Shown here one piece after another: positions 1-64,000 of a stretch of DNA of 64,000 nucleotides. Both the position numbers and the translations under genes were made by a program. Position 1 is the first letter of the stretch. Every line of letters begins with the position of its first letter. Source of the DNA: Dactylellina haptotyla (taxonomy: Eukaryota > Ascomycota > Orbiliomycetes > Orbiliales > Orbiliaceae); assembly GCA_031310005.1 (NCBI GenBank), contig CM062381.1, forward strand, positions 1,550,001-1,614,000, written 5' to 3'. Below the pieces are notes generated by a model, which was not told the DNA's origin, ran no database searches, and was given only the letters and a program-made list of their open reading frames with translations.

Positions 1-3000
1 ATCCAACGTTTCCTCACAGAACAGCCTGATCCAAATTTCGAGAATGTTATCGGATATAAGAACAAGAAGTGCTGGCCGCGCGACTCCCGTATGCGCTTAA
101 TGCGTCACGACGTAAATTTGGGCAAGGCTGCTTGGTGGCTACTGGCAAACAGGCTGCCTCGCAGTATTACAACCATCGAATGGGATGAGACGTTTGCTAG
201 CGTATACAGCAGAGATAACCCAAATCTTCTCTTCGCTATGTGTGGTTTCGAAGTCAGAATATTACCAATCTGCCGAAATCAGAACAATGAGTTCCCCGTC
301 AAAGACAGCGTCTGGTCTCTTGTAAACAATTCTTCGAAGGAACGAACTGCCCACGCCTTTTTGAGAGTGACCGAAGAAGACGTTACCAAGTTCAACAATA
401 GAATCCGTCAAATCCTCATGTCTTCGGGATCTACTACGTTCACGAAGATTGCAAATAAATGGAACACAAGTTTGATTGCCTTGTTCACGTATTACCGTGA
501 AGCCGCCATCTCAACTACTGAGCTTCTTGACACTATTGTCAAGTGCGAGAACAAGATTCAAACTCGTGTTAAAATCGGATTGAACTCGAAGATGCCTTCT
601 CGTTTTCCCCCAGCCGTCTTCTATACACCAAAGGAACTTGGAGGTCTGGGTATGATTTCCGGATCCCACATTCTTATTCCCACAAGCGATCGTCGTTGGT
701 CCAAGCAAACCGATACCGGTATCAGCCATTTCCGCGCTGGTATGACCCATGACGAGGATACCCTCATTCCAAATATCTTCCGCTACCTGTCTCCTTGGGA
801 AACGGAATTCATTGACTCCCAGAGAGTTTGGAGTGAGTACGCTATGAAGAGAGCAGAAGCCAACAATGCCGGTCGTCGTTTGACTCTCGAAGATCTGGAG
901 GACTCCTGGGACCGAGGTATTCCTCGTATTAACACTCTGTTCCAAAAGGACCGAAGCACGCTCGCTTTCGACAAAGGCTGGCGTGTTAGGATGATCTTCA
1001 AGCAGTACCAGATGATGCGTTCAGCACCGTTCTGGTGGACATCTGGCCGTCACGACGGAAAGCTCTGGAACCTGAATGCCTACCGAACCGACGTTATCCA
1101 AGCGCTTGGTGGTGTTGAAACCATCTTGGAGCACACTTTATTCAAGGCCACTGCTTTCCCGTCTTGGGAAGGTCTCTTCTGGGAACGAGCGTCTGGTTTC
1201 GAAGAATCCATGAAGTTCAAGAAGTTGACCAACGCCCAGAGATCCGGTTTGAACCAAATTCCCAACCGTCGTTTCACTCTGTGGTGGAGTCCTACAATCA
1301 ATCGTGCCAACGTCTATGTTGGTTTCGTCGTTCAGCTTGATTTGACGGGTATCTTTTTGCATGGTAAAATTCCAACATTAAAGATTTCTTTGATCCAGAT
1401 CTTCAGAGCCCATTTATGGCAGAAGATCCACGAGTCTACTACGTTCGATTTGTGCCAGGTTCTCGATCAAGAGATGGAAGCCTTGGGTATCGAGACTGTG
1501 CAGAAGGAAACCATCCATCCCAGAAAGTCTTACAAGATGAACAGCTCCGCCGCTGATATCTTACTCTTTGCGAATAACAAGTGGCAGGTTTCAAGACCAT
1601 CGCTGCTTCACGATACAAAGGACAACTATGAGACTACCGCCAACAAGTTCTGGGTTGACGTTCAGCTGCGTTACGGAGATTACGACAGTCACGATATTTC
1701 CCGTTACGTTAGAGCCAAGTTCTTGGACTACACGACCGACTCGCTCTCCATCTATCCCGCCCCCACTGGTTGCATGATTGCCATCGATTTGGCCTACAAT
1801 TTGTACGATGCGTACGGCAACTGGTTCCCTGGTATGAAGCAACTTATGCAACAGGCTATGGCAAAGATCATGAAGGCCAACCCAGCCTTGTACGTTTTGC
1901 GTGAACGTATTAGGAAAGGTCTTCAGTTGTATGCTTCAGAGTCGAACCAAGACTTCTTGAACTCCCAGAACTACTCGGAACTGTTCAGCAACCAAATCCA
2001 GCTCTTCATCGACGACTCGAATACTTATCGTGTTACTATTCACAAGACGTTCGAAGGTAACTTGACAACCAAACCTATCAACGGTGCTATCTTCATCTTC
2101 AATCCGAGATCCGGACAGTTGTTCCTGAAGATCATCGTGACTGCGGTTTGGGCTGGTCAGAAGCGTCTCGGTCAGTTGGCCAAATGGAAGACGGCAGAAG
2201 AAGTGGCTGCTCTTATCCGTTCGTTACCCGTTGAAGATCAACCGAAGCAGCTCATCGTCACGAGAAAGGGTTTGCTAGATCCTCTCGAAGTCCACTTGCT
2301 CGATTTCCCAAATATCTCCATCCGTGCGTCTGAGTTGCAGCTTCCTTTCCAAGCTGCGATGAAGATTGAGAAGCTGGGAGACATGATTTTGGCGGCTACG
2401 GAACCACAGATGGTGCTGTTCAACTTGTACGATGATTGGCTCAAATCGATTTCGTCGTATACCGCCTTCTCCCGTCTTATTCTCATTCTGCGTGCGCTCC
2501 ACGTGAACCAAGACAAGACGAAGCTTCTGCTCCGACCGGACAAGACGGTTATCACCCAAGAGCATCACATCTGGCCGTCGCTCAGCGATGAAGATTGGGT
2601 CAAGGTTGAAGTCAGCTTACGTGATCTTATCCTCAACGATTACGGAAAGAAGAACAATGTCAACACCTCTAGTTTGACCAGTTCCGAAGTCCGTGATATC
2701 ATTCTTGGTATGGAGATTTCCGCGCCAAGTCTGCAACGCCAGCAGGCCGCGGAGATGGACAAGCAACAGCAAGAGCAGAAACAACTTACGGCTACGTTGA
2801 CGGAGACGGTGAACGTGCACGGCGACAAGCTGTTGACATACACGACCACCCAGTACGAGCAGGGTGCCTTTGCTTCGAAGACCGAATGGCGGAATCGTGC
2901 CATCGCGGCCAACAACTTGCGCAGCCGGTCCAACAATATCTATATCTCTTCGGATGATCTCGGCGAGAGCAGCAAGTTTACGTACATCATGCCGAAGAAC

Positions 3001-3696
3001 GTGCTCAAAAAGTTCATCATGGTTGCGGATCTTAGGATGCAGGTGGCGGCTTATCTCTACGGCTCCTCGCCGCCGGATAACGATCAGGTCAAGGAGATCA
3101 AATGCTTTGTCATGGTGCCGCAAGTTGGCAATACCACCAGCGTGCAGTTGCCACGACATCTACCGCAACACGAGTACTTGACAAAGGAGCAAGGGCTCGA
3201 GTCGTTGGGATGGATTCACACACAGAGCGGGGCGGAGACGAGCTTCATGAGCGCGTACGACGTCACACAGCATTCCAGGTTGATGGCCACGCATAAGGAG
3301 TGGGACTCAAAGACCATCACGATCGATGTGGCGTTGGTTTCCGGTGCCGTGTCGTTGAGCGCGTGGGGATTGACACCGGGTGGATACGAGTGGGGAGCGC
3401 AGAATAAGGACCCGAGCGGCGGGGACATGCCTCAGGGATTCAAGATGGATTTGGGAGAGAAGTGCCAGTTACTGCTGTCCGACAAGATTCTGGGATACTT
3501 TTTGGTTCCGGAGAATGGAGTGTGGAATTACAGTTTTCTGGGGGCGCAGTTCAGCGATGGTGCGGAGAAGAAGCCGTACCATGTCAAGATTGACACGCCG
3601 TTGCCGTTCTACAACGACTTGCACCGGCCGTTGCATTTCCAGAATTTCAACGAGCTGGAGGACTTGTGGGTCGATCGGAGCGACAATTTCGAGTAA
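1..3696 (+). CDS. PRP8: Pre-mRNA-splicing factor Prp8, C-terminal half (5' end outside window)
   Basis: Prp8 is the central U5 snRNP scaffold that cradles the catalytic RNA core of the spliceosome in the nucleus. The reading frame is open from base 1 and runs 1231 codons to TAA at 3694-3696, roughly the C-terminal half of a ~2330-residue family member. The first ATG at 91 is internal, not a start. I recognise family-typical stretches such as [33 protein letters not shown]-like and [15 protein letters not shown]. Counting from window base 1, the RT thumb and linker come first, an endonuclease-like segment follows, the RNase H-like domain lies at about residues 659-895 ([14 protein letters not shown]), and the Jab1/MPN domain runs from about 993 to the end. 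The MPN region ends in a divergent tail. No intron and no intein-like insertion interrupts this half. COX4 follows 443 bases downstream on the same strand. Confidence 0.97.
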
Positions 3697-4139
3697 AAGT
3701 CTGCTTTGGAAGGGGGATGAATTCTGTCTGTTTTTATATACGTTTCTTTTTTTCAATTGTTATGAGCTTTTACGGCGTATGAGAATGAGATTGTTCCGCT
3801 GTAGTTAAAGTGTACCATATATAATCCAGTAATAGCAAAACTTATGATATCCACCATCTCGACGACGGATAGCGCGTACGTGTGCCGAAGAATAGTCTCA
3901 TGTTGAAGTCAGGCCACCTTCGGACGGGCTTTGTGTTGTTTGGAGCGGGCCTTCCGAAGCGTCATAATTTTTGACGTCCGACCAACCAGAAAACACCCGA
4001 AACCAAAAGACGACACAACCACAAGCAAAAAGTCCCCAAGTCCGCCTCTCCACTCCACCGAACGCTTCCCGGATACGCTACACACGCTCAATTGGAGGAT
4101 ACACACCCGCTTCCGGAATAGATACACGCCGTGTCCACG
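3697..4139. other. Intergenic: PRP8 3' UTR and COX4 upstream region
   Basis: This stretch contains the PRP8 3' end, with T-rich tracts near 3733-3760 and an AT-rich patch near 3815-3850, and then the COX4 5' region. Small open frames here lack any recognisable protein pattern. I see no RNA gene. Confidence 0.6.
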
Positions 4140-5235
4140 ATGTTTTCGAGATCAGTTATCGCTGCTGCCCGCCGCGCTGCCGTGGCGCCGACGTTCAGGC
4201 CGGTTGCGAGGAGGGCCTTTTCGGCGAGTGTTGTTGCGAGTACGTGCTATCTATATCCAATTCACCCCCGAGGCATCGTCTGCTGCATCGTGTGAGGTTG
4301 TAGAAGAGAAGGCACGCAGCTGGTGGTTATGATGCGAGGGGGAGGAGGGGGGTTGACTGAGACGATATTGGATGGATATATCGGGAGCTATATTTTAGCG
4401 GAGAACTCTGACGGCTAACGATATATATTGGAATATTCTTATAGGAGGAGGTGGCGGCAAGCACCACGCTGAGTCCCACGAAACCGGACCGGGATCGCTC
4501 AAGCCTCTTTCTGGTACGCCCTTATTAACCTCCGAATATACGATTCAATGGCTGCTATCCGCCATTGCCTGCTAGATACAAGTCTCTGAGCGAGTTTCAT
4601 CTGACAATTTTGGTTTTCAAAACGGGTGTAGAGATCAAATCCCCCTCCGATCTGTTCGGTCCAGGAGCCCAGCCTGGTACTGTCCCCACGGATCTGGAAC
4701 AGGCTACAGGTTTGGAGCGTCTTGAAATCTTGGGAAAGATGGAGGGTGTCGATATCTTTGATATGAAGCCATTGGATGCCAGCCGTATGGGAACTATGGA
4801 GAACCCAATTATCGCTAAGGGCTACGGTGAAGAGCAGTATGTGTTTTCTTGCTACGGGTATTTCGGGAGGATGTTGCTAATATAACGATTATAGCTACGT
4901 CGGATGCACTGGTTTCCCAGCTGTATGTTCACACTCAACGTACCATATTGTATGGAAGTGGTGATTGGGTTTAACTTGAGATATTTTTGATATAGGACTC
5001 CCACGTCACCATGTGGCTGACTCTTTCCCGCGATCGACCTCTTGAGCGATGTACCGAGTGCGGAAACGTGATCAAGATGGAATACGTCGGACCAGAAGAC
5101 GCGCGTATGTCACGATCAAATATACCCATATAGTGGGCTTGCAGTTACTAATCGCGTTTTGATATAGACTCCGACGCTCAACCGGATGCGAAGACTATGG
5201 CTGACTTTGTCAAGCCAGAGTACTACTACAACTAA
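4140..5235 (+). CDS. COX4: Cytochrome c oxidase subunit 4 (zinc-binding subunit, mammalian COX5B homologue), mitochondrial
   Basis: This nuclear-encoded subunit of respiratory complex IV is imported into mitochondria and sits on the matrix side. I assemble six exons: 4140-4239, 4445-4513, 4632-4836, 4895-4922, 4996-5104 and 5168-5235. They encode 192 residues, and all phases agree across GT-AG introns of 205, 118, 58, 73 and 63 nt. The N-terminus is an Arg/Ala-rich presequence (MFSRSVIAAARRAAVAP). The family zinc ligands are visible: Cys in VGCTGFPA, His in DSHVTMW, and the Cys pair in ERCTECG. Conserved blocks GLERLEILGKMEG and NPIIAKGYGEE precede them. Exon 4 is a 28-nt microexon that carries the first zinc Cys. 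The chain ends VKPEYYYN. PRP8 lies upstream and TIM50 downstream, both on the + strand. Identity is firm; exact exon 1 and exon 2 borders are inferred. Confidence 0.93.
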
Positions 5236-6087
5236 ACAGTAGCCTTTACCAACTATCTTGTTCCATGATTCTTTTTGTATAAAGCGGTGGCGGCAGTAGT
5301 GACGGTGGATTAGAGGTGAACGAGCGAAATAAATGTGAATATTTGTCTGTTCTGGTTTTTTTCTATAGTTTTATTTCTATTCTTTTGAAGTACCTCTTGT
5401 ATATGCTTCTCAAAACAAAAATACAAACGAAGTGTACAAACATAACCTATCCAATGCGATGGACCATCTGGTGACATGATGATATGATATGATATGATAA
5501 GATGTATCGTATTTACGGGACAATCACTTCACCTAATCTTGTCGAGAATCGGTGACTGTTCTTTGGGAATACGAGTGGCTTCCTTCTCCCCACGGTACCC
5601 GTCCCCTCGCCCGCCCCGAAGAGCAGACGGGAGGCCGGATATCAATCAAGTCAACCTGGCAATGTTGGGTGCAACTTATCAGGCCAAATTTCGAGGGTGT
5701 CAACTTTCAAAGGAGAGAAAAGGAAGAGAAGAGTTTTCAAGATGCGGTCGCGCGCCGGACCCAATTTATAGCCGGGATTCTCTTCAGAAGGGTTTTTTTG
5801 GGGTCTTGGCTACCTTTTTTTTTTTGATTTTCCTAGTAATTTTTTCTCGGGGCGGGTTGGCCCAAACGGGAAGGGCAGCAGAATTAAACGTGGGACCACT
5901 TTGGACGTCATCTCTTCGACCTCATCGAAACATTCGCACTCGAACAGCGGAGATTGCACTGTTGCTCCGCCTGCCGGGTTACACTGACCGCATCTGACGC
6001 TCGTTATACAGCTCCCGGAGACATTTCCAGTCCGAATCATCAAATCGAAGACCTCGCCTTCGACCGCTGGAGGCGGCAACCGGCCGA
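5236..6087. other. Intergenic between COX4 and TIM50
   Basis: The COX4 3' UTR occupies the start. A short GATAT-type pentamer repeat lies at about 5476-5501, and a T12-like run near 5813-5826 sits in the presumed TIM50 promoter. Open frames across 5494-5997 have no protein-family character and I do not call them. Confidence 0.6.
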
Positions 6088-7775
6088 ATGCTCGCTGCAA
6101 AGATGATGGCGGGGCGCCTGCTGCTGCGGACCCCGCCGCTGGCCTCGACGCCAATTACCTCGTCGCTCTCCCTCTCGACCTCTTCGAGCAGACTGTATTC
6201 CACATCCATACTGCGTGCATCGATACGAAACAAACAGACATGGCCCCTCCTGCCGTTATCACAGATCGCAAACCGAAGAACCTACGCTACAGAGAAGGGC
6301 CCTAGGGACCAAGCTCCTGAGTCTACTACCAGAACCCGTCGTCCCATGTACTCGTCACTAGATGACATCCCTCAGTCCAAAGATACACCGGAACCAACTG
6401 AAGCTCCAGAAGGATCGGTTCCCAAATTCGATCCCCGTACCCTTCTCGACCAAGGCATTCCACCCACCCCAGACCAATACAATACCACCTTGTCCACCAA
6501 ACCTGATCCCACCTCCTCAGAACGTTCCCGCGACCCCGTGAAGGCTTCACAATCTCGAGGATCCGGTGGTGGAAATCGTGAATATGTCTCTTCTACGGAC
6601 CGTAAACGAGACCGTCTAGCTTCTGCCGTCCTCATTGGCTTCCTCGTCGGTGGCATCGGTGGCGTTGTCTTCCTCGGCCGCAACTGGGAGACCCAAGAGG
6701 AGATTGATGCCCATCCGGAGGAACCGAACGGCTGGGGTCTCATGCTCTTCTACAACCGTGTCTACGCCCGCCTGAACGAAGTCCTGGACTACTACAACCT
6801 CCCCAACGGCGAAAAACTCCTCCCGGATTTCACACGAGACACATACCGACCTTACACGCTGGTGATTTCGCTCGAAGACATGCTGGTTCATTCCGAGTGG
6901 ACCCGTGAGCACGGCTGGCGGACGGCAAAACGCCCAGGCGCCGAATACTTCCTCACCTACCTCTCCCAGTACTACGAAATCGTCATCTTCACCTCCCAAC
7001 CAAACGTCATGGCGGGCCCGATAGTCGCCAAACTCGACCCCTTCCGGATGCACCAGCAGCTGTTCCGCGAGGCGACAAAGTACAAGCGCGGGAAATATAT
7101 CAAGGATCTGACGTATTTGAACCGCGATCTGTCGAAAGTGATCATGCTGGACACGAAGCCCGAAGCCTGGACCGACCAGCCGGAGAACGCGATCAAGATG
7201 AAGCCGTGGAAGGGGAACCCGAGGGATAAAGAGCTTGTGGCGTTGATTCCCTTCCTGGAGTTTATCGCTGCGATGGGCCATGTCGACCTACGTGAGGATT
7301 TGAAGACTTTCCCGGAAGGGTCGCACATTCCCACCGAATTCGCCAAGAGGGATGCTATTGCCCGGGCGGAGTTGAGGAAGAAACTCGACGATGAGAGGAA
7401 AAGCAAGAAAGGGGGTGGTGCTGGCGGTGACTTTTTGGCAAGTCTGTTAGGGTTGAAACCCACTCAGCCGAAGGAAGAGAAGCTACCGCAGGATTTGGTC
7501 AGAGAGAGGGGACAGCAGTGGTACGATGAGGTTACCAGGACGTTCAAGGAGCATGGAGCCGAGTATCTGGAGGCAGATAGAAAGGCTCAGGAAGAGATGA
7601 TGGCCGGAATGAAGACCAGTCTGTCCAAGATACTTACAGAGGTAAGCTTTCAATCTAATATCACAGCAATTAACTTTTTTATGTTAACTTGATTACACAG
7701 GGAATGCCACAACCACAATTCCCTCCGTTACCAGAACAGCAGCAGCAGCAGCCGCAACCTGGCCAAAAGAAATAG
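6088..7775 (+). CDS. TIM50: Mitochondrial import inner membrane translocase subunit Tim50
   Basis: Tim50 is the presequence receptor of the TIM23 complex. It is anchored in the inner membrane with its main domain in the intermembrane space. Two exons, 6088-7641 and 7701-7775, give 542 residues; the intron is phase 0 (GTAAGC...ACACAG). A Ser/Arg-rich presequence (first ~60 residues) is followed by a disordered Pro/Ser/Thr segment, then a transmembrane helix at about 177-196 (SAVLIGFLVGGIGGVVF). The FCP1/NIF-type fold lies at about 254-400. The phosphatase DxDxT signature is degenerate (SLEDML at 261-266), as is usual for Tim50, so the domain is a binding module rather than an enzyme. The C-terminus carries a short Q5 run. 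ATG at 6088 has in-frame alternatives at residues 6 and 7. The gene is convergent with the sestrin-like gene. Confidence 0.95.
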
Positions 7776-8607
7776 AGAGGGTTCCCGACGAGCCTTCCAC
7801 ATCTGTACTATATACTACGACCTAACCTTCTACAACGTCCTATAAACGATCTCTTTCGGCATTGGTGGAAACCCCTCCACTCTTCAATACTCTTTTTCCA
7901 TCTTGGTTTTTTCCTTTTCGAAATTCTTTCTTTACATATGTATATATATATCGATACCGATTTATTACTTATTTCACAAAAAATGAGAGGGTTATTCGAG
8001 CTCACGCTTCCATCCTCCCTTTTCGCCGCATTTTCTTTCGTTGCTTCTGGGTGTATATATCAAGAATTTGGTCAAGTTCATCTAACTTTATATAAATTCC
8101 AAATAAATTACCATATGGGGTTCGTAGATTAAAAGGAAAGAGAAAAAAATAACTTTTTTGGATTTTTAGTAAAAAGACTTTCAAAGAGCAAAGGCAAAAT
8201 GAAATAAAAACCAAAAAAAAAGAGAAAGGAGATATTAGTATATAAATAACAGTCGCTGATAAGAGTGTTATCAATGATATATGCCCGCTAAACCCAAGGG
8301 TATCAGATCTCGCGATACTGTACAATAATATGCTTCAAAAAATCCAGATATTCCAACGTGAGAAAGCATAGAAAAAAAGAAAGCAACAAAACAATCCACC
8401 TCTTTCGCTCATTGAAATCGCTTTTTCAGAAGAATCAACGTATGCCCTATCCAGCTAATCCATGTCGTAATATAAAAATGAAAATAATAATAAATTGCGG
8501 CCGTTTCATCGTGTCTTTAATGATCTTTTGTTCTTTTTTATTCCGTTGTTTTCTTCTATTCTTTTTCTTCTGTTTTTTTGTGACGGATTTGGTTCATCTG
8601 TTTAAAT
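7776..8607. other. Convergent intergenic region (TIM50 / sestrin-like 3' ends)
   Basis: This is an AT-rich stretch between two converging 3' ends, with A-rich and T-rich runs consistent with 3' UTRs on both strands. I see no gene or RNA here. Confidence 0.6.
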
Positions 8608-11600
8608 TCAGTACCTCGACTCCCTGTACTCGCAAACTGCCTTGATCCCATACAACAGCTCGCCCATAAACCTTGCCTGCGTCGCCAACAGCGCCATGAG
8701 AACCGTATCCTCACTCTTCAATCCCATCCCGACGCCCTTCCAATCTCTGATACTGACCAGCTCCGGCTGCTCGCATATCCGCCGCAAGAATACCCGCGCG
8801 CCCTTGCGCAGGTAAAACTTGATATGGCTGTACGAGTAGTCGTCCTTCTGGATACCCAGCAACCTCAGCGAGTAAAACCACACCGCCTCCCGAAGCGGCT
8901 TGACATCCACGACGCCACCGCCGTTTACTCCATCCTTTGCCTGTTGGCCATCTGGTTGCGGTGGGTGGTGGAACGTTTCGATGGGGGACTGCAGACGCGA
9001 ATTTGGGGTGTAGAATGATTCGCCGTGGTGGAGGAGATGGGCTGAGGGCGGTTCTGCATCGAAGATTCCGAATTCCGGTGGTGGATGGCCGATGATGCTG
9101 CCCACGCGGCTCGCGCGGCCGCTGCCCGGGGTTTGGAGGTACCCGCCTTGCTGGTGGTGATTATTTTGGCTATGATGCTGAGATTGGGATGATTCTTCGT
9201 CGGCCATATCTTCGGTGATTCTTTTCACGGAGCGGAAGTGGTTGTCGAGGATGTCCTCGAGGCCTTCGACGTATTCACCGATCACCTCGCACGCGTGGCG
9301 TTCCCAGTCGAATTCCTCCATGGGGAGGAAGGAGTATTCTTCGCTGTTTAGGTTGAATTCCTCGTGGAACCCGGAGTCGTTTACACCTGCGATACCGGTT
9401 TTGGAAGGGGATTGGAGGAAGCGGTTGTTTTCTTCCGAGAAGACGTTAACGGGAATCTGTTCGTTTAGGGATTTCGCAGATGCTTCAACGAGGGATGATG
9501 TTGATGATGAAGGGGAGAGGAAAAATTCACGACCTGCGCCGAGTGGGTATTGCGAGATGCTGGAGACTGGGATGTAGCTTCCCGGGGCAGATAGGGATGT
9601 GGCGAGAGCTGGAGGGAGGGCGTCTTCAGCTGTGACGCAGTCTTCGAAGGATTTACGACGTTTTTGCAACTTCAGATATCGCTGTTCGCCGTTACGGAAT
9701 GTTTGAGCGAGCGGGGAAGCGTCGCTAGATGCTGGAATCGAGCCAGTGGGTGTCTTGAGCCACTTGTCCGGGGAGCCTGAACTGCCTTCCTCATTTCCTG
9801 ACATGCTCATTTGTTGGCGTTTACGAGTGAGTAGGGAGATTCCGGGGGACGGGGTCCGTGGCACTTCGAGTCTCTTCATGTCGTTTGAGTGGTTTTCCTT
9901 GTCGGCGGCATCTCTGGGGTGTTTGGATGGGATTGTGAGGTATGGGATAATAGATAAACCAGTGTTTTTGATCGAACCGATAGTGCCACCGGGAAGATCT
10001 ACTTCAGGTACTAATCCGCATGCGAGTGCGAAGCCGGATTGTGCGTGGTAGTAGGAAAGAATACACATCGCTAGCACGACCTCAGAAGTAGACCAGTTGT
10101 CGGACGGGTCGTCGGAAGGAGAGTTCGATCCCTTGATGAGTTCCTGCACGTCTTCGTGAACAAGCCTCCAAGGTTGGTGTGCCAATAAGGTATTGAGTTT
10201 TGCGATTCTTTGGAGTTTCCTGGGAGCATATTCCAATCCTCGAAGCCATGTCTTGTTACCACCGTAGTCAAGGAAAGAGCGCGAGAGTAGCGAGATGTAG
10301 TACTGGCATTTGTGTTCGGCCGCAGCAAGAATACCGATATACAGCCTCCAGGTTCTCGACAGTGCGCTCCCCGGTCTGCTGATCAGGCCATCTACGGTTT
10401 CCATGTTATCCCGCGCAAAGTTCGGATAAAACGATAGGATCTTGTTCAGGTTTGTAACCCTCCCGTAAGACTTCCAGGCCATTTTGTGAAGAGCATGAAC
10501 TTCGTGTGATGCAGGTTTCGATATCATCCCACTCTGCAATGTTCCCTGGGAGGTAGAATGCTTTCTTATCCGTCGTTCTCGTACCGCTGCTGGTTGGCTG
10601 AATATGTCGTTCCCGGAAGGTGGAGATAACGGGGTCCCACGATCAGAGTTCGATCCTATAAAACCGAGAGATCGGTCGTAGCGTCTATTGTTCCTATACG
10701 ACATGCTATTGCTTACACCACGCCCTCGCGATCTCGACCGTCCGTGGAACGTGTGAAACGAGCGACCCGGGATCGTGATGGACCCTGTACCGGACATATC
10801 GTTGTCGTTGATGGGGGATATCGGAACCTCGTCCTCATCTTCGGAGTTGTCTTGTGGATCATTTGTATTATTGCTATCCGTCCTCATCATCGCGTTGAAC
10901 TTGTTCAGGCCGATAGTCTCATTCATTGGGATCAACTTTGACGGGCCCATCGTAACAGGTTCCACCAACTGAATACCGTTGTTCTGCGATTTCATTAGTT
11001 GGCTTCCTGATCTATACGTAAAAAGTGATTCCAGTATATAGAAGCACTTACCGCGACCTTTTTGAGAACGGACCGACAGTTTACCCGAACATCTTTGTGA
11101 GGACAGTCCATGGAAAGCCGTAACAGTGTTAGGTAATAATTATCCAGATTCTTCTTCATCTCGTGCACCGTCAGCACCTCATCCTTCAAATCTTCGAGCC
11201 GCATTCGATCATCCGGACCCAACACACTCTCGAAAAACCCTAGAACGAAAGTACTGTACGATATCGTAAACGTCGGCGATATGAAATCCGATCTTTCGTC
11301 ACTATCGTCTCCGAAGCCTGAATCGTACGTCGGGGTAAGCGGTACGTCTATCGGACTTCTACTCGCAGAAACTATCCTTGGGTCGGAATCCCCATCGAAA
11401 TCGTCGAATACATCGTCAAATTCTAGGCCGAGCTTTGATGACGACTCCCGCTTTAGATTTCTATGCGCTACGAAACTGGCGCGAGGGCTATCGTTTAAGG
11501 CTTGGTGGAGGGGTCGGAATCCGCCTATCGGTGTCGAGTGGCCTGGGATGTCCTTAGTGTGGCGTAGATAATAGCGGGTCCATTCCTCCACGAGAGAGCC

Positions 11601-11807
11601 GATGGCTCCCAGCACAGCTAATCTTGTGTGTCGGTCTTCTCTATGGAGGCAGCTAAACAGCAGGTTGCGTGCGAACGAGCAGGATGGTGTCTCAGCGACA
11701 TCTTCGTATTCCGCTATTTTTTGTGTTAGCTTAATATGTCTGACGCTTGTTCGAACACAAGGTAGCCGCCATCGTGGAACATGTTTCTACTCACAATGCT
11801 TAGACAT
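8608..11807 (-). CDS. Sestrin-like protein (PA26/sestrin fold) with long disordered insertions
   Basis: Animal sestrins bind GATOR2, and SESN2 senses leucine for TORC1 control; their N-terminal domain also resembles alkylhydroperoxidases. I assemble three exons: 11795-11807 (only 13 nt), 11052-11713 and 8608-10983, giving 1016 residues. Introns of 81 and 68 nt have branch sites GCTAAC and CTAATG. Sestrin-specific blocks are ILAAAEHKCQYY, NKTWLRGLEYAPRKLQ, NTLLAHQPWRL, LSYYHAQSGFALACG, and a C-terminal part including GIQKDDYSY and ARFMGELLYGIKAV. Aligned with human SESN2, R923, D939-D940 and E983 match R390, D406-D407 and E451. C451 and Y453 match C125 and Y127, but L458 replaces H132. Ser/Gln/His-rich insertions (about residues 570-770 and 820-920) explain the length, about twice that of animal sestrins. 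An ATG at 10995 in the third reading segment falls inside intron 2 and is not the start. Confidence 0.85.
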
Positions 11808-14800
11808 GACGAGCCGGAAGTATATATATCTAGTTTTTGGAAAGCATAGCAATGTAGTTTAAGACGCAAGATACAATGGTTATGTTCTTCTTTGTTTAAA
11901 AAAAGTGTTCGGAGGGGTGGGGTTAGATATCTGGCCAGCAGATCGTGTAGCGTGCGGTGGATAGTTTATATGGAACGAGTAACTTTTTAAAACTTCTTGG
12001 TGCGGCCGTGAAAGAAACAATGTGAAAATACTGTAGAGAGAAAAAAGTTTCTCCTTAGATTGCGTGATAGTTCTCAGAGATTTGAAAGTAACATTGTATT
12101 CGTTTGGCAAGCGTGGTTCCCGGCCTGGTACTTGATCTCATCATCCAGCTGTTGGGGTCTGAAACTTTGACGACGACGGGTATGCCAACACAGTAGTAAT
12201 CTCGAAACAGCGACTGGCGGATATATAGTACGAGTATTAGCGTCTGTGGTGGTTATTCATAGAACCAGTTGGGCCAGCTCAGAATCGACAAGGCTCAAAA
12301 CCCGGTGAGGCTAGCCTGTCGGTTGTAAGATATTGAACGGGGAAAGGTTAAGAGAAGTGGTCAGGAAATTTGCAGACTGGCCAGGGACGGAAGAGTTCAT
12401 GTTAATATGCAATCCCGTACGTATGCAGTGCAACTACACTCACAGCGGCCAGCGCAGGGGCCAACAGCTGCTGAGTGACGACAAAACGCAAGAACGCGAA
12501 AGCACAGCAACTGGCTTCTTCCTTTCCCTTTTCCTTTTTTTTAATTTTTTTATTAATGCATGCAGGATGGGAAATTTTTTGCCGGGGTCTTTCAAGATCC
12601 TTCTCGCAGCAGAAGCCAATCGGGGGACATAAAACCTACCAAATAAGACCCAAAAAGGCGTTGAAAGGCCCGAGCCAAAGATTGTGGTTTTGAAGAATGC
12701 AGAGGCTGAAAGGCTTTCTGTCGATCTGCAAACCCGAGGAACTTGGTTCGACTTTTTGTAGTTTGCTTTTATCAACTTTTCTCTCCAAAGCAGGTCGGAA
12801 AGGGTACTTTTTACTCTAGGTGGAGCTTGGTGGCCGATTGCACAATACCGCAGGGCTATGGCTTTCTTTTGTCTCTCTTACTCTTCCGACCCCGCAAAAT
12901 GCCTGGTGCCTGTGCGTGTGTCCACGGCTGTTTCTGTTTAAAAAAAGAATTTAACCCAACCCAACCATCCGGGCTTCCCGGCAACATGCGCCAGATGGTG
13001 AATGCCAGTGCTAGGGGTCTGCAGATTGTCGTGCTCCAAAGGAAAGAGCAGTGAGAAACCTGAAGGGATTTGCAGAGTACCAGAAACTTAACACCGCCAG
13101 CGACAGGCAAGTTATATTTGCGAAAAAAACTAATATTAAAATTTTGAGAAAATTTGGTGCTTTGAGGGGTCAGCTATCCAAAGAGAAAAAGTCGCTAACT
13201 GGCAAGAGCTTCAGGATTCGCTATGACGAAGACCAGTTTCTCTCCAGTTCCTTGCTTGTGGTGTCCTTAGCGACATTCATGCGTGGGGGCCAAGATTCCT
13301 GTTTGACCACAGAGACTAGGTTGCTTTTTGGGTGTGCCATTTTCTTTCCTCTTTTTGAGGTCACACTCCCCAAGTGTGAGATACGAGAGCATGCGATAAG
13401 GAGGTGATTTTGAGCTGTCCCCTATCTAACACTAAAGCTGGAGGGCCAGATATCTTGAGCATGAAAATTTTTCACATCTCTCCTGGCCTGTTTGCTTGCC
13501 CAATAAATTAATAGTACCCTCGACTATACGGACGGTGGAAGGGAAGGATACTGCCATGAACGGCTGATCCTACCGCCGCTTGGTAGGTCTTATCTCGCAT
13601 CTTTCTGGCCTCGGTTGACCTGCCGAGTCGCTCGTCGACCCATTTTCTTGGGAATTTGAACCCTAAAGAAGAGATCCGAACAAGCATAGAAGAAAATTTT
13701 TTTCTTCCATTGGTTCACCCGTGCAATCTTGGATCCAAATGAACCTTATTCTCTGGTGCGATCTGGGATCGACCCACTGAACAAGCAAACGAGAGTGTAA
13801 AAAAAACTCTTTGGCTTGCCTTTCACGGACAACACCGAGGTATCAAGATGCGGGAAACAGAAAGAGCGAATGATCACACTCCCACTGCCCACCGTCTGAG
13901 CGACCTCTCAGGCACGGACGCTAAAAAAACCAGTGGTGAAAGAATGAGAGAAACTTTTTTTCCTGTTCAAGATTGCCTGCCCTGGTGCCAGTGAAGGGCC
14001 AGGCGCGACGCTTGCCATGGGTTGACCCTGTTAGCCCCGCAAATACAACTTTCCAGGAGAAAAAGGAACACAGCAGCAGAGGTGGGTACTTGCAGGCATG
14101 CACAATGCAAGTTGGAAAAATCTTCCATCCAAGTGATCTCTCGTCGCGGAAGCCCTGCTCTGGTCAGCAATGGGTGAGAGCACATCTACCCATCGACCAG
14201 GTCCAGGCTCGCGAGTAAATTCTAATCGAGTCGAAAAGGTGGGACGAACCAAAAAACAGTGTGGTGACGGCTTTCTGTGAGTGTTTTCGATCTAGCGGTC
14301 GGGCTCCCTGGACGGGCTGACGGCACGCGGGTGTACCTAGTCTAAGAGCCAACATCGTTTCAGAGCTTGGATGACAAGTGACCTTCCATTCGGCATGGCA
14401 TCGAGAATCGAGGATAGCTCCCGCTTCGGACGCTATTAGCTTCCTAGACCCGTATAGTGCACCACCGTCACAAACGTCATTCAGGAAGAACGGGGCCTGG
14501 CTTCGCAAAATATGCTTGACAAGATGGCTGATGACCAGCGTAGCGTCTGGGCTAGACGAGACTCCAGACGCATTGACCAAGCAGCACAAAGAATTAATTG
14601 TCCGATGACATCTCGAAGCCCGGCTCGAATGAGGTTTGGACGGAGCCCAAAAGGTGTTTGTTGATGCGAAGTCACCGCCGCCCCAGTTAACAGCTTAGCG
14701 AAGGGAACTTGGGACGGGCATGTTTCGCTAAAGCCAAGCTCCCATTCTTAGAAAAGAGAGCTAGGGACAAAAAAAAATAAAAAATAGAGGCCTCGACGTC

Positions 14801-14834
14801 CAATTTGCCAAATATCTCCGAGCTTGATCCCGCG
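11808..14834. other. Long divergent intergenic region (sestrin-like / NDUFAF3-like promoters)
   Basis: About 3 kb separates the 5' ends of two divergently transcribed genes. It holds many A/T homopolymer runs (for example near 12535-12555 and 13797-13810). Open frames up to 141 codons occur (for example minus 14164-14589), but none shows a domain, a Kozak-like start with splice support, or biased composition. I see no tRNA or other structured RNA. Confidence 0.55.
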
Positions 14835-15719
14835 ATGTCGGCAGCCTTCCAAGAGCTCGCGGCTCTCGCGAGACCTCTCATTCGCGTGAACAGTCGCCGA
14901 CTGGCAGCCTATTCGGAGGTTACAACACCACGAATACCACGGTTCACCTTCCAATTTTCCAATCCCCGACGCCACCAGTCTCGGCAACCCCGTCCTTTTG
15001 GTAGATCGACAATCACCTCGAGATACGCGGTGAGATCGTTCCATGCCGCTACCGTTCTATCTACGGATCGGAAATCTTTCCCACAGGATGAACCTCCGCC
15101 CAAGGCAGGTCCTAAGGAAGGAGGAAATGATCCCAATGAGGTATTTACAGACATGAACGTCCTCTCTGGAGTTCCGCCTCCAGCTAGTGCGGTTGAGATC
15201 GTTTACGACAATGGTTTTCTCCTTAACAACGGTATGAGATTCATGGGCAAAGATGGGATCATAATTGTCCATAATGAGGCCTTCAATTGGCTCTCCCACA
15301 AAGCTGCAAGGGTTCACAATGGTGTTTTGGAATTGGACGATGAGCTATGGGGTATATTGGACGTCGTTGCTCCAAAGCCAGGTACGAATATAATAACCAC
15401 CACCCTTCTCCGAGGAAATGGAGGACAAGAAGAAGAATGCTGCTGTCTAGCCGTTATCGGACAACATGCAGATTTGGGTCAAAATATCTAAAAATGCTAA
15501 TCGGTTTTTATTATTGTGCATCTGGTAGAACTGCTGGTTCTAGGTACTGGTGCCCGTTCTATTCCAATATCCCCAAAGACGAAGAACCGTCTGCACAACC
15601 TGGGAATTCGCATCGACAGTATGGATACGAATCATGCAGCATCCTCGTATAATCTGCTGGCAACTGAACGCCCGGGTCAGATCATAGCTGCAGCTCTTCT
15701 ACCTGCTTCGTTCCACTGA
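14835..15719 (+). CDS. NDUFAF3: NDUFAF3-like mitochondrial complex I assembly factor (DUF498/Mth938 fold)
   Basis: NDUFAF3 works with NDUFAF4 in early assembly of the NADH:ubiquinone oxidoreductase peripheral arm inside mitochondria. Exons 14835-15381 and 15529-15719 join in phase 1 across a 147-nt intron with branch site TGCTAAT, giving 245 residues. I start at the first in-frame ATG, 14835; the frame is open slightly upstream but without ATG. The N-terminus is basic and hydroxylated (MSAAFQELAALARPLIRVNSRR), typical of a matrix presequence. The Mth938-like domain begins near VEIVYDNGFLLNNG. Diagnostic stretches are ELLVLGTGARSIP and LGIRIDSMDTNHAASSYNLL, and the chain ends shortly after. 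It is divergent from the sestrin-like gene upstream. Confidence 0.9.
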
Positions 15720-17348
15720 TCCACGGAATATTTCGTATAACATCAAGCTTTTTGGGCATGCGAAAGAATTAGGAACAAAAAAATATTTTTTTTCTGTTGA
15801 GCTGCAACAAAATGCAAAATACCGAATGCGAACTTGCATATCTCCTCTCATCCCTCAGTAAAATAGCAGCAACAGCAAGGAACCTTTTTTAAACAAGTGA
15901 ACTTAAGAGAGGTAAGGCTGACCTTGCATATGCATGCCCTAAGTGATCGCCTCGTATTTTTCTTTCTCTATCCAGCTTCGAGGAAATGCGGGGGGTAACA
16001 GTAAAGAACGTGGGGGGAACAATTAATTATGTTCATTAGGAATGAGCTGGGGAAGACGAAGCCTTTTTGGGTTTTGAGTTTTTTTTTTTTCCGGTGAAGA
16101 TACCGCGATATCCACAGGTATTGTGTAAGAAAAAAGGGCTTCGAAAAATGCAAGGATGTGTGGTCTTTCCGTTTCTCCCCAGCATGGACAAAAATGTGAT
16201 ATATTCGCGAACCGGTTTTTTGGGTATTCCAACGAGCGACGAAAGATATGCATCTAGTAAGAGAAATTAGCAAGCTTGAGTTATTTTCATGAGCTTATGA
16301 CCACGTTGTTCGGTGGTCAGCGGCAAGTGGAGATTTATGATCTGATTTTCGCTGTGCGGTCCTGTCGATGGGAGTTGCATTGGCCGGGTGCCCAAGCTGG
16401 GTGTGGGCCATTACATCGGCCTCGGCAAAATACTGCTGTCATGTACCCCGCAAATGGCACCAGTTTGGCAATTTCTTGTGCGAATGGGGGCGGAGTCATG
16501 CGACTCGTGGCTTAAGCTGAACGCTGGCTGGCATTGGTTGCCTGCAGGTTTGACGATGAATCGGACCTTCACGATTCAATCTGTACGTTCGTTCGTACGT
16601 ATGAAGATGTGTTGGTGATGATGTTATTCAGCTGAACTTGAGGGCATCGATGACGGGATTCGCTTCGCAAAGTGCGAGATATTGTCGGCGGTATCTACCC
16701 GACTTCCCGCCTTTCTTTCGATATTGCATTGGCCTATAATTGTTTCCAAATTGTGTTTTGTTGGATAGCCGCCAGCAATGTTGGTTGTTGCGAACGAGGC
16801 CTGTTCAAAAAGTGAAATCACAAAGTAGTTTAAAGTACCAGGCCTCCAGTTCGTATCCTAAGCAAGGAAACCTGAGGCTAATTAGCTAAGATCTACTCTC
16901 GTCCGAATTTATGGCCTGGGTTGAACCATGTCTTAGAACTAGTATTAGGCGTTATGAGATATTTACCTATAGTTCAAGGCCAGTTCCTTGGTCGACCGTT
17001 GTTCCCCAGAATACGCACTCAATCTTAGGGACATGTTATATCTGCGAAAGATTTCGTTGAAGGAGCAAGCACAGACTTGGTTATGTCAACGTATACGTAG
17101 AGGACGCGGACGTGATTTTGTGTTGTTCGAGACGTGAAAATGAGCTTGGCTATGAATCCTTGGATCCTTTCGGCAGTCCGAAGTGCGTTTTTGCACTGTC
17201 TTTGCATTGCGGCTCCAAATCTGCTTGGCTCTCTCTGAGCATGTAGATGTTCTCCGTCGCGTCGTCTATTTTACCTTGTAGACGCGATCTTTTCTATCTA
17301 TCAAAAATAGGTATAACGTTATATATATACCTAGCGAAAGTTACAAAG
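15720..17348. other. Intergenic, no gene seen
   Basis: The NDUFAF3-like 3' UTR and the upstream region of the F-box gene lie here, with T10-T11 and A-rich runs near 15778-15793 and 16079-16091. Short open frames on both strands lack protein character. Confidence 0.55.
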
Positions 17349-19476
17349 ATGCTAGACCAATTGCCAGCAGAACTAATTGACTGGATATTTGAACAGGTAC
17401 ATATTATATTATACCAACCTTGTCTTCTGCAGATCTGATGTGCGGCCTCCCATATAGAATGTTAGCTAACTCTTTACGAACGTGAATTTTTGAAATGTTA
17501 TTTATGACAATAGCTCCCAAGGAAAGATATCGCAAACATCGCGAAATGTAGCAGAATACTACAGACCCTCGCGACTCCCGCTCTATACCGATACCTAGTC
17601 GTCCCCTGTGATCCAATTTCAGTTGGGCGCTATAGAGACGGCATCGTAGAGCGCAGGGCTGATTGGAATTGGATTAAACAGGTGGTTGATCCAAAGACAA
17701 ACTATGCGCGACATATCCGGGCCATTCGTGTAACAAATACGAATTCTGGGCCACTTCGTTATAAAGATGAGCCAGCAACACCTAAGGATGAGCCCTCAGT
17801 TGTCAGTCGGCAAGTATCTGCTCTCCTAGATGCATGCACCGGCAGAGTAAACGAGATTAAGTAAGTATATGTATCATATCTGAAATGGAAGGGAAATAAT
17901 TCAAGAAAACTGCGGATGCCGATTTATAATCGAAATATAATTTTAAACGTTTGGCTGATATTGGTTGCTGCAGCTGGTGTGTGACAGGTGAGGACGGAGA
18001 AGCATGCCCTACCCCAGTGCTAAGGAAAATATTACAGATGCAGTATCTGTCTTCACTATCTCTTGCTCTGCATCCCTCACACTTAGTCACATCTGGGAAA
18101 GGTGATACGGTGTATCAGTTAGCAGAGAACAGTATGCCGGCACTCCGCAGACTCACTCTTGAAATCGAATGGCATCTTCACACCATACAAGCTCATTACA
18201 TACTAAACGCTACCCCGAACCTGCAAAAACTTACATTACGGGGTGCTCATAAACTCTACAACGGACAAAAAGAGAGGCTCTTTCGGCGAAACTTCAGCTC
18301 TCACGCTTCGGATATCGGCTTCGACGGCAAAACTGTTGAATTGGAGCATCTGCTTGAATTTTGTGTTTTTAAGAATATCGCAAAACTCAAAATTAGAAAG
18401 TTGAAACTGTTTCGCTTCGTGCTCAGTGAGCAGATGATGGGTTACGTACAACCGGAGGAGCTTCGCTATCTACAGATCCAGAACTGTCAAACTCCTAGTG
18501 GAACTCTATCGACTTTACGACCGGAGAAAATGCAGCTGCACACTTTTCGGTTCATGTACAAAAATTTTAGACGTGATTACCAGATATATTTCGACTTCAT
18601 AGGCCAACTTAAACCTGGCCTGCAGCAACTAATCTGTGGAATAGTTGTGATGCACCGGTTCTATAATCCGGAGGTTCAAATAGAACTAACCCGCCGATTG
18701 CCCCTGCCTTTTGGGTTTGCTGAAAAACATGGAGATACCCTCAAATATTTTTGCTATCATCTTGGAGGTAAAGACGGTCCAACGTATTTACCAGACCAGG
18801 ATTCGGAAGACATAGCCCCAACAGGATTGTGGAACCTAAGAGAACTATCTCTTCCATTGAAAACTCAAAAAGTATGCTCCTCTCCATCTTATTAAAGCCC
18901 TTGGCCAAACTATGGAGAACAAAAATTAAACAATTTGCTATATCATAGGCCATTAACATAGTGCAACCTGACTACGCGGAAGGAGAGGAATGGAAATCCA
19001 TACAACAGCCCGTATCCCTCACGGTGAATAAATTAGACGGCTTGAATTTTTTATACAGCCTAACATTCTCGCCAATCTCGGACCACTATCGGATAAGCGT
19101 TCTCGATACCATTCTGAACTACGTTGATTCAGGCTTCATACAAGATATGGAATCCGGTTACCCGAAACCTAGAGACAGAAGGAATTCTTTGATGGTCAAG
19201 TATGTTGAAGAAGCCCGTCTTCTCCAAGACTTCGTTGGAGAAGTCGCAACGTTCTACGGGTGCCAGTTTCCGACTGCCGCTGGGCCACCAACGTTGAAGT
19301 GGATTTCGTTTCTGAGCGGGTATCAACTCTCCGAGGATAAGCGATTCGGTTATAAAGTCGAGTGGACCTTTGAAGAGAACTCGAGCATCTCTGAAAAGTA
19401 TACCCCGCGTGTTATTTTTGTGCGCGATGCAGATACGCAAATGGAATTGGAGGGTCTAGAGCTGAGGTACGTATAA
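17349..19476 (+). CDS. F-box protein with a long LRR-like/unassigned C-terminal region
   Basis: F-box proteins bind Skp1 and act as substrate receptors in SCF ubiquitin ligases. Four exons (17349-17396, 17514-17860, 17974-18871, 18949-19476) give 606 residues with consistent phases 0, 2 and 0. The F-box starts at the first residues (MLDQLPAELIDWIFEQ) and continues after intron 1 with LPRKDIANIAKCSRILQTLATPALYRYL. The rest has alternating hydrophobic and charged segments such as MPALRRLTLEIEWHL, LQKLTLRGAHK and LWNLRELSLPL, typical of degenerate fungal leucine-rich repeats. The predicted substrate is unknown. Intron 1 splits the F-box at the same point and phase as in the genes at 24747-26730 (-) and 39312-41190 (+). 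Acceptor choice for intron 1 is the least certain junction. Confidence 0.82.
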
Positions 19477-19916
19477 ATATGAGCCCCAATACCTGAAAGC
19501 GGTGTTCAACAAAGCTAATCTATGTTATTCTTCAACACAAGGACGCCCAAGATAGACCTGGGAGGTGCACGCCTCTTCTCATAAACCCACTGATCTGACA
19601 TATTCCCATTTCTCTGTCGTACATCTTCATGTAATTGTCCCTCGCCGCTGTGTTGGGCTGCAAAATACCACAATCGGGACGTGAGGCTGGGCGATTCCAA
19701 TTCTCGGGCCCGCGCTTCCCCGCAAATTAGCTGACGCACTCCACTGCAATGGATCCCTGTTTCCCGTTCGGCATGCCATCGCATCTTAGCACAAAGATTT
19801 GATATTGAACTCGCTGTCCGAGTCTGAGATGCGCCTTGTTTCCTTGTATTCGTAGCGCGGGCGTGGGCCATCTTCTTATATTATTGTGATTTTATACCTC
19901 TCCCAAGCTTCTCGCG
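19477..19916. other. Intergenic upstream of GH76 gene
   Basis: This holds the F-box gene 3' region and the short GH76 promoter. No further gene is evident. Confidence 0.55.
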
Positions 19917-21653
19917 ATGCATTGTTTTGGTTTTCGCTTGCGTCCGCATCTATGCATCCTGCTGGTTACCGTCTTTGCAGCCCCGTCGCTGGCGACCAAC
20001 CACCACCATCACCACCATAATGGACCCCAGCACCAGCTGCCTTCGATCGCACAGCATCGTCGGAGTGGAATAGAACTCAACTCCACCGAAATCCCATTGC
20101 CGCTCCGATATCTCATCCACTCCTTCGAGACATTGCAGGCCAGGTTCTTCTCCGACGAGAGCGGCGACTACCCGGCGGCAATCGACTGGACGGCCGCCGT
20201 GATCCAAACCCATGCCGTCAGCTCCCTCCATAGCATCCTTCTCTCCCCACTGCCCAAGAACGAGACCTTAAACATCATAGACATCTATTTCCCAGATATA
20301 GTCTCCTTCTACGATACCCAAAATGTGGGCTCGCTACGTTTCCAGGCCTTCGACGACATGCTCTGGGTCGTGCTCGGCTGGCTGGCCGCCGTCAGATTCC
20401 TAGATGCGTACCACAACATCTACCCGGAAGACTACAGCAAGGATTTCTACAGCCACAGAAAGGACTTCGCTATGCGTGCCCGCGAGTTCTACTTTTACGC
20501 CGAAAGAGGCTGGGACGAGCTCTTCTGCGGTGGCGGGTGTATCTGGAACCCGAACTTGAATCCCTACAAGAACGCTATCACCAACGAATTATTCATTTCC
20601 GCGAGCGCGCAGATGTATACCACCTTCCCGCCGGAGTATAACCCTGACTACGACTCGTCTGCGAGGGATCCGGAGGATGGAAGAGATATTTCGTTCCTAC
20701 AGAATGCCGCGAAGGGATACGCTTGGCTCAAGGCGACCAATTTCACGAATGATGCTGGGTTAATAATCGACGGGTTCCACATCAGCAGTTATTGGAAACG
20801 TAAGTGCGATGAGAGGGACGAGCAGACGTATACATACAACCAAGGCGTTGTTTTGAGCGGGCTTCGGGCGTTGTGGGAGATGACAGGGAAGGAAGAGTAC
20901 CTTCATGACGGGTACGAACTTATACATAATGTGATCAAGAGTGGAGGGAAATTCGGGGAGATGGTGCGGAAGGAGATTCTGGAAGAGCACTGCGATATAT
21001 TCGGTTGGTGTAATCAGGATGCGCAAGCTTTTAAGGGTATTTTACCACTTGCGTTTGACATAATAAAATCGAAAACTAGGGAGATTACTAATGTGTAGGC
21101 TATAGGTATCTTCTTCCACCATTTCACAGCATTCTGTTCAGTACACGCGTACACGGGGACTTGGAAGTCCGCTGAGGAGAAGCGTGTTCCTGGGCTCGAC
21201 GCTCATCTTGAACGGTGCAAGACGTTCTTCCCGTTCGTTACGAAGAATGCAGAGGCGGCGTGGTCTACGCGAGACGCTTACCGGTCGGTCTTCGGTATGT
21301 GGTGGTCTGCGCCGCTATATGAGAACGATCCTAGATTTAAATCGAAGCTTCGTGATGGGAGCCTCGATTTGATGCGTGATCCCGAGGCTATTGATTTTAT
21401 AAATACCGTAAGAGGGGAGGATTGGATGCTAAGTGCTACGATGGCCGAGTTACGGCTGGGAGAATCAGGAAAGGTGGATTGGGAGAAGGGGAATCGGGAA
21501 GATAGCCTGGACTCGATGGTCCATACCAACCGACGTGGAGGGGCAGGAGGAGATTTGAATGATAGATTTAGGGGACGGACGGTAGAGACCCAAACGGGCG
21601 GAGTTGGAGTTATGAGGGCTGCTTTAGAAATTGGTATATTATTTGAGGAATAA
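19917..21653 (+). CDS. Secreted glycoside hydrolase family 76-like protein (alpha-1,6-mannanase type)
   Basis: GH76 enzymes cleave or transfer alpha-1,6-mannan, and fungal members act on cell-wall mannan. Exons 19917-21036 and 21106-21653 join in phase 1 across a 69-nt intron with a TACTAAT branch site, giving 555 residues. Residues 1-26 form a signal peptide (LLVTVFAAPSLA), directly followed by six consecutive histidines (29-34). The adjacent acidic pair D146-D147 in FDDMLWVVLGW is the likely catalytic pair. Family blocks follow: GCIWNPNLNPYKNAITNELF, TYNQGVVLSGL, and, across the intron, FKGIFFHHFTAFC. It ends GVGVMRAALEIG, like other family members, and I see no GPI signal. The assignment to the family is good, but the exact substrate is inferred. 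It is convergent with the 2H-phosphoesterase gene. Confidence 0.87.
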
Positions 21654-21820
21654 ATTAGAGCGTGGGCATAATGGAGTAATCTCGGTTTTTGATCAATGTA
21701 GGATAGATAGCATCTGGACTGGGTTTTAGCATGGAAATTTTGATCGATTTTTTTAAACTTTAAAGTTTCATAATACATAACAGTTTCGTAACCCTCGTTA
21801 TTAAATTTATAATAAGAATC

Positions 21821-22744
21821 TCATGGCCAAATTAATTTGGTCGCAGTGGCCGTATATCCGTCACCAACTACCTCCACATTTCCATCCTCTCCAACAACCT
21901 CCTCCCCCCTAGCTGCTCCCATGCGACAAATCTCCACTCGGTCAATCTCCAACTTATTGGCCCAGACCTGATCTTTATACTTTTCCAATACCTCCGTCGC
22001 ATTAAAAGTTGTCCTTTCCTTCGACCCTTTATCACGTCTCCCCTTATGATTCTTCCCATCCTTACCCCTTGGAGCCCTCGTATGCTTCGGTCTAGAATAT
22101 ACAGTATTCACCACCGTGGCATGGAGTTTCAGCGGCCGGTTTTCAGGTGCTATAATACCGGCTTTGATAAAATGCTCGCGAAGAGCGACGGCGAAAGAAT
22201 ACAGCCTGCCCTGATTGGCAACCACCCCGCTACTATTGGGGGCGTCCGTTGGAGGGATTATTAGAAGAGTACATTGTTCGATACCCTTCGGGGAGGGATT
22301 CATAGCTTCCAGGCCCTTAAGCGTTACATTCAACTTTTTGTCTTCCTCGTTTTCAACCGGAGTTGGGAAAAACTGGGTTAAATCTAGCGATTCTAGTAGT
22401 GACATTGCCTGTTCTCGCTTCTGTTGCGATTCCAACGTCATCACACCCAGCGTTAGATGGAGGGTGTTGAAGTACCGGAACGCATCTGGTGGAATTATCG
22501 ACGGGTCGTCGTCGGAGTAAGAGGCTTCCCGTGACGTCTCGTCGATTGTGAATTGCCTGATGGCAGTTTTGAAGGACTCATAAGAAGAAGGGAGCGGGTC
22601 GTAGTGTTTCCCGCTCAGAGGCAGACAGAGGAAGTGGGTTGGCCGCGAAGTGGGCGGTCGAGGCTCCCTTCGTTGCCTCGGAGAAGTTGAGGTGGAAGGC
22701 TCGCCAGCGTTTCGGGCTTCGTTGTCAGAGTTGTCCGGAGACAT
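21821..22744 (-). CDS. 2H-phosphoesterase (AKAP7/ASCC1 2'-5' RNA ligase-like domain) protein
   Basis: The 2H fold hydrolyses or binds 2',3'-cyclic or 2'-5' linked RNA. Two HxT motifs are visible: HLT at residues 96-98 (TLHLTLGVMTL) and HAT at 208-210 (LKLHATVVNTVY), with THFLCLPLS opening the domain. The protein is 307 residues from ATG at 22744 and has no KH domain, unlike animal ASCC1. The N-terminal ~35 residues are Ser/Pro/Arg-rich and a Lys/Arg-rich loop (KDGKNHKGRRDKG) follows the second motif, which could be a nuclear signal. An in-frame ATG at 22894 would add 50 residues. I reject it because a TATA-like sequence lies just downstream of it and the added stretch reads like pyrimidine-rich 5' UTR. 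Single exon. Confidence 0.85.
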   Translation of the reverse strand: MSPDNSDNEARNAGEPSTSTSPRQRREPRPPTSRPTHFLCLPLSGKHYDPLPSSYESFKTAIRQFTIDETSREASYSDDDPSIIPPDAFRYFNTLHLTLGVMTLESQQKREQAMSLLESLDLTQFFPTPVENEEDKKLNVTLKGLEAMNPSPKGIEQCTLLIIPPTDAPNSSGVVANQGRLYSFAVALREHFIKAGIIAPENRPLKLHATVVNTVYSRPKHTRAPRGKDGKNHKGRRDKGSKERTTFNATEVLEKYKDQVWANKLEIDRVEICRMGAARGEEVVGEDGNVEVVGDGYTATATKLIWP

Positions 22745-23284
22745 CTTATGGGTATGATAGGTATTGTAAGGTAGGGAAAAAACTTGAGGATGTTTATATT
22801 GACTAGATTGATGCAATGCTGGTATTAGAAATATTCTGCTACACCAGGGCGCGCGGACGACATTTATATATCGAGGCCGTCCGTGGATGCTCATGGCAAA
22901 AGCGCAGTATTCGTGTGCATTTTTAAGAGTCGACTTTTTGCAGAAACAACAAGGCCAAGGGTTCGCGTGACGCTTCGGTAACGTTAGCCTTCGAACGGAA
23001 GAGTGAACTTTTTTGACTTCAACAAAACGACAACAATATTTGAAAACGGGGCTAAGGTTGACTAAATTTCGGACTCGGCCGTATCAGCAGCTATGGCATC
23101 TTAACTTCATGCATATGGGGGGCCGTGAGCAACTCGAAGCAAATATTCAATGGTATCATTGCAGTCGCTATCAGGTATCCAATGAGTGATCAACGAAATC
23201 AATTTAAAAACATCTGAAAGTATGATATAGAGCATATCAGCTCTATTATTTGTCTATCGACTAGACGTCACTCTACCCGTGTGG
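22745..23284. other. Intergenic upstream of the 2H-phosphoesterase gene
   Basis: This is the promoter region of the minus-strand 2H-phosphoesterase gene plus the 3' flank of the next minus-strand F-box gene. No gene seen. Confidence 0.55.
22863..22870 (-). promoter_or_regulatory. TATA-like box
   Basis: The minus strand reads TATATAAA here, about 120 nt before ATG 22744. Its position downstream of the ATG at 22894 argues against that upstream start. Confidence 0.4.
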
Positions 23285-24553
23285 CTATTCCCACTTTCTT
23301 CGATACTCCTCCTGCATACACTTCCGCAAACATAGGGGCGTCCAGCGATTGATATCCGGTGCTCTGCACGCCTCGTCCACCTGATCGGGCCCAACGGCAA
23401 GGATGCCGGTGTCTGGAAATGCCGATTTTGGTACCCTCCCATCGACTATATCAATATACCTTACTATCCAACGGAGCCGTTCTTCTCCACTCGCGCAATT
23501 CTCACATACCCATTGTCGACATTTAACACATCTCCGAGAATTAATACACATGATACACCGCGCGAACAGTGGCGGATAACTGCCGTCACGCAGGGGGGTC
23601 GGCCGACTAGCTTCCCTAGCGGAACCGTTAAACGGCGGTGGGGAGAGGAGAGGTAGCCAGTGCGCGGGTGATTTCCCATAGATAGCCGGCCCCTCAGGCG
23701 ACGTCCCGCATCCCATGCACCCGAATCCTAAACCTATATTCGCAAGCTCTAAAAGATTGTCGTGATCCGGGCCACGGCAGAGCATGCCGTCCACTTGAAT
23801 TTTCCCCTCTGCGGCTTCGAGTACCTGGATCCATTTGTCCTGGATAGCGGTCCATGGCACGAGCGGTTGATGGTACATTTTGCCGCTTGGCAGGTACCAT
23901 TTTTCTAAAGGCGCATCGGCCACAGGTTGTGGGAGATATTCTAGCAGCTGTTCTCTCTGTTCTCTTTGCTCCCGGAATTGATATGTATTTTCCGGCGGGC
24001 CAAAAATATATAGCGCCTGTAGCTTAGGAAACCCCTTCGGACGACCGGGTTTTACCGCATCCCGTATTATTCTTGCAAGATCCGAACGCTTGTGTTCCAT
24101 CAATTTTCTGACACCGCGGACGCTTAATATCTTAACATTGTACTTCCCACTCGTGTCGAGAATGATATCGCTGAATATATCGACGGTTACGGCAATGCCA
24201 TCCAATATCAGAGTTGAAACATTCTTCAATATGTGCTGCTTTTCAAGCTGGTAAAAGATCCCTAGTAGAGGACCCGAGTAAAACTCTTCCTCCGTGAGAG
24301 CTTCGTCCATGCGCTGCGAGCGCCATGATATGCCACCTACGTCTAAGGGTATCCCGCCCTCTAATTTTGCGAGCGCGAGGGTGGTGAAGTCTAGACGTCT
24401 GAAGCTGTTCGGGGAAGACCTGAGCAGATTGTGGAATGGGCGAGAGGTGGAAGAGAGGGCGAGGAGGGAAGGTATTGGGATATGGGGGATTATTAAATCG
24501 AATATCAAGGCATTCGAAAGCAGATCTATCAAGGATGGAGGTAACAAAGACAT
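23285..24553 (-). CDS. F-box protein with Cys-rich C-terminal region
   Basis: The F-box is at the N-terminus (LIDLLSNALIFDLIIPHIPIPSLLALSSTSRPF), followed by LDFTTLALAK, so this is a probable SCF substrate receptor. The product is 422 residues from ATG 24553, single exon. The C-terminal third has two cysteine groups: GCMGCG near residue 283 and CIMCINSRRCVKCRQWVCENC near 335-355. The spacing suggests a small zinc-binding module of no named type. The frame extends upstream to an ATG at 24718, but a TATATATAT tract overlaps that ATG and the added sequence lacks domain character, so I choose 24553. Unlike the neighbouring F-box genes, no intron splits its F-box. It lies head-to-tail with the F-box gene upstream on the same strand, which ends 193 bases away. 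Confidence 0.8.
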   Translation of the reverse strand: MSLLPPSLIDLLSNALIFDLIIPHIPIPSLLALSSTSRPFHNLLRSSPNSFRRLDFTTLALAKLEGGIPLDVGGISWRSQRMDEALTEEEFYSGPLLGIFYQLEKQHILKNVSTLILDGIAVTVDIFSDIILDTSGKYNVKILSVRGVRKLMEHKRSDLARIIRDAVKPGRPKGFPKLQALYIFGPPENTYQFREQREQREQLLEYLPQPVADAPLEKWYLPSGKMYHQPLVPWTAIQDKWIQVLEAAEGKIQVDGMLCRGPDHDNLLELANIGLGFGCMGCGTSPEGPAIYGKSPAHWLPLLSPPPFNGSAREASRPTPLRDGSYPPLFARCIMCINSRRCVKCRQWVCENCASGEERLRWIVRYIDIVDGRVPKSAFPDTGILAVGPDQVDEACRAPDINRWTPLCLRKCMQEEYRRKWE

Positions 24554-24717
24554 CCTGACCGAGGTGGAACGAGATGGCCGGTGGAGGTTAAAGCTACCTC
24601 GGCGCTCGCAGCAAGAGCCAACACGAATGATATAGCGAAAATACAACACACGATAGTCTCCCTTAAGCTCGAGCTCTTTACTTCTAAACTGGTTTCGATA
24701 GGTTGGTAGGGGACACA

Positions 24718-24726
24718 TATATATAT
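24718..24726 (-). promoter_or_regulatory. TATA-like tract
   Basis: An alternating TA tract lies about 165 nt before ATG 24553 on the minus strand and is a plausible core promoter for the Cys-rich F-box gene. The short gap to the upstream gene leaves little room for other promoter elements. Confidence 0.35.
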
Positions 24727-24746
24727 TATTTGGATTTTGAATTTCT

Positions 24747-26730
24747 TCACCGCTCGTCTTCTCTCCCGTAAAACTGGTACACAGCAGTTGGAGCTGTGAA
24801 CCACGGCCTATCAGTTACTATATCGTAGTAATCTGGTGGTACATCCGTATCCCACAAGGCCGCCTCCACCCAGTCGACCTCCAATTTCGCAGCTTCCATT
24901 TGCTTGAGCGATGACTGTTCAACAACTGGGTGAAACTTGGCTCGGCCTCCCTCGACGTCCGGGTCTTTTTTTACCCAATTAACTGAGAATATTCTCATTT
25001 CACGAGCTTCGTGCCCCACGATGATAAATCGAGCGCGTGGCTGACCGACCACCATCTCACAAATATGCTTGGCTATACAGTCCGCAACATATTTAGTGGC
25101 TACACTCCCCGCAAAGTCTACAGAGCCTGGTGTCTCGATTTCGTAGAATATGTTCGGGGTGGTAACGACTTGTATTGTCCGCAACCGTTCCACAAGTTGG
25201 ATTCTCTCCGGGCATTTTTCGACATGGCAAGAATCTACGAGCCGAGCCTCCTATTTTAAACACACTCGTCAGCTTTTCAAGAAGACATGCTACATCTTCT
25301 CGTTTCTAAAAAAGAAAGAACATAAGCATGCAACCTACGTAATCTGAGCTCCACCGGATGTCCCTGGTCGTCGATATCGGCCACGTAATCGTCATGCTCT
25401 CCAAATGGACATCGTTTTCCATAACGGCCTGCCTCCAAGCACTGTTCCAATCTGGGTGGTCGCCTGGAGACTGTTCAAGAGTGACATTGAGATGCCGTAA
25501 CGTTTCTTTCTGCTTGGAGATTAGTCGATGTACGCCAAGAGTCCAATACGAATTCTCATCTAGCAGCTCATCCGGAAGGGCTCGCCTGATATAGAGCTGG
25601 AGAGATTCTAATCCTGGAGAGAGGTTTTCGAGGAATGCAGATGGACCTTCCAAATTCACCCCGTACCGCCCACTGTAGAAAGTGAGTGCCAACCGTCGAA
25701 TACAGAACGGTTGATCCTCACTGACATAATCAGGTAGCAGCGGGGGGGAAGTTGCGAGGGTTGTGGAGAATGAGATCCGTAACTGCATAGGAGCGGCCTG
25801 GAGGAGAGGACAAGACCGTCCCCGATGCGCCGTTGTATATTTTGAGCCGTCGGACAGAAGAGGTTAAACATGGGTATAATGAGTTCTCGCATATGGAAAA
25901 TACGTCCATGCTTCCGTCAAAATCATCATACAATGACCTAAAGAATAGATCGCATTCATCGAGGGCCTCCGTAGATGTCACAATGTGAAGGACGGCGGTG
26001 ACCGAGCGTAGGGTTAGGAGACCTCGTGCGGTAAATTTCCGCAGAGCGGGGAATAGCAAACACTCTAAGTTCTCGTTGTATCTTTCGCCAGTTTTGGATT
26101 GCTGGTGGTCATCGGAGAACTGTAAGTCTAGGACCGTCAATGATTTCGATTGGAATGGGAATTGTTGCAAAATGCTGTGGGACAAAATGCTCGATTCGCA
26201 GCCGTCGTAGTATCTATATATTTATTTTTTAACCCAGGCAATCTACAATGGAGAAAGAAAGGAAAAGTCGCTAGACTACTTTTCCAACATACTTGAAGGT
26301 TTGGAGGCTATCTGGTGGGAGTGTAGTCAATAGGTTCGACGTGAGATCAGATAATATAATGGGTACATCCATGCCGTATTTTGGTGAGCCGTTGCGACGG
26401 CATTTAAACATTAGCCCTTCCTTACATAGGACGAGCAAATGCTTAATATATTTTGGACCAGACGGCCCCCCAAGTGTTAAAATTTTACTCCATGGTTCGG
26501 GAAACGAGGGTATTGGATCGGTTCTTTTGGCTCTCAGGACGATTTTTTGGTAGATGATTCGCTTGCAGCGCTCGTTGAACCGGCGGTTCACGCGAGCCAG
26601 CATTGCAAGATCATGGCGGCGAAGCTACGTGGGTTAGCACGCTTAACAGTTTGAAGATGCGCTTCAGCTTGTTCGTTCCACACACCCTTTCTACGATATC
26701 TTCCACTATCTCTGGTGGGAGAGTATCCAT
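24747..26730 (-). pseudogene. F-box/LRR-like gene with a one-base frameshift in a C7 run
   Basis: The exons are 26686-26730, 26293-26624, 25339-26213 and 24747-25250, with introns of 61, 79 and 88 nt (branch sites GCTAAC and GCTGAC). Exon 1 MDTLPPEIVEDIVER joins LRRHDLAMLARVNRRFNERC to form an F-box. LRR-like stretches follow (LTVLDLQFSDD, VRRLKIYNGASG, IRRLALTFYSG, LESLQLYIRRALP, LRHLNVTLEQSPG). Within exon 3 the frame breaks at the seven-base homopolymer 25742-25748. Upstream the frame reads into TGA a few codons later, while the downstream sequence continues in the +1 neighbour frame with good LRR-like character. Removing one base of the run would make all downstream phases agree (about 584 residues). 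Either a real inactivating indel or a sequencing error explains this. I label it a pseudogene only provisionally; all four exons otherwise look intact. Confidence 0.7.
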
Positions 26731-28483
26731 GGTCAAAAAGCTGCCGATTCTAGTAAGGTAGTGACTGTGAATCCAATACGAGGGCGAGCGGACTCGAAGA
26801 GGGTAAATAAATGCTGAGTAACACTGTCTCTGATTCTATCGCAAGAGGGCAGTTTGCATATGTCGATTTCCCGTCTCACTGAGTCGTAGCTGAAGGCAAG
26901 GCGCTGCCCACTTTGAGGCCGGCTTGCGGCACCGGATTGATATCGATATCCGTCAACAACCACCACACGAAAATTGTGTTGCGGAGGTCAACACACAATC
27001 TCCCTCGCTTCTTGCAGAGGTTAGCCCGCCTCCTCCACTTGTCTCGAGGTCCTCCACACCACCATGCTAATCTCAAGTGAAATTGGTCGCTGATGAGGTG
27101 TGCCTAGACCAGACGACGGCTACGCATGCATTCTCGGATCGTTCGAGTGAGCTTCAGCATCGCAATGGCATCGTTAGCGATACGCTACTCGAGTAGCTAG
27201 AACCAAAACAGCAATCGATCTACGGCCTTCGCGACAGAGGTTAACAGCAGCTCGGATATGATTTTCCCCATGGGCTCGATTCTGTCAAACAATCGCCAAG
27301 TGAGTGTTTCCAATGTCGCAAGAAACGCCATGCACTCGCTGGTCTCTGGGGCAGCTGCATTTTTGGCGGGCTGCCGAAATTAAAGCCCTCAATCGGCTCC
27401 TGGATCGCTCGCAACTCAAATACCCCAATTTGGTCTGGAAGTCCCCCCTCAGATCTGGTTACGAGACTGGTCCCCCTCCTTGATTCAGGTTGCTCGTATT
27501 AGCAGCAGCAAGCCAACGCCGTGTTGTCTTGCAGACAAAGCTGAACTGTAGACTTTTTTTTCCATCATGGTTCAGTCACAAATAGCAAGTGTGTGTGTGT
27601 ACAGGCGGCTTATCGACGAACGGTACCAAAGAGTGAGGTACCGAGTACCGTTTTGGGTGCAGAGTTTAGCATGTCTGGGGAAGTTCTCAGTGTCGCGAAC
27701 CAAAGTATTTGCAGCCAAATGCGGCGTTGGGTGACCGGGTGATCCACTTTCGACAAGCTTTGAGACCCTGGGCGAATGCTACCAAACCGCCCCCTTAAAT
27801 AGCAGCCAGTTGACAATTGTGGTTAGGACCTGCAGGAGAGAGCATGCGTCTGTGGTCGCAAAAAGCCGGGCAAAACCAGCAGGGAAGAAAAGTGGGAGAA
27901 GTGTGGCACCAGCGAATTTGGCCAAATTCCTGTTATTGAAGCACTCGATCCGGAAGTCGGGGTCGCGCTGGGTCTTTCCTTTCTGCTGGCCCGACTAATT
28001 AAATTTCTCGCCCACTCTTTTAAGGCTTTCCACGTCCCTCTTTTCTCTCCTCCTTCGATACTATTCCTCCTCTAACTCTTCTGTCGACGCCACGCCGAAT
28101 ATACCTGTCAACTGCTTGCCATTCGTTTCTGGCGGTTGCTTGTATTTCCTTCGCCCGCTCGCTATCTTTTCTCTTTGATACCTTCGTAACATTCGTTGAA
28201 GTTTTTACCTTCTCTTCTCTCTCCGTCGCTTTGACCGGCCGAAAAGGGGGTTTCGTTTCGACTGGCCGACTGTCTTGCCCCTTGCGACAATCACACCAAC
28301 AACAACACACGCCCCGACGATCACCACGCGAGAGTGAGAGTGAGAACGATTCAATACATTTCGACGTCGGCCCGCTTTAAATAGTATCAACCCCCGTGCA
28401 TATCTTTCGAGGAGGATACCGGGATAGACTGCCTCTCGTCTTTATATACCGTCACACAGTATCGCATATTCGCATAGCCCGCC
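26731..28483. other. Divergent intergenic region (F-box gene / Crh gene)
   Basis: About 1.75 kb lies between divergent genes. Minus-strand open frames at 26733-27076 have no recognisable content. A short GT run is at about 27588-27600, and TATA-like TTTAAATAG (28376-28384) and TTTATATACC (28441-28450) precede the Crh start. Confidence 0.5.
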
Positions 28484-30030
28484 ATGGTTCGTTTATCGAC
28501 AGTGGGAGCCGCCGTGCTCTTGGCTTCGTCCGTCTCGGCCCAAATTACAAAGGAGTGCGGAGATGGCCTCGGAAAGTGCCCGTCTAATAAGCCTTGCTGC
28601 TCTCGTAAGTGCTCCATCGATAACGAATAGCTGTCTGCTATCACTATGAAGCTTCCACGATTTTTAACATTTTTTATTCTTCTCATGTTACAGAGTACGG
28701 TCAGTGTGGTGTTGGTGCATACTGCCTGGGAGGATGCGATCCCTCCTGGTCCAACTCGGTGAAATCGTGCATGCCCGTCCCGCAATGTCAGTCGAAGAAG
28801 TACACGTTCACCAAATCCGACGATTCGCCGATCGTCTCGAACACCAAGTTCCTTGGTGACCCATCAAACGCCGACTGGGTCAGTGACGGTCAACCTCTCT
28901 TTGCCAACAACGTAGTCTACCTCACTATGGCACCAGACACCGTCGGAACTGTGCTTGCTTCGACGAGATATGTTTGGTATGGCAAGATCTCTGCCACCAT
29001 GAGAACTTCGAAGGGGCAGGGTGTAGTCAGCGCTTTCATCATGATGAGTGACGTCAAGGACGAAATCGATTACGAGTGGGTCGGTGTTGACCTTCAAACC
29101 TCCCAAACCAACTACTACTGGAACGGTATCCCGGATTGTAAGTCACCATCGCCTGTGCCCAGTTACATTTAGCGCCATGAAGCAGAGCTAACCAGGTCCA
29201 CAGATACCCACTCCGGCAATATCTCCCTCGCCAAGGATACCAACACCTACTCCGATTGGCACACATACACTATCGACTGGACACCTGATAGCATCACCTG
29301 GTCCGTTGATGGACAGGTTGGCCGTGTTCAAAAGCGCGCTGACACTCTCAACAAGACTACCGGTATCTACGAATTCCCACAGACCCCATCCCGTGTCCAG
29401 CTTTCCCTCTGGCCCGGTGGTCTCGCCTCCAACGGCAAAGGTACCATCGACTGGGCTGGTGGTTTGATCAACTGGGATGATGATGAAATCAAAAAGAACG
29501 GCTACTTCTACGCCATGGTCCGAGACGTTACAGTCGAATGCTATAACCCTCCAAGCAACTCCGGAAGTGGAAAGGTCTCCTACGCCTACAAGAACTTGGA
29601 CAAAGTCAGCAGCTCCGTCGAACTCAGCAACGACAGAACCTGGCTCAAGTCTTTCCTCGCCACTGGTGAAAATAAGGATAAGGAACTCCCAGCCCAACAG
29701 TCCCAGGCTACCACCATCGTCTCCACAGACGCCGCAGGTAAGGCCACAACTGTTGTCAGCACTGTCGCCCCAACCGACTCGAACATTGGAACTGTTCCCG
29801 GTCTCGATGGTGCCGGTTTCGACAGCGGTGATTTGAACAACGGCGGTACCAATGGAGGTGGTGATGGCAGCGGCAGCGGTGGCTCTGGAACTGACCCAAC
29901 CAACCCAACAAGCACTGGATGGAGCCAGTCCGACAAAGCTGGAGGCTCTAGCGACGCCTCTAAGATTCTCATCGTAGGCGGCAACCTGATAGCGATGATG
30001 TTGATTGGTGTGTGGATGGTCGCTTTGTAA
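28484..30030 (+). CDS. UTR2: GPI-anchored Crh-type GH16 chitin-glucan transglycosidase with CBM18-like domain (Utr2/Crh2-like)
   Basis: Crh enzymes crosslink chitin to beta-1,6- and beta-1,3-glucan at the cell wall. Exons 28484-28604, 28694-29137 and 29204-30030 give 463 residues, with both introns in phase 1 (89 and 66 nt). A signal peptide (MVRLSTVGAAVLLASSVSA) is followed by a Cys-rich chitin-binding CBM18-like module at about residues 23-67 (ECGDGLGKCPSNKPCCSQYGQCG). The GH16 catalytic core follows, with the motif DEIDYEWVG at 163-171; E164 and E168 are the expected nucleophile and acid/base, with D166 between them. A Gly/Ser/Thr-rich stem from about 380 leads to a C-terminal hydrophobic GPI signal (ILIVGGNLIAMMLIGVWMVAL). 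The CBM18 together with GH16 and GPI resembles yeast Utr2 more than Crh1, so the symbol is by architecture. Confidence 0.94.
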
Positions 30031-31511
30031 GGACATGTAAATGAATGAATTGATTGATTGATTGCATGCTTGGAGTGTATCTCTTTCTTCCATTCATTTG
30101 TGTTTTTATTAGTTCGGAGTAATATTTGATAATTATCTACATCGTTGTTCCATGGGCCTCATTTTCGTTGATTTTTCTCATCTTCACAAAAAGAATGATT
30201 TGTTTAGTCTAGTTTCTTTTTTTGTCTCATTCCATCGGTAGGCTTTATTAGGAGGGGTTAATTCATGGGATCTGGTAGGACCAAGAGTCTGGTCTTCCTG
30301 GGCATATTTCTTCACCAAATATCTTTTTTATCTTCCCAACGATGTGTGTGTGTGTTTTCGAAACCTTTTTTTTTTTTTTTTTGAAAAAGACATTCGCTGT
30401 TCATTCATGGTTCTTATGTCATCCAATAGCATACTTTACTCTATTCACAATAGTGCGGCGCATGCACAATCTTATCCATGTGCGGGCCGACTCCACCTTA
30501 AAAAAACAATAAAATATTTTTAAAATTAATAATAAATTTTGGGGAGCGCGAAGCTAGCTATTTGAGGTTTAGGGACCAAAACATCTGGCCTGAAAGCGAA
30601 TCGGGCTTGGTGAGGACGTCCGGACACGCTTGCTTGCAAAGCGAAAAACCATTAGCGATCGATTTTGTGCTGGCCGGGACGGAGTATCCTGAACGACACG
30701 CAAACCAGAAAACCCCTGCAGACTAATGGGTGAAGAAGCTTCCTAGGTGCGAATTGAGACGGAGGAGTAGCAAAACATTATAATGTCTCCGAAAAATAGG
30801 ATACCAGGATCGTTTCCAACCAAGGATGACGGAGACGTCCAGTGATATTTTTTTCGTGTGTTGTGGATTGCGAACGCAACCTTCCAGATTCCTGCAGACT
30901 AGACTCGTTCTCGATTACTGATATGTTTTCCTTTGGCTGTACTCAACAGATTAGTTGAAAGGATTCTTAGTGATAAATTTAGTTTAGGAATCATCACTAT
31001 TCATTATTGTTGTGTAAATGTTTACCCAAGGGCCTCTCGACGGTTTCTGGCAGAGAACAGTTGGTGGCAGAACGGACTAGTTCAGCAACATTAATCAGTA
31101 TCTTATCTAGGATCTAGCAAAAGTCTGTATAATCTATATGACCCTGTCAATAGTGAATGAGGGTTTTATCAACCATTATCAAGTATCAATAAAACGTATA
31201 ACGAGCGTGGTTTCAAGTGCCTCCAACAGGACCTCGGGTATATATCAAAAAATCCTGATAACCTATCTCTGCTAGTACTACATAGATATATCGATAACGG
31301 TGAAGACAATAGTTATGCAAAGCACCGCAATAGCGCTTCTTGTAATATACATTTACATTCGAATGCGTCAAAATAGACAAGTCAAATTTCCACCTACAGT
31401 ATCTTGGTGTCCGATAACGAGTCTATCTATTGTTACATTCTATCAATAGCGATTTGGCATACTAAAGAAAGAAAGAACTAAATGAGCGAAATTTGAGGGA
31501 GACCAGAAGAA
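30031..31511. other. Convergent intergenic region, AT-rich
   Basis: This lies between the 3' ends of the Crh gene and the small secreted-protein gene. It contains a T20-like run at about 30366-30382 and a strongly AT-rich patch near 30500-30540. No gene seen. Confidence 0.55.
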
Positions 31512-32290
31512 CTAAGCTTTAAAGAAAGTTGAGAATGACGACGCTAAATTCTCATCCGGAGTGGGATCAATATACATTGGGCACTCGAAATAGCAATCAA
31601 AAGAAGTAGCCTATTCCAGAAAGTGACGAGGTTAGTTATGAAAATATATAACCGAAGCCGCTGTAGAGAAAATATGGGATACCGTACATTACCGTCATCG
31701 TATCTCAAACCGTTAATCCACGTGTCGAATCTTCCTTTGAATTCGAATCCCGGCAACTGACTTACATCCCGACAGTGCGGGAAAAAATTGGGATCCCAGT
31801 AATCGTCGTCCGGGTTGCCGTTGTGATCGGTATGAAAGGCTACAGAGACATCCTCTGGCGGACCAACGTAAAATTGAATATAATCACGATCAGATGGGCT
31901 AGTGCGCCGGAACAGATGCTGAGGAGAGGCCCGGATAAGAGGAAGTCCGGGGACGCTTTGGAAGCACCATTCTTTGTCGTATCCGTTGCACGAGGTTTTC
32001 GTGGGACCAACTCTTTGGAAGGGGTCCGAGATGAGGTCGTCGATCGTGATATCGGGATATACGCCTCTGTATACTTCTAACTCGATTTCGTCACGCCAGA
32101 CGCCGTAAGGTTTGCTGTGGTAGTCTCCGAAGGCGGTCCAGTCAATGTGGATCTTGCATATTTCACCTATATTTGCGTCCGCTAATGGCGTTCGTCTTTT
32201 AAATAGCTTTGGGTGAGGTGCTGCCTGGCCGTGAGAGAAGAAGACAGAGCCCAAGAGGAAGATTTTTGATAGCGATTTAACTGGCGCCAT
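31512..32290 (-). CDS. Small secreted cysteine-containing protein, no recognised family
   Basis: Exons 31688-32290 and 31512-31610 join in phase 0 across a 77-nt intron (GTACGG...AATAG, branch ACTAAC), giving 233 residues. I start at MAPVKS (32290, context AAAATGG) rather than the in-frame ATG 33 bases upstream. A signal peptide (SKIFLLGSVFFSHGQAA) is followed by PHPKLFKRR, a basic site that Kex2-type proteases could cut. The mature part is acidic and aromatic-rich and has six cysteines: EIC, TSC, EWC, PHC, DC and EC. The last two lie only in exon 2, in FDCYFECPM, which supports the splice choice. The even cysteine count suggests disulphides. Function is unknown; an effector-like or extracellular role is inference only. 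Confidence 0.75.
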
Positions 32291-34390
32291 TTTCTTTGGG
32301 ATAATAATACAAGTAATTTGCAAATAGACCTAAGTTTTTCATATAACTATTGCAGTGGAATTGGTGACGTCGAATGGCAGTTCGCAATTGGTAGAGATCG
32401 ATAAACCGAAGATCGTCGAGGCCCGTTAGTTCTATTTATCGATAATTCCCTCGCACTGATAGTTTAATTATCGGATCCCACATTCTAAAGATAAAGCATT
32501 TACAATTCCCTGCAGCTGTGCCATTTCTGTGCCGTTGAAATGATACCAAACTTTAGGCCATCTCTATACTGTAGTTTAAATTTCTATCAATATTTCAACA
32601 GGATCCGTTTCAGAAACTGAACTGATTGGGGATTCTCCAAGGGTCATCGTGTTTGAAAGGACTATACCCTCTAGTCCTTGACTGTTACGTTTCTTAGTAA
32701 TCGGATCTAATGTCGCCGATATTTGAAATGGACAGCTCTCTCTAACTAATTGTTTACTATGTGGTGGGTAGACGGTAGGAAACTTTAGCGTTAGGGATAT
32801 ACATAGGTACACCTAGGATATGATCTACAAAAAGACGCTGAGAAGTAAGAGAAAGGATAGATGTGGTACATGAAATATTCGCAAACAGTAAACATAGGCA
32901 TTTCAGTCAACGTTTTTCCATCCTTAGGGTTTCTATAGTATAGTGGCACCTATTTTATTTCGGCTATACGTTGTCAACAACTCTAGGGTTTGTGTACCTG
33001 GAGATTATATTGGGCCGTCTCCTGCTCGTTTCTTAAAACGATCGCGATTCCAATAAGCGCTTAAGCGTAGAAATAAAACGTTGAGTGCCGAAATTATACT
33101 TGCAATCTCGATCTCGAATATTTAAAAATGATTGCTGCAAAAATAATCGTACCATACCGAGGACTCACTAAATTACATTTGCAAATATACCTCTCATTTT
33201 GGGGCTGTTAGGGCTGCTGTCTACCGCCAGAGACCCGAACCCGAGGCCCCAGCTCGGATATCGTGCGATGGAGCCACAGCAGCCGGCCTAAGTAGAAAGC
33301 TAAGGGATAGAGGAGAGCTCAGACTTTTCGATGTTACACGACGTCTTTTATACCTAAAGCTCCAATCGGCCAGGCGGGCCAGGCCAAAAATAGCGATAAA
33401 CTGGCGCTATTGGACTGCTCGGAGGAATCTCGGGGAGACAAAAAAGGCGCCGCCCAGACCACTCAAAAATGCCACTAAAACTTGTGTTGGCTGGCGCCGA
33501 AAAAGTGTATTGATAAGGCAAAGCGTCGCAATACAGTGGTGAACAGTTAGCTTCGGAGAACCTTGTCCCGGCCGTCGATCTCCCATGCAGAATATTCTCT
33601 TGCATGTGTGTGCATGGATTATATGCAAAGGACATGATTCATACTCGACGTCGAAGTGACGATAGGCCGTTCGACGTTTGCCGCGTCCTTCGTAATTCGC
33701 CCTAGCTGATTAGTCCTTTTGTGTATCGATTGCCGACTATCGGTGGGTCTGGGGAATGGCAATTCGATTCGATCTTCCGTTTTATAAATGAATACAATTA
33801 CGGGTTTGAAATGGTTTGTAATCGACCTTTGTTCAGAATAGACGTTCGGAGCTAGTAAATAAGATACATACCGCTGCTTAGGGACTAAATGCCTTATCAA
33901 CTTGGAGTTCGAAACCTTCCCGCCTTCATGCAGGGCAATGGCAACCTTATCGTCTGCATAGCTGCTCCCTTCTCCACAAACTCGCCTAGCTCGAGAGGAG
34001 AGTTCAACCCAGACGCAAGCATCCCTCGACACGAGTTCCCACACCTTTTATTATAAAAGAAAGCAGAAAAATTAAAAAATGCTACTTAAAATTCAATTAC
34101 TAAGCTTATCGTATGATGGAGCCCGCACTTGCCGTCGTACTTTCGCCGTCCCCTAGTACCGGATTTCTACCGATCTATAGAGGTGAGGCTCTATAAAAAT
34201 GCTCGTGAGAAATATCTGAAATGGCTCGATATCCATCTCAAGAGCGGCAAAAATCCAACCGCGCAACACGCAGACTAGACCCCAATATCCAAGTCATTGG
34301 ATTTTGGCTTCTGATAGCTAGTCAATCGTACTTTTTTTGATCTGCAGGAAAAAGCCTATATTTTTTGAGGCATCTCACCTTACAGTTACA
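32291..34390. other. Divergent intergenic region (secreted protein / MFS transporter)
   Basis: About 2.1 kb lies between two divergent promoters. Minus-strand open frames of up to 141 codons (33354-34044) lack domain or splice support. No RNA gene seen. Confidence 0.5.
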
Positions 34391-36046
34391 ATGGGGTTCA
34401 AACTCAAGACACCACCACCGTACATTTGGTACGCATTGTTCGTGTCTCAAGCTGGACTACTGTTCGGGTATGTTTTCAATTCTCGTTTTAAAGGTATGAC
34501 TTGAGGGTTTTTCTAATAAATTTGACAGTTTTGATACCGGCTCAATTGGTCCTATCACTGTAATGGACCAGTTTCAAGAAGATTTTGGGCATACTTCTCC
34601 AACAATGCATGGAGTAATAATCTCCATGATTCTGCTTACCGCGGCTATTTCTTCAGTGTTTGCTGGCCATCTAGCCGATAAAGTCTCCAGAACACACACC
34701 ACCTGTCTTGGTGCTGGTATCTTCGCCATTGGCTCCATTCTTCAGGCTATAGCAGGCTTTGGTACAACTACTAGGTCCTCCAAATTAGGGGTTCTTCTCC
34801 TTGGACGCTCAATTGCTGGCATCGGCGAAGGTTTCTTCCTAACTTCCGCGCAGGTTTACATCATCGAGATTGCGCCAGGTCATGTCCGGGGCCGGGTAAC
34901 CTCAATCCTTTTTATTGGAATAACACTAGGTCTCTGTCTTGGTTACTTCCTGTGCTATGGAACGTCTCAGATCAATAGCACAATGGCGTGGCGTATTCCT
35001 TTCCTATGGCAAACAGCAATCGCCACGATCCTATCCTGCGGTTCCCTTTTACTCCCGCATTCCCCAAGATGGTTACTACACGTCAATCGTCGTGACGAAG
35101 CCATGGTTGTTCTTGAGAAAATGGGTATGGGCACCGCGGCTGAGCGCGAGAAGCAGGAACTTCTCGCTATCCGAGAGAATGTGACTACCCAAGAAGGCAA
35201 ATCACACGGTATCAAATCCATTCTCGATGCAGGAAAATCTATCAGGCTTCTTGCGAAAAAGCAGAACCGCTGGCGAGCATCCCTCGCAATATTTATGATG
35301 ATATGCCAGCAAACCACTGGGATCGACGGAGTACTGTATTATGCACCTGTGCTCTTCAGCCAGGCTGGATTGTCCTCCCAATCCTCTTCTTTCCTGGCTT
35401 CCGGTGTAACAGCGATATTGATGTTATTTTGTACTGCGCTATCTCTTACTTATTCGGACCGCTGGGGTCGTCGACCTACCCTTCTGTATACCGGCTTCGG
35501 TATCGTGCTGTCCATGTTCCTCATCGGCGGACTCTACGCCAGTCCTAACGCGAATACTGCAGGCGCGAAATGGACTATTGTCGCGGCAATTTATTTGTTT
35601 GTGATAACTTTCACAATTGGTTGGAGTATGATTTTGCGAATCTACGCTGTGGAGATCCAGCCTATGGAGACGAGAGCGACGGTGAACAGCTTGAGCCATA
35701 GCGCCAATTGGATCGCCAATTACGTTATCGCACTTACTACACCGGTGTTTCTGGCGAGGAGTGCATGTGGTCCCTACTTCTTTTTCGGCGGATGTACCGC
35801 ATTCGCTGTTCGTAAGTTTCCTCCTGTCAATACCCCAAAAGCTTTGTAGAACTAACTCTCGTTTTCATAGTGATATGTATCTTGTACATGCCGGAAACTC
35901 AAGGTATCGGGTCTTTAGAGAATATGGACAAGGTGTTCGAAATCACACCATTGAGGAAATTGAGTAAGAATATCAAGGGGAGGATTAACAGGGCTGGGAA
36001 TGGTACTGGGTCGGTGCTTCCAACTGAATTTGAGATGCAGGCTTGA
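34391..36046 (+). CDS. MFS sugar transporter
   Basis: This is a plasma-membrane hexose or related sugar transporter of the major facilitator superfamily, 511 residues and about 12 membrane segments. Exons 34391-34467, 34529-35811 and 35871-36046 join in phases 2 and 1 (introns of 61 and 59 nt). Signature motifs are FDTGSIGP in TM1, GRSIAGIGEGFF, PHSPRWLL (a variant of PESPRWL), QQTTGIDGVLYYAPVLF in TM7, YSDRWGRRP in loop 8-9, and MPETQG after TM12. The TM2-3 loop reads LADKVSRTHT and lacks the usual GRR, which is a mild deviation. The N-terminal tail is short (about 11 residues before TM1). The substrate cannot be read from the sequence. It is convergent with the GFA-domain gene 198 bases downstream. 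Confidence 0.92.
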
Positions 36047-36243
36047 GAACAGACGCGTGCGAGAAGGAGTCGCAGTAGGTTGATCGCTATGTACGGAGAT
36101 GCAAATGGAATGTACGGAGTTAAGGGTAACGAATTCATCGTATTTAGTATTGGTACTTAATTAACAAAACTTCATACCTCCATACGCCATATTCATATAT
36201 TTCGTAATATTCAAATCGATAGCAAGCTATATTCTCAAGCTAT

Positions 36244-37356
36244 TTACTGTGCACCGAGCTCTTTAACCCAAGCTTGATACTTCTCGCAAGCATTGCGACT
36301 GATAATACCCGCTCTGCCTTCCTTCTCAGCATCCTCCATATGCCAGATTCCCTCCGGAGCTGTGAGCCACTGAAACCAATCCAAGTGCAATATTCCCCTT
36401 GTGGTGTCGGCGCCAAATATTCCAGTTAAAGGCTCGACAATCTTAGCTCCATCTTTCTCCTTGTCATACCTGTGATAAAAGATCCTACAACCACAGCTAC
36501 CACAACCACCCCAGACGATCTTCCCAGGAGTGGACTCGTAAACAACGAGGCTCGGAAACTTTGCCTTTGCCTCATCGTCCCAAAGCTGCGGCCATTCCAC
36601 AAGTTTTTCTTGGCCATCCTCTTCCATTACAAAAAATGCTTTATCTCGTGGAACCCAGGTGTATGGCACAATATCTGTGCCAGTAGCCAACCGACAGCTA
36701 TCACAGGCGCACAGAATAGTCTTGTACTTTTTCGTCTCGTCTTCTCTGACAATTCGAACCTTCACACCCTGGCATTTGCACCACCCGTTCAACTCCTTCC
36801 TCCCAGTTGGATAACTGTGTTGTTTCAACAAGTCTTGGGCATGCTGTTGCGAAGCCAGAGGCGGCTCCTCCCAATTGCCGTGGAAATGTGCCTGTTGTTT
36901 ATTCCAATCGCCAGCCCAGGATGCAGAGCCGCCATCAATGGTATCCTTAACCAGACAATGCATGTCAATTGAGACAACATCTTCAAGTTTTGACGTTGGA
37001 TTTGTGGCTTTGTATTCTGGCGAGAGGTAGAGGCATCCCGTGCTCACACAACACCCCTCGCGTCGTTCACCTTCGTACACATAGAAGTACGAGGCGAACA
37101 TCCAAGTAGCACATTTTGTGCAAATGTATGCAGAACCAGTTCTTTTAGAATCTTTGTAGATTTTCAAAGTTGGCGGCGGTGAGTCAATTGGGAACGGAAG
37201 ACTGTCCAAGTCTGTGTGCATACAGAACAGAGTGCCATGGGAAGTGCGGCAGGTGGTGCAATGGCAAGCATGGGCTGTGCGGGGGAGCGTGGTGGGGATA
37301 TGCATGTCAACCTGGCGGCACAAACAGGTCGCTTTGAGAGGTGCAGGGTCTGTCAT
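36244..37356 (-). CDS. Protein with two GFA (glutathione-dependent formaldehyde-activating-like, CENP-V) domains
   Basis: GFA domains are zinc-binding beta folds related to S-hydroxymethylglutathione synthase and CENP-V. Fungal members are mostly uncharacterised. This single-exon gene encodes 370 residues. The first domain (residues ~8-130) has ATCLCRQVD, HACHCTTCRTSHG and YICTKCATW. The second (residues ~190-330) has NGWCKCQGVKV, LCACDSCRLATG and WGGCGSCGCRIFYH. Both show the expected CxC, CxxC and CxxC zinc ligands. The C-terminal tail (GILHLDWFQWLTAPEGIW) is typical of the tandem form. ATG at 37356 begins immediately before MTDPAPLKATC and fits the family start. Confidence 0.9.
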   Translation of the reverse strand: MTDPAPLKATCLCRQVDMHIPTTLPRTAHACHCTTCRTSHGTLFCMHTDLDSLPFPIDSPPPTLKIYKDSKRTGSAYICTKCATWMFASYFYVYEGERREGCCVSTGCLYLSPEYKATNPTSKLEDVVSIDMHCLVKDTIDGGSASWAGDWNKQQAHFHGNWEEPPLASQQHAQDLLKQHSYPTGRKELNGWCKCQGVKVRIVREDETKKYKTILCACDSCRLATGTDIVPYTWVPRDKAFFVMEEDGQEKLVEWPQLWDDEAKAKFPSLVVYESTPGKIVWGGCGSCGCRIFYHRYDKEKDGAKIVEPLTGIFGADTTRGILHLDWFQWLTAPEGIWHMEDAEKEGRAGIISRNACEKYQAWVKELGAQ

Positions 37357-39311
37357 TTTTTTAAGAGAGTTTAAGAAGCCGAGAACAAAAGTGGAACGAT
37401 ATATCGATCGGGATATAATTTAGAGAAAAGAGTAGAAGTCGAAGTAGTTCTTTAGAAGAGAATATTGAATAGCGGTGCAGACGTGATATTTACTGGCTGC
37501 TGAGTAAGAATGGAAAGGGATATCGCGCTCAATTTATAGAGCAGCTGGCGGGGACTTGCATGCCTTGGTCAGGACGCGAAAACGCGCTGATTTGAATATC
37601 CCAATCGACGGAGCGTGGAAACAGCAGCATCTCGTTATGCTTCCAGCTCTTCGTCCCGTTCCATACGCGTGCCCATGTGATTTTACGTTATGTTAGTCAT
37701 CAAATGCGCCGTCGGGTGTAGCATTCTCCTGCCTCCGATCCCTCAAGGGGTAAAACAACCAAATTTCGATCGATCTAGCGGATGTGACCGGGTCTGAGAT
37801 GGGAGTCATCAGGCATGGCAGCTAGCTTGGGCCTCACTTGGCATGACTTTGGGCTCGACAAGCATAGCTGTTTCTCCGAAACGCCGATGGTCTCAAGCTC
37901 CTTCCAGCTTGCAAAGTATTTCAATTCCTGTCAGCTTCAAGCATCAAGTCTTCATAACCAACAATCTCCCGATTTGCTACACATAGTGATCTCATCACAG
38001 GTTAACCTCGCATTGATATCGGGCTGGCAAGTGACAATTATGTGGCCAATCAATGATGTCAAACGCAAAAAAGTATGTCAAACTCTAAAATAGTCTAAGT
38101 AGTAACTTGCACAAATTTAGTATACTTAGACTGTGTTGATACTGCTATGGCCACCACCACTGATAACAGTTCTGACAGCAGTTCTGATAACAGTTTTGGC
38201 CATGGTTTTGGTAGTGTGTTCTCTGGGTTAGCAAGTGCACGAGACGATGATATATGATTTACAAAGGACCTTATTATATTATGAACTCGGCACGTAGACC
38301 TATAGATTAAGCTTTCTCGGTAATATTTACCTCCAGTAAAGGGTTCGGCTGCACTTGAAAAACGCTTAACTCACCAAAACAAAACCATCAAGACGCCATG
38401 TTCAGGTATCGCTCTCGATAGCAATACAAAATGCTTTGGTTATAACTTGGTCGTGCCCAACTGGCCTCTCACTTCCTAATCTCTTCCCAAGCATCCTCCC
38501 ATCTCCGTATTGGTCTTTACATTCATCAAAACACGCTCCTTAGAAGCTGCACTTGCATCTGTGCTTGCTTGTACTCTAAGTTTTTTGGAATCTCTTTCGA
38601 ACTTTCAATCATTTAAAGCAGCATAGTTGTAAACATATGCTCAGCTCCGTATACTATAATCCGGACTTGGATAGCTCGGAACCTTGCCGATAAAACGAAT
38701 ATCTCGGCTGCCATATCTTGAAACAATATCCTATCATGTAAAAAATATTTGGAGTTTTTAGTTGGGAGCAAAACTTGTGACTGGGGGATTCGCAGGAGTT
38801 CGGTATAGGAGTTTCGTGTTTAAATTCAAATCACCAAAATTGCGATGGGAAATTTGATTCTGCATTTTAGAAAACTTTGAAATAGATTTTTTGATTGATT
38901 TCGAGGATATGCATCATCCACATATTTCCCAATGCATAATCGGCCTTGGCTACATTAGAGTCCGATCGAATTTACGATCTCGTTAACCAAGCATACTAAT
39001 ATCGTGTTGTCGTACGATCGTGTCTGTATGTCCGCCAAAGTATTCTATTACATGACCACCAAAGGTGCAGCTGAACGAGTAGGGACAGATTTATCTGCTC
39101 TTAGCCTAAGTTGACTGGATGGAACTGTAACTACCAATTGATCGCGATATCGATCAATCAAGCTCCCCAAGCCAACCAATCTCACTGTAACATTCAGCAC
39201 ATTTCGGAGTAGCAAAGCTAGCTCAATCAAATTTCTCTTTTGGTTTTACGCAGTATTAACCCCGCATTTAATGTCTTGAAATCTGCATTTTATATCGACC
39301 GTTATATTAAA
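37357..39311. other. Divergent intergenic region
   Basis: About 1.95 kb lies between divergent genes. Near 38157-38203 there is a short imperfect direct repeat built on GATAACAGTTCTGA. An open frame at 37815-38093 (92 codons) has no support. The F-box gene promoter occupies the right end. Confidence 0.5.
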
Positions 39312-41190
39312 ATGGCTAAGGTTCCAACCGAAATCCTTCAGGAGATATTCAGCCATGTATGTGATGGAATAGCTATATTGTTGAGAAAATATCTAGAGGA
39401 ATGATGATCCGCTAACGAAGACCCATCAGCTTCAAGATTGGTACCCCGGAACTCTAGCTGCAGTGTGCGGTTCCTGCCACCTATTCCGCGATATTGCGAT
39501 ACCGTATCTCTATCAAGACTTTTGGCTTCCTGTGAAAGAAGCTGCTTTCCCCGTTAAATATTATTATTCCTTGACCACACCCTCCAATGTGGGGATCCGA
39601 TACATCAAAGAATTATATTTTGTCCCGTGGAAGAATCGAGGGCTCACCAGAAAGCAAAGTAAAAACCAACAAGTGGGTGATTATTATGTTATAGCGTGGG
39701 ACCATGAGCAGCCATTATCTCGTTTCTTCACACTCCTGGGACCGAACCAGTTGACTTCTTTATGGTAAGAAACAAAAAAATCATAATATTTTCTTTTAAG
39801 ATGCGGCAATAGTTATTTACCAGCCATTTTAAAGGTTCGACCACGGTATAATTGGCATAGTTGCTAATCACGAAACGTGGGAGCTGTTTTTTAAGACGCA
39901 GTCTCATATCAAACGCCTCAATATCAACTTCCGGTTGAGCAACTCTACGCCCTGTCTGCAATATGTACCAATACAGCCCTTACATCTTAAAGAGCTATAC
40001 TTCTGGCTTCCAGGGAGACTTGAACATCTAATAACTATGCGAAAATGGATAAACTCTAGTGCTGAAACACTTGAAGTCATACATTTTGGATACCCTGAAG
40101 AAATCCCCGTACCAGGAGAATATAATTTCAATAGAGCAAGTTTCGAGTGGATAGACTTCTTTCTGGAGAACCACGGTGGCCGCTCCACAGACACCAACTG
40201 CGGACCTAAGTTACCATTTTTGAAAGAGTTGATAGGGGCGCCCTATTTCAATTTTGAGAGACACTTGAAAAATATTGGAAACCTCGTCGATGCTTCTAAG
40301 CTTACCCATATTGTCCTCTCGAACGACGAAACAGACCAAATTGTTGAATACGAGGTTTCCGCATCAGCCATCGAAACGTTGCGATCTTTCATCAATCTTG
40401 AATCTTTGAAGCTCGATACCACGATTTTTAAGGATTTTGAACAAATACTTTCCGTCGTCAAACCCCTAAAGTATCTATCACTTAAGGCGGAATTTTCTTC
40501 CTCAAACTTGTACATTGAGCTTATGCCTTTTTTACGCCGACACCAGGCGACGCTGGTGCAATTTACATTCACGGACTGGAACCAGCCCACGTTAAAATCG
40601 ATGAACAGTGAGTTCGAATTTTGGAAGTGGCCTAATCTGGAGGAGTTAGTTGTTAGCTTGAATCCACAGGACACTCGCCCAGGGGTACGTAGCTACGAAT
40701 CCGGTTTATTGATTCCCTGACCCGAATTAATTGTAAATTTATATTTCAGATTGAACGAGGGCATAAGGATCCGCTAATGTTACCTCGAAAGATAAGGGCT
40801 CTTCATCTCAACTTGTGGGGGCCGTCAGGATGGGATTCCGAGTATGAAGGAGAAGATCACGATTTCGAGCCCAGCGCTCGGCTTCGGTCGACCATGTGGG
40901 TTGAACGTTGGCGGAGAACCTTCTTAGACGAGATGCCCGACATAACCTTTCCGACAGTAAACGCACCGTTAGAGAAGCCACCACTTCGTATTTTGCTTCT
41001 TGGAAACGTATCAGAGTTTCCAGACGGTCCATTTCATTTTCTTCCAAAGTACAATCGGGATGGTATGCTTGAAGATTGGGAGGGATCAGATTTAGTCAGC
41101 GTGCGAGAAAGGTATCCAGATATCGGTATAACTAGCCACCAACAGCAATTCAGAAGTTTTTGGGCGAGAGACTTGGAACACAATTGGTGA
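39312..41190 (+). CDS. F-box protein with LRR-like C-terminal region
   Basis: Exons 39312-39356, 39430-39764, 39835-40684 and 40750-41190 give 556 residues, with consistent phases 0, 2 and 0 (introns of 73, 70 and 65 nt). The F-box is MAKVPTEILQEIFSH joined to LQDWYPGTLAAVCGSCHLFRDIAIPYLYQDFW. LRR-like hydrophobic repeats follow (IKRLNINFRLSN, LHLKELYFWLP, LESLKLDTTIF, LKYLSLKAEF, LEELVVSLNP, IRALHLNLWGP). It is a probable SCF substrate receptor with unknown target. The first intron splits the F-box twelve residues after the leading (V/L)P, exactly as in the genes at 17349 (+) and 26730 (-). Confidence 0.83.
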
Positions 41191-41591
41191 AACAAGCCGT
41201 CAGATAGATGCATATTTGGGTTGTTTCTAGCGCAGGATAGGTGTGATATTGGATAGATATATGAGATAGGTTTTCGGATTCAAGATATATGACACTCATC
41301 GTGGTTTAGCTCGTATTTTGCCAAGAATGAGGTTTAAAGTGGATTATAACTGCGTTTTTGATCAAGGTAATTTCGAAAGTTTCTACCTCACACGCAAAAC
41401 TTTCTTTAAATTGCAGAGAAGACTTGAGATACGGCCAGTAGAACGCATCTAAAACCAAGTTTATATGCGCTTATATGTATCTTAGCGTAATCGCAAGAGT
41501 TATCTTCGAATCCAGCCCTGGTTCCAGAGGCCAAACTCCTTGGTGAATTTTACTGCTGCGAATCGATTCAACTACCAACCAATTTCCAACA
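41191..41591. other. Intergenic between two F-box genes
   Basis: This is a short region with 3' UTR of one F-box gene and the promoter of the next. Nothing else seen. Confidence 0.55.
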
Positions 41592-42227
41592 ATGGCAACA
41601 CACTCTCGACCTTATCTTCCATTAGAAATCCAGTTCCTCATCCTCAAAAACTGTCACTGGACTGAGCAGCCCGTTCTCTCACAAGTTTGTAAATCCTGGA
41701 GATCTTTTATTTTGGAATTTGTTTCTAGCCGTTATCAACCCATAGATGAATCGGCTGCCCACTCGGTGCAGGAGATTGGATCGATCCTTATACATAAATC
41801 CTTCTTGAACTTGCCATCGCCATTTCGCTGTGGAGAATACAATTTCACTGGTGATTTCGAAAACTTCGCCTCGCGCCCAGCTTCTCTTGGTTTCTTTGCC
41901 AATGATCCTATATTCCGATGGAGCGGTACCGCAAGACCCGCTAGCACTTACATCTGGCACGTCAGTACCCCAAAACACACTCGTTCTAATTCTGGAACAA
42001 CCGATCCGGAACATCCGATAACCGTCAGGCAATTCTGGGACGGTGTCGTGTATACAATGAACAATGCGCATGAAGAATTCCGCGTATTTCGGGTTAGCAA
42101 GACTATATTCTGCGACTGGACAAGATACAAAATACCATGGCTATTCGAGCAAGACGGGGATCCGAAGATTACGTTTGGGTTCGAGATGTCGGCAGAAGGG
42201 AAAAAACGGACCCAGTTTCGATATTAA
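41592..42227 (+). CDS. Short F-box protein, single exon
   Basis: The 211-residue product begins with an F-box (YLPLEIQFLILKNCHWTEQPVLSQVCKSWRSFILEFV) but carries no LRR-like region. The remainder (FANDPIFRWSGTARPASTYIWHV, ITVRQFWDGVVYTMNNA, KITFGFEMSAEGK) has no family I recognise. It is much shorter than its F-box neighbours and unsplit, so it is not a simple truncation of them. Sequence resembling LRR fragments lies downstream (42243-43126). ATG at 41592 has a good context (CAACAATGGC). Confidence 0.72.
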   Translation: MATHSRPYLPLEIQFLILKNCHWTEQPVLSQVCKSWRSFILEFVSSRYQPIDESAAHSVQEIGSILIHKSFLNLPSPFRCGEYNFTGDFENFASRPASLGFFANDPIFRWSGTARPASTYIWHVSTPKHTRSNSGTTDPEHPITVRQFWDGVVYTMNNAHEEFRVFRVSKTIFCDWTRYKIPWLFEQDGDPKITFGFEMSAEGKKRTQFRY

Positions 42228-42242
42228 GCTGCCAAGGGGTCT

Positions 42243-43126
42243 TCAGGAATGTTTCTGGTGAGAGGTTCTCTCTGATCTCCTGGCTTGGCTTCCTTGGGGT
42301 GATGCTGTAATTATATTGCAAATAACAGCAAGGTCTTCTAATTGATTACTCTCTTTCCTACCCGTCATCTTGAGGTTACGAGATTGTCCGGAGGTCTCAA
42401 CGAAATGAAGACATTCCAGTTTGGGCATAGTTTGGGGGATTTCGAATGCTGACGGCCACCTGAATGGCTCTTTAGCGAGCACCCATGCTCATAGGTAAAT
42501 GAAAGGTTGAAGAGGTTTGAGCTCTCATTGAGGGGGCAGTGTCAAAAGCTCTTCAAGTGCTCAAATTCGATATTAGAGCACACGCAATTCGTAATCTATT
42601 CTATTTTTAAAGGGAATTAAAATTCCAATGTGGATATACCCTTCAGACTGAATACGCGCTCTTACCAAATCTTCAACGGCTTCAACTCAAACGGAAGAGC
42701 CCTAACCGACACCACAAAGTGGCCGCAACAACACAAAGGAGGAGAAAAAAGTATTCAGATTTCGAACACAGAGTTCCAGCCTTGAGGACTAAAATACCGT
42801 TGAACGCCGTACCCGATCTTTAGTTCAAACATTCATTGTCCCTGATGCCAACTTCTCAGGGTTTCAAGGCAGGATGACCGGGGTTTTCCATGCTAAGATT
42901 ATGTGGCGTCCAATTTAAACCATGCTCCTCAATTTCGGCTCCAAACCTTAACCCATCCGAGCGAGCAAAATCCTCAAAGAACAATACCATGACCAAATGG
43001 TACGACAATTTAAAGACCTGTCAAAATAGCCCTCTTTTGAGACGAATCGAGCCTCAGACTGATCCGGCATTAGGGGCTCGGATCCCCAGAATCACGGGAT
43101 CTCTCGTGGTAATGATTTTCATTTAA
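42243..43126. pseudogene. Possible decayed F-box/LRR remnant
   Basis: Short open stretches on both strands resemble pieces of the LRR-like regions nearby. On the minus strand, 42243-42482 includes MPKLECLHFVETSG. On the plus strand, LLPNLQRLQLK lies near 42664-42696 and MLRLCGVQF near 42890. None has a start, splice sites and a domain together. The mixed orientation suggests rearranged debris, or only chance resemblance. Confidence 0.25.
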
Positions 43127-43351
43127 AAGCTATGGAATCCGTCTAGAATATAGAGATTTTCGTTTCTTTACCCTTCAGATATTTTGCGAATATCGCAGTA
43201 TCAGTCACTCATTAAGTTTTATCTATGCTTTTCATTTGAATATAGTCATTCGTTAATTGCAATAATTCGGTCCTTTCTTTAATCACTCCTTTAGCATTGC
43301 GTTTTTTGATATTTATGTTTTACACTTAGACGTCTTAATACAGTAATCAAC

Positions 43352-44995
43352 ATGAAGTTCTCCAGCACAACCGGCGCCTGCATTATGGCGCTCTTCGCGC
43401 TTGTGAGCGCTAGCGAGGATGTTGCTCTGAAGAAGAGATGCAGCAAGCACTCTACATTGACCACTTCCACCACTGGCTACTACAACGGTACCACTACTCA
43501 TTACTACAATGGTACCACTGCTACAACCACCACATATACAAATATCTATTACAATTCTTCGTCTACCACTACCACCACCGTTGACGCTACAACGACTACT
43601 ATTGATACTACTTTGCCAGACCCTTATGGCTCCACCACCACGACTCCTGTGGTAGATCCTTATGGTACAGACACTACTTCTACAACATGCACCAAGTCGT
43701 CGACCTCCACAACCACTGCGAAGTGCACCAAGTCTGCTACGCCGCTTCCTTATGGAACCACTTCCAAGTCTTCCACTTATGCAGCGTATGGAACTACCAC
43801 AAAGTACGCTACCCCTCTAGGGTACCCCGGATATAGCACAACCAAGAAGTACACAACAGCATCTCCAGCAAAGTCTTCTACTTCTGTTTACTATGCTCAA
43901 CACGGGTCTGTGAAGACTATTCAAACTTGCACCACCGAATATTGTGGTCTCAAGCCTGCTCATGTGCCTACCTCTGTCGCAACTATCCACATGTCGAGCA
44001 CCGTCAAAGTTACCAAAACAACAACCAGCACGTGCCATGTAACTTTGAATGACAAGACCAAGAACCTTACCAGAACTCTTACCACGACTTGCACCCGCAC
44101 CGCCAAGGCTATTGCGAACGTTGTTTATTCTACCCATGTCGTGAAGGTTACCAAGTCCTACACCGTCTCTACCGTCAAGACTGTGACTACCACACTACCT
44201 GCCAAGACAGTCAAGCAGTACGGGACTCTCATCCCAACTCCTGCAGGATTCGTCAATGTCGCCGAAGACCCTGACAACGATGCATCCACATACCCCAAAC
44301 CACAGGAGAAGCGAGATGTTGAGAAGCGTGACTATGTATACAACGCCCCAGCTGCTCGCTATGTCACCGCCGTAAAATGCACCAAGTCCCTTCAGACAAT
44401 TGCTACTCATACCTACACCGTTCTAGCTAAGTCCAAGGTCACTTTGACCGCTTACGGAAAGACGGTGACTGTTACCAAGACAAAGGATATCACCAAGACC
44501 ATTGCCCCAGGGTATGTTAAGCCGACTACCATCGCCCGAACCAGCACTTCTACCGTCACCTCTACTTGCACAAAGACATCCACTAGTACTGTCACCAAAC
44601 AGTACACCTCTGTTATCCCAGGTCCTACCACCTATGCGGCCTGTGGTGCTTCCAATATCTTCAATGGCCCAACTGGAAGCGTCGGCGCCATGGTTGGAGT
44701 TGAACAGGAGGAAATCCCTAACGTTTCTACCCCAGAGGCATGCTGCGCCAAGTGTCAAGTTCATGTCAACACCTATGGCGCAAAGGACTGCGTCGGCAGT
44801 TTCTTTACCAACGAAGATGGCCAGTTCACCTGTATGCTGAAGCTCTCCAGCACTTGCAGCAGCTCCACCACCGGATTGTTTGTTCCTTACCCAGATGACG
44901 AAGACTTTGAAGGCTACGTCAGCAACGGACCTTGCGGAAGATGGAAGGTACTCAAGGGTGCAGGTGACGTTCCTGCTGCCGGAACTACCTATTAA
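43352..44995 (+). CDS. Secreted Thr-rich cell-surface protein with Cys-rich (PAN/apple-like) C-terminus
   Basis: The 547-residue single-exon product has a signal peptide (MKFSSTTGACIMALFALVSA) followed by SEDVALKKR, a possible Kex2 site. Residues ~30-450 are extremely Thr/Ser/Tyr-rich, with YYNGTT, YGTT and TCTKS-like repeats and many likely O-glycosylation sites. Two further Lys-Arg sites near residues 319-326 (EKRDVEKRD) split the chain into two halves. The C-terminal ~110 residues are cysteine-rich (TPEACCAKCQ, AKDCVGSFF, FTCMLKLSSTC, NGPCGRWKV), in a pattern like PAN/apple domains that bind protein or carbohydrate. No GPI signal is seen, so it is likely secreted or wall-associated. The name describes composition; function is inferred. 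Confidence 0.82.
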   Translation: MKFSSTTGACIMALFALVSASEDVALKKRCSKHSTLTTSTTGYYNGTTTHYYNGTTATTTTYTNIYYNSSSTTTTTVDATTTTIDTTLPDPYGSTTTTPVVDPYGTDTTSTTCTKSSTSTTTAKCTKSATPLPYGTTSKSSTYAAYGTTTKYATPLGYPGYSTTKKYTTASPAKSSTSVYYAQHGSVKTIQTCTTEYCGLKPAHVPTSVATIHMSSTVKVTKTTTSTCHVTLNDKTKNLTRTLTTTCTRTAKAIANVVYSTHVVKVTKSYTVSTVKTVTTTLPAKTVKQYGTLIPTPAGFVNVAEDPDNDASTYPKPQEKRDVEKRDYVYNAPAARYVTAVKCTKSLQTIATHTYTVLAKSKVTLTAYGKTVTVTKTKDITKTIAPGYVKPTTIARTSTSTVTSTCTKTSTSTVTKQYTSVIPGPTTYAACGASNIFNGPTGSVGAMVGVEQEEIPNVSTPEACCAKCQVHVNTYGAKDCVGSFFTNEDGQFTCMLKLSSTCSSSTTGLFVPYPDDEDFEGYVSNGPCGRWKVLKGAGDVPAAGTTY

Positions 44996-45927
44996 TCGCG
45001 AGAGAGCTATAGATATCCTAGTAACCCGTCTGCATTGTAGCGCGTAATCGAGATATGCTTCGGAATTGTATAATTAACACGGACGGTTATATGATTATTG
45101 TAATAATACATTTAGAAAATTTCACTGGCCCTCGGGGGTTAAAAGTTCTTTCTCTACAAAGTTTCTGGTAAAATAGATTGCAATCTTCTAGTATTTGCCT
45201 TGGAGGTGTCCCAAGCTAAAGCAACTGTTCCTTATATAAAATATTCAATGCTCTTAGATCTAAAGATATAATCACTCGTTCGAACCAGCGGGTTTCCAAC
45301 TGAATCTGATTCTCCTGAAGCGCACAATAATCTCAATCAGCTATAGCGAGGCGTCTTGCCAGTCTTCGTCTATATTATAAAGCTTGCACAATCGAATAAC
45401 CAGCTGCGAGTTCCAAACGACAGAACACGATCAGTCTAAATATTCGAATTGGGAGGCCTGTGAAAACCAAGAGAACGCATGAAATCTCGAGAAACTTATT
45501 GAGGAGACTTTATAATTAACGAGAAAACCTATATTGAACGGAGATTGACTGTTTTGGTAGCGATTGTCATATGTTTATTTTGGTACTCTCACTTTCGCTA
45601 TTATCATTTTTGGCTTAATGCCCATTAACATTTAGCTTAGCTATATTCTTCACATTCTATATACTGGTTATCCTTCCGTATCCCATATTCCCATAATCCG
45701 ATGCAAAATCGCTTTGCTTGCCATGCTCATATATATCAAACTTGCTCAGAAATGAATAAAAGGACGAATGAAAGAATGAAAGAATGAAAGAAGCTGAAAA
45801 AAAAAGATGAAAAAAGAGGAAGCAAAAGTAGACGCATCATCCCATCATAATTGTAACGCCGTATTGATCCCAAAAACCAAAATAAAATGATTAAATATAC
45901 TTATACTTGCACCAATATATATGCCCA
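44996..45927. other. Convergent intergenic region
   Basis: This lies between two converging 3' ends. A GAATGAAA octamer is repeated three times at about 45766-45789, followed by A-rich sequence. No gene seen. Confidence 0.55.
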
Positions 45928-48900
45928 TCACATGATAGCACAGGCAGCTTTATCAGTGAGGGGATCTTCATTCCCACTACCCCTCCTCACTACCTCGAAA
46001 CTCTCATCCATGCCGGATCCACCGACAACATTGCCGCCAGCAGATGGTCCTCCCGCGGAGTATGCCTGCTGTGCAACTCTCTGATTCTCCATCATCATAG
46101 CTCCCTTATCCTTGCCCTTGCCTCGCCCCCAACCTTTCTTTTTCTTCATCGAAGCCGCCCGGGCCGCGCTTCTCTCGGCTCTGCTACCGGATCGACCCAT
46201 GGTGTTAACACTACTGCTGCTCGGCATAGGGCTTCCTGCGGCGTAGAATCCGCCGTGCAGGGGAGAACGACGTGTTGAGACTCTCCTACCTGGGGATGGC
46301 AAAGGGCGTTCGATCGAGTTGGACGCCGAGCTAGGGTAGGCCATTTGCCCTCCAGGCTGTGGAACGGTCATGAATGCCGGGTTGACGTAGGCGGCGGGTC
46401 CTCGCTTGCTCTTAGACTTGGAGCGCTTGGTGCCGATGCCGCGGTTTGCCGGTGGTTGGGCTTGGTTTTGAGTTTGCGTCGCCGGGGCACTGACTGATGG
46501 AGCGGTTGCGCTTGTAGCGGTGGGGAGACGTTGCGGTTGGGTAGCCGGAGGTGAGACCGTTAGGGATAATGTATTTCGGGAATTACCGCCTCCGATCGCC
46601 GTTCTAAATTGCGGGTGGCCGACATTTCCGGATGTTTGGCTGTGATTAGAGCCAGAGCTACCAGGCGGTGGGCCTGGCTGGGCAACCATAGCGGAGACTG
46701 GCATCATTCCACGAGAGGCACCAGAGGGATTTGAACGGGGAGTGACTGGAGTGACCGGGGCGGTTGACGACGTTGATGGAAGGTTAAGAGGCGCAATCGG
46801 AGTAGCCGGCTGGGAGGCGGATGTCATAGAAGGGATTGACAAAGCTGGGCTAGCAACTCGCTCTTCGGGCCTTCTGTACCTATGGGACGGGAGACGAGAG
46901 AGAAGCGGCTGTTGGAGAGGTTGCTGAAGGTGAGTCAACTGTGCCTGTTGTTGCATCGTATCCGGTCGCTCATGTGGTAGAAGCGGCAGCGGGCGGTCGC
47001 GGTCTATCTGTTGCTGCTGAGCTGAAGGGTGAGATCTTGTAGGGGAAGGATTGGGGAATCGTTGTTGACCAGCTGGCGGTGTGCCCGGTTGAGGAGGGAT
47101 TCTTTGTTGTTGAGGCGACATTCCTTGCCTCGACTGGCTTCTCATATCAAAGTTTGGTAACGATACGATGCTTCCATTAGGATGTGTAAAGGGAGCGGAA
47201 GGAGGAATGAACATCATGGCGGACTGGGGGCGTTCTGTATGTGCCCGTTGTTGCAAACCCGGAGTTGGTGTTTCCGCTTGCATTGGCATTGAGTTCGAAC
47301 GATACTGGGTTGGAATAATAGGAACAGGTGGGATAACTGCTGATCCCTCGTCGAAAAACATGCGCTGTGGCATGGATTCTGGATCTCTCTGCCGTTGTCC
47401 TTGAGTTTGATCTTGCTGGTGAGGTTGAGAACGGGAAGAAGACAGGGAGTATTGAGAATCTATGCTCGGGCGCGACGGTTGTGGGCTTGGAGTTTGGTTC
47501 CTCTCGGTGTCGTTGATAGTCGAGAGAATTCCGCCTGCAGGTTCTCTTTGAATGGAGTTGCGACGCGAGATTGAATGTGCGGTCGAGGGCCTTCGAGGTT
47601 CTGAGCCAGGGCCTGAGCTTGGTAACGGCGGAACCGGGTTACCTTCGGGAGCCTCCCATACAGAACCAGTAAATTGACCAAACCCTTGGAAAGTGGTGCT
47701 AGGGCCAGCGCTGACGGACCCATTTCTCGATAAACCACCACTGCTCGGGCTTACCGGGCTGGTTATCCTCAAGCTTGGTACATTTCTGCGAAGCCTTGGA
47801 CTTGAAGCTCCAGAAGCTAGTGGGTCACGTTCTCGCCTATCAACATCTAGTTCGCCGCCGCTGCTCCTCCTGCGTACCCGCTCATTCGGATTCAAGATAC
47901 CCATACTGCGCGCACGTTCCAAAAGACGAGCTTCGTAGTCATAGAGAGGGACAGCCGTAAGTTGTTCAACATAAGGCGGAGGTGGCTCAACCCATTCTTC
48001 CTCGCGAAGACCAAGAAGGCGGTAATTAGTGACAGCGAAATTGGGTCCTGGGTCAGCGCCTGCTCTTCTCCGAGGTGTTCGCTCTGCATTGGCTCGGGCG
48101 GCTGTGGCAGCACGTTGGAGGATGGTATGGGACCGGGTATCAGTATGAGAGTATGACCACTCTATTGCTTCGCTCAAAGAAACACCATCCTCGTCTTCCT
48201 CGTCGGCGCGAGATACATCAGTAGTCCGACGAGAAACCGACGGTGATGTTCCAAGACTTGTTGTCGAATCGTTAGCGAAATTAGAAGGCAGCGATGTTGG
48301 AAGCGCGGGGACCGGAGGTGCTCCGATGACTGATCTCCTCTGCTGGCGCTGGGCGACAGTGCGCCGTCTAACAATGTTAACCTCCGCTTCAAGATCGTTC
48401 TGTTGTTCTTCTAATTGCTCCAGCTCCACATTCGAGCCGTCGCCGACGTCCACCGAAACAATGTGACGCTCTCCGATGCTTGGGGTTTTCGCAAAGTTAA
48501 ACAGGACGATACGACCGCCCTCAAGGACTTCCGCATCAAGGCCTTCCTCTTCTCCGCCTTCATTGTCGAAACCAGCGGCAACGGCAACCAGTCTCTCCCC
48601 TTTGCTTGTCATTGAGAACTTCAATCCAACCAAGCCCTTCACTTCACCCACTTCTTTCCCTTGGACAAAATTATTTCTCGATCTCTCTGTAGAATGCTGC
48701 CATTGCGGTGCAAAAGTCGCTCCGATGTAGAGGCTATTTCTAGTCCCCGAAGAACCGTTTGCGCTTGGTTCACTAGCTCCCTCACCAGGATTCTCTAAAT
48801 CAGAGGGTATACCATAAATCCATACAGATGTGGATCCGAAACCGGATGCTACGATACCACCATCGCAGCTTGGCGCTGGCAGCATGGTTGGAGGGAGTGG

Positions 48901-50307
48901 ACTTGTTGTCGGCGCCGAAAAGTAGGTGTGTCCGTTTCGTAGATCATCTACTCTTACAGCTCTGAAAGATGCGAATGCCTTGTCGTATGTGAACGTCCAC
49001 GAGGAATTATCGCCGTGGTGTGTCAACAAGGCGGCATGCGAGATGTCCCGCGAAGTGGTCGGGAACAAGATTTGCGTCGTCCACATTTGAACCAACGATT
49101 CCGCTGCCACCATTACTTCCGAAAAGAATGGAGCGGATATAACCACCGTAGCAGGGCTTCCGGACAAGGTCGATCCAATCAAGACCGTGCCGTCTAGTGA
49201 AAAGCAAAGGGAATCGACCAAGTCACATTTGACAGCGCGCTTCTGATCGAAACCAGGTGCGAGGGAGATGACCTCCACGCCGCCATCGTACGCAACAGCC
49301 AAGACGGTGCCGTCCGGAGCCAATGCGATTGCTCTCGGGGCATTGTCGAGATCTAGCGACTTGACACGCTTTACTCGCCTACCCGTAAGATCGTAAACGT
49401 TAACTTTGTGCTCGGACGACAGCACGGCCATAACAGATCCATCGTCGAGGATAGCAGCACTGATCGGGCGCCGCAAAATTTTCAGTTCCCGTCTGATCGA
49501 AATCGGCAATTCTTTGGATGGAGTGGCGGTGTCGATCACAACCATCCGTGACGACGAGATGGCAAGCAGGTATTTGCCCTTCGGGGAAAACTCATATTTG
49601 AACACTTCGCCTCCCGGCACGGCGGCCGAGGAAGACAAACTTCTGTGTATCAGCTGGATTTCCGTGGTCTCCGGTCGCAGCATTGATTCGAAGAGGCCTC
49701 TCCGCGAGGCGCGGTTGAATTGATGTATGAGAGAGGTGAGGTTTTCGGGTGTATCTTCGATGTCCTTGGCTGTCACAACCCCGCATTGGGCCAACTGCCG
49801 AGAGTAGAGCAGACAGGATCGCGAGGCCTGGTACCACGGAGAGTTTATAAGGGTGAGCGAGTCGAATTCGTTCGGCGAGCAGAAATAGAGGATCCTGGAT
49901 CGCAGGGCAACACAACGGTCAGCACAATGAAGCAATATAATCACTCTGTTCAGATGCGGGAACATGACGCCGAAAGAAACACGCCGAATACAGCAACCAT
50001 CTCCCGGGGAATATTAGGAAGGACGGTGCTGTCAGCGGACGTGGGTAGCATCCCGCGGGCGGGGGACTCACTGTTGCATGATCTCTTTGGGGAGGCGGGA
50101 AAACGCTGACGGGCCCTCCTGCCGGGGGCCTTTCTCGCAGCTCTTCCGCGAGGAATCGAGGTGTGTTGGGGATGTGTTGCTGAGGAGGTCGTTCTCTGCC
50201 GACATTCTCCTTTTGCCCTTCTTGTCGATTGAGCTTCGCGGCGGCAGCTGGTCCTCCGCCTCCATCGTCGACGGCGAATGTACGCTTCCCGGCGGTGACG
50301 ATGACAT
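45928..50307 (-). CDS. Large F-box protein with beta-propeller-like domain and long disordered C-terminus
   Basis: Exons 50072-50307 and 45928-49894 give 1400 residues. The intron (177 nt, phase 2, branch TGCTGAC, acceptor GATCCAG) restores a continuous F-box, SRLPKEIMQ joined to QILYFCSPNEFDSLTLINSPWY. A nearer acceptor at AACAG would interrupt the F-box, so I reject it. Residues ~160-520 show WD40-like blades (FKYEFSPKGKYLLAISS, RAIALAPDGTVLAVAYDGGVEVISL, DSLCFSLDGTVLIGS). From ~560 onward the chain is low-complexity Ser/Pro/Gln-rich with scattered basic motifs, ending in a Lys/Arg-rich patch (SMKKKKGWGRGKGKDK). An SCF receptor role is inferred from the F-box; this architecture is common in filamentous ascomycetes but poorly characterised. 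Confidence 0.85.
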
Positions 50308-50323
50308 GGCTGCTCTTCTTCCA

Positions 50324-50342
50324 CTTCTTCTTCTTCTTCTTC
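50324..50342. repeat. CTT trinucleotide run
   Basis: About six consecutive CTT units lie just upstream of the minus-strand F-box start codon, reading as GAA/AAG-rich leader on the transcript. Confidence 0.7.
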
Positions 50343-50402
50343 GCTACAGCAACAACCTCAGCCCTGTCGTTCCGTCCTCACTCGGTATCGTCGTGCTTCC
50401 AC

Positions 50403-50430
<28 letters not shown>
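50403..50430. repeat. GCT/CAG trinucleotide microsatellite
   Basis: About nine perfect GCT units lie in the probable 5' UTR or promoter of the large F-box gene (CAG-type on the transcribed strand). Confidence 0.8.
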
Positions 50431-50435
<5 letters not shown>

Positions 50436-53400
50436 CTCGGTTGTTGCGAACGCCGGGTTTCTTTGTGTGACGACAGTAAAAAGGAGGGTGGAAACAGTCG
50501 AAACAGGTTGCGAGCTTTCCTTAAGTAAGTAAAATAGAAATGGGTCGGCAGTGATGGCGGCGGTAGGTTTTAGGACTAGTTTGCTCGTTCGTTCGTTCGC
50601 TCGTCCGTTCCGTCTGTCAGGAAAAGGGTTTGCTGTTGGCGTGGACGTATTTAGTATCTGCTTCCTGGCGTACCGGAACAGTACCGTTGGTAACAGGCTC
50701 CTCCTCGGGACGATATCTTTTTTTTCTTTTAGTCGAATACGGTGATGCAATGGAGGCCGCTCCAGAAAAGGTAATTAAACGGGTTATTTGCTTTGTATAA
50801 AAAGGCGACCAAGCGTGATTATGTACGAAACGATTGAATGGCACACCACCGTCCTACTGCTTGCTGAATTTGTAAAGTCCGAAGGAAAGCTGGGGCTGGC
50901 TGGGGGGCACTTCCTGCGAGATTAAAATCTGAGGGAAGAGTAGGCCAAATATAGATAGCTTGGAGACCAGGTACCCTCCAGTCGAGTACGAGCGAGCAGA
51001 AGGGGAGTAACGTTCAGCCTCAAAAGCCACTAAGCGGGCAAGAAAGATATAAGCCTTGGGTCGGAGAAAAAAACCTGACATGACAAGTGACAAAAACTGA
51101 CTAACCTAACGTAATGCGATGGGGTTCCTCACAAATTTCGTATGCACCAGATCGATAATGCTGTGGGAATGCAAGAATAATGGAAGGGAAATTTGACAAG
51201 TTCGTGTCAAGGCGGCGCCTGCTATTGTGCACCTCGTTCAAGGTACCAAGTAATCAAGAAAAATAAGTGGTGCTATCAAACCTGTGTTCGGGCCGGACGA
51301 AGCCTATAAGACATGGCTACGAGGAAGAGTCAGAGGCGAAGCACTGAAAAAATACGCGAAGTGGTTCGCCAGCTTCTCTTTTTGTGGGTTTGGCGAAGAG
51401 CGGCTAAATTATATGGCTGGGCAGAAACGAAGATGGCGGCGGTGATGTCTGTCGCCTGGGAACTGGAACAGGTTTTTTGGCTCTTTGAAGCTAACGACTC
51501 ATCCAAGCGACGCTTTGTGTACCCTGAGAGCTAACTGGGCTCGAGAAGACCAAGAAATGGGAAAGAACGGGAGGCAAGGGCGAACCGTATTCGTAATTAA
51601 ACTGCGAATGGCTGGAATGACATCCGCAGAGCTCAGATGCAGAGGCGAAAATGACCACCTGGCGACCTCACTACGTATGCCCATCTTCCGTTGATATTCA
51701 GGGTACAGTGCATACATACACATCAAGGAGACGAAGCAGGTAGAACCAGAAACACTACATGGGTGGTGGCCACTCGGTTCAACTTGACGCTCTTGCAATC
51801 TTGCGAACTGCGGTGTTCAAACATGTCTCCCTCCCCTGGATGATACTTCGGAAAGGCAAGGTGTGTTGAAACGTTCAGGTTTCCCAGACCTTCTCGAAGC
51901 AGTTAATTCCCTGGGAAGCAGGTGCAATGCAATTACATGCAATTGCATGCAATGCTCGTGGCCTTGTTAAACTGCGACCCTCAAGTCGGGCTTATGTGTG
52001 CAAGCCCCATCGCCTCCAGGATTTGTCCGAAAAGGACCGTCGTGCGAGATTGTAGCCGCCGTCGCGCCGTTGTTCTGCAGTGCGACCGTACGTAGGTTCA
52101 GAATGGACGTAAATGTACCCGGTACCCACTCCAAAACATCTACCGCAGCTCACCCACCCTCCCACCTTCATTCCGGCTGCGATGTAGTTGCTTTCACAGG
52201 AGCGAGGGCATGACAGCTAGAGCGTTTCAATATCTCTCCCGGGCGGGTAGTGCTATAGTCATAATCACCCATACCCCTCGAATTCTAACAGAAAAGTAAA
52301 AATACTAGCTGCAAGCACTGCGAGCTGACAGACGAAATTACCCAATCGCGAGCATCGCGACATGGCCGCCCCATGTTATCGAATATATCATTCCTGCACT
52401 GTTTGAAAACGTTTGCAATCCCTCCAAATCCCTTCCCTTCCCATTTTCCGTTTTCTCCACCTCTCAGAATGCTCCAGATCTCCTTTCTTTCGATAAGCCT
52501 GCCTATCAGAACTTGTGGTCTTGGTCACTTACCATGGGGAATGAGCTACTCTAGCTTCTAGGCAGCAAGCTCGAGTCCGAACACGGGAGTATCCGAGTTA
52601 TTTGTTTTGTGCTGCATTTTTTTCGCATCCAAGCTAGACCTATCAGCCCAATCTTGTGGTCTTGGTTGCCTTCGGTAGCTGCGATTGATCATCGGTCCGT
52701 TGTCCTCTACTATGCAGCTTGTGTGCTTCCCTAGACGAAAAGGGTAGCTTAAAATTTGATATTAATCTACATTAATCTACATTCCACCCTCTGTTATTTG
52801 CTTTGATTAAAAATAGATAGATACTCATTTTAAGCATTTTATATATCGACTCGCACATGCGAATACAAATCCGAGGCCTGCTCTCCTTAATTAACGAAGA
52901 GCCGCATGGGGTTTCATTTCAACACATCAGCCACTATCATCATCAACAAAAACATCAAATGCAAGGAGTTGATGATAAGACCCCGAGTCCCCTGTTACCC
53001 ACTATCTTATCGATTGAATAAAAGGCATAGTATTCTATACGTGGCTCATACAATACTCATAGATACAATCTCTACGTGCAAATATCCCGACGGAAAGCCG
53101 AGTTTTCCAACGGGGAAAGTTCCATGTCTCCCGTTAAGCCTCCATTTGAAGGACTTTGGTACTGTTTAGCTTGCTTGCTGTGCCGTTTCGCGCCATAAAT
53201 TGGGTCACAAGTCAGATTCCAAAATACCCTGTTGTGGCTCAGGTTCGCGACCAAAACAAAGGACCAAAGATATATATTAGTAAAGACCTGTATTTGAATT
53301 ATAAGAGGGACGGCCTAGACTTCGGCCCAAATCATCGATTTTTCTTAGACTTTTCATTCACGATCCACGAGGCTACAATTTATGGCATATATTGCATCCT

Positions 53401-55415
53401 TGTCTGTGAATCAGCTTCATGACGGCCGCGAAAATATCGGCCGCAGCAGTAACTAGCTTAGATACCACTATCCAAAAACACGCCGAAAATGCAGTAGAAA
53501 CCCTAGAACCACCCGTGGAAATATCATCCGAAGCTCCCTTGGAGTACTCAAATACAGAATCACAAGCAAATCCTTGCTCGGAAGACGTCCCATCCTATCA
53601 ATTGGCTAGTTATTTCTTACTTGGCTTATGTGTTGTTGAGGATCGTCAATGTGTGTACCGAGAATGACTGGACCCTGTTTTAGTAACCACATGCTTAACA
53701 GTCAGAGGACCTTCCTATATTGACTGCCGTCTGAGAGTTCAGCGATGGTTCCGACCGTCCTGCCTCCGAATCTGGAAACCTGTCGCGCCAGAGAAACATC
53801 TCCGAAACGGATCTCGTGAGTTTGTGGTGTTATGCGGTTCCAGAATATCTCTTTTGATATTCACACTGATCTGGACCATTGGTATCTATTCTTAGTTTCT
53901 CGTGCAAAACCGCATCACGATACCTATACGCGCGAGAGAACTTCAAACATCCAAAAACCTCCCTCAGATAAATGAGAAAGGGAGAAATATACATATATCT
54001 AAAGCCCTGTTTTCTGTATAGCGTTGTTCGTGAAGAATTAGAAATAAATGACGCCAACAATAAACAAGCGACCTCTCGATTCGAAGCTGCACATGCAAGG
54101 TCTTCTAATCCTGTACCCTTTGTGAGGACCGGTTTCTGATTCCGCACGCAGATTATCTACGCATTCGCGGGGTAACGAAACAAAAAGGTTCGCGCACACA
54201 CCGCACATGCGACCGGCCTCTCAAAAAGAATTCAAATAATCACACTTTTTTGCTACCTTCCCCATGATACTTCGTTTCTCGTTGGTTGTTTATTCCTGTC
54301 AGAAAGATGGGATGAACACCCCTGGCCACCTCGTCAAAGGATTCGAGAGAATTAACAATTTGATTACACTGTGAAAACCCACTCGACAAGACTTTCCTCC
54401 AGCCTTCCTAAATCTGTCATTCTTTCACACTTCGCATCCATCTTACGTTATCACCTCCGGAAATGATATGGGTTGGCGATCCCATGGCTGGCGTTTCCTT
54501 GGGTCCGAACCAGAAAACGAAAGTTCCGAAGTGAGATGCTACCCTTTGTAAACCTGTTTCCCGCCTGCCCATCTCGTCCGAGAAAACGGACCAGGCAAAA
54601 AAAAGCTATTCTGGAGTGCGCATGCATGTAGTACCCAGCAGAAATGTGGCTTGGGAGGCTCAAAAGAGTTGATTAGACATCCGAAAATACGGGATCCGCA
54701 GCTACGCTTGGTTTCATATTTGGTGCTTGGTTTTAATAATACGAGAACCCTCTGCATAAAAAGTGGAGCTCGCATCCACCCCTCGTCCTCCCTTGCCTGC
54801 GAGCAGAAGTTCGGAACTTATCTTTTTTCGGCCAATCATACGATATGCCGATAATAATTTTAAGGTACGATTGAGGGTTGCGGGGAGGTATTCCACCGAA
54901 GTGATAAAATTGAAACCTGAAATAGAGTCCCGCGTTCTAATCTCCGGAGTTATTGAGCAAACTGGCCTCGAAGTACCGTGATATCCTTATTCGAGATATC
55001 TGTAGTAAGCACATCCGATTTGCACGCAACGCATGTTTATTGAAGATACAACGGCATGGCTTGATTTGATTGACATGCGCATGCACCCTCATAGGATTAC
55101 ACATTTCTCCCATTAACATAGGATATTTGCAAAGCAAAGATGATGATGATACCCATATGCAATAAATGCAATTCAGATATTTAGATATATTTTTGATTAT
55201 AGAGTTCATTCAAAAACCTATTTTTCACGGGACCAGGACGGCATCTGGCTTGTGAGACAACCTATTTCGTGAAAATGCCAAACAAAACTAGAACATTAAG
55301 GAGAGTAGTATTTACAGTATCAAAGATATAGTTCGCTATGTCGTTAAATCATAAAATAAAAGAAATATATATAAGATGCAATTAGAATACCTATAGAATC
55401 AGCAGCTGGTTGTAT

Positions 55416-56891
55416 CTACAACCGTAATGAGGGGTGCCGCAGGAAGTACCTTCCCCTGGAAAGATTACGTCTCTTAACCTGGCGAGGCCTAGGCTGCTGG
55501 TAATTCCCCTGGGGTCTCCGTGCTACCTGTTGAGGTGGGAAGCCAGGTCTCTGTTGTTGGGCAGGATACGCCTGCTGCGGCTGCCGTACGGGATATCCTT
55601 GAGGAGCCTGCTGTCTCTGTTGATAGACTTGCTGCTGTCCTTGCTGGTAGGTTTGTTGTTGAGGTCGTTGAAAGTTGCCCTGCTGAGGTTGTTGGAAATT
55701 ACCCTGCTGAGGTTGTTGAAAGTTACCCTGTTGAGGCTGTTGAAAGTTACCCTGCTGAGGCTGTTGAAAGTTACCCTGCTGAGGCTGTTGAAAGTTACCC
55801 GGTGGAGGCTGTTGATATGTTGGCTGTTGTGGCTGCTGAAAGGTAGGCTGCTGAGGTTGCTGAAAGGTAGGCTGTTGAGGTTGTTGTGAGGGTGGCTGCT
55901 GAAAAGTTGGCTGCTGAGCCGGAAAGTTTTGTGTAGACGGCTGGAATGGACTACCACCGGGGATCTTCGTTCCTGGAGGAGGCTGTACGCCGTGCCTCGC
56001 GAACCAGTCGAGATGGGTATTCGGGATTGTTTCGTTATCATCTGTGGGTTCGTACAAAGTTTCTTGGGCGATACTATAGTTTGGATTTTTGTTGATACCA
56101 GGGTTCAATTGTGTGCTTGGAGTATTACCAAGTCCAGGAGGCATTGGTGGTCCAGGGAACATATAAGCACCATAGAACTGTCTAACCTCTGGAATATTGA
56201 GGGCGGGGGTTTGGTCGGTGTAATATTGCTGAAGCGGGACGCCCTGGGGATTCTGCTGAGCAGTACCTCCAGTGATTTCAACGTTTACGCACACGGGGTA
56301 TATTTGCGATGTTTTAATGGGCTTTTTCCCGCCTTTTCCTCCTTCCGAGGTCTGAAGGGCATGCATTTCATGCCGCATCAGATACTGTCCATTTCTAATA
56401 TTCGTAGGGAGCTGGATGGTATAGGACTTTCCCTGTCTCTGGAGGATATCTGTTGCCCAAACTCTGCCCGAGAGACCTGCTTGATCGATTTTGAACCAGT
56501 TAAGTCGGGCACCGATTGCCTGTGCACAACGACTTTGAGGACATTCGGCAAGGTAAGTTATAATTGGGCCGACGTGATTGAACTGCCACCTACTCCAGCG
56601 GAATGTTACCTGGCTGCCAGCTTGCGCTCGAGGAACTGTTGGAACCGGCAGGGCACCTGGTTTACAAATAACCTCGTCGGAGCCCTTTTTGGTGATATAA
56701 GTGTCCGTCATTTTCCCCTTAAGTCTGTTGACATTCCAATACTGGTTTACAATTCCCGGCTGAGTATTAACGTCGACGAACGGATCGAAACCTGGCCACG
56801 ACTGGCCACCAATAATGAACTCTTTGACGTATGCGTGCCCCATCACGGTGGAAGCCGCCGAGAGAAATGCGACGGCAGAGAGGAGTCTCAT
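55416..56891 (-). CDS. AA9-like lytic polysaccharide monooxygenase with Gln-rich repetitive C-terminal tail
   Basis: AA9 LPMOs are secreted copper enzymes that oxidatively cleave cellulose or other beta-glucans. The single exon encodes 491 residues. A signal peptide ends at G18, leaving H19 as the mature N-terminal histidine-brace residue. The second brace His is H106 (FNHVGPIITYLAEC). Q196 and Y198 (SQIYPVCVNVEITGG) fit the conserved Gln and axial Tyr, and GQYLMRHEMHALQ matches the usual RHEIIALH motif, but its last residue is Gln (Q180) instead of His. The domain ends near residue 245. Beyond it, residues ~320-470 are a Gln/Pro-rich tail with six NFQQPQQG-type octapeptides, ending in a basic segment (VKRRNLSRGR). 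No CBM1 or GPI signal is seen. The family call is by motif; substrate is unknown. Confidence 0.86.
   Translation of the reverse strand: MRLLSAVAFLSAASTVMGHAYVKEFIIGGQSWPGFDPFVDVNTQPGIVNQYWNVNRLKGKMTDTYITKKGSDEVICKPGALPVPTVPRAQAGSQVTFRWSRWQFNHVGPIITYLAECPQSRCAQAIGARLNWFKIDQAGLSGRVWATDILQRQGKSYTIQLPTNIRNGQYLMRHEMHALQTSEGGKGGKKPIKTSQIYPVCVNVEITGGTAQQNPQGVPLQQYYTDQTPALNIPEVRQFYGAYMFPGPPMPPGLGNTPSTQLNPGINKNPNYSIAQETLYEPTDDNETIPNTHLDWFARHGVQPPPGTKIPGGSPFQPSTQNFPAQQPTFQQPPSQQPQQPTFQQPQQPTFQQPQQPTYQQPPPGNFQQPQQGNFQQPQQGNFQQPQQGNFQQPQQGNFQQPQQGNFQRPQQQTYQQGQQQVYQQRQQAPQGYPVRQPQQAYPAQQQRPGFPPQQVARRPQGNYQQPRPRQVKRRNLSRGRYFLRHPSLRL
55653..55796. repeat. Tandem 24-bp repeat encoding NFQQPQQG octapeptides
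   Basis: Six near-identical 24-bp units (five exact at protein level, the last with Q to R) lie in the LPMO tail. Third-base differences between units show the array is not brand new. Confidence 0.9.
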
Positions 56892-58192
56892 TTCGAACGG
56901 CCTCCGAGATATTGTAGCTGGTTATCCACGTTGCTCAGTTAGTATTCTTATAACTGTAAGATTTAGTAGCTTGAATGATAGTTGTAGTTGTAATTATGTA
57001 TATTTGAATGTTGTGCATGGAAATTTATATGATCGTAGAAATTCGTAAAAAGGTCGAAAAGCCATCAATGCGGGAGTGTCCGTACATATATACGTCAGTA
57101 AAAGGAGCACCAAGTAGCACCGTCATAGCTTTAGCTACAACGGCCAGCTAAGCGATGTGCCAAGGCTACTTAATGTTGAGAATCGGAAAATATATTGAAA
57201 CCATTAGAGCCCCAAGATGCAACAGGCAGACTCTCGAGCAGACTTCGAACATGGGGAAGGGTGGAGCAACTCAACGGGATTGCGTCGGATACCGGAGCAT
57301 TACCGAAATTTGCTCTGTCAAAGTTACTCAGAAGGTGTCTAGAAATATTCCATATGAACTAAGAAACCGTGGTGATACCACCTAGAAGCTTGTGTGGTGC
57401 CTGTTACACCTTGAAACCAGCCTGAACCCTAGTGCCCGCTGTCGAGGTTAGTTCCATACAGCCACCATACCACACAACACGGGTCACATCAGACGGGGCA
57501 ATTCATTCGCATCGAGTAGCCCGATGTAGTTCGGAGCTCAAGCTCAATGGTTAAAACACAGTATCGTAGCTTCATAACCCCCTCTAGACTTGGTGAGTGA
57601 GTCTTGCGAAATCAGTCTCAGAGCTCTAGAGAGTAATGTTTATCTATAAACTGCTGAAATGTTGATAGTCTCGTGGTGCTCCAACAGAATCCTAATGGCT
57701 TAGTATACTATCAAGACACACAGATATATTAGCTCTAATATAGCAGTTCTAAAAAACCACAATATTATACCGATTTCCCTTTTTGGTGCTCTCCTGCTTA
57801 CTATGGCCGAGAGGATATCTTTAAATCTCGAAGGCGAATTCATATCTTCGACCGGCTCACTAGCATATTGGATTTATTCCGTTTGTATTATAACTTTAAT
57901 TTGTTTAATAATATCGGCGAAGAAAACGAAAGGTTTCCCGAGATAACCTTGCTATAATGAAACAAAAATCTTCAATTTCACTATCGGCCGAAAGAGCGAA
58001 TAGAGTATATGGCGGGAGAAATACCACAAACGTATGGTCAAAATGAAAAAGAGTTCTGATTTATAATCTACAATTCAAATCGGAGTAAATGCAATTGATT
58101 CCGCCTGTAATATTTGCACCTTCCATATGAGATATAAGGAGAAGAAGACAATTATTATTTAAAGAACGACCCCGAGACGTAAAAGATACAAC
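56892..58192. other. Divergent intergenic region (LPMO / DUF924 gene)
   Basis: About 1.3 kb holds divergent promoters, becoming AT-rich toward 57700-58190. A 76-codon frame at 57155-57385 has no support. Confidence 0.5.
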
Positions 58193-59092
58193 ATGTACAA
58201 CACCATCACCATAGGACTAGCAGCCAGTTGGATTCTAAACTTTCAGGCCAACGACACATGCCTCTGCAGCCCCTCACTTCCGGAATACAAAGCGTCAGGC
58301 ACCGTACCCGCAAAAATGGCTGCTATCCGCACCCTTAACAAGTCAATATTTACGCCGTCCCTCTACCAATCTATCCGCGAACTTTGGTTCAGTGGTCTCC
58401 CATGGGGCGCCAAACAGAACACGGAAGAGACAACGCGGCGGTGGTTTACTAGCTCTAAGGAAGCAAAGCTCGCGTTCGACAACGTGTGTCGCCAAAAGCT
58501 CGATACGGCGATTCTATCTCTTTCCCCTGCTAACTTCCCAATCGTCGGGCTTTCTGACGCAGAAATAGCCGCCCCATTTATCGCTGAGATTGAAGCCACG
58601 GAAGGAGGCGGGTACGAAGAGAAGACTAAAACTGCGCTCAGTTTCATGATATTGCTCGATCAGATTCCTAGAAATCTGTACCGAACGAAAGAAACTCTAG
58701 GGTTGGTCTACACGCATTACGACCCGATTGCTTTGTCGGTCGTGCGACATATCTTATCACAAGACGAGACCCAAAGGTTAGATCTCTACCCGGGGATTAG
58801 ACATTCTATGCCCTATAGACAGTGGTTCTATATGCCATTGATGCATTGCGAAAGCCTACCTGATCATCAAAATTTGCTCGCCATTCTGGCCAAAGGCAAA
58901 GAAGAGTTTAAAGACGACGAGGAAATTATGAAAGGGTTGCTATTTTTCGAGAAGTTTGAAAGGATGCATCTGGGGATTGTCGAAAAATTCGGGCGTTATC
59001 CACATAGAAACGATGGCATAGGGAGACCAACTACAGAAGAAGAGAAAGAATATATGGAACAAGGTGGGCAGAGCTTCGGGGTCGGCGGTTAA
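58193..59092 (+). CDS. DUF924 family protein
   Basis: DUF924 proteins form an all-helical TPR-like fold of unknown function found in bacteria and fungi. The single exon gives 299 residues. Family hallmarks are visible: RELWFSGLPWG, RRWFTSSKEAKLAFDNVC, FMILLDQIPRNLYR, YRQWFYMPLMHCES and FGRYPHRN. The N-terminal ~45 residues before AIRTLNKS look unrelated and may be a short extension; an internal ATG at residue 42 (AKMAAIR) could be used. The adjacent gene on the minus strand is convergent, 133 bases away. Confidence 0.88.
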   Translation: MYNTITIGLAASWILNFQANDTCLCSPSLPEYKASGTVPAKMAAIRTLNKSIFTPSLYQSIRELWFSGLPWGAKQNTEETTRRWFTSSKEAKLAFDNVCRQKLDTAILSLSPANFPIVGLSDAEIAAPFIAEIEATEGGGYEEKTKTALSFMILLDQIPRNLYRTKETLGLVYTHYDPIALSVVRHILSQDETQRLDLYPGIRHSMPYRQWFYMPLMHCESLPDHQNLLAILAKGKEEFKDDEEIMKGLLFFEKFERMHLGIVEKFGRYPHRNDGIGRPTTEEEKEYMEQGGQSFGVGG

Positions 59093-59225
59093 TCTAGTTT
59101 GTAAGGATATATAGTACGCTATAATATGTTACTCCATTTCAAAATTCATTCGGGTGTATTAAATACTATAATAAAACATGGTCTCAGTCTAGAAAATATT
59201 CTAGCTGTGAATGGCTAATTCTTTC

Positions 59226-59686
59226 TTAAGGTTTAGCGTCCAAGAAAGTATACAATCGCTCAATCTTGCCATCCTTGACCGTTACGACATCCAACCCAGT
59301 GACCTCGGGTGCCTCTCCGGCCTTCCCATACCCCCAACGGAGCCTTGCAACACTAAGATCACTTCCAGGAGGGGAAATAACGTCCACGGGGCCTGTGAAA
59401 TTTGAAAATGTTCAATTAGCGATTAATTCGACTTAAATTGAGCAACACCTCAGAAACCCGATTCTACAATACCTAGTTCTTGAAACTCCCATCCTGGGTT
59501 CAAAAGTTTCGCGACAGAGTCTGAGGTAGCTTGATGTGTATTAACGGTGGCAGTTGGGTCGATGAAAATAGCGTCAGGGTGCCAAAGGCGTTGGAGATTT
59601 TTCATCCGCTCTTCATGTGAGTGAGAGCCAAAGATAATGTGGAGATTGTCCTTAGTAAGGGACGTGACTTGTTCAACGGACGCCAT
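59226..59686 (-). CDS. SnoaL/NTF2-like small protein
   Basis: Exons 59458-59686 and 59226-59392 join in phase 1 across a 65-nt intron with branch GCTAATT, giving 131 residues. The donor reads GTTTCT, a weak but valid GT. The joined sequence reads VESG then PVDVISPPGSDLSVARLRWGYG and ends VKDGKIERLYTFLDAKP, a typical NTF2-like beta-sheet end. The N-terminus (RMKNLQRLWHPDAIFIDP) matches the helical opening and pocket of SnoaL-like folds, which bind or isomerise small molecules. The substrate is unknown. The choice of donor before an in-frame TGA is required to reach the second exon. Confidence 0.78.
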
Positions 59687-60419
59687 TTGGGAGAAGGAAA
59701 TACTGGTTAATCGAATGTTTAGGTTGCAAGGGAATTGAGCGATTAATTTCGGGTTATCAATTTGCTAGACAAAGAGATCTGGAATTCGAAGTATTTAAAT
59801 ATCGTGGAGATGAAATTATGGTTGCGGTTGATAGCTAGAAATAGTCTGTTGAAACCAGTCGACGAATTCACTTTATAGTACACATTTCGTACGAACCTAA
59901 AGTGTTGCGGGGTCTTCCTAGCGCCAATGGGGCAATGTTGAGTTACTAAGCTTCTGGTGGGCGTTTGATTACTGATGCTTTCCAACCCACCCATAACCAT
60001 ATTCCCCAGGCACAAAAGGACTAGCGGGGTACCTGATTAGATAATGCCTCGAGTAGTAAGACTGAGTAATCGGGTCAGCTAATCGGGTCCCCCTTCATAA
60101 ACCACGAGATTTTATCTATCTGAGATAGCAAACCAGTGACTTGGTTTCGCTGGTATAGATTTTTGAGTTCAGGTTTGATCCGGAGGGCGAATGTGAATGG
60201 GCCAATACGTCAATTCTTTGAACCCCACAGTAAGCTCTCGGGCGACAATTGCCGCGATTTTAAACCAAAGAATAAGATGGTCAACTACATTAAATGTTTT
60301 AAAACAATTCCGAAGACTACTAGATTTACACATATATCTATATTTGATGCTATCTGATAGTATTCCAAACCCGCCTCCGCTACTTTGTTTCCTTCCTTCT
60401 TACCGAACTAGTTTTCGGA
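59687..60419. other. Intergenic, no gene seen
   Basis: This divergent region separates the SnoaL-like gene and the small membrane-protein gene. Short open frames (59743-60015 minus, 60136-60357 plus) lack protein character. Confidence 0.5.
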
Positions 60420-60806
60420 ATGATCTGGTTTGCGTACGCAGCTAATCTGGCATATGGCGGCTTCGGTACCCTCTGCATAATCAGCTCCCTACCTCTTCTT
60501 GGATTCCCAATACCCACACGCAGTTGGGCGGAATACTACGCTGGAAAGAACCAATGGATGTCACAGCTTTCTGGAAACCGACTGACACCGATGCAAGCGG
60601 GCTACGTCTTAGCCGGGCTGCGGACTGCGCTTGGTGTTGCGTGCATCTACCCGTCAACCCGTGAAGCAGCAGTTCTATTGAACCTGGCTGTGGTTCTTAG
60701 GGGCACAGTGCTGGCAAAGCGCGACAATAGACCGATGCGACCACAATGGACGATGTTGTCTGCTATGAGTACTTGCCTCGTACTGGGGCGGCTGAGTAGA
60801 TTGTAA
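60420..60806 (+). CDS. Small integral membrane protein, possibly DUF4267-like
   Basis: The single exon gives 128 residues with about four hydrophobic segments: AYGGFGTLCIISSLPLLGF, MQAGYVLAGLRTALGVACIY, EAAVLLNLAVVLRGTVL and TMLSAMSTCLVLG. The AGYVLAGLRTALG and following arrangement resemble small DUF4267-type fungal membrane proteins often found near metabolic genes, but I am not certain. No signal peptide distinct from TM1 is seen. It lies between the SnoaL-like gene and the SDR. Confidence 0.62.
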   Translation: MIWFAYAANLAYGGFGTLCIISSLPLLGFPIPTRSWAEYYAGKNQWMSQLSGNRLTPMQAGYVLAGLRTALGVACIYPSTREAAVLLNLAVVLRGTVLAKRDNRPMRPQWTMLSAMSTCLVLGRLSRL

Positions 60807-61458
60807 CTACTGGCATGAGTACTACCTATGCATCTAATTTCTGCAACGAAATTGGGTTACTGAGGAGGCTTTGAACTTACAAAATATAAAGGTTCGAATT
60901 TCATTAGCATCATAGGTCGGAGACGGCGAAATATAGACTCCGGATATATAGGATAGTTTATGAGAATCGAACTTAGTAACTCTTCTCTTCTTTGTTGTAA
61001 GAAAGAATTTCAGCGTCCATGACGTTTTGGGTTACTGAAGCTTTCGAATGCGAATGTCTAAAACAGGACTATACCAGATTAGGATTGTAGTCTCTAGCCA
61101 ATCAGATCCCACGAGCTTGTCTCCCACGATGTACTTAGTATTATCATGGCCACCATTTTAGGTTAACAATGTGATTTCGAGAACTTGGGTTCCAAAATTC
61201 ATATCTATGAAAGGGTTTAATGGAAACGATGCGGATTTAGGAATTTACAAAGAATGGATGCCATTCTGCAATGTGGAAACTTGATTATAAAATAGTTCAG
61301 CGTGCCCTCTACCTCGTAATCTTAGTTAATTATCACAAAATCTCCATAGCAAAACACTCATCTACTGCGAAAACAGCATCTCGTTTCTCTACAATAATAC
61401 CCAAAATATAATATAATTATTATAACTTAGACCGAACGAACTTCAAAATCCCCTCAAA
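60807..61458. other. Intergenic between membrane-protein and SDR genes
   Basis: AT-rich spacer with the SDR promoter at its right end. No gene seen. Confidence 0.55.
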
Positions 61459-62505
61459 ATGAGCCGTTCATTTGGCCAATTCGTCCGCGACCAGCGTACC
61501 ACCCTCCCACTGATCCCTACTGCAGAACTCTGCGCCGGAAAGACTTTTATAGTCACAGGAGGAAACACCGGCCTCGGCTACGAAGCCGTAAAACATCTCG
61601 TCACATTCTGCTCTCGTCGTGTAATCCTCACGGTCCGCTCAGATGATAAAGGCAAACAAGCTGTTTCCAGCATCGAAGCCGCGACAGGCAAAACCGGTAT
61701 CGTCGAATACTGGAACTTGGACCTCACCTCTTACGACTCTATCAAATCATTCGCCCGGAAAGTCGCAGCCCTAGATCGCCTCGATGCCATTATCGAAAAC
61801 GCCGGTGTCGCTCTGGCAGAGTTTATAACAGCCGAAGGTGTTGAAACATCCCTCACCGTCAACGTAATAGGCACCTATCTCCTCGCCATCCTAGTCCTAC
61901 CAAAATTAACAGAAACAGCGAAGAAATTCAGCACCAGTACTCGCTTGACGATAATCGGTAGTTCCGTCGCATTCCAGGTCCCCGGGAAACTCGAGGGCAT
62001 CGATGGTGATTTCCTAGAGCATCTAAGCACCGAGTCCAACGGTATGGCGGATAGATACCAGACCTCGAAACTCCTACAGTTCTACGCCTTCCGGGAACTC
62101 GCTGCGCGGAATCCACTAAGAGAAACAGGAGTAATAATTAATTGGGTCAACCCGGGTCTTTGTTATTCGGAGTTGAACAGGAACGCTCCTTTCTTGGTCC
62201 GTACACAGATTAATGTGATGAGGGTGCTGTTGGCAAGAAGTACAGAGGTAGGAAGTCGGACGCTCTTGCATGGTGCGTTCGCCGGTGAAGAATCGCACGG
62301 AAGTTATTTGTCTGAGTGTACTGAGAAAAAGTAAGTCTGTCTTCGGTTTGTCTGTTTCGCTGTTTGGGCCGTTTGCTGATATGAGTATTTTGCTAGTGAT
62401 ACTGTCCCGGAGTACATCACCGATGCCTCCGGAAAGGCGATACAGAAGCGTGTATGGGATAGCCTGGCGAAGAAATTGAATGCCACCCAACCAGGGTGCG
62501 CTTGA
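61459..62505 (+). CDS. Short-chain dehydrogenase/reductase (SDR)
   Basis: SDRs are NAD(P)-dependent oxidoreductases. Exons 61459-62330 and 62397-62505 join in phase 2 (66-nt intron), giving 326 residues. The cofactor motif TGGNTGLG lies near residues 34-41, DLTSYDS follows the second beta strand, ENAG replaces NNAG, the catalytic Ser is in IIGSSVAF, and YQTSK holds the catalytic Tyr and Lys. After the intron the end reads TVPEYITDASGKAIQKRVWDSL, as in retinol-dehydrogenase-like fungal SDRs. Substrate is unknown. It converges with the transcription-factor gene, whose end lies 102 bases downstream. Confidence 0.92.
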
Positions 62506-62606
62506 GTTCCCTTTTTTGCTGTTAATTGTTGTTCCGAGTTCCTTCCTTTGTTTCCCATGTTGAGCCGTATCTTTTCGATAGCACATTTTCACAGAAATAA
62601 TATACT

Positions 62607-63884
62607 CTATTCCGTAAACGCATCGCTCCAAAGTTTTTCTCCTGGTGCGTCGTGAAAATGCTGAATCCACGGGTAGTCCGCTAGCACACTTTTCGCCGCC
62701 CCCCAGCTATCCAACTTCAAAGTAGAAGCACATCTCCTCAAAGCAGGAAACAACCACCCTTCCTCCTCCTCAAGCCACACAGATACCCCTCCCATAAACA
62801 AACACCATAACAGAAACGGCTGATGTGTATTAGCCCGCGCGGTCAACCTCTCAACCGCACTCCTAAACAGTCCAGATAACAACGGATACGGCACCTTCGC
62901 ATGATTCGCACGAATCAAGATTGTGGTGACCACCGCCAACATGCCTAATTGGCATGCATTCTCTGGTGCACTACTCAGCGGTTCCTCACCCAATGGATGC
63001 GCGCAAACCAACCGATAACAGACAGATATAAGAAGCTCTTGGAAGGCAAAGGGCTCCAGCTTCGGCCGTACATTATGCTTCGTATCGAGAAAACGTGAGG
63101 CACACAATAAATCCCGCATAACCGATTGTATTTTGATATCGTATATCTCGGAACTCGTGGTCGTAACGAACGCCTGGTAGCAATACGCATTCCAAGATGC
63201 CATTGATTGTAAACTAGAATATGGAAATTCATCACGGTAAAACCGCGGACGAGTACCTTTCTGTAGTGAGTATTCGAGATCAGTCCTATGTAGCCGAACA
63301 ATCTATTAGCACTCCGTATTTTCTTCAAAACTGCAATTAGATATGTGAGAAACAGAGACAACGGTTGCAACTCACCGACAAATCTTGTGCAACAGCATTC
63401 GACAAGGTGCTGCAAATTGCTCAATCCCCCCTCTCATCTCCACCATCCTCTGCAATGCATTCAGATGCGGTTCTGCTCCTATAGGCGCTCTGAGAATGTT
63501 ATTATGCATGGTAATAGACATAACCACAGCCACCGTCGAATCCGAGGGTGACTTCTGCTGTTTTAAATTCTCGTTCACACAGCGATAGGTGTTTCCGAGG
63601 TATTTCAATGTCCGTAGAGATTCGCGTTGATGGGGGTTCTTCAACCCGATAAGCCAGTCGGAATGCGCTTGCGCCATTGCGAGGAGGCAGTGGAAGACTT
63701 TGGTCGCCCCCATAAATACAAAAATTAGTAAATAAGACTACAATGCTGTAGAGACTGCGTTTACGCGCGCGGTAAAATGGCTATACTTACAAGCTTCATC
63801 CTGCTGGAAATACTCAAACCATATCGCATGCGAGTCCGCTATGGGAATACACAGCTCCTTAGGGTATAATATCGTTGTCGTCAT
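62607..63884 (-). CDS. Fungal transcription factor, C-terminal Fungal_trans_2-type region (5' end outside window)
   Basis: Exons 63791-63884, 63376-63697 and 62607-63285 give 364 residues from MTTTILYPKELC, with introns of 93 and 90 nt (branch TACTAAT and GCTAATA). The helical C-terminal regulatory domain of Zn2Cys6 proteins is recognisable: HAIWFEYFQQDEA joined to FFHCLLAMAQAHSDWL, then AVVMSITMHNNILRAP and ALQRMVEMRGGIEQF, and finally LAVVTTILIRANHAKV. No Zn2Cys6 cluster is visible. The sequence at 63885-63905 ends in TATGCAG directly before this exon and has an upstream GTTAAC branch, so the exon start is probably an acceptor and the gene likely continues beyond base 64000. It could regulate the adjacent SDR, but that is inference. 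Confidence 0.8.
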
Positions 63885-64000
63885 CTGCATAACTAGAGCC
63901 ACCATGAATCGTTAACATATAAACTCCACTATATATATAACCCGCTTCAAAACTACAAGATTGAACGATTAAAAGTAAAAAATACATACACTGAATAATA

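Follow-up and report, generated by a model that had tools for sequence, protein, structure and literature searches.

Human SESN2 (PDB 5dj4, 5cuf, 6n0m, and 9dx1) contacts leucine through T374, T377, T386, L389, R390, W444, F447, and E451 (PMC8533411); the salt bridges and the hydrophobic contacts to leucine are listed again in PMC6412019. The triple variant E451Q/R390A/W444E serves as an apo-locked form of the protein (PMC12136191). Six further residues, S190, D406, D407, D346, L351, and D364, contact GATOR2, and an AlphaFold2 model together with mutants places S190 near Seh1L and assigns D406/D407 to WDR24 (PMC10938194). The sestrin fold is related to that of the helical bacterial AhpD peroxidases, which share the redox cysteine with sestrins (PMC11429811).

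Published accounts of sestrins in fungi are in conflict. According to a 2024 paper, homologues of the sensors were lost in fungi (PMC10957897), whereas sestrin is present in early-diverging fungi and counted there as a member of the TORC1 pathway (PMC11836306), and Yarrowia lipolytica is reported to possess a sestrin, with Basidiomycota described as lacking them (PMC11429811). Fungal sestrins as such are already in print in these last two papers. By their description, they are among the closest known counterparts of our protein. Magnaporthe and Blumeria, both filamentous Dikarya, have an empty sestrin field in Table 1 of PMC11836306. PMC8262921 cites sestrin in its reference list alone, and the accessible text of PMC8534245 names no fungal sestrin. 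Our literature search returned no title or abstract on a sestrin from a filamentous ascomycete, with supplements, figures, and most subscription journals outside its scope.

We analyzed a window of 64,000 nucleotides from Dactylellina haptotyla (GCA_031310005.1, contig CM062381.1, positions 1,550,001 to 1,614,000 of the forward strand). A previous sequence-only reading of this DNA had described a product of 1016 residues that aligns with sestrins over both helical domains. When the gene was rebuilt from its splice sites (Table 1), we obtained exactly 1016 residues, with the match in one frame. The model is predicted from sequence and starts with a putative exon of only 13 bases. Both introns, of 81 and 68 bases, are of the GT-AG type, and each carries a CTAAC or CTAAT branch-like site. 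The third exon encodes both sestrin domains in one open frame of 843 residues. The PA26 profile (PF04636), which the sequence-only reading had proposed as a check, scored 251.9 bits against this frame and exceeded its cut-off of 29.4 bits by a wide margin. Three in-frame stretches covered profile positions 18-196, 283-349, and 349-444, in this order, and a profile search of the 39.8-Mb genome detected a single PA26 locus. All five distinct PDB sequences matched by phmmer at E values up to 1 were Sestrin-2, with human SESN2 as the best match (E 1.1e-39); PDB entries 9lvj and 9lwf contain Sestrin-2 together with WDR24 chains. The sestrin motifs are retained in part: LAHRPW reads LAHQPW (5/6), WSLAEL reads WSTSEV (3/6), and DDYDY reads DDYSY (4/5). 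Residues W171, W189, S190, E193, D406, D407, Y408, and Y410 of SESN2 are identical in the fungal protein. Judged by these alignments, the gene belongs to the sestrin family as a genuine fungal relative of the animal proteins, and the homology is firm. It adds one more member to an already known family. SESN-A patterns searched once against the prokaryote genome contigs and once against the viral contigs gave 47 and 21 matches, respectively, none confirmed by tblastn; short peptide patterns of this kind miss distant relatives.

Table 1. Coordinates of the sestrin-like gene and its parts, numbered from the first base of the window
Feature	Position	Strand	Basis
Sestrin-like gene, 1016 aa	8608..11807	-	exons 11807-11795, 11713-11052, 10983-8608; splice sites read, spliced, translated
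N-terminal part, residues 1-390 (SESN2: 65 residues)	10489..11807	-	without Pfam family above cut-off; best PDB match E 0.082, residues 6-225
SESN-A-like domain, residues 391-558	9985..10488	-	36% identity to SESN2 66-225; PA26 positions 18-196, 159.3 bits
C451-x-Y453 ... L458 (SESN2 C125, Y127, H132 positions)	10285..10308	-	alignment
W522 S523 T S E526 (SESN2 WSLAE, including S190 GATOR2 contact)	10081..10095	-	alignment
Low-complexity linker (SESN-B position), residues 559-782	9313..9984	-	length and composition; PA26 match restarts near residue ~760
SESN-C first part, residues 783-815 (W785, H788, D805, F808, T815)	9214..9312	-	PA26 283-349; marginal phmmer stretch
Lid-loop segment, residues 816-916	8911..9213	-	T815-R923 spacing, PA26 alignment
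SESN-C second part, residues 917-1016	8611..8910	-	ungapped to SESN2 384-478, 28/95 identical; PA26 349-444
R923 = SESN2 R390	8890..8892	-	alignment
DDYSY 939-943 = SESN2 DDYDY 406-410	8830..8844	-	alignment
G977 at SESN2 W444 position	8728..8730	-	alignment
E983-D984; SESN2 E451 faces D984, not E983	8707..8712	-	alignment

Like human SESN2, the fungal protein contains both helical halves and keeps C125, Y127, S190, D406-D407, and R390. Unlike SESN2, which has 480 residues, it has a longer N-terminal part, linker, and lid loop, and H132, W444, F447, E451, T377, T386, and H86 are changed. The N-terminal part exceeds that of SESN2 by ~325 residues and the inter-domain linker by ~108. The distance from T815 to R923 is 108 residues, compared with 16 in SESN2; the lid loop thus contains ~92 extra coding residues of low complexity. 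We considered a missed intron as the source of this insert and rejected it: within exon 3 we detected no intron of 45-400 bases that preserves the frame and combines a consensus-type donor (GT[AG][AGT]G[TAC]) and a [CT]AG acceptor with a branch site. The lid region is devoid of branch-like sites; weaker donors do occur there, the scoring being confined to donors of the consensus type. The Pfam search for known domains in the N-terminal part yielded at best a sub-threshold match (E 0.028) in a 79-aa open frame other than that of the gene model; an NCBIfam scan of residues 226-1016 gave no match. S/T-P sites as a signature of phospho-control were too weak and were dropped as evidence. The lid segment has 3 (1.5 expected; reached by 345 of 2000 shuffles), the linker 7 (4.0 expected; 167 of 2000), and the N-terminal part 9 (4.3 expected; 37 of 2000). 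The AlphaFold2 prediction of residues 391-1016, run without relatives, had a mean pLDDT of 35.7 and a pTM of 0.21 and is not usable as a structure model.

The face that SESN2 presents to GATOR2 is partly preserved. The SESN-A alignment equates W189, S190, and E193 with W522, S523, and E526, and the ungapped phmmer alignment of SESN2 384-478 to residues 917-1011 bore out the proposed equivalence of D406-D407 and D939-D940, at the same spacing from R923. Four of the six GATOR2 contacts (S190, D406, D407, and D364) are kept (P 0.06-0.13); D346 is replaced by Arg and L351 by Val. When the whole motifs WSLAEL (3/6) and DDYDY (4/5) were counted together with D346, L351, and D364, 8 of 14 positions were identical (P 0.03-0.09). 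Restriction to the best-conserved motif neighbours raised this to 8 of 11 (P 0.003-0.015), a choice that favours the docking reading. Along the C-terminal stretch, identities amount to 13/28 for SESN2 384-411, which runs from R390 to the acidic hinge, to 4/23 for 412-434, to 2/21 for 435-455, which forms the pocket wall and includes W444, F447, and E451, and to 9/23 for 456-478. The docking face therefore appears to be kept somewhat above background and the pocket not; given the small number of positions, this difference is suggestive and falls short of proof.

For the leucine pocket, the sequence-only reading had claimed a retained amino-acid-sensor signature. Its match of R390 with R923 agrees with the ungapped alignment. 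The match of E451 with E983 does not: the ungapped register puts D984 at E451 and S450 opposite E983, so that a shift by one residue would be needed. For SESN2 445-478, the BLOSUM62 score is +47 unshifted and falls to between -7 and -42 when the sequences are slid by 1 to 4 residues; given only 2/21 identities in SESN2 435-455, the register around the E451 site rests on the flanks. The alignment agrees with the claim that T377 and T386 are not kept: T386 corresponds to V919, and no Thr follows three residues after T815. Further changes, which the sequence-only reading did not mention, are W444 to Gly977, F447 to Leu980, H454 to L987, and H86 to Tyr411. The TYNT of the SESN2 lid is replaced by TEDM, and the short lid loop sealed on H86 is absent. 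L389 aligns with L922, and T374 is probably kept as T815; phmmer aligns this region only marginally, and the PA26 profile recognises the segment around it. In total, 3 of 8 leucine contacts are identical (L389, R390, and the marginal T374), for which P is 0.42-0.60 at a background identity of 29-36%. By this measure of the alignment, retention of the leucine contacts is no higher than background identity. Two of the three apo-lock positions (E451, R390, and W444) differ in the fungal protein, which also departs from the non-metazoan majority in PMC11429811 at E451 and T386. The sensor signature is unsupported because the E451 match is off by one, W444, F447, T377, T386, and H86 are lost, the lid carries the insert, and the retained contacts are at background level. 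Leucine coupling of the fungal sestrin appears doubtful.

On balance, we consider it probable, if only by a little, that the fungal sestrin is an inhibitory ligand of SEACAT (GATOR2) and hence a brake on TORC1, with control probably not exerted by leucine capture of the animal type. Docking on the Sea2/WDR24-Seh1 propellers would use the SESN-A face around S523 and the acidic D939-D940 hinge, and the docked sestrin would release SEACIT/GATOR1 and lower TORC1 activity. Several changes make animal-type leucine capture seem improbable: the pocket floor, the residue that binds the ammonium group, and two threonines of the lid differ, as does H86, the partner of the lid, and the lid loop is long and of low complexity. 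Likelier means of control would be a ligand other than leucine, modification of the loops, or the protein level. Docking, the effect on TORC1, and the loss of the leucine response are all three what we infer from the residues described above. A bolder version is tentative, and we give it somewhat less than an even chance: the docking faces are kept, the leucine pocket is dismantled, a long and disordered segment with a regulatory role has taken the place of the lid loop, and the TORC1 brake has been rewired from leucine to another input, all in a type of fungus said by some reports to lack sestrins. If this version holds, sestrins bound GATOR2 before they sensed amino acids, and the sensing is a layer that can be detached. 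A filamentous-ascomycete sestrin that retains the main docking residues but differs at most leucine contacts would be a natural separation-of-function case, and it bears on the question of whether sestrins started as GATOR2 ligands before leucine sensing.

Several observations speak against a brake without leucine control. With R390, L389, and probably T374 in place, and with D984 able to bind an amino group, some amino acid may bind; moreover, GATOR2 positions are kept only modestly above background, and WDR24/Sea2 is not among the genes identified. The protein could be a genuine SESN2-type amino-acid sensor, as the sequence-only reading suggests. The carboxylate would then be held by R923 and the amine by D984 rather than E983, and the pocket, in remodelled form, would accept leucine or a different amino acid, upon which SEACAT is freed. 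The exchange of Glu for Asp is conservative, and non-metazoan sestrins as a group are also variable, with Thr at T377 in 4.2% and E451 in 80% (PMC11429811). We nevertheless regard such a sensor as unlikely in view of Gly at W444, Leu at F447, Val at T386, Tyr at H86, the missing Thr after T815, the ~92-residue lid insert, and a contact count not above background. Still less likely, in our estimation, is that the sestrin domains belong to a scaffold that acts mainly through the long N-terminal part and the low-complexity loops and retains only residual SEACAT binding. This reading draws on the 715 of 1016 residues that lie outside the aligned sestrin domains, but these extra regions match no known domain and are mostly of low complexity.

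The redox question turns on the C125-Y127-H132 triad, which is incomplete. As the sequence-only reading had it, C125 and Y127 correspond to C451 and Y453, and Leu458 occupies the H132 position; the alignment supports all three assignments. Its description of a "broken peroxidase site" holds for the leucine but not for a special break, since the state without histidine is the non-metazoan norm: among 213 non-metazoan sestrins, H132 occurs in 1.9%, C125 in 90.1%, and Y127 in 91.5% (PMC11429811). Leucine at this position, being usual outside metazoans, thus does not mark the site as specially broken, nor does it disprove redox activity. The protein might then act mainly as an AhpD-type alkylhydroperoxide reductase that relies on C451 and Y453 and dispenses with the histidine. 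Its Cys and Tyr do lie within a well-conserved AAAxHxCxY stretch, and the cysteine is widespread among non-metazoan sestrins despite the rarity of the histidine. Mutants of SESN2 at the H132 site were less active, however (PMC11429811, citing the 2015 SESN2 structure paper), and an enzyme would have no need of the conserved S190 and D406-D407 positions. We therefore hold an enzyme of this kind to be highly improbable.

An inhibitory SEACAT ligand calls attention to the pathway genes of the same genome. We found matches for NPR2 (321.7 bits, with one TAA in the first stretch, possibly an intron), IML1/DEPDC5 (395.9 bits), MIOS (90.2 bits), and TSC1/hamartin (66.5 bits). A gene that resembles Sea3/WDR59 and encodes WD40 and RWD domains is located on contig C1 at L011:3383-5485 (+). 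Its zf-RING_16 match scored 37.8 bits (cut-off 27.4), one of 14 control genomes having given a match below cut-off, and the best PDB matches of its neighbourhood were Mtc5 (382.9 bits) and WDR59 (201.6 bits). The partner tally thus comprises NPR2, IML1, MIOS, and WDR59/Sea3; the direct partner WDR24/Sea2 is not among them, and Seh1, Sec13, and NPR3 were outside the search. KICS2 and CASTOR1 had no match in the genome, which is not evidence of absence, as the controls were equally without a match. Of the sequence-only proposal of a TORC1/SEACAT-linked nutrient sensor, the link to SEACAT remains plausible, given S190, D406-D407, and the four partner genes, whereas the sensor signature is unsupported.

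Other genes of the window were recorded alongside. The frame at 5998-7692 (+) encodes a protein with an NLI-interacting-factor phosphatase domain (150.8 bits), which we take to be probably TIM50. A glycosyl hydrolase family 76 match lies at 19890-21095 (+) (78.7 bits), and a DUF7165 open frame of 1361 residues at 45931-50013 (-) (474.7 bits). Four of the ten open frames scanned had no Pfam match at E 0.001, namely 14781-15488 (+), 17930-18892 (+), 23288-24814 (-), and 43310-44992 (+), with 236, 321, 509, and 561 residues, respectively. At the window edge, an open frame of 1231 residues (1-3693, +) encodes the C-terminal part of PRP8 with PRP8 domain IV, JAB1, and PROCT. The PDB matches of this fragment suggest a filamentous ascomycete: 9l5r scored 2333.8 bits, the long human chains 2078, spp42 2040.7, and 3jcm and similar Prp8 chains ~1810; the last domain alone scored 389.6 bits against 5m59 and 284.2 against 4kit. 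We take 9l5r and 5m59 to be from Chaetomium thermophilum, 4kit from human, spp42 from S. pombe, and 3jcm from S. cerevisiae.
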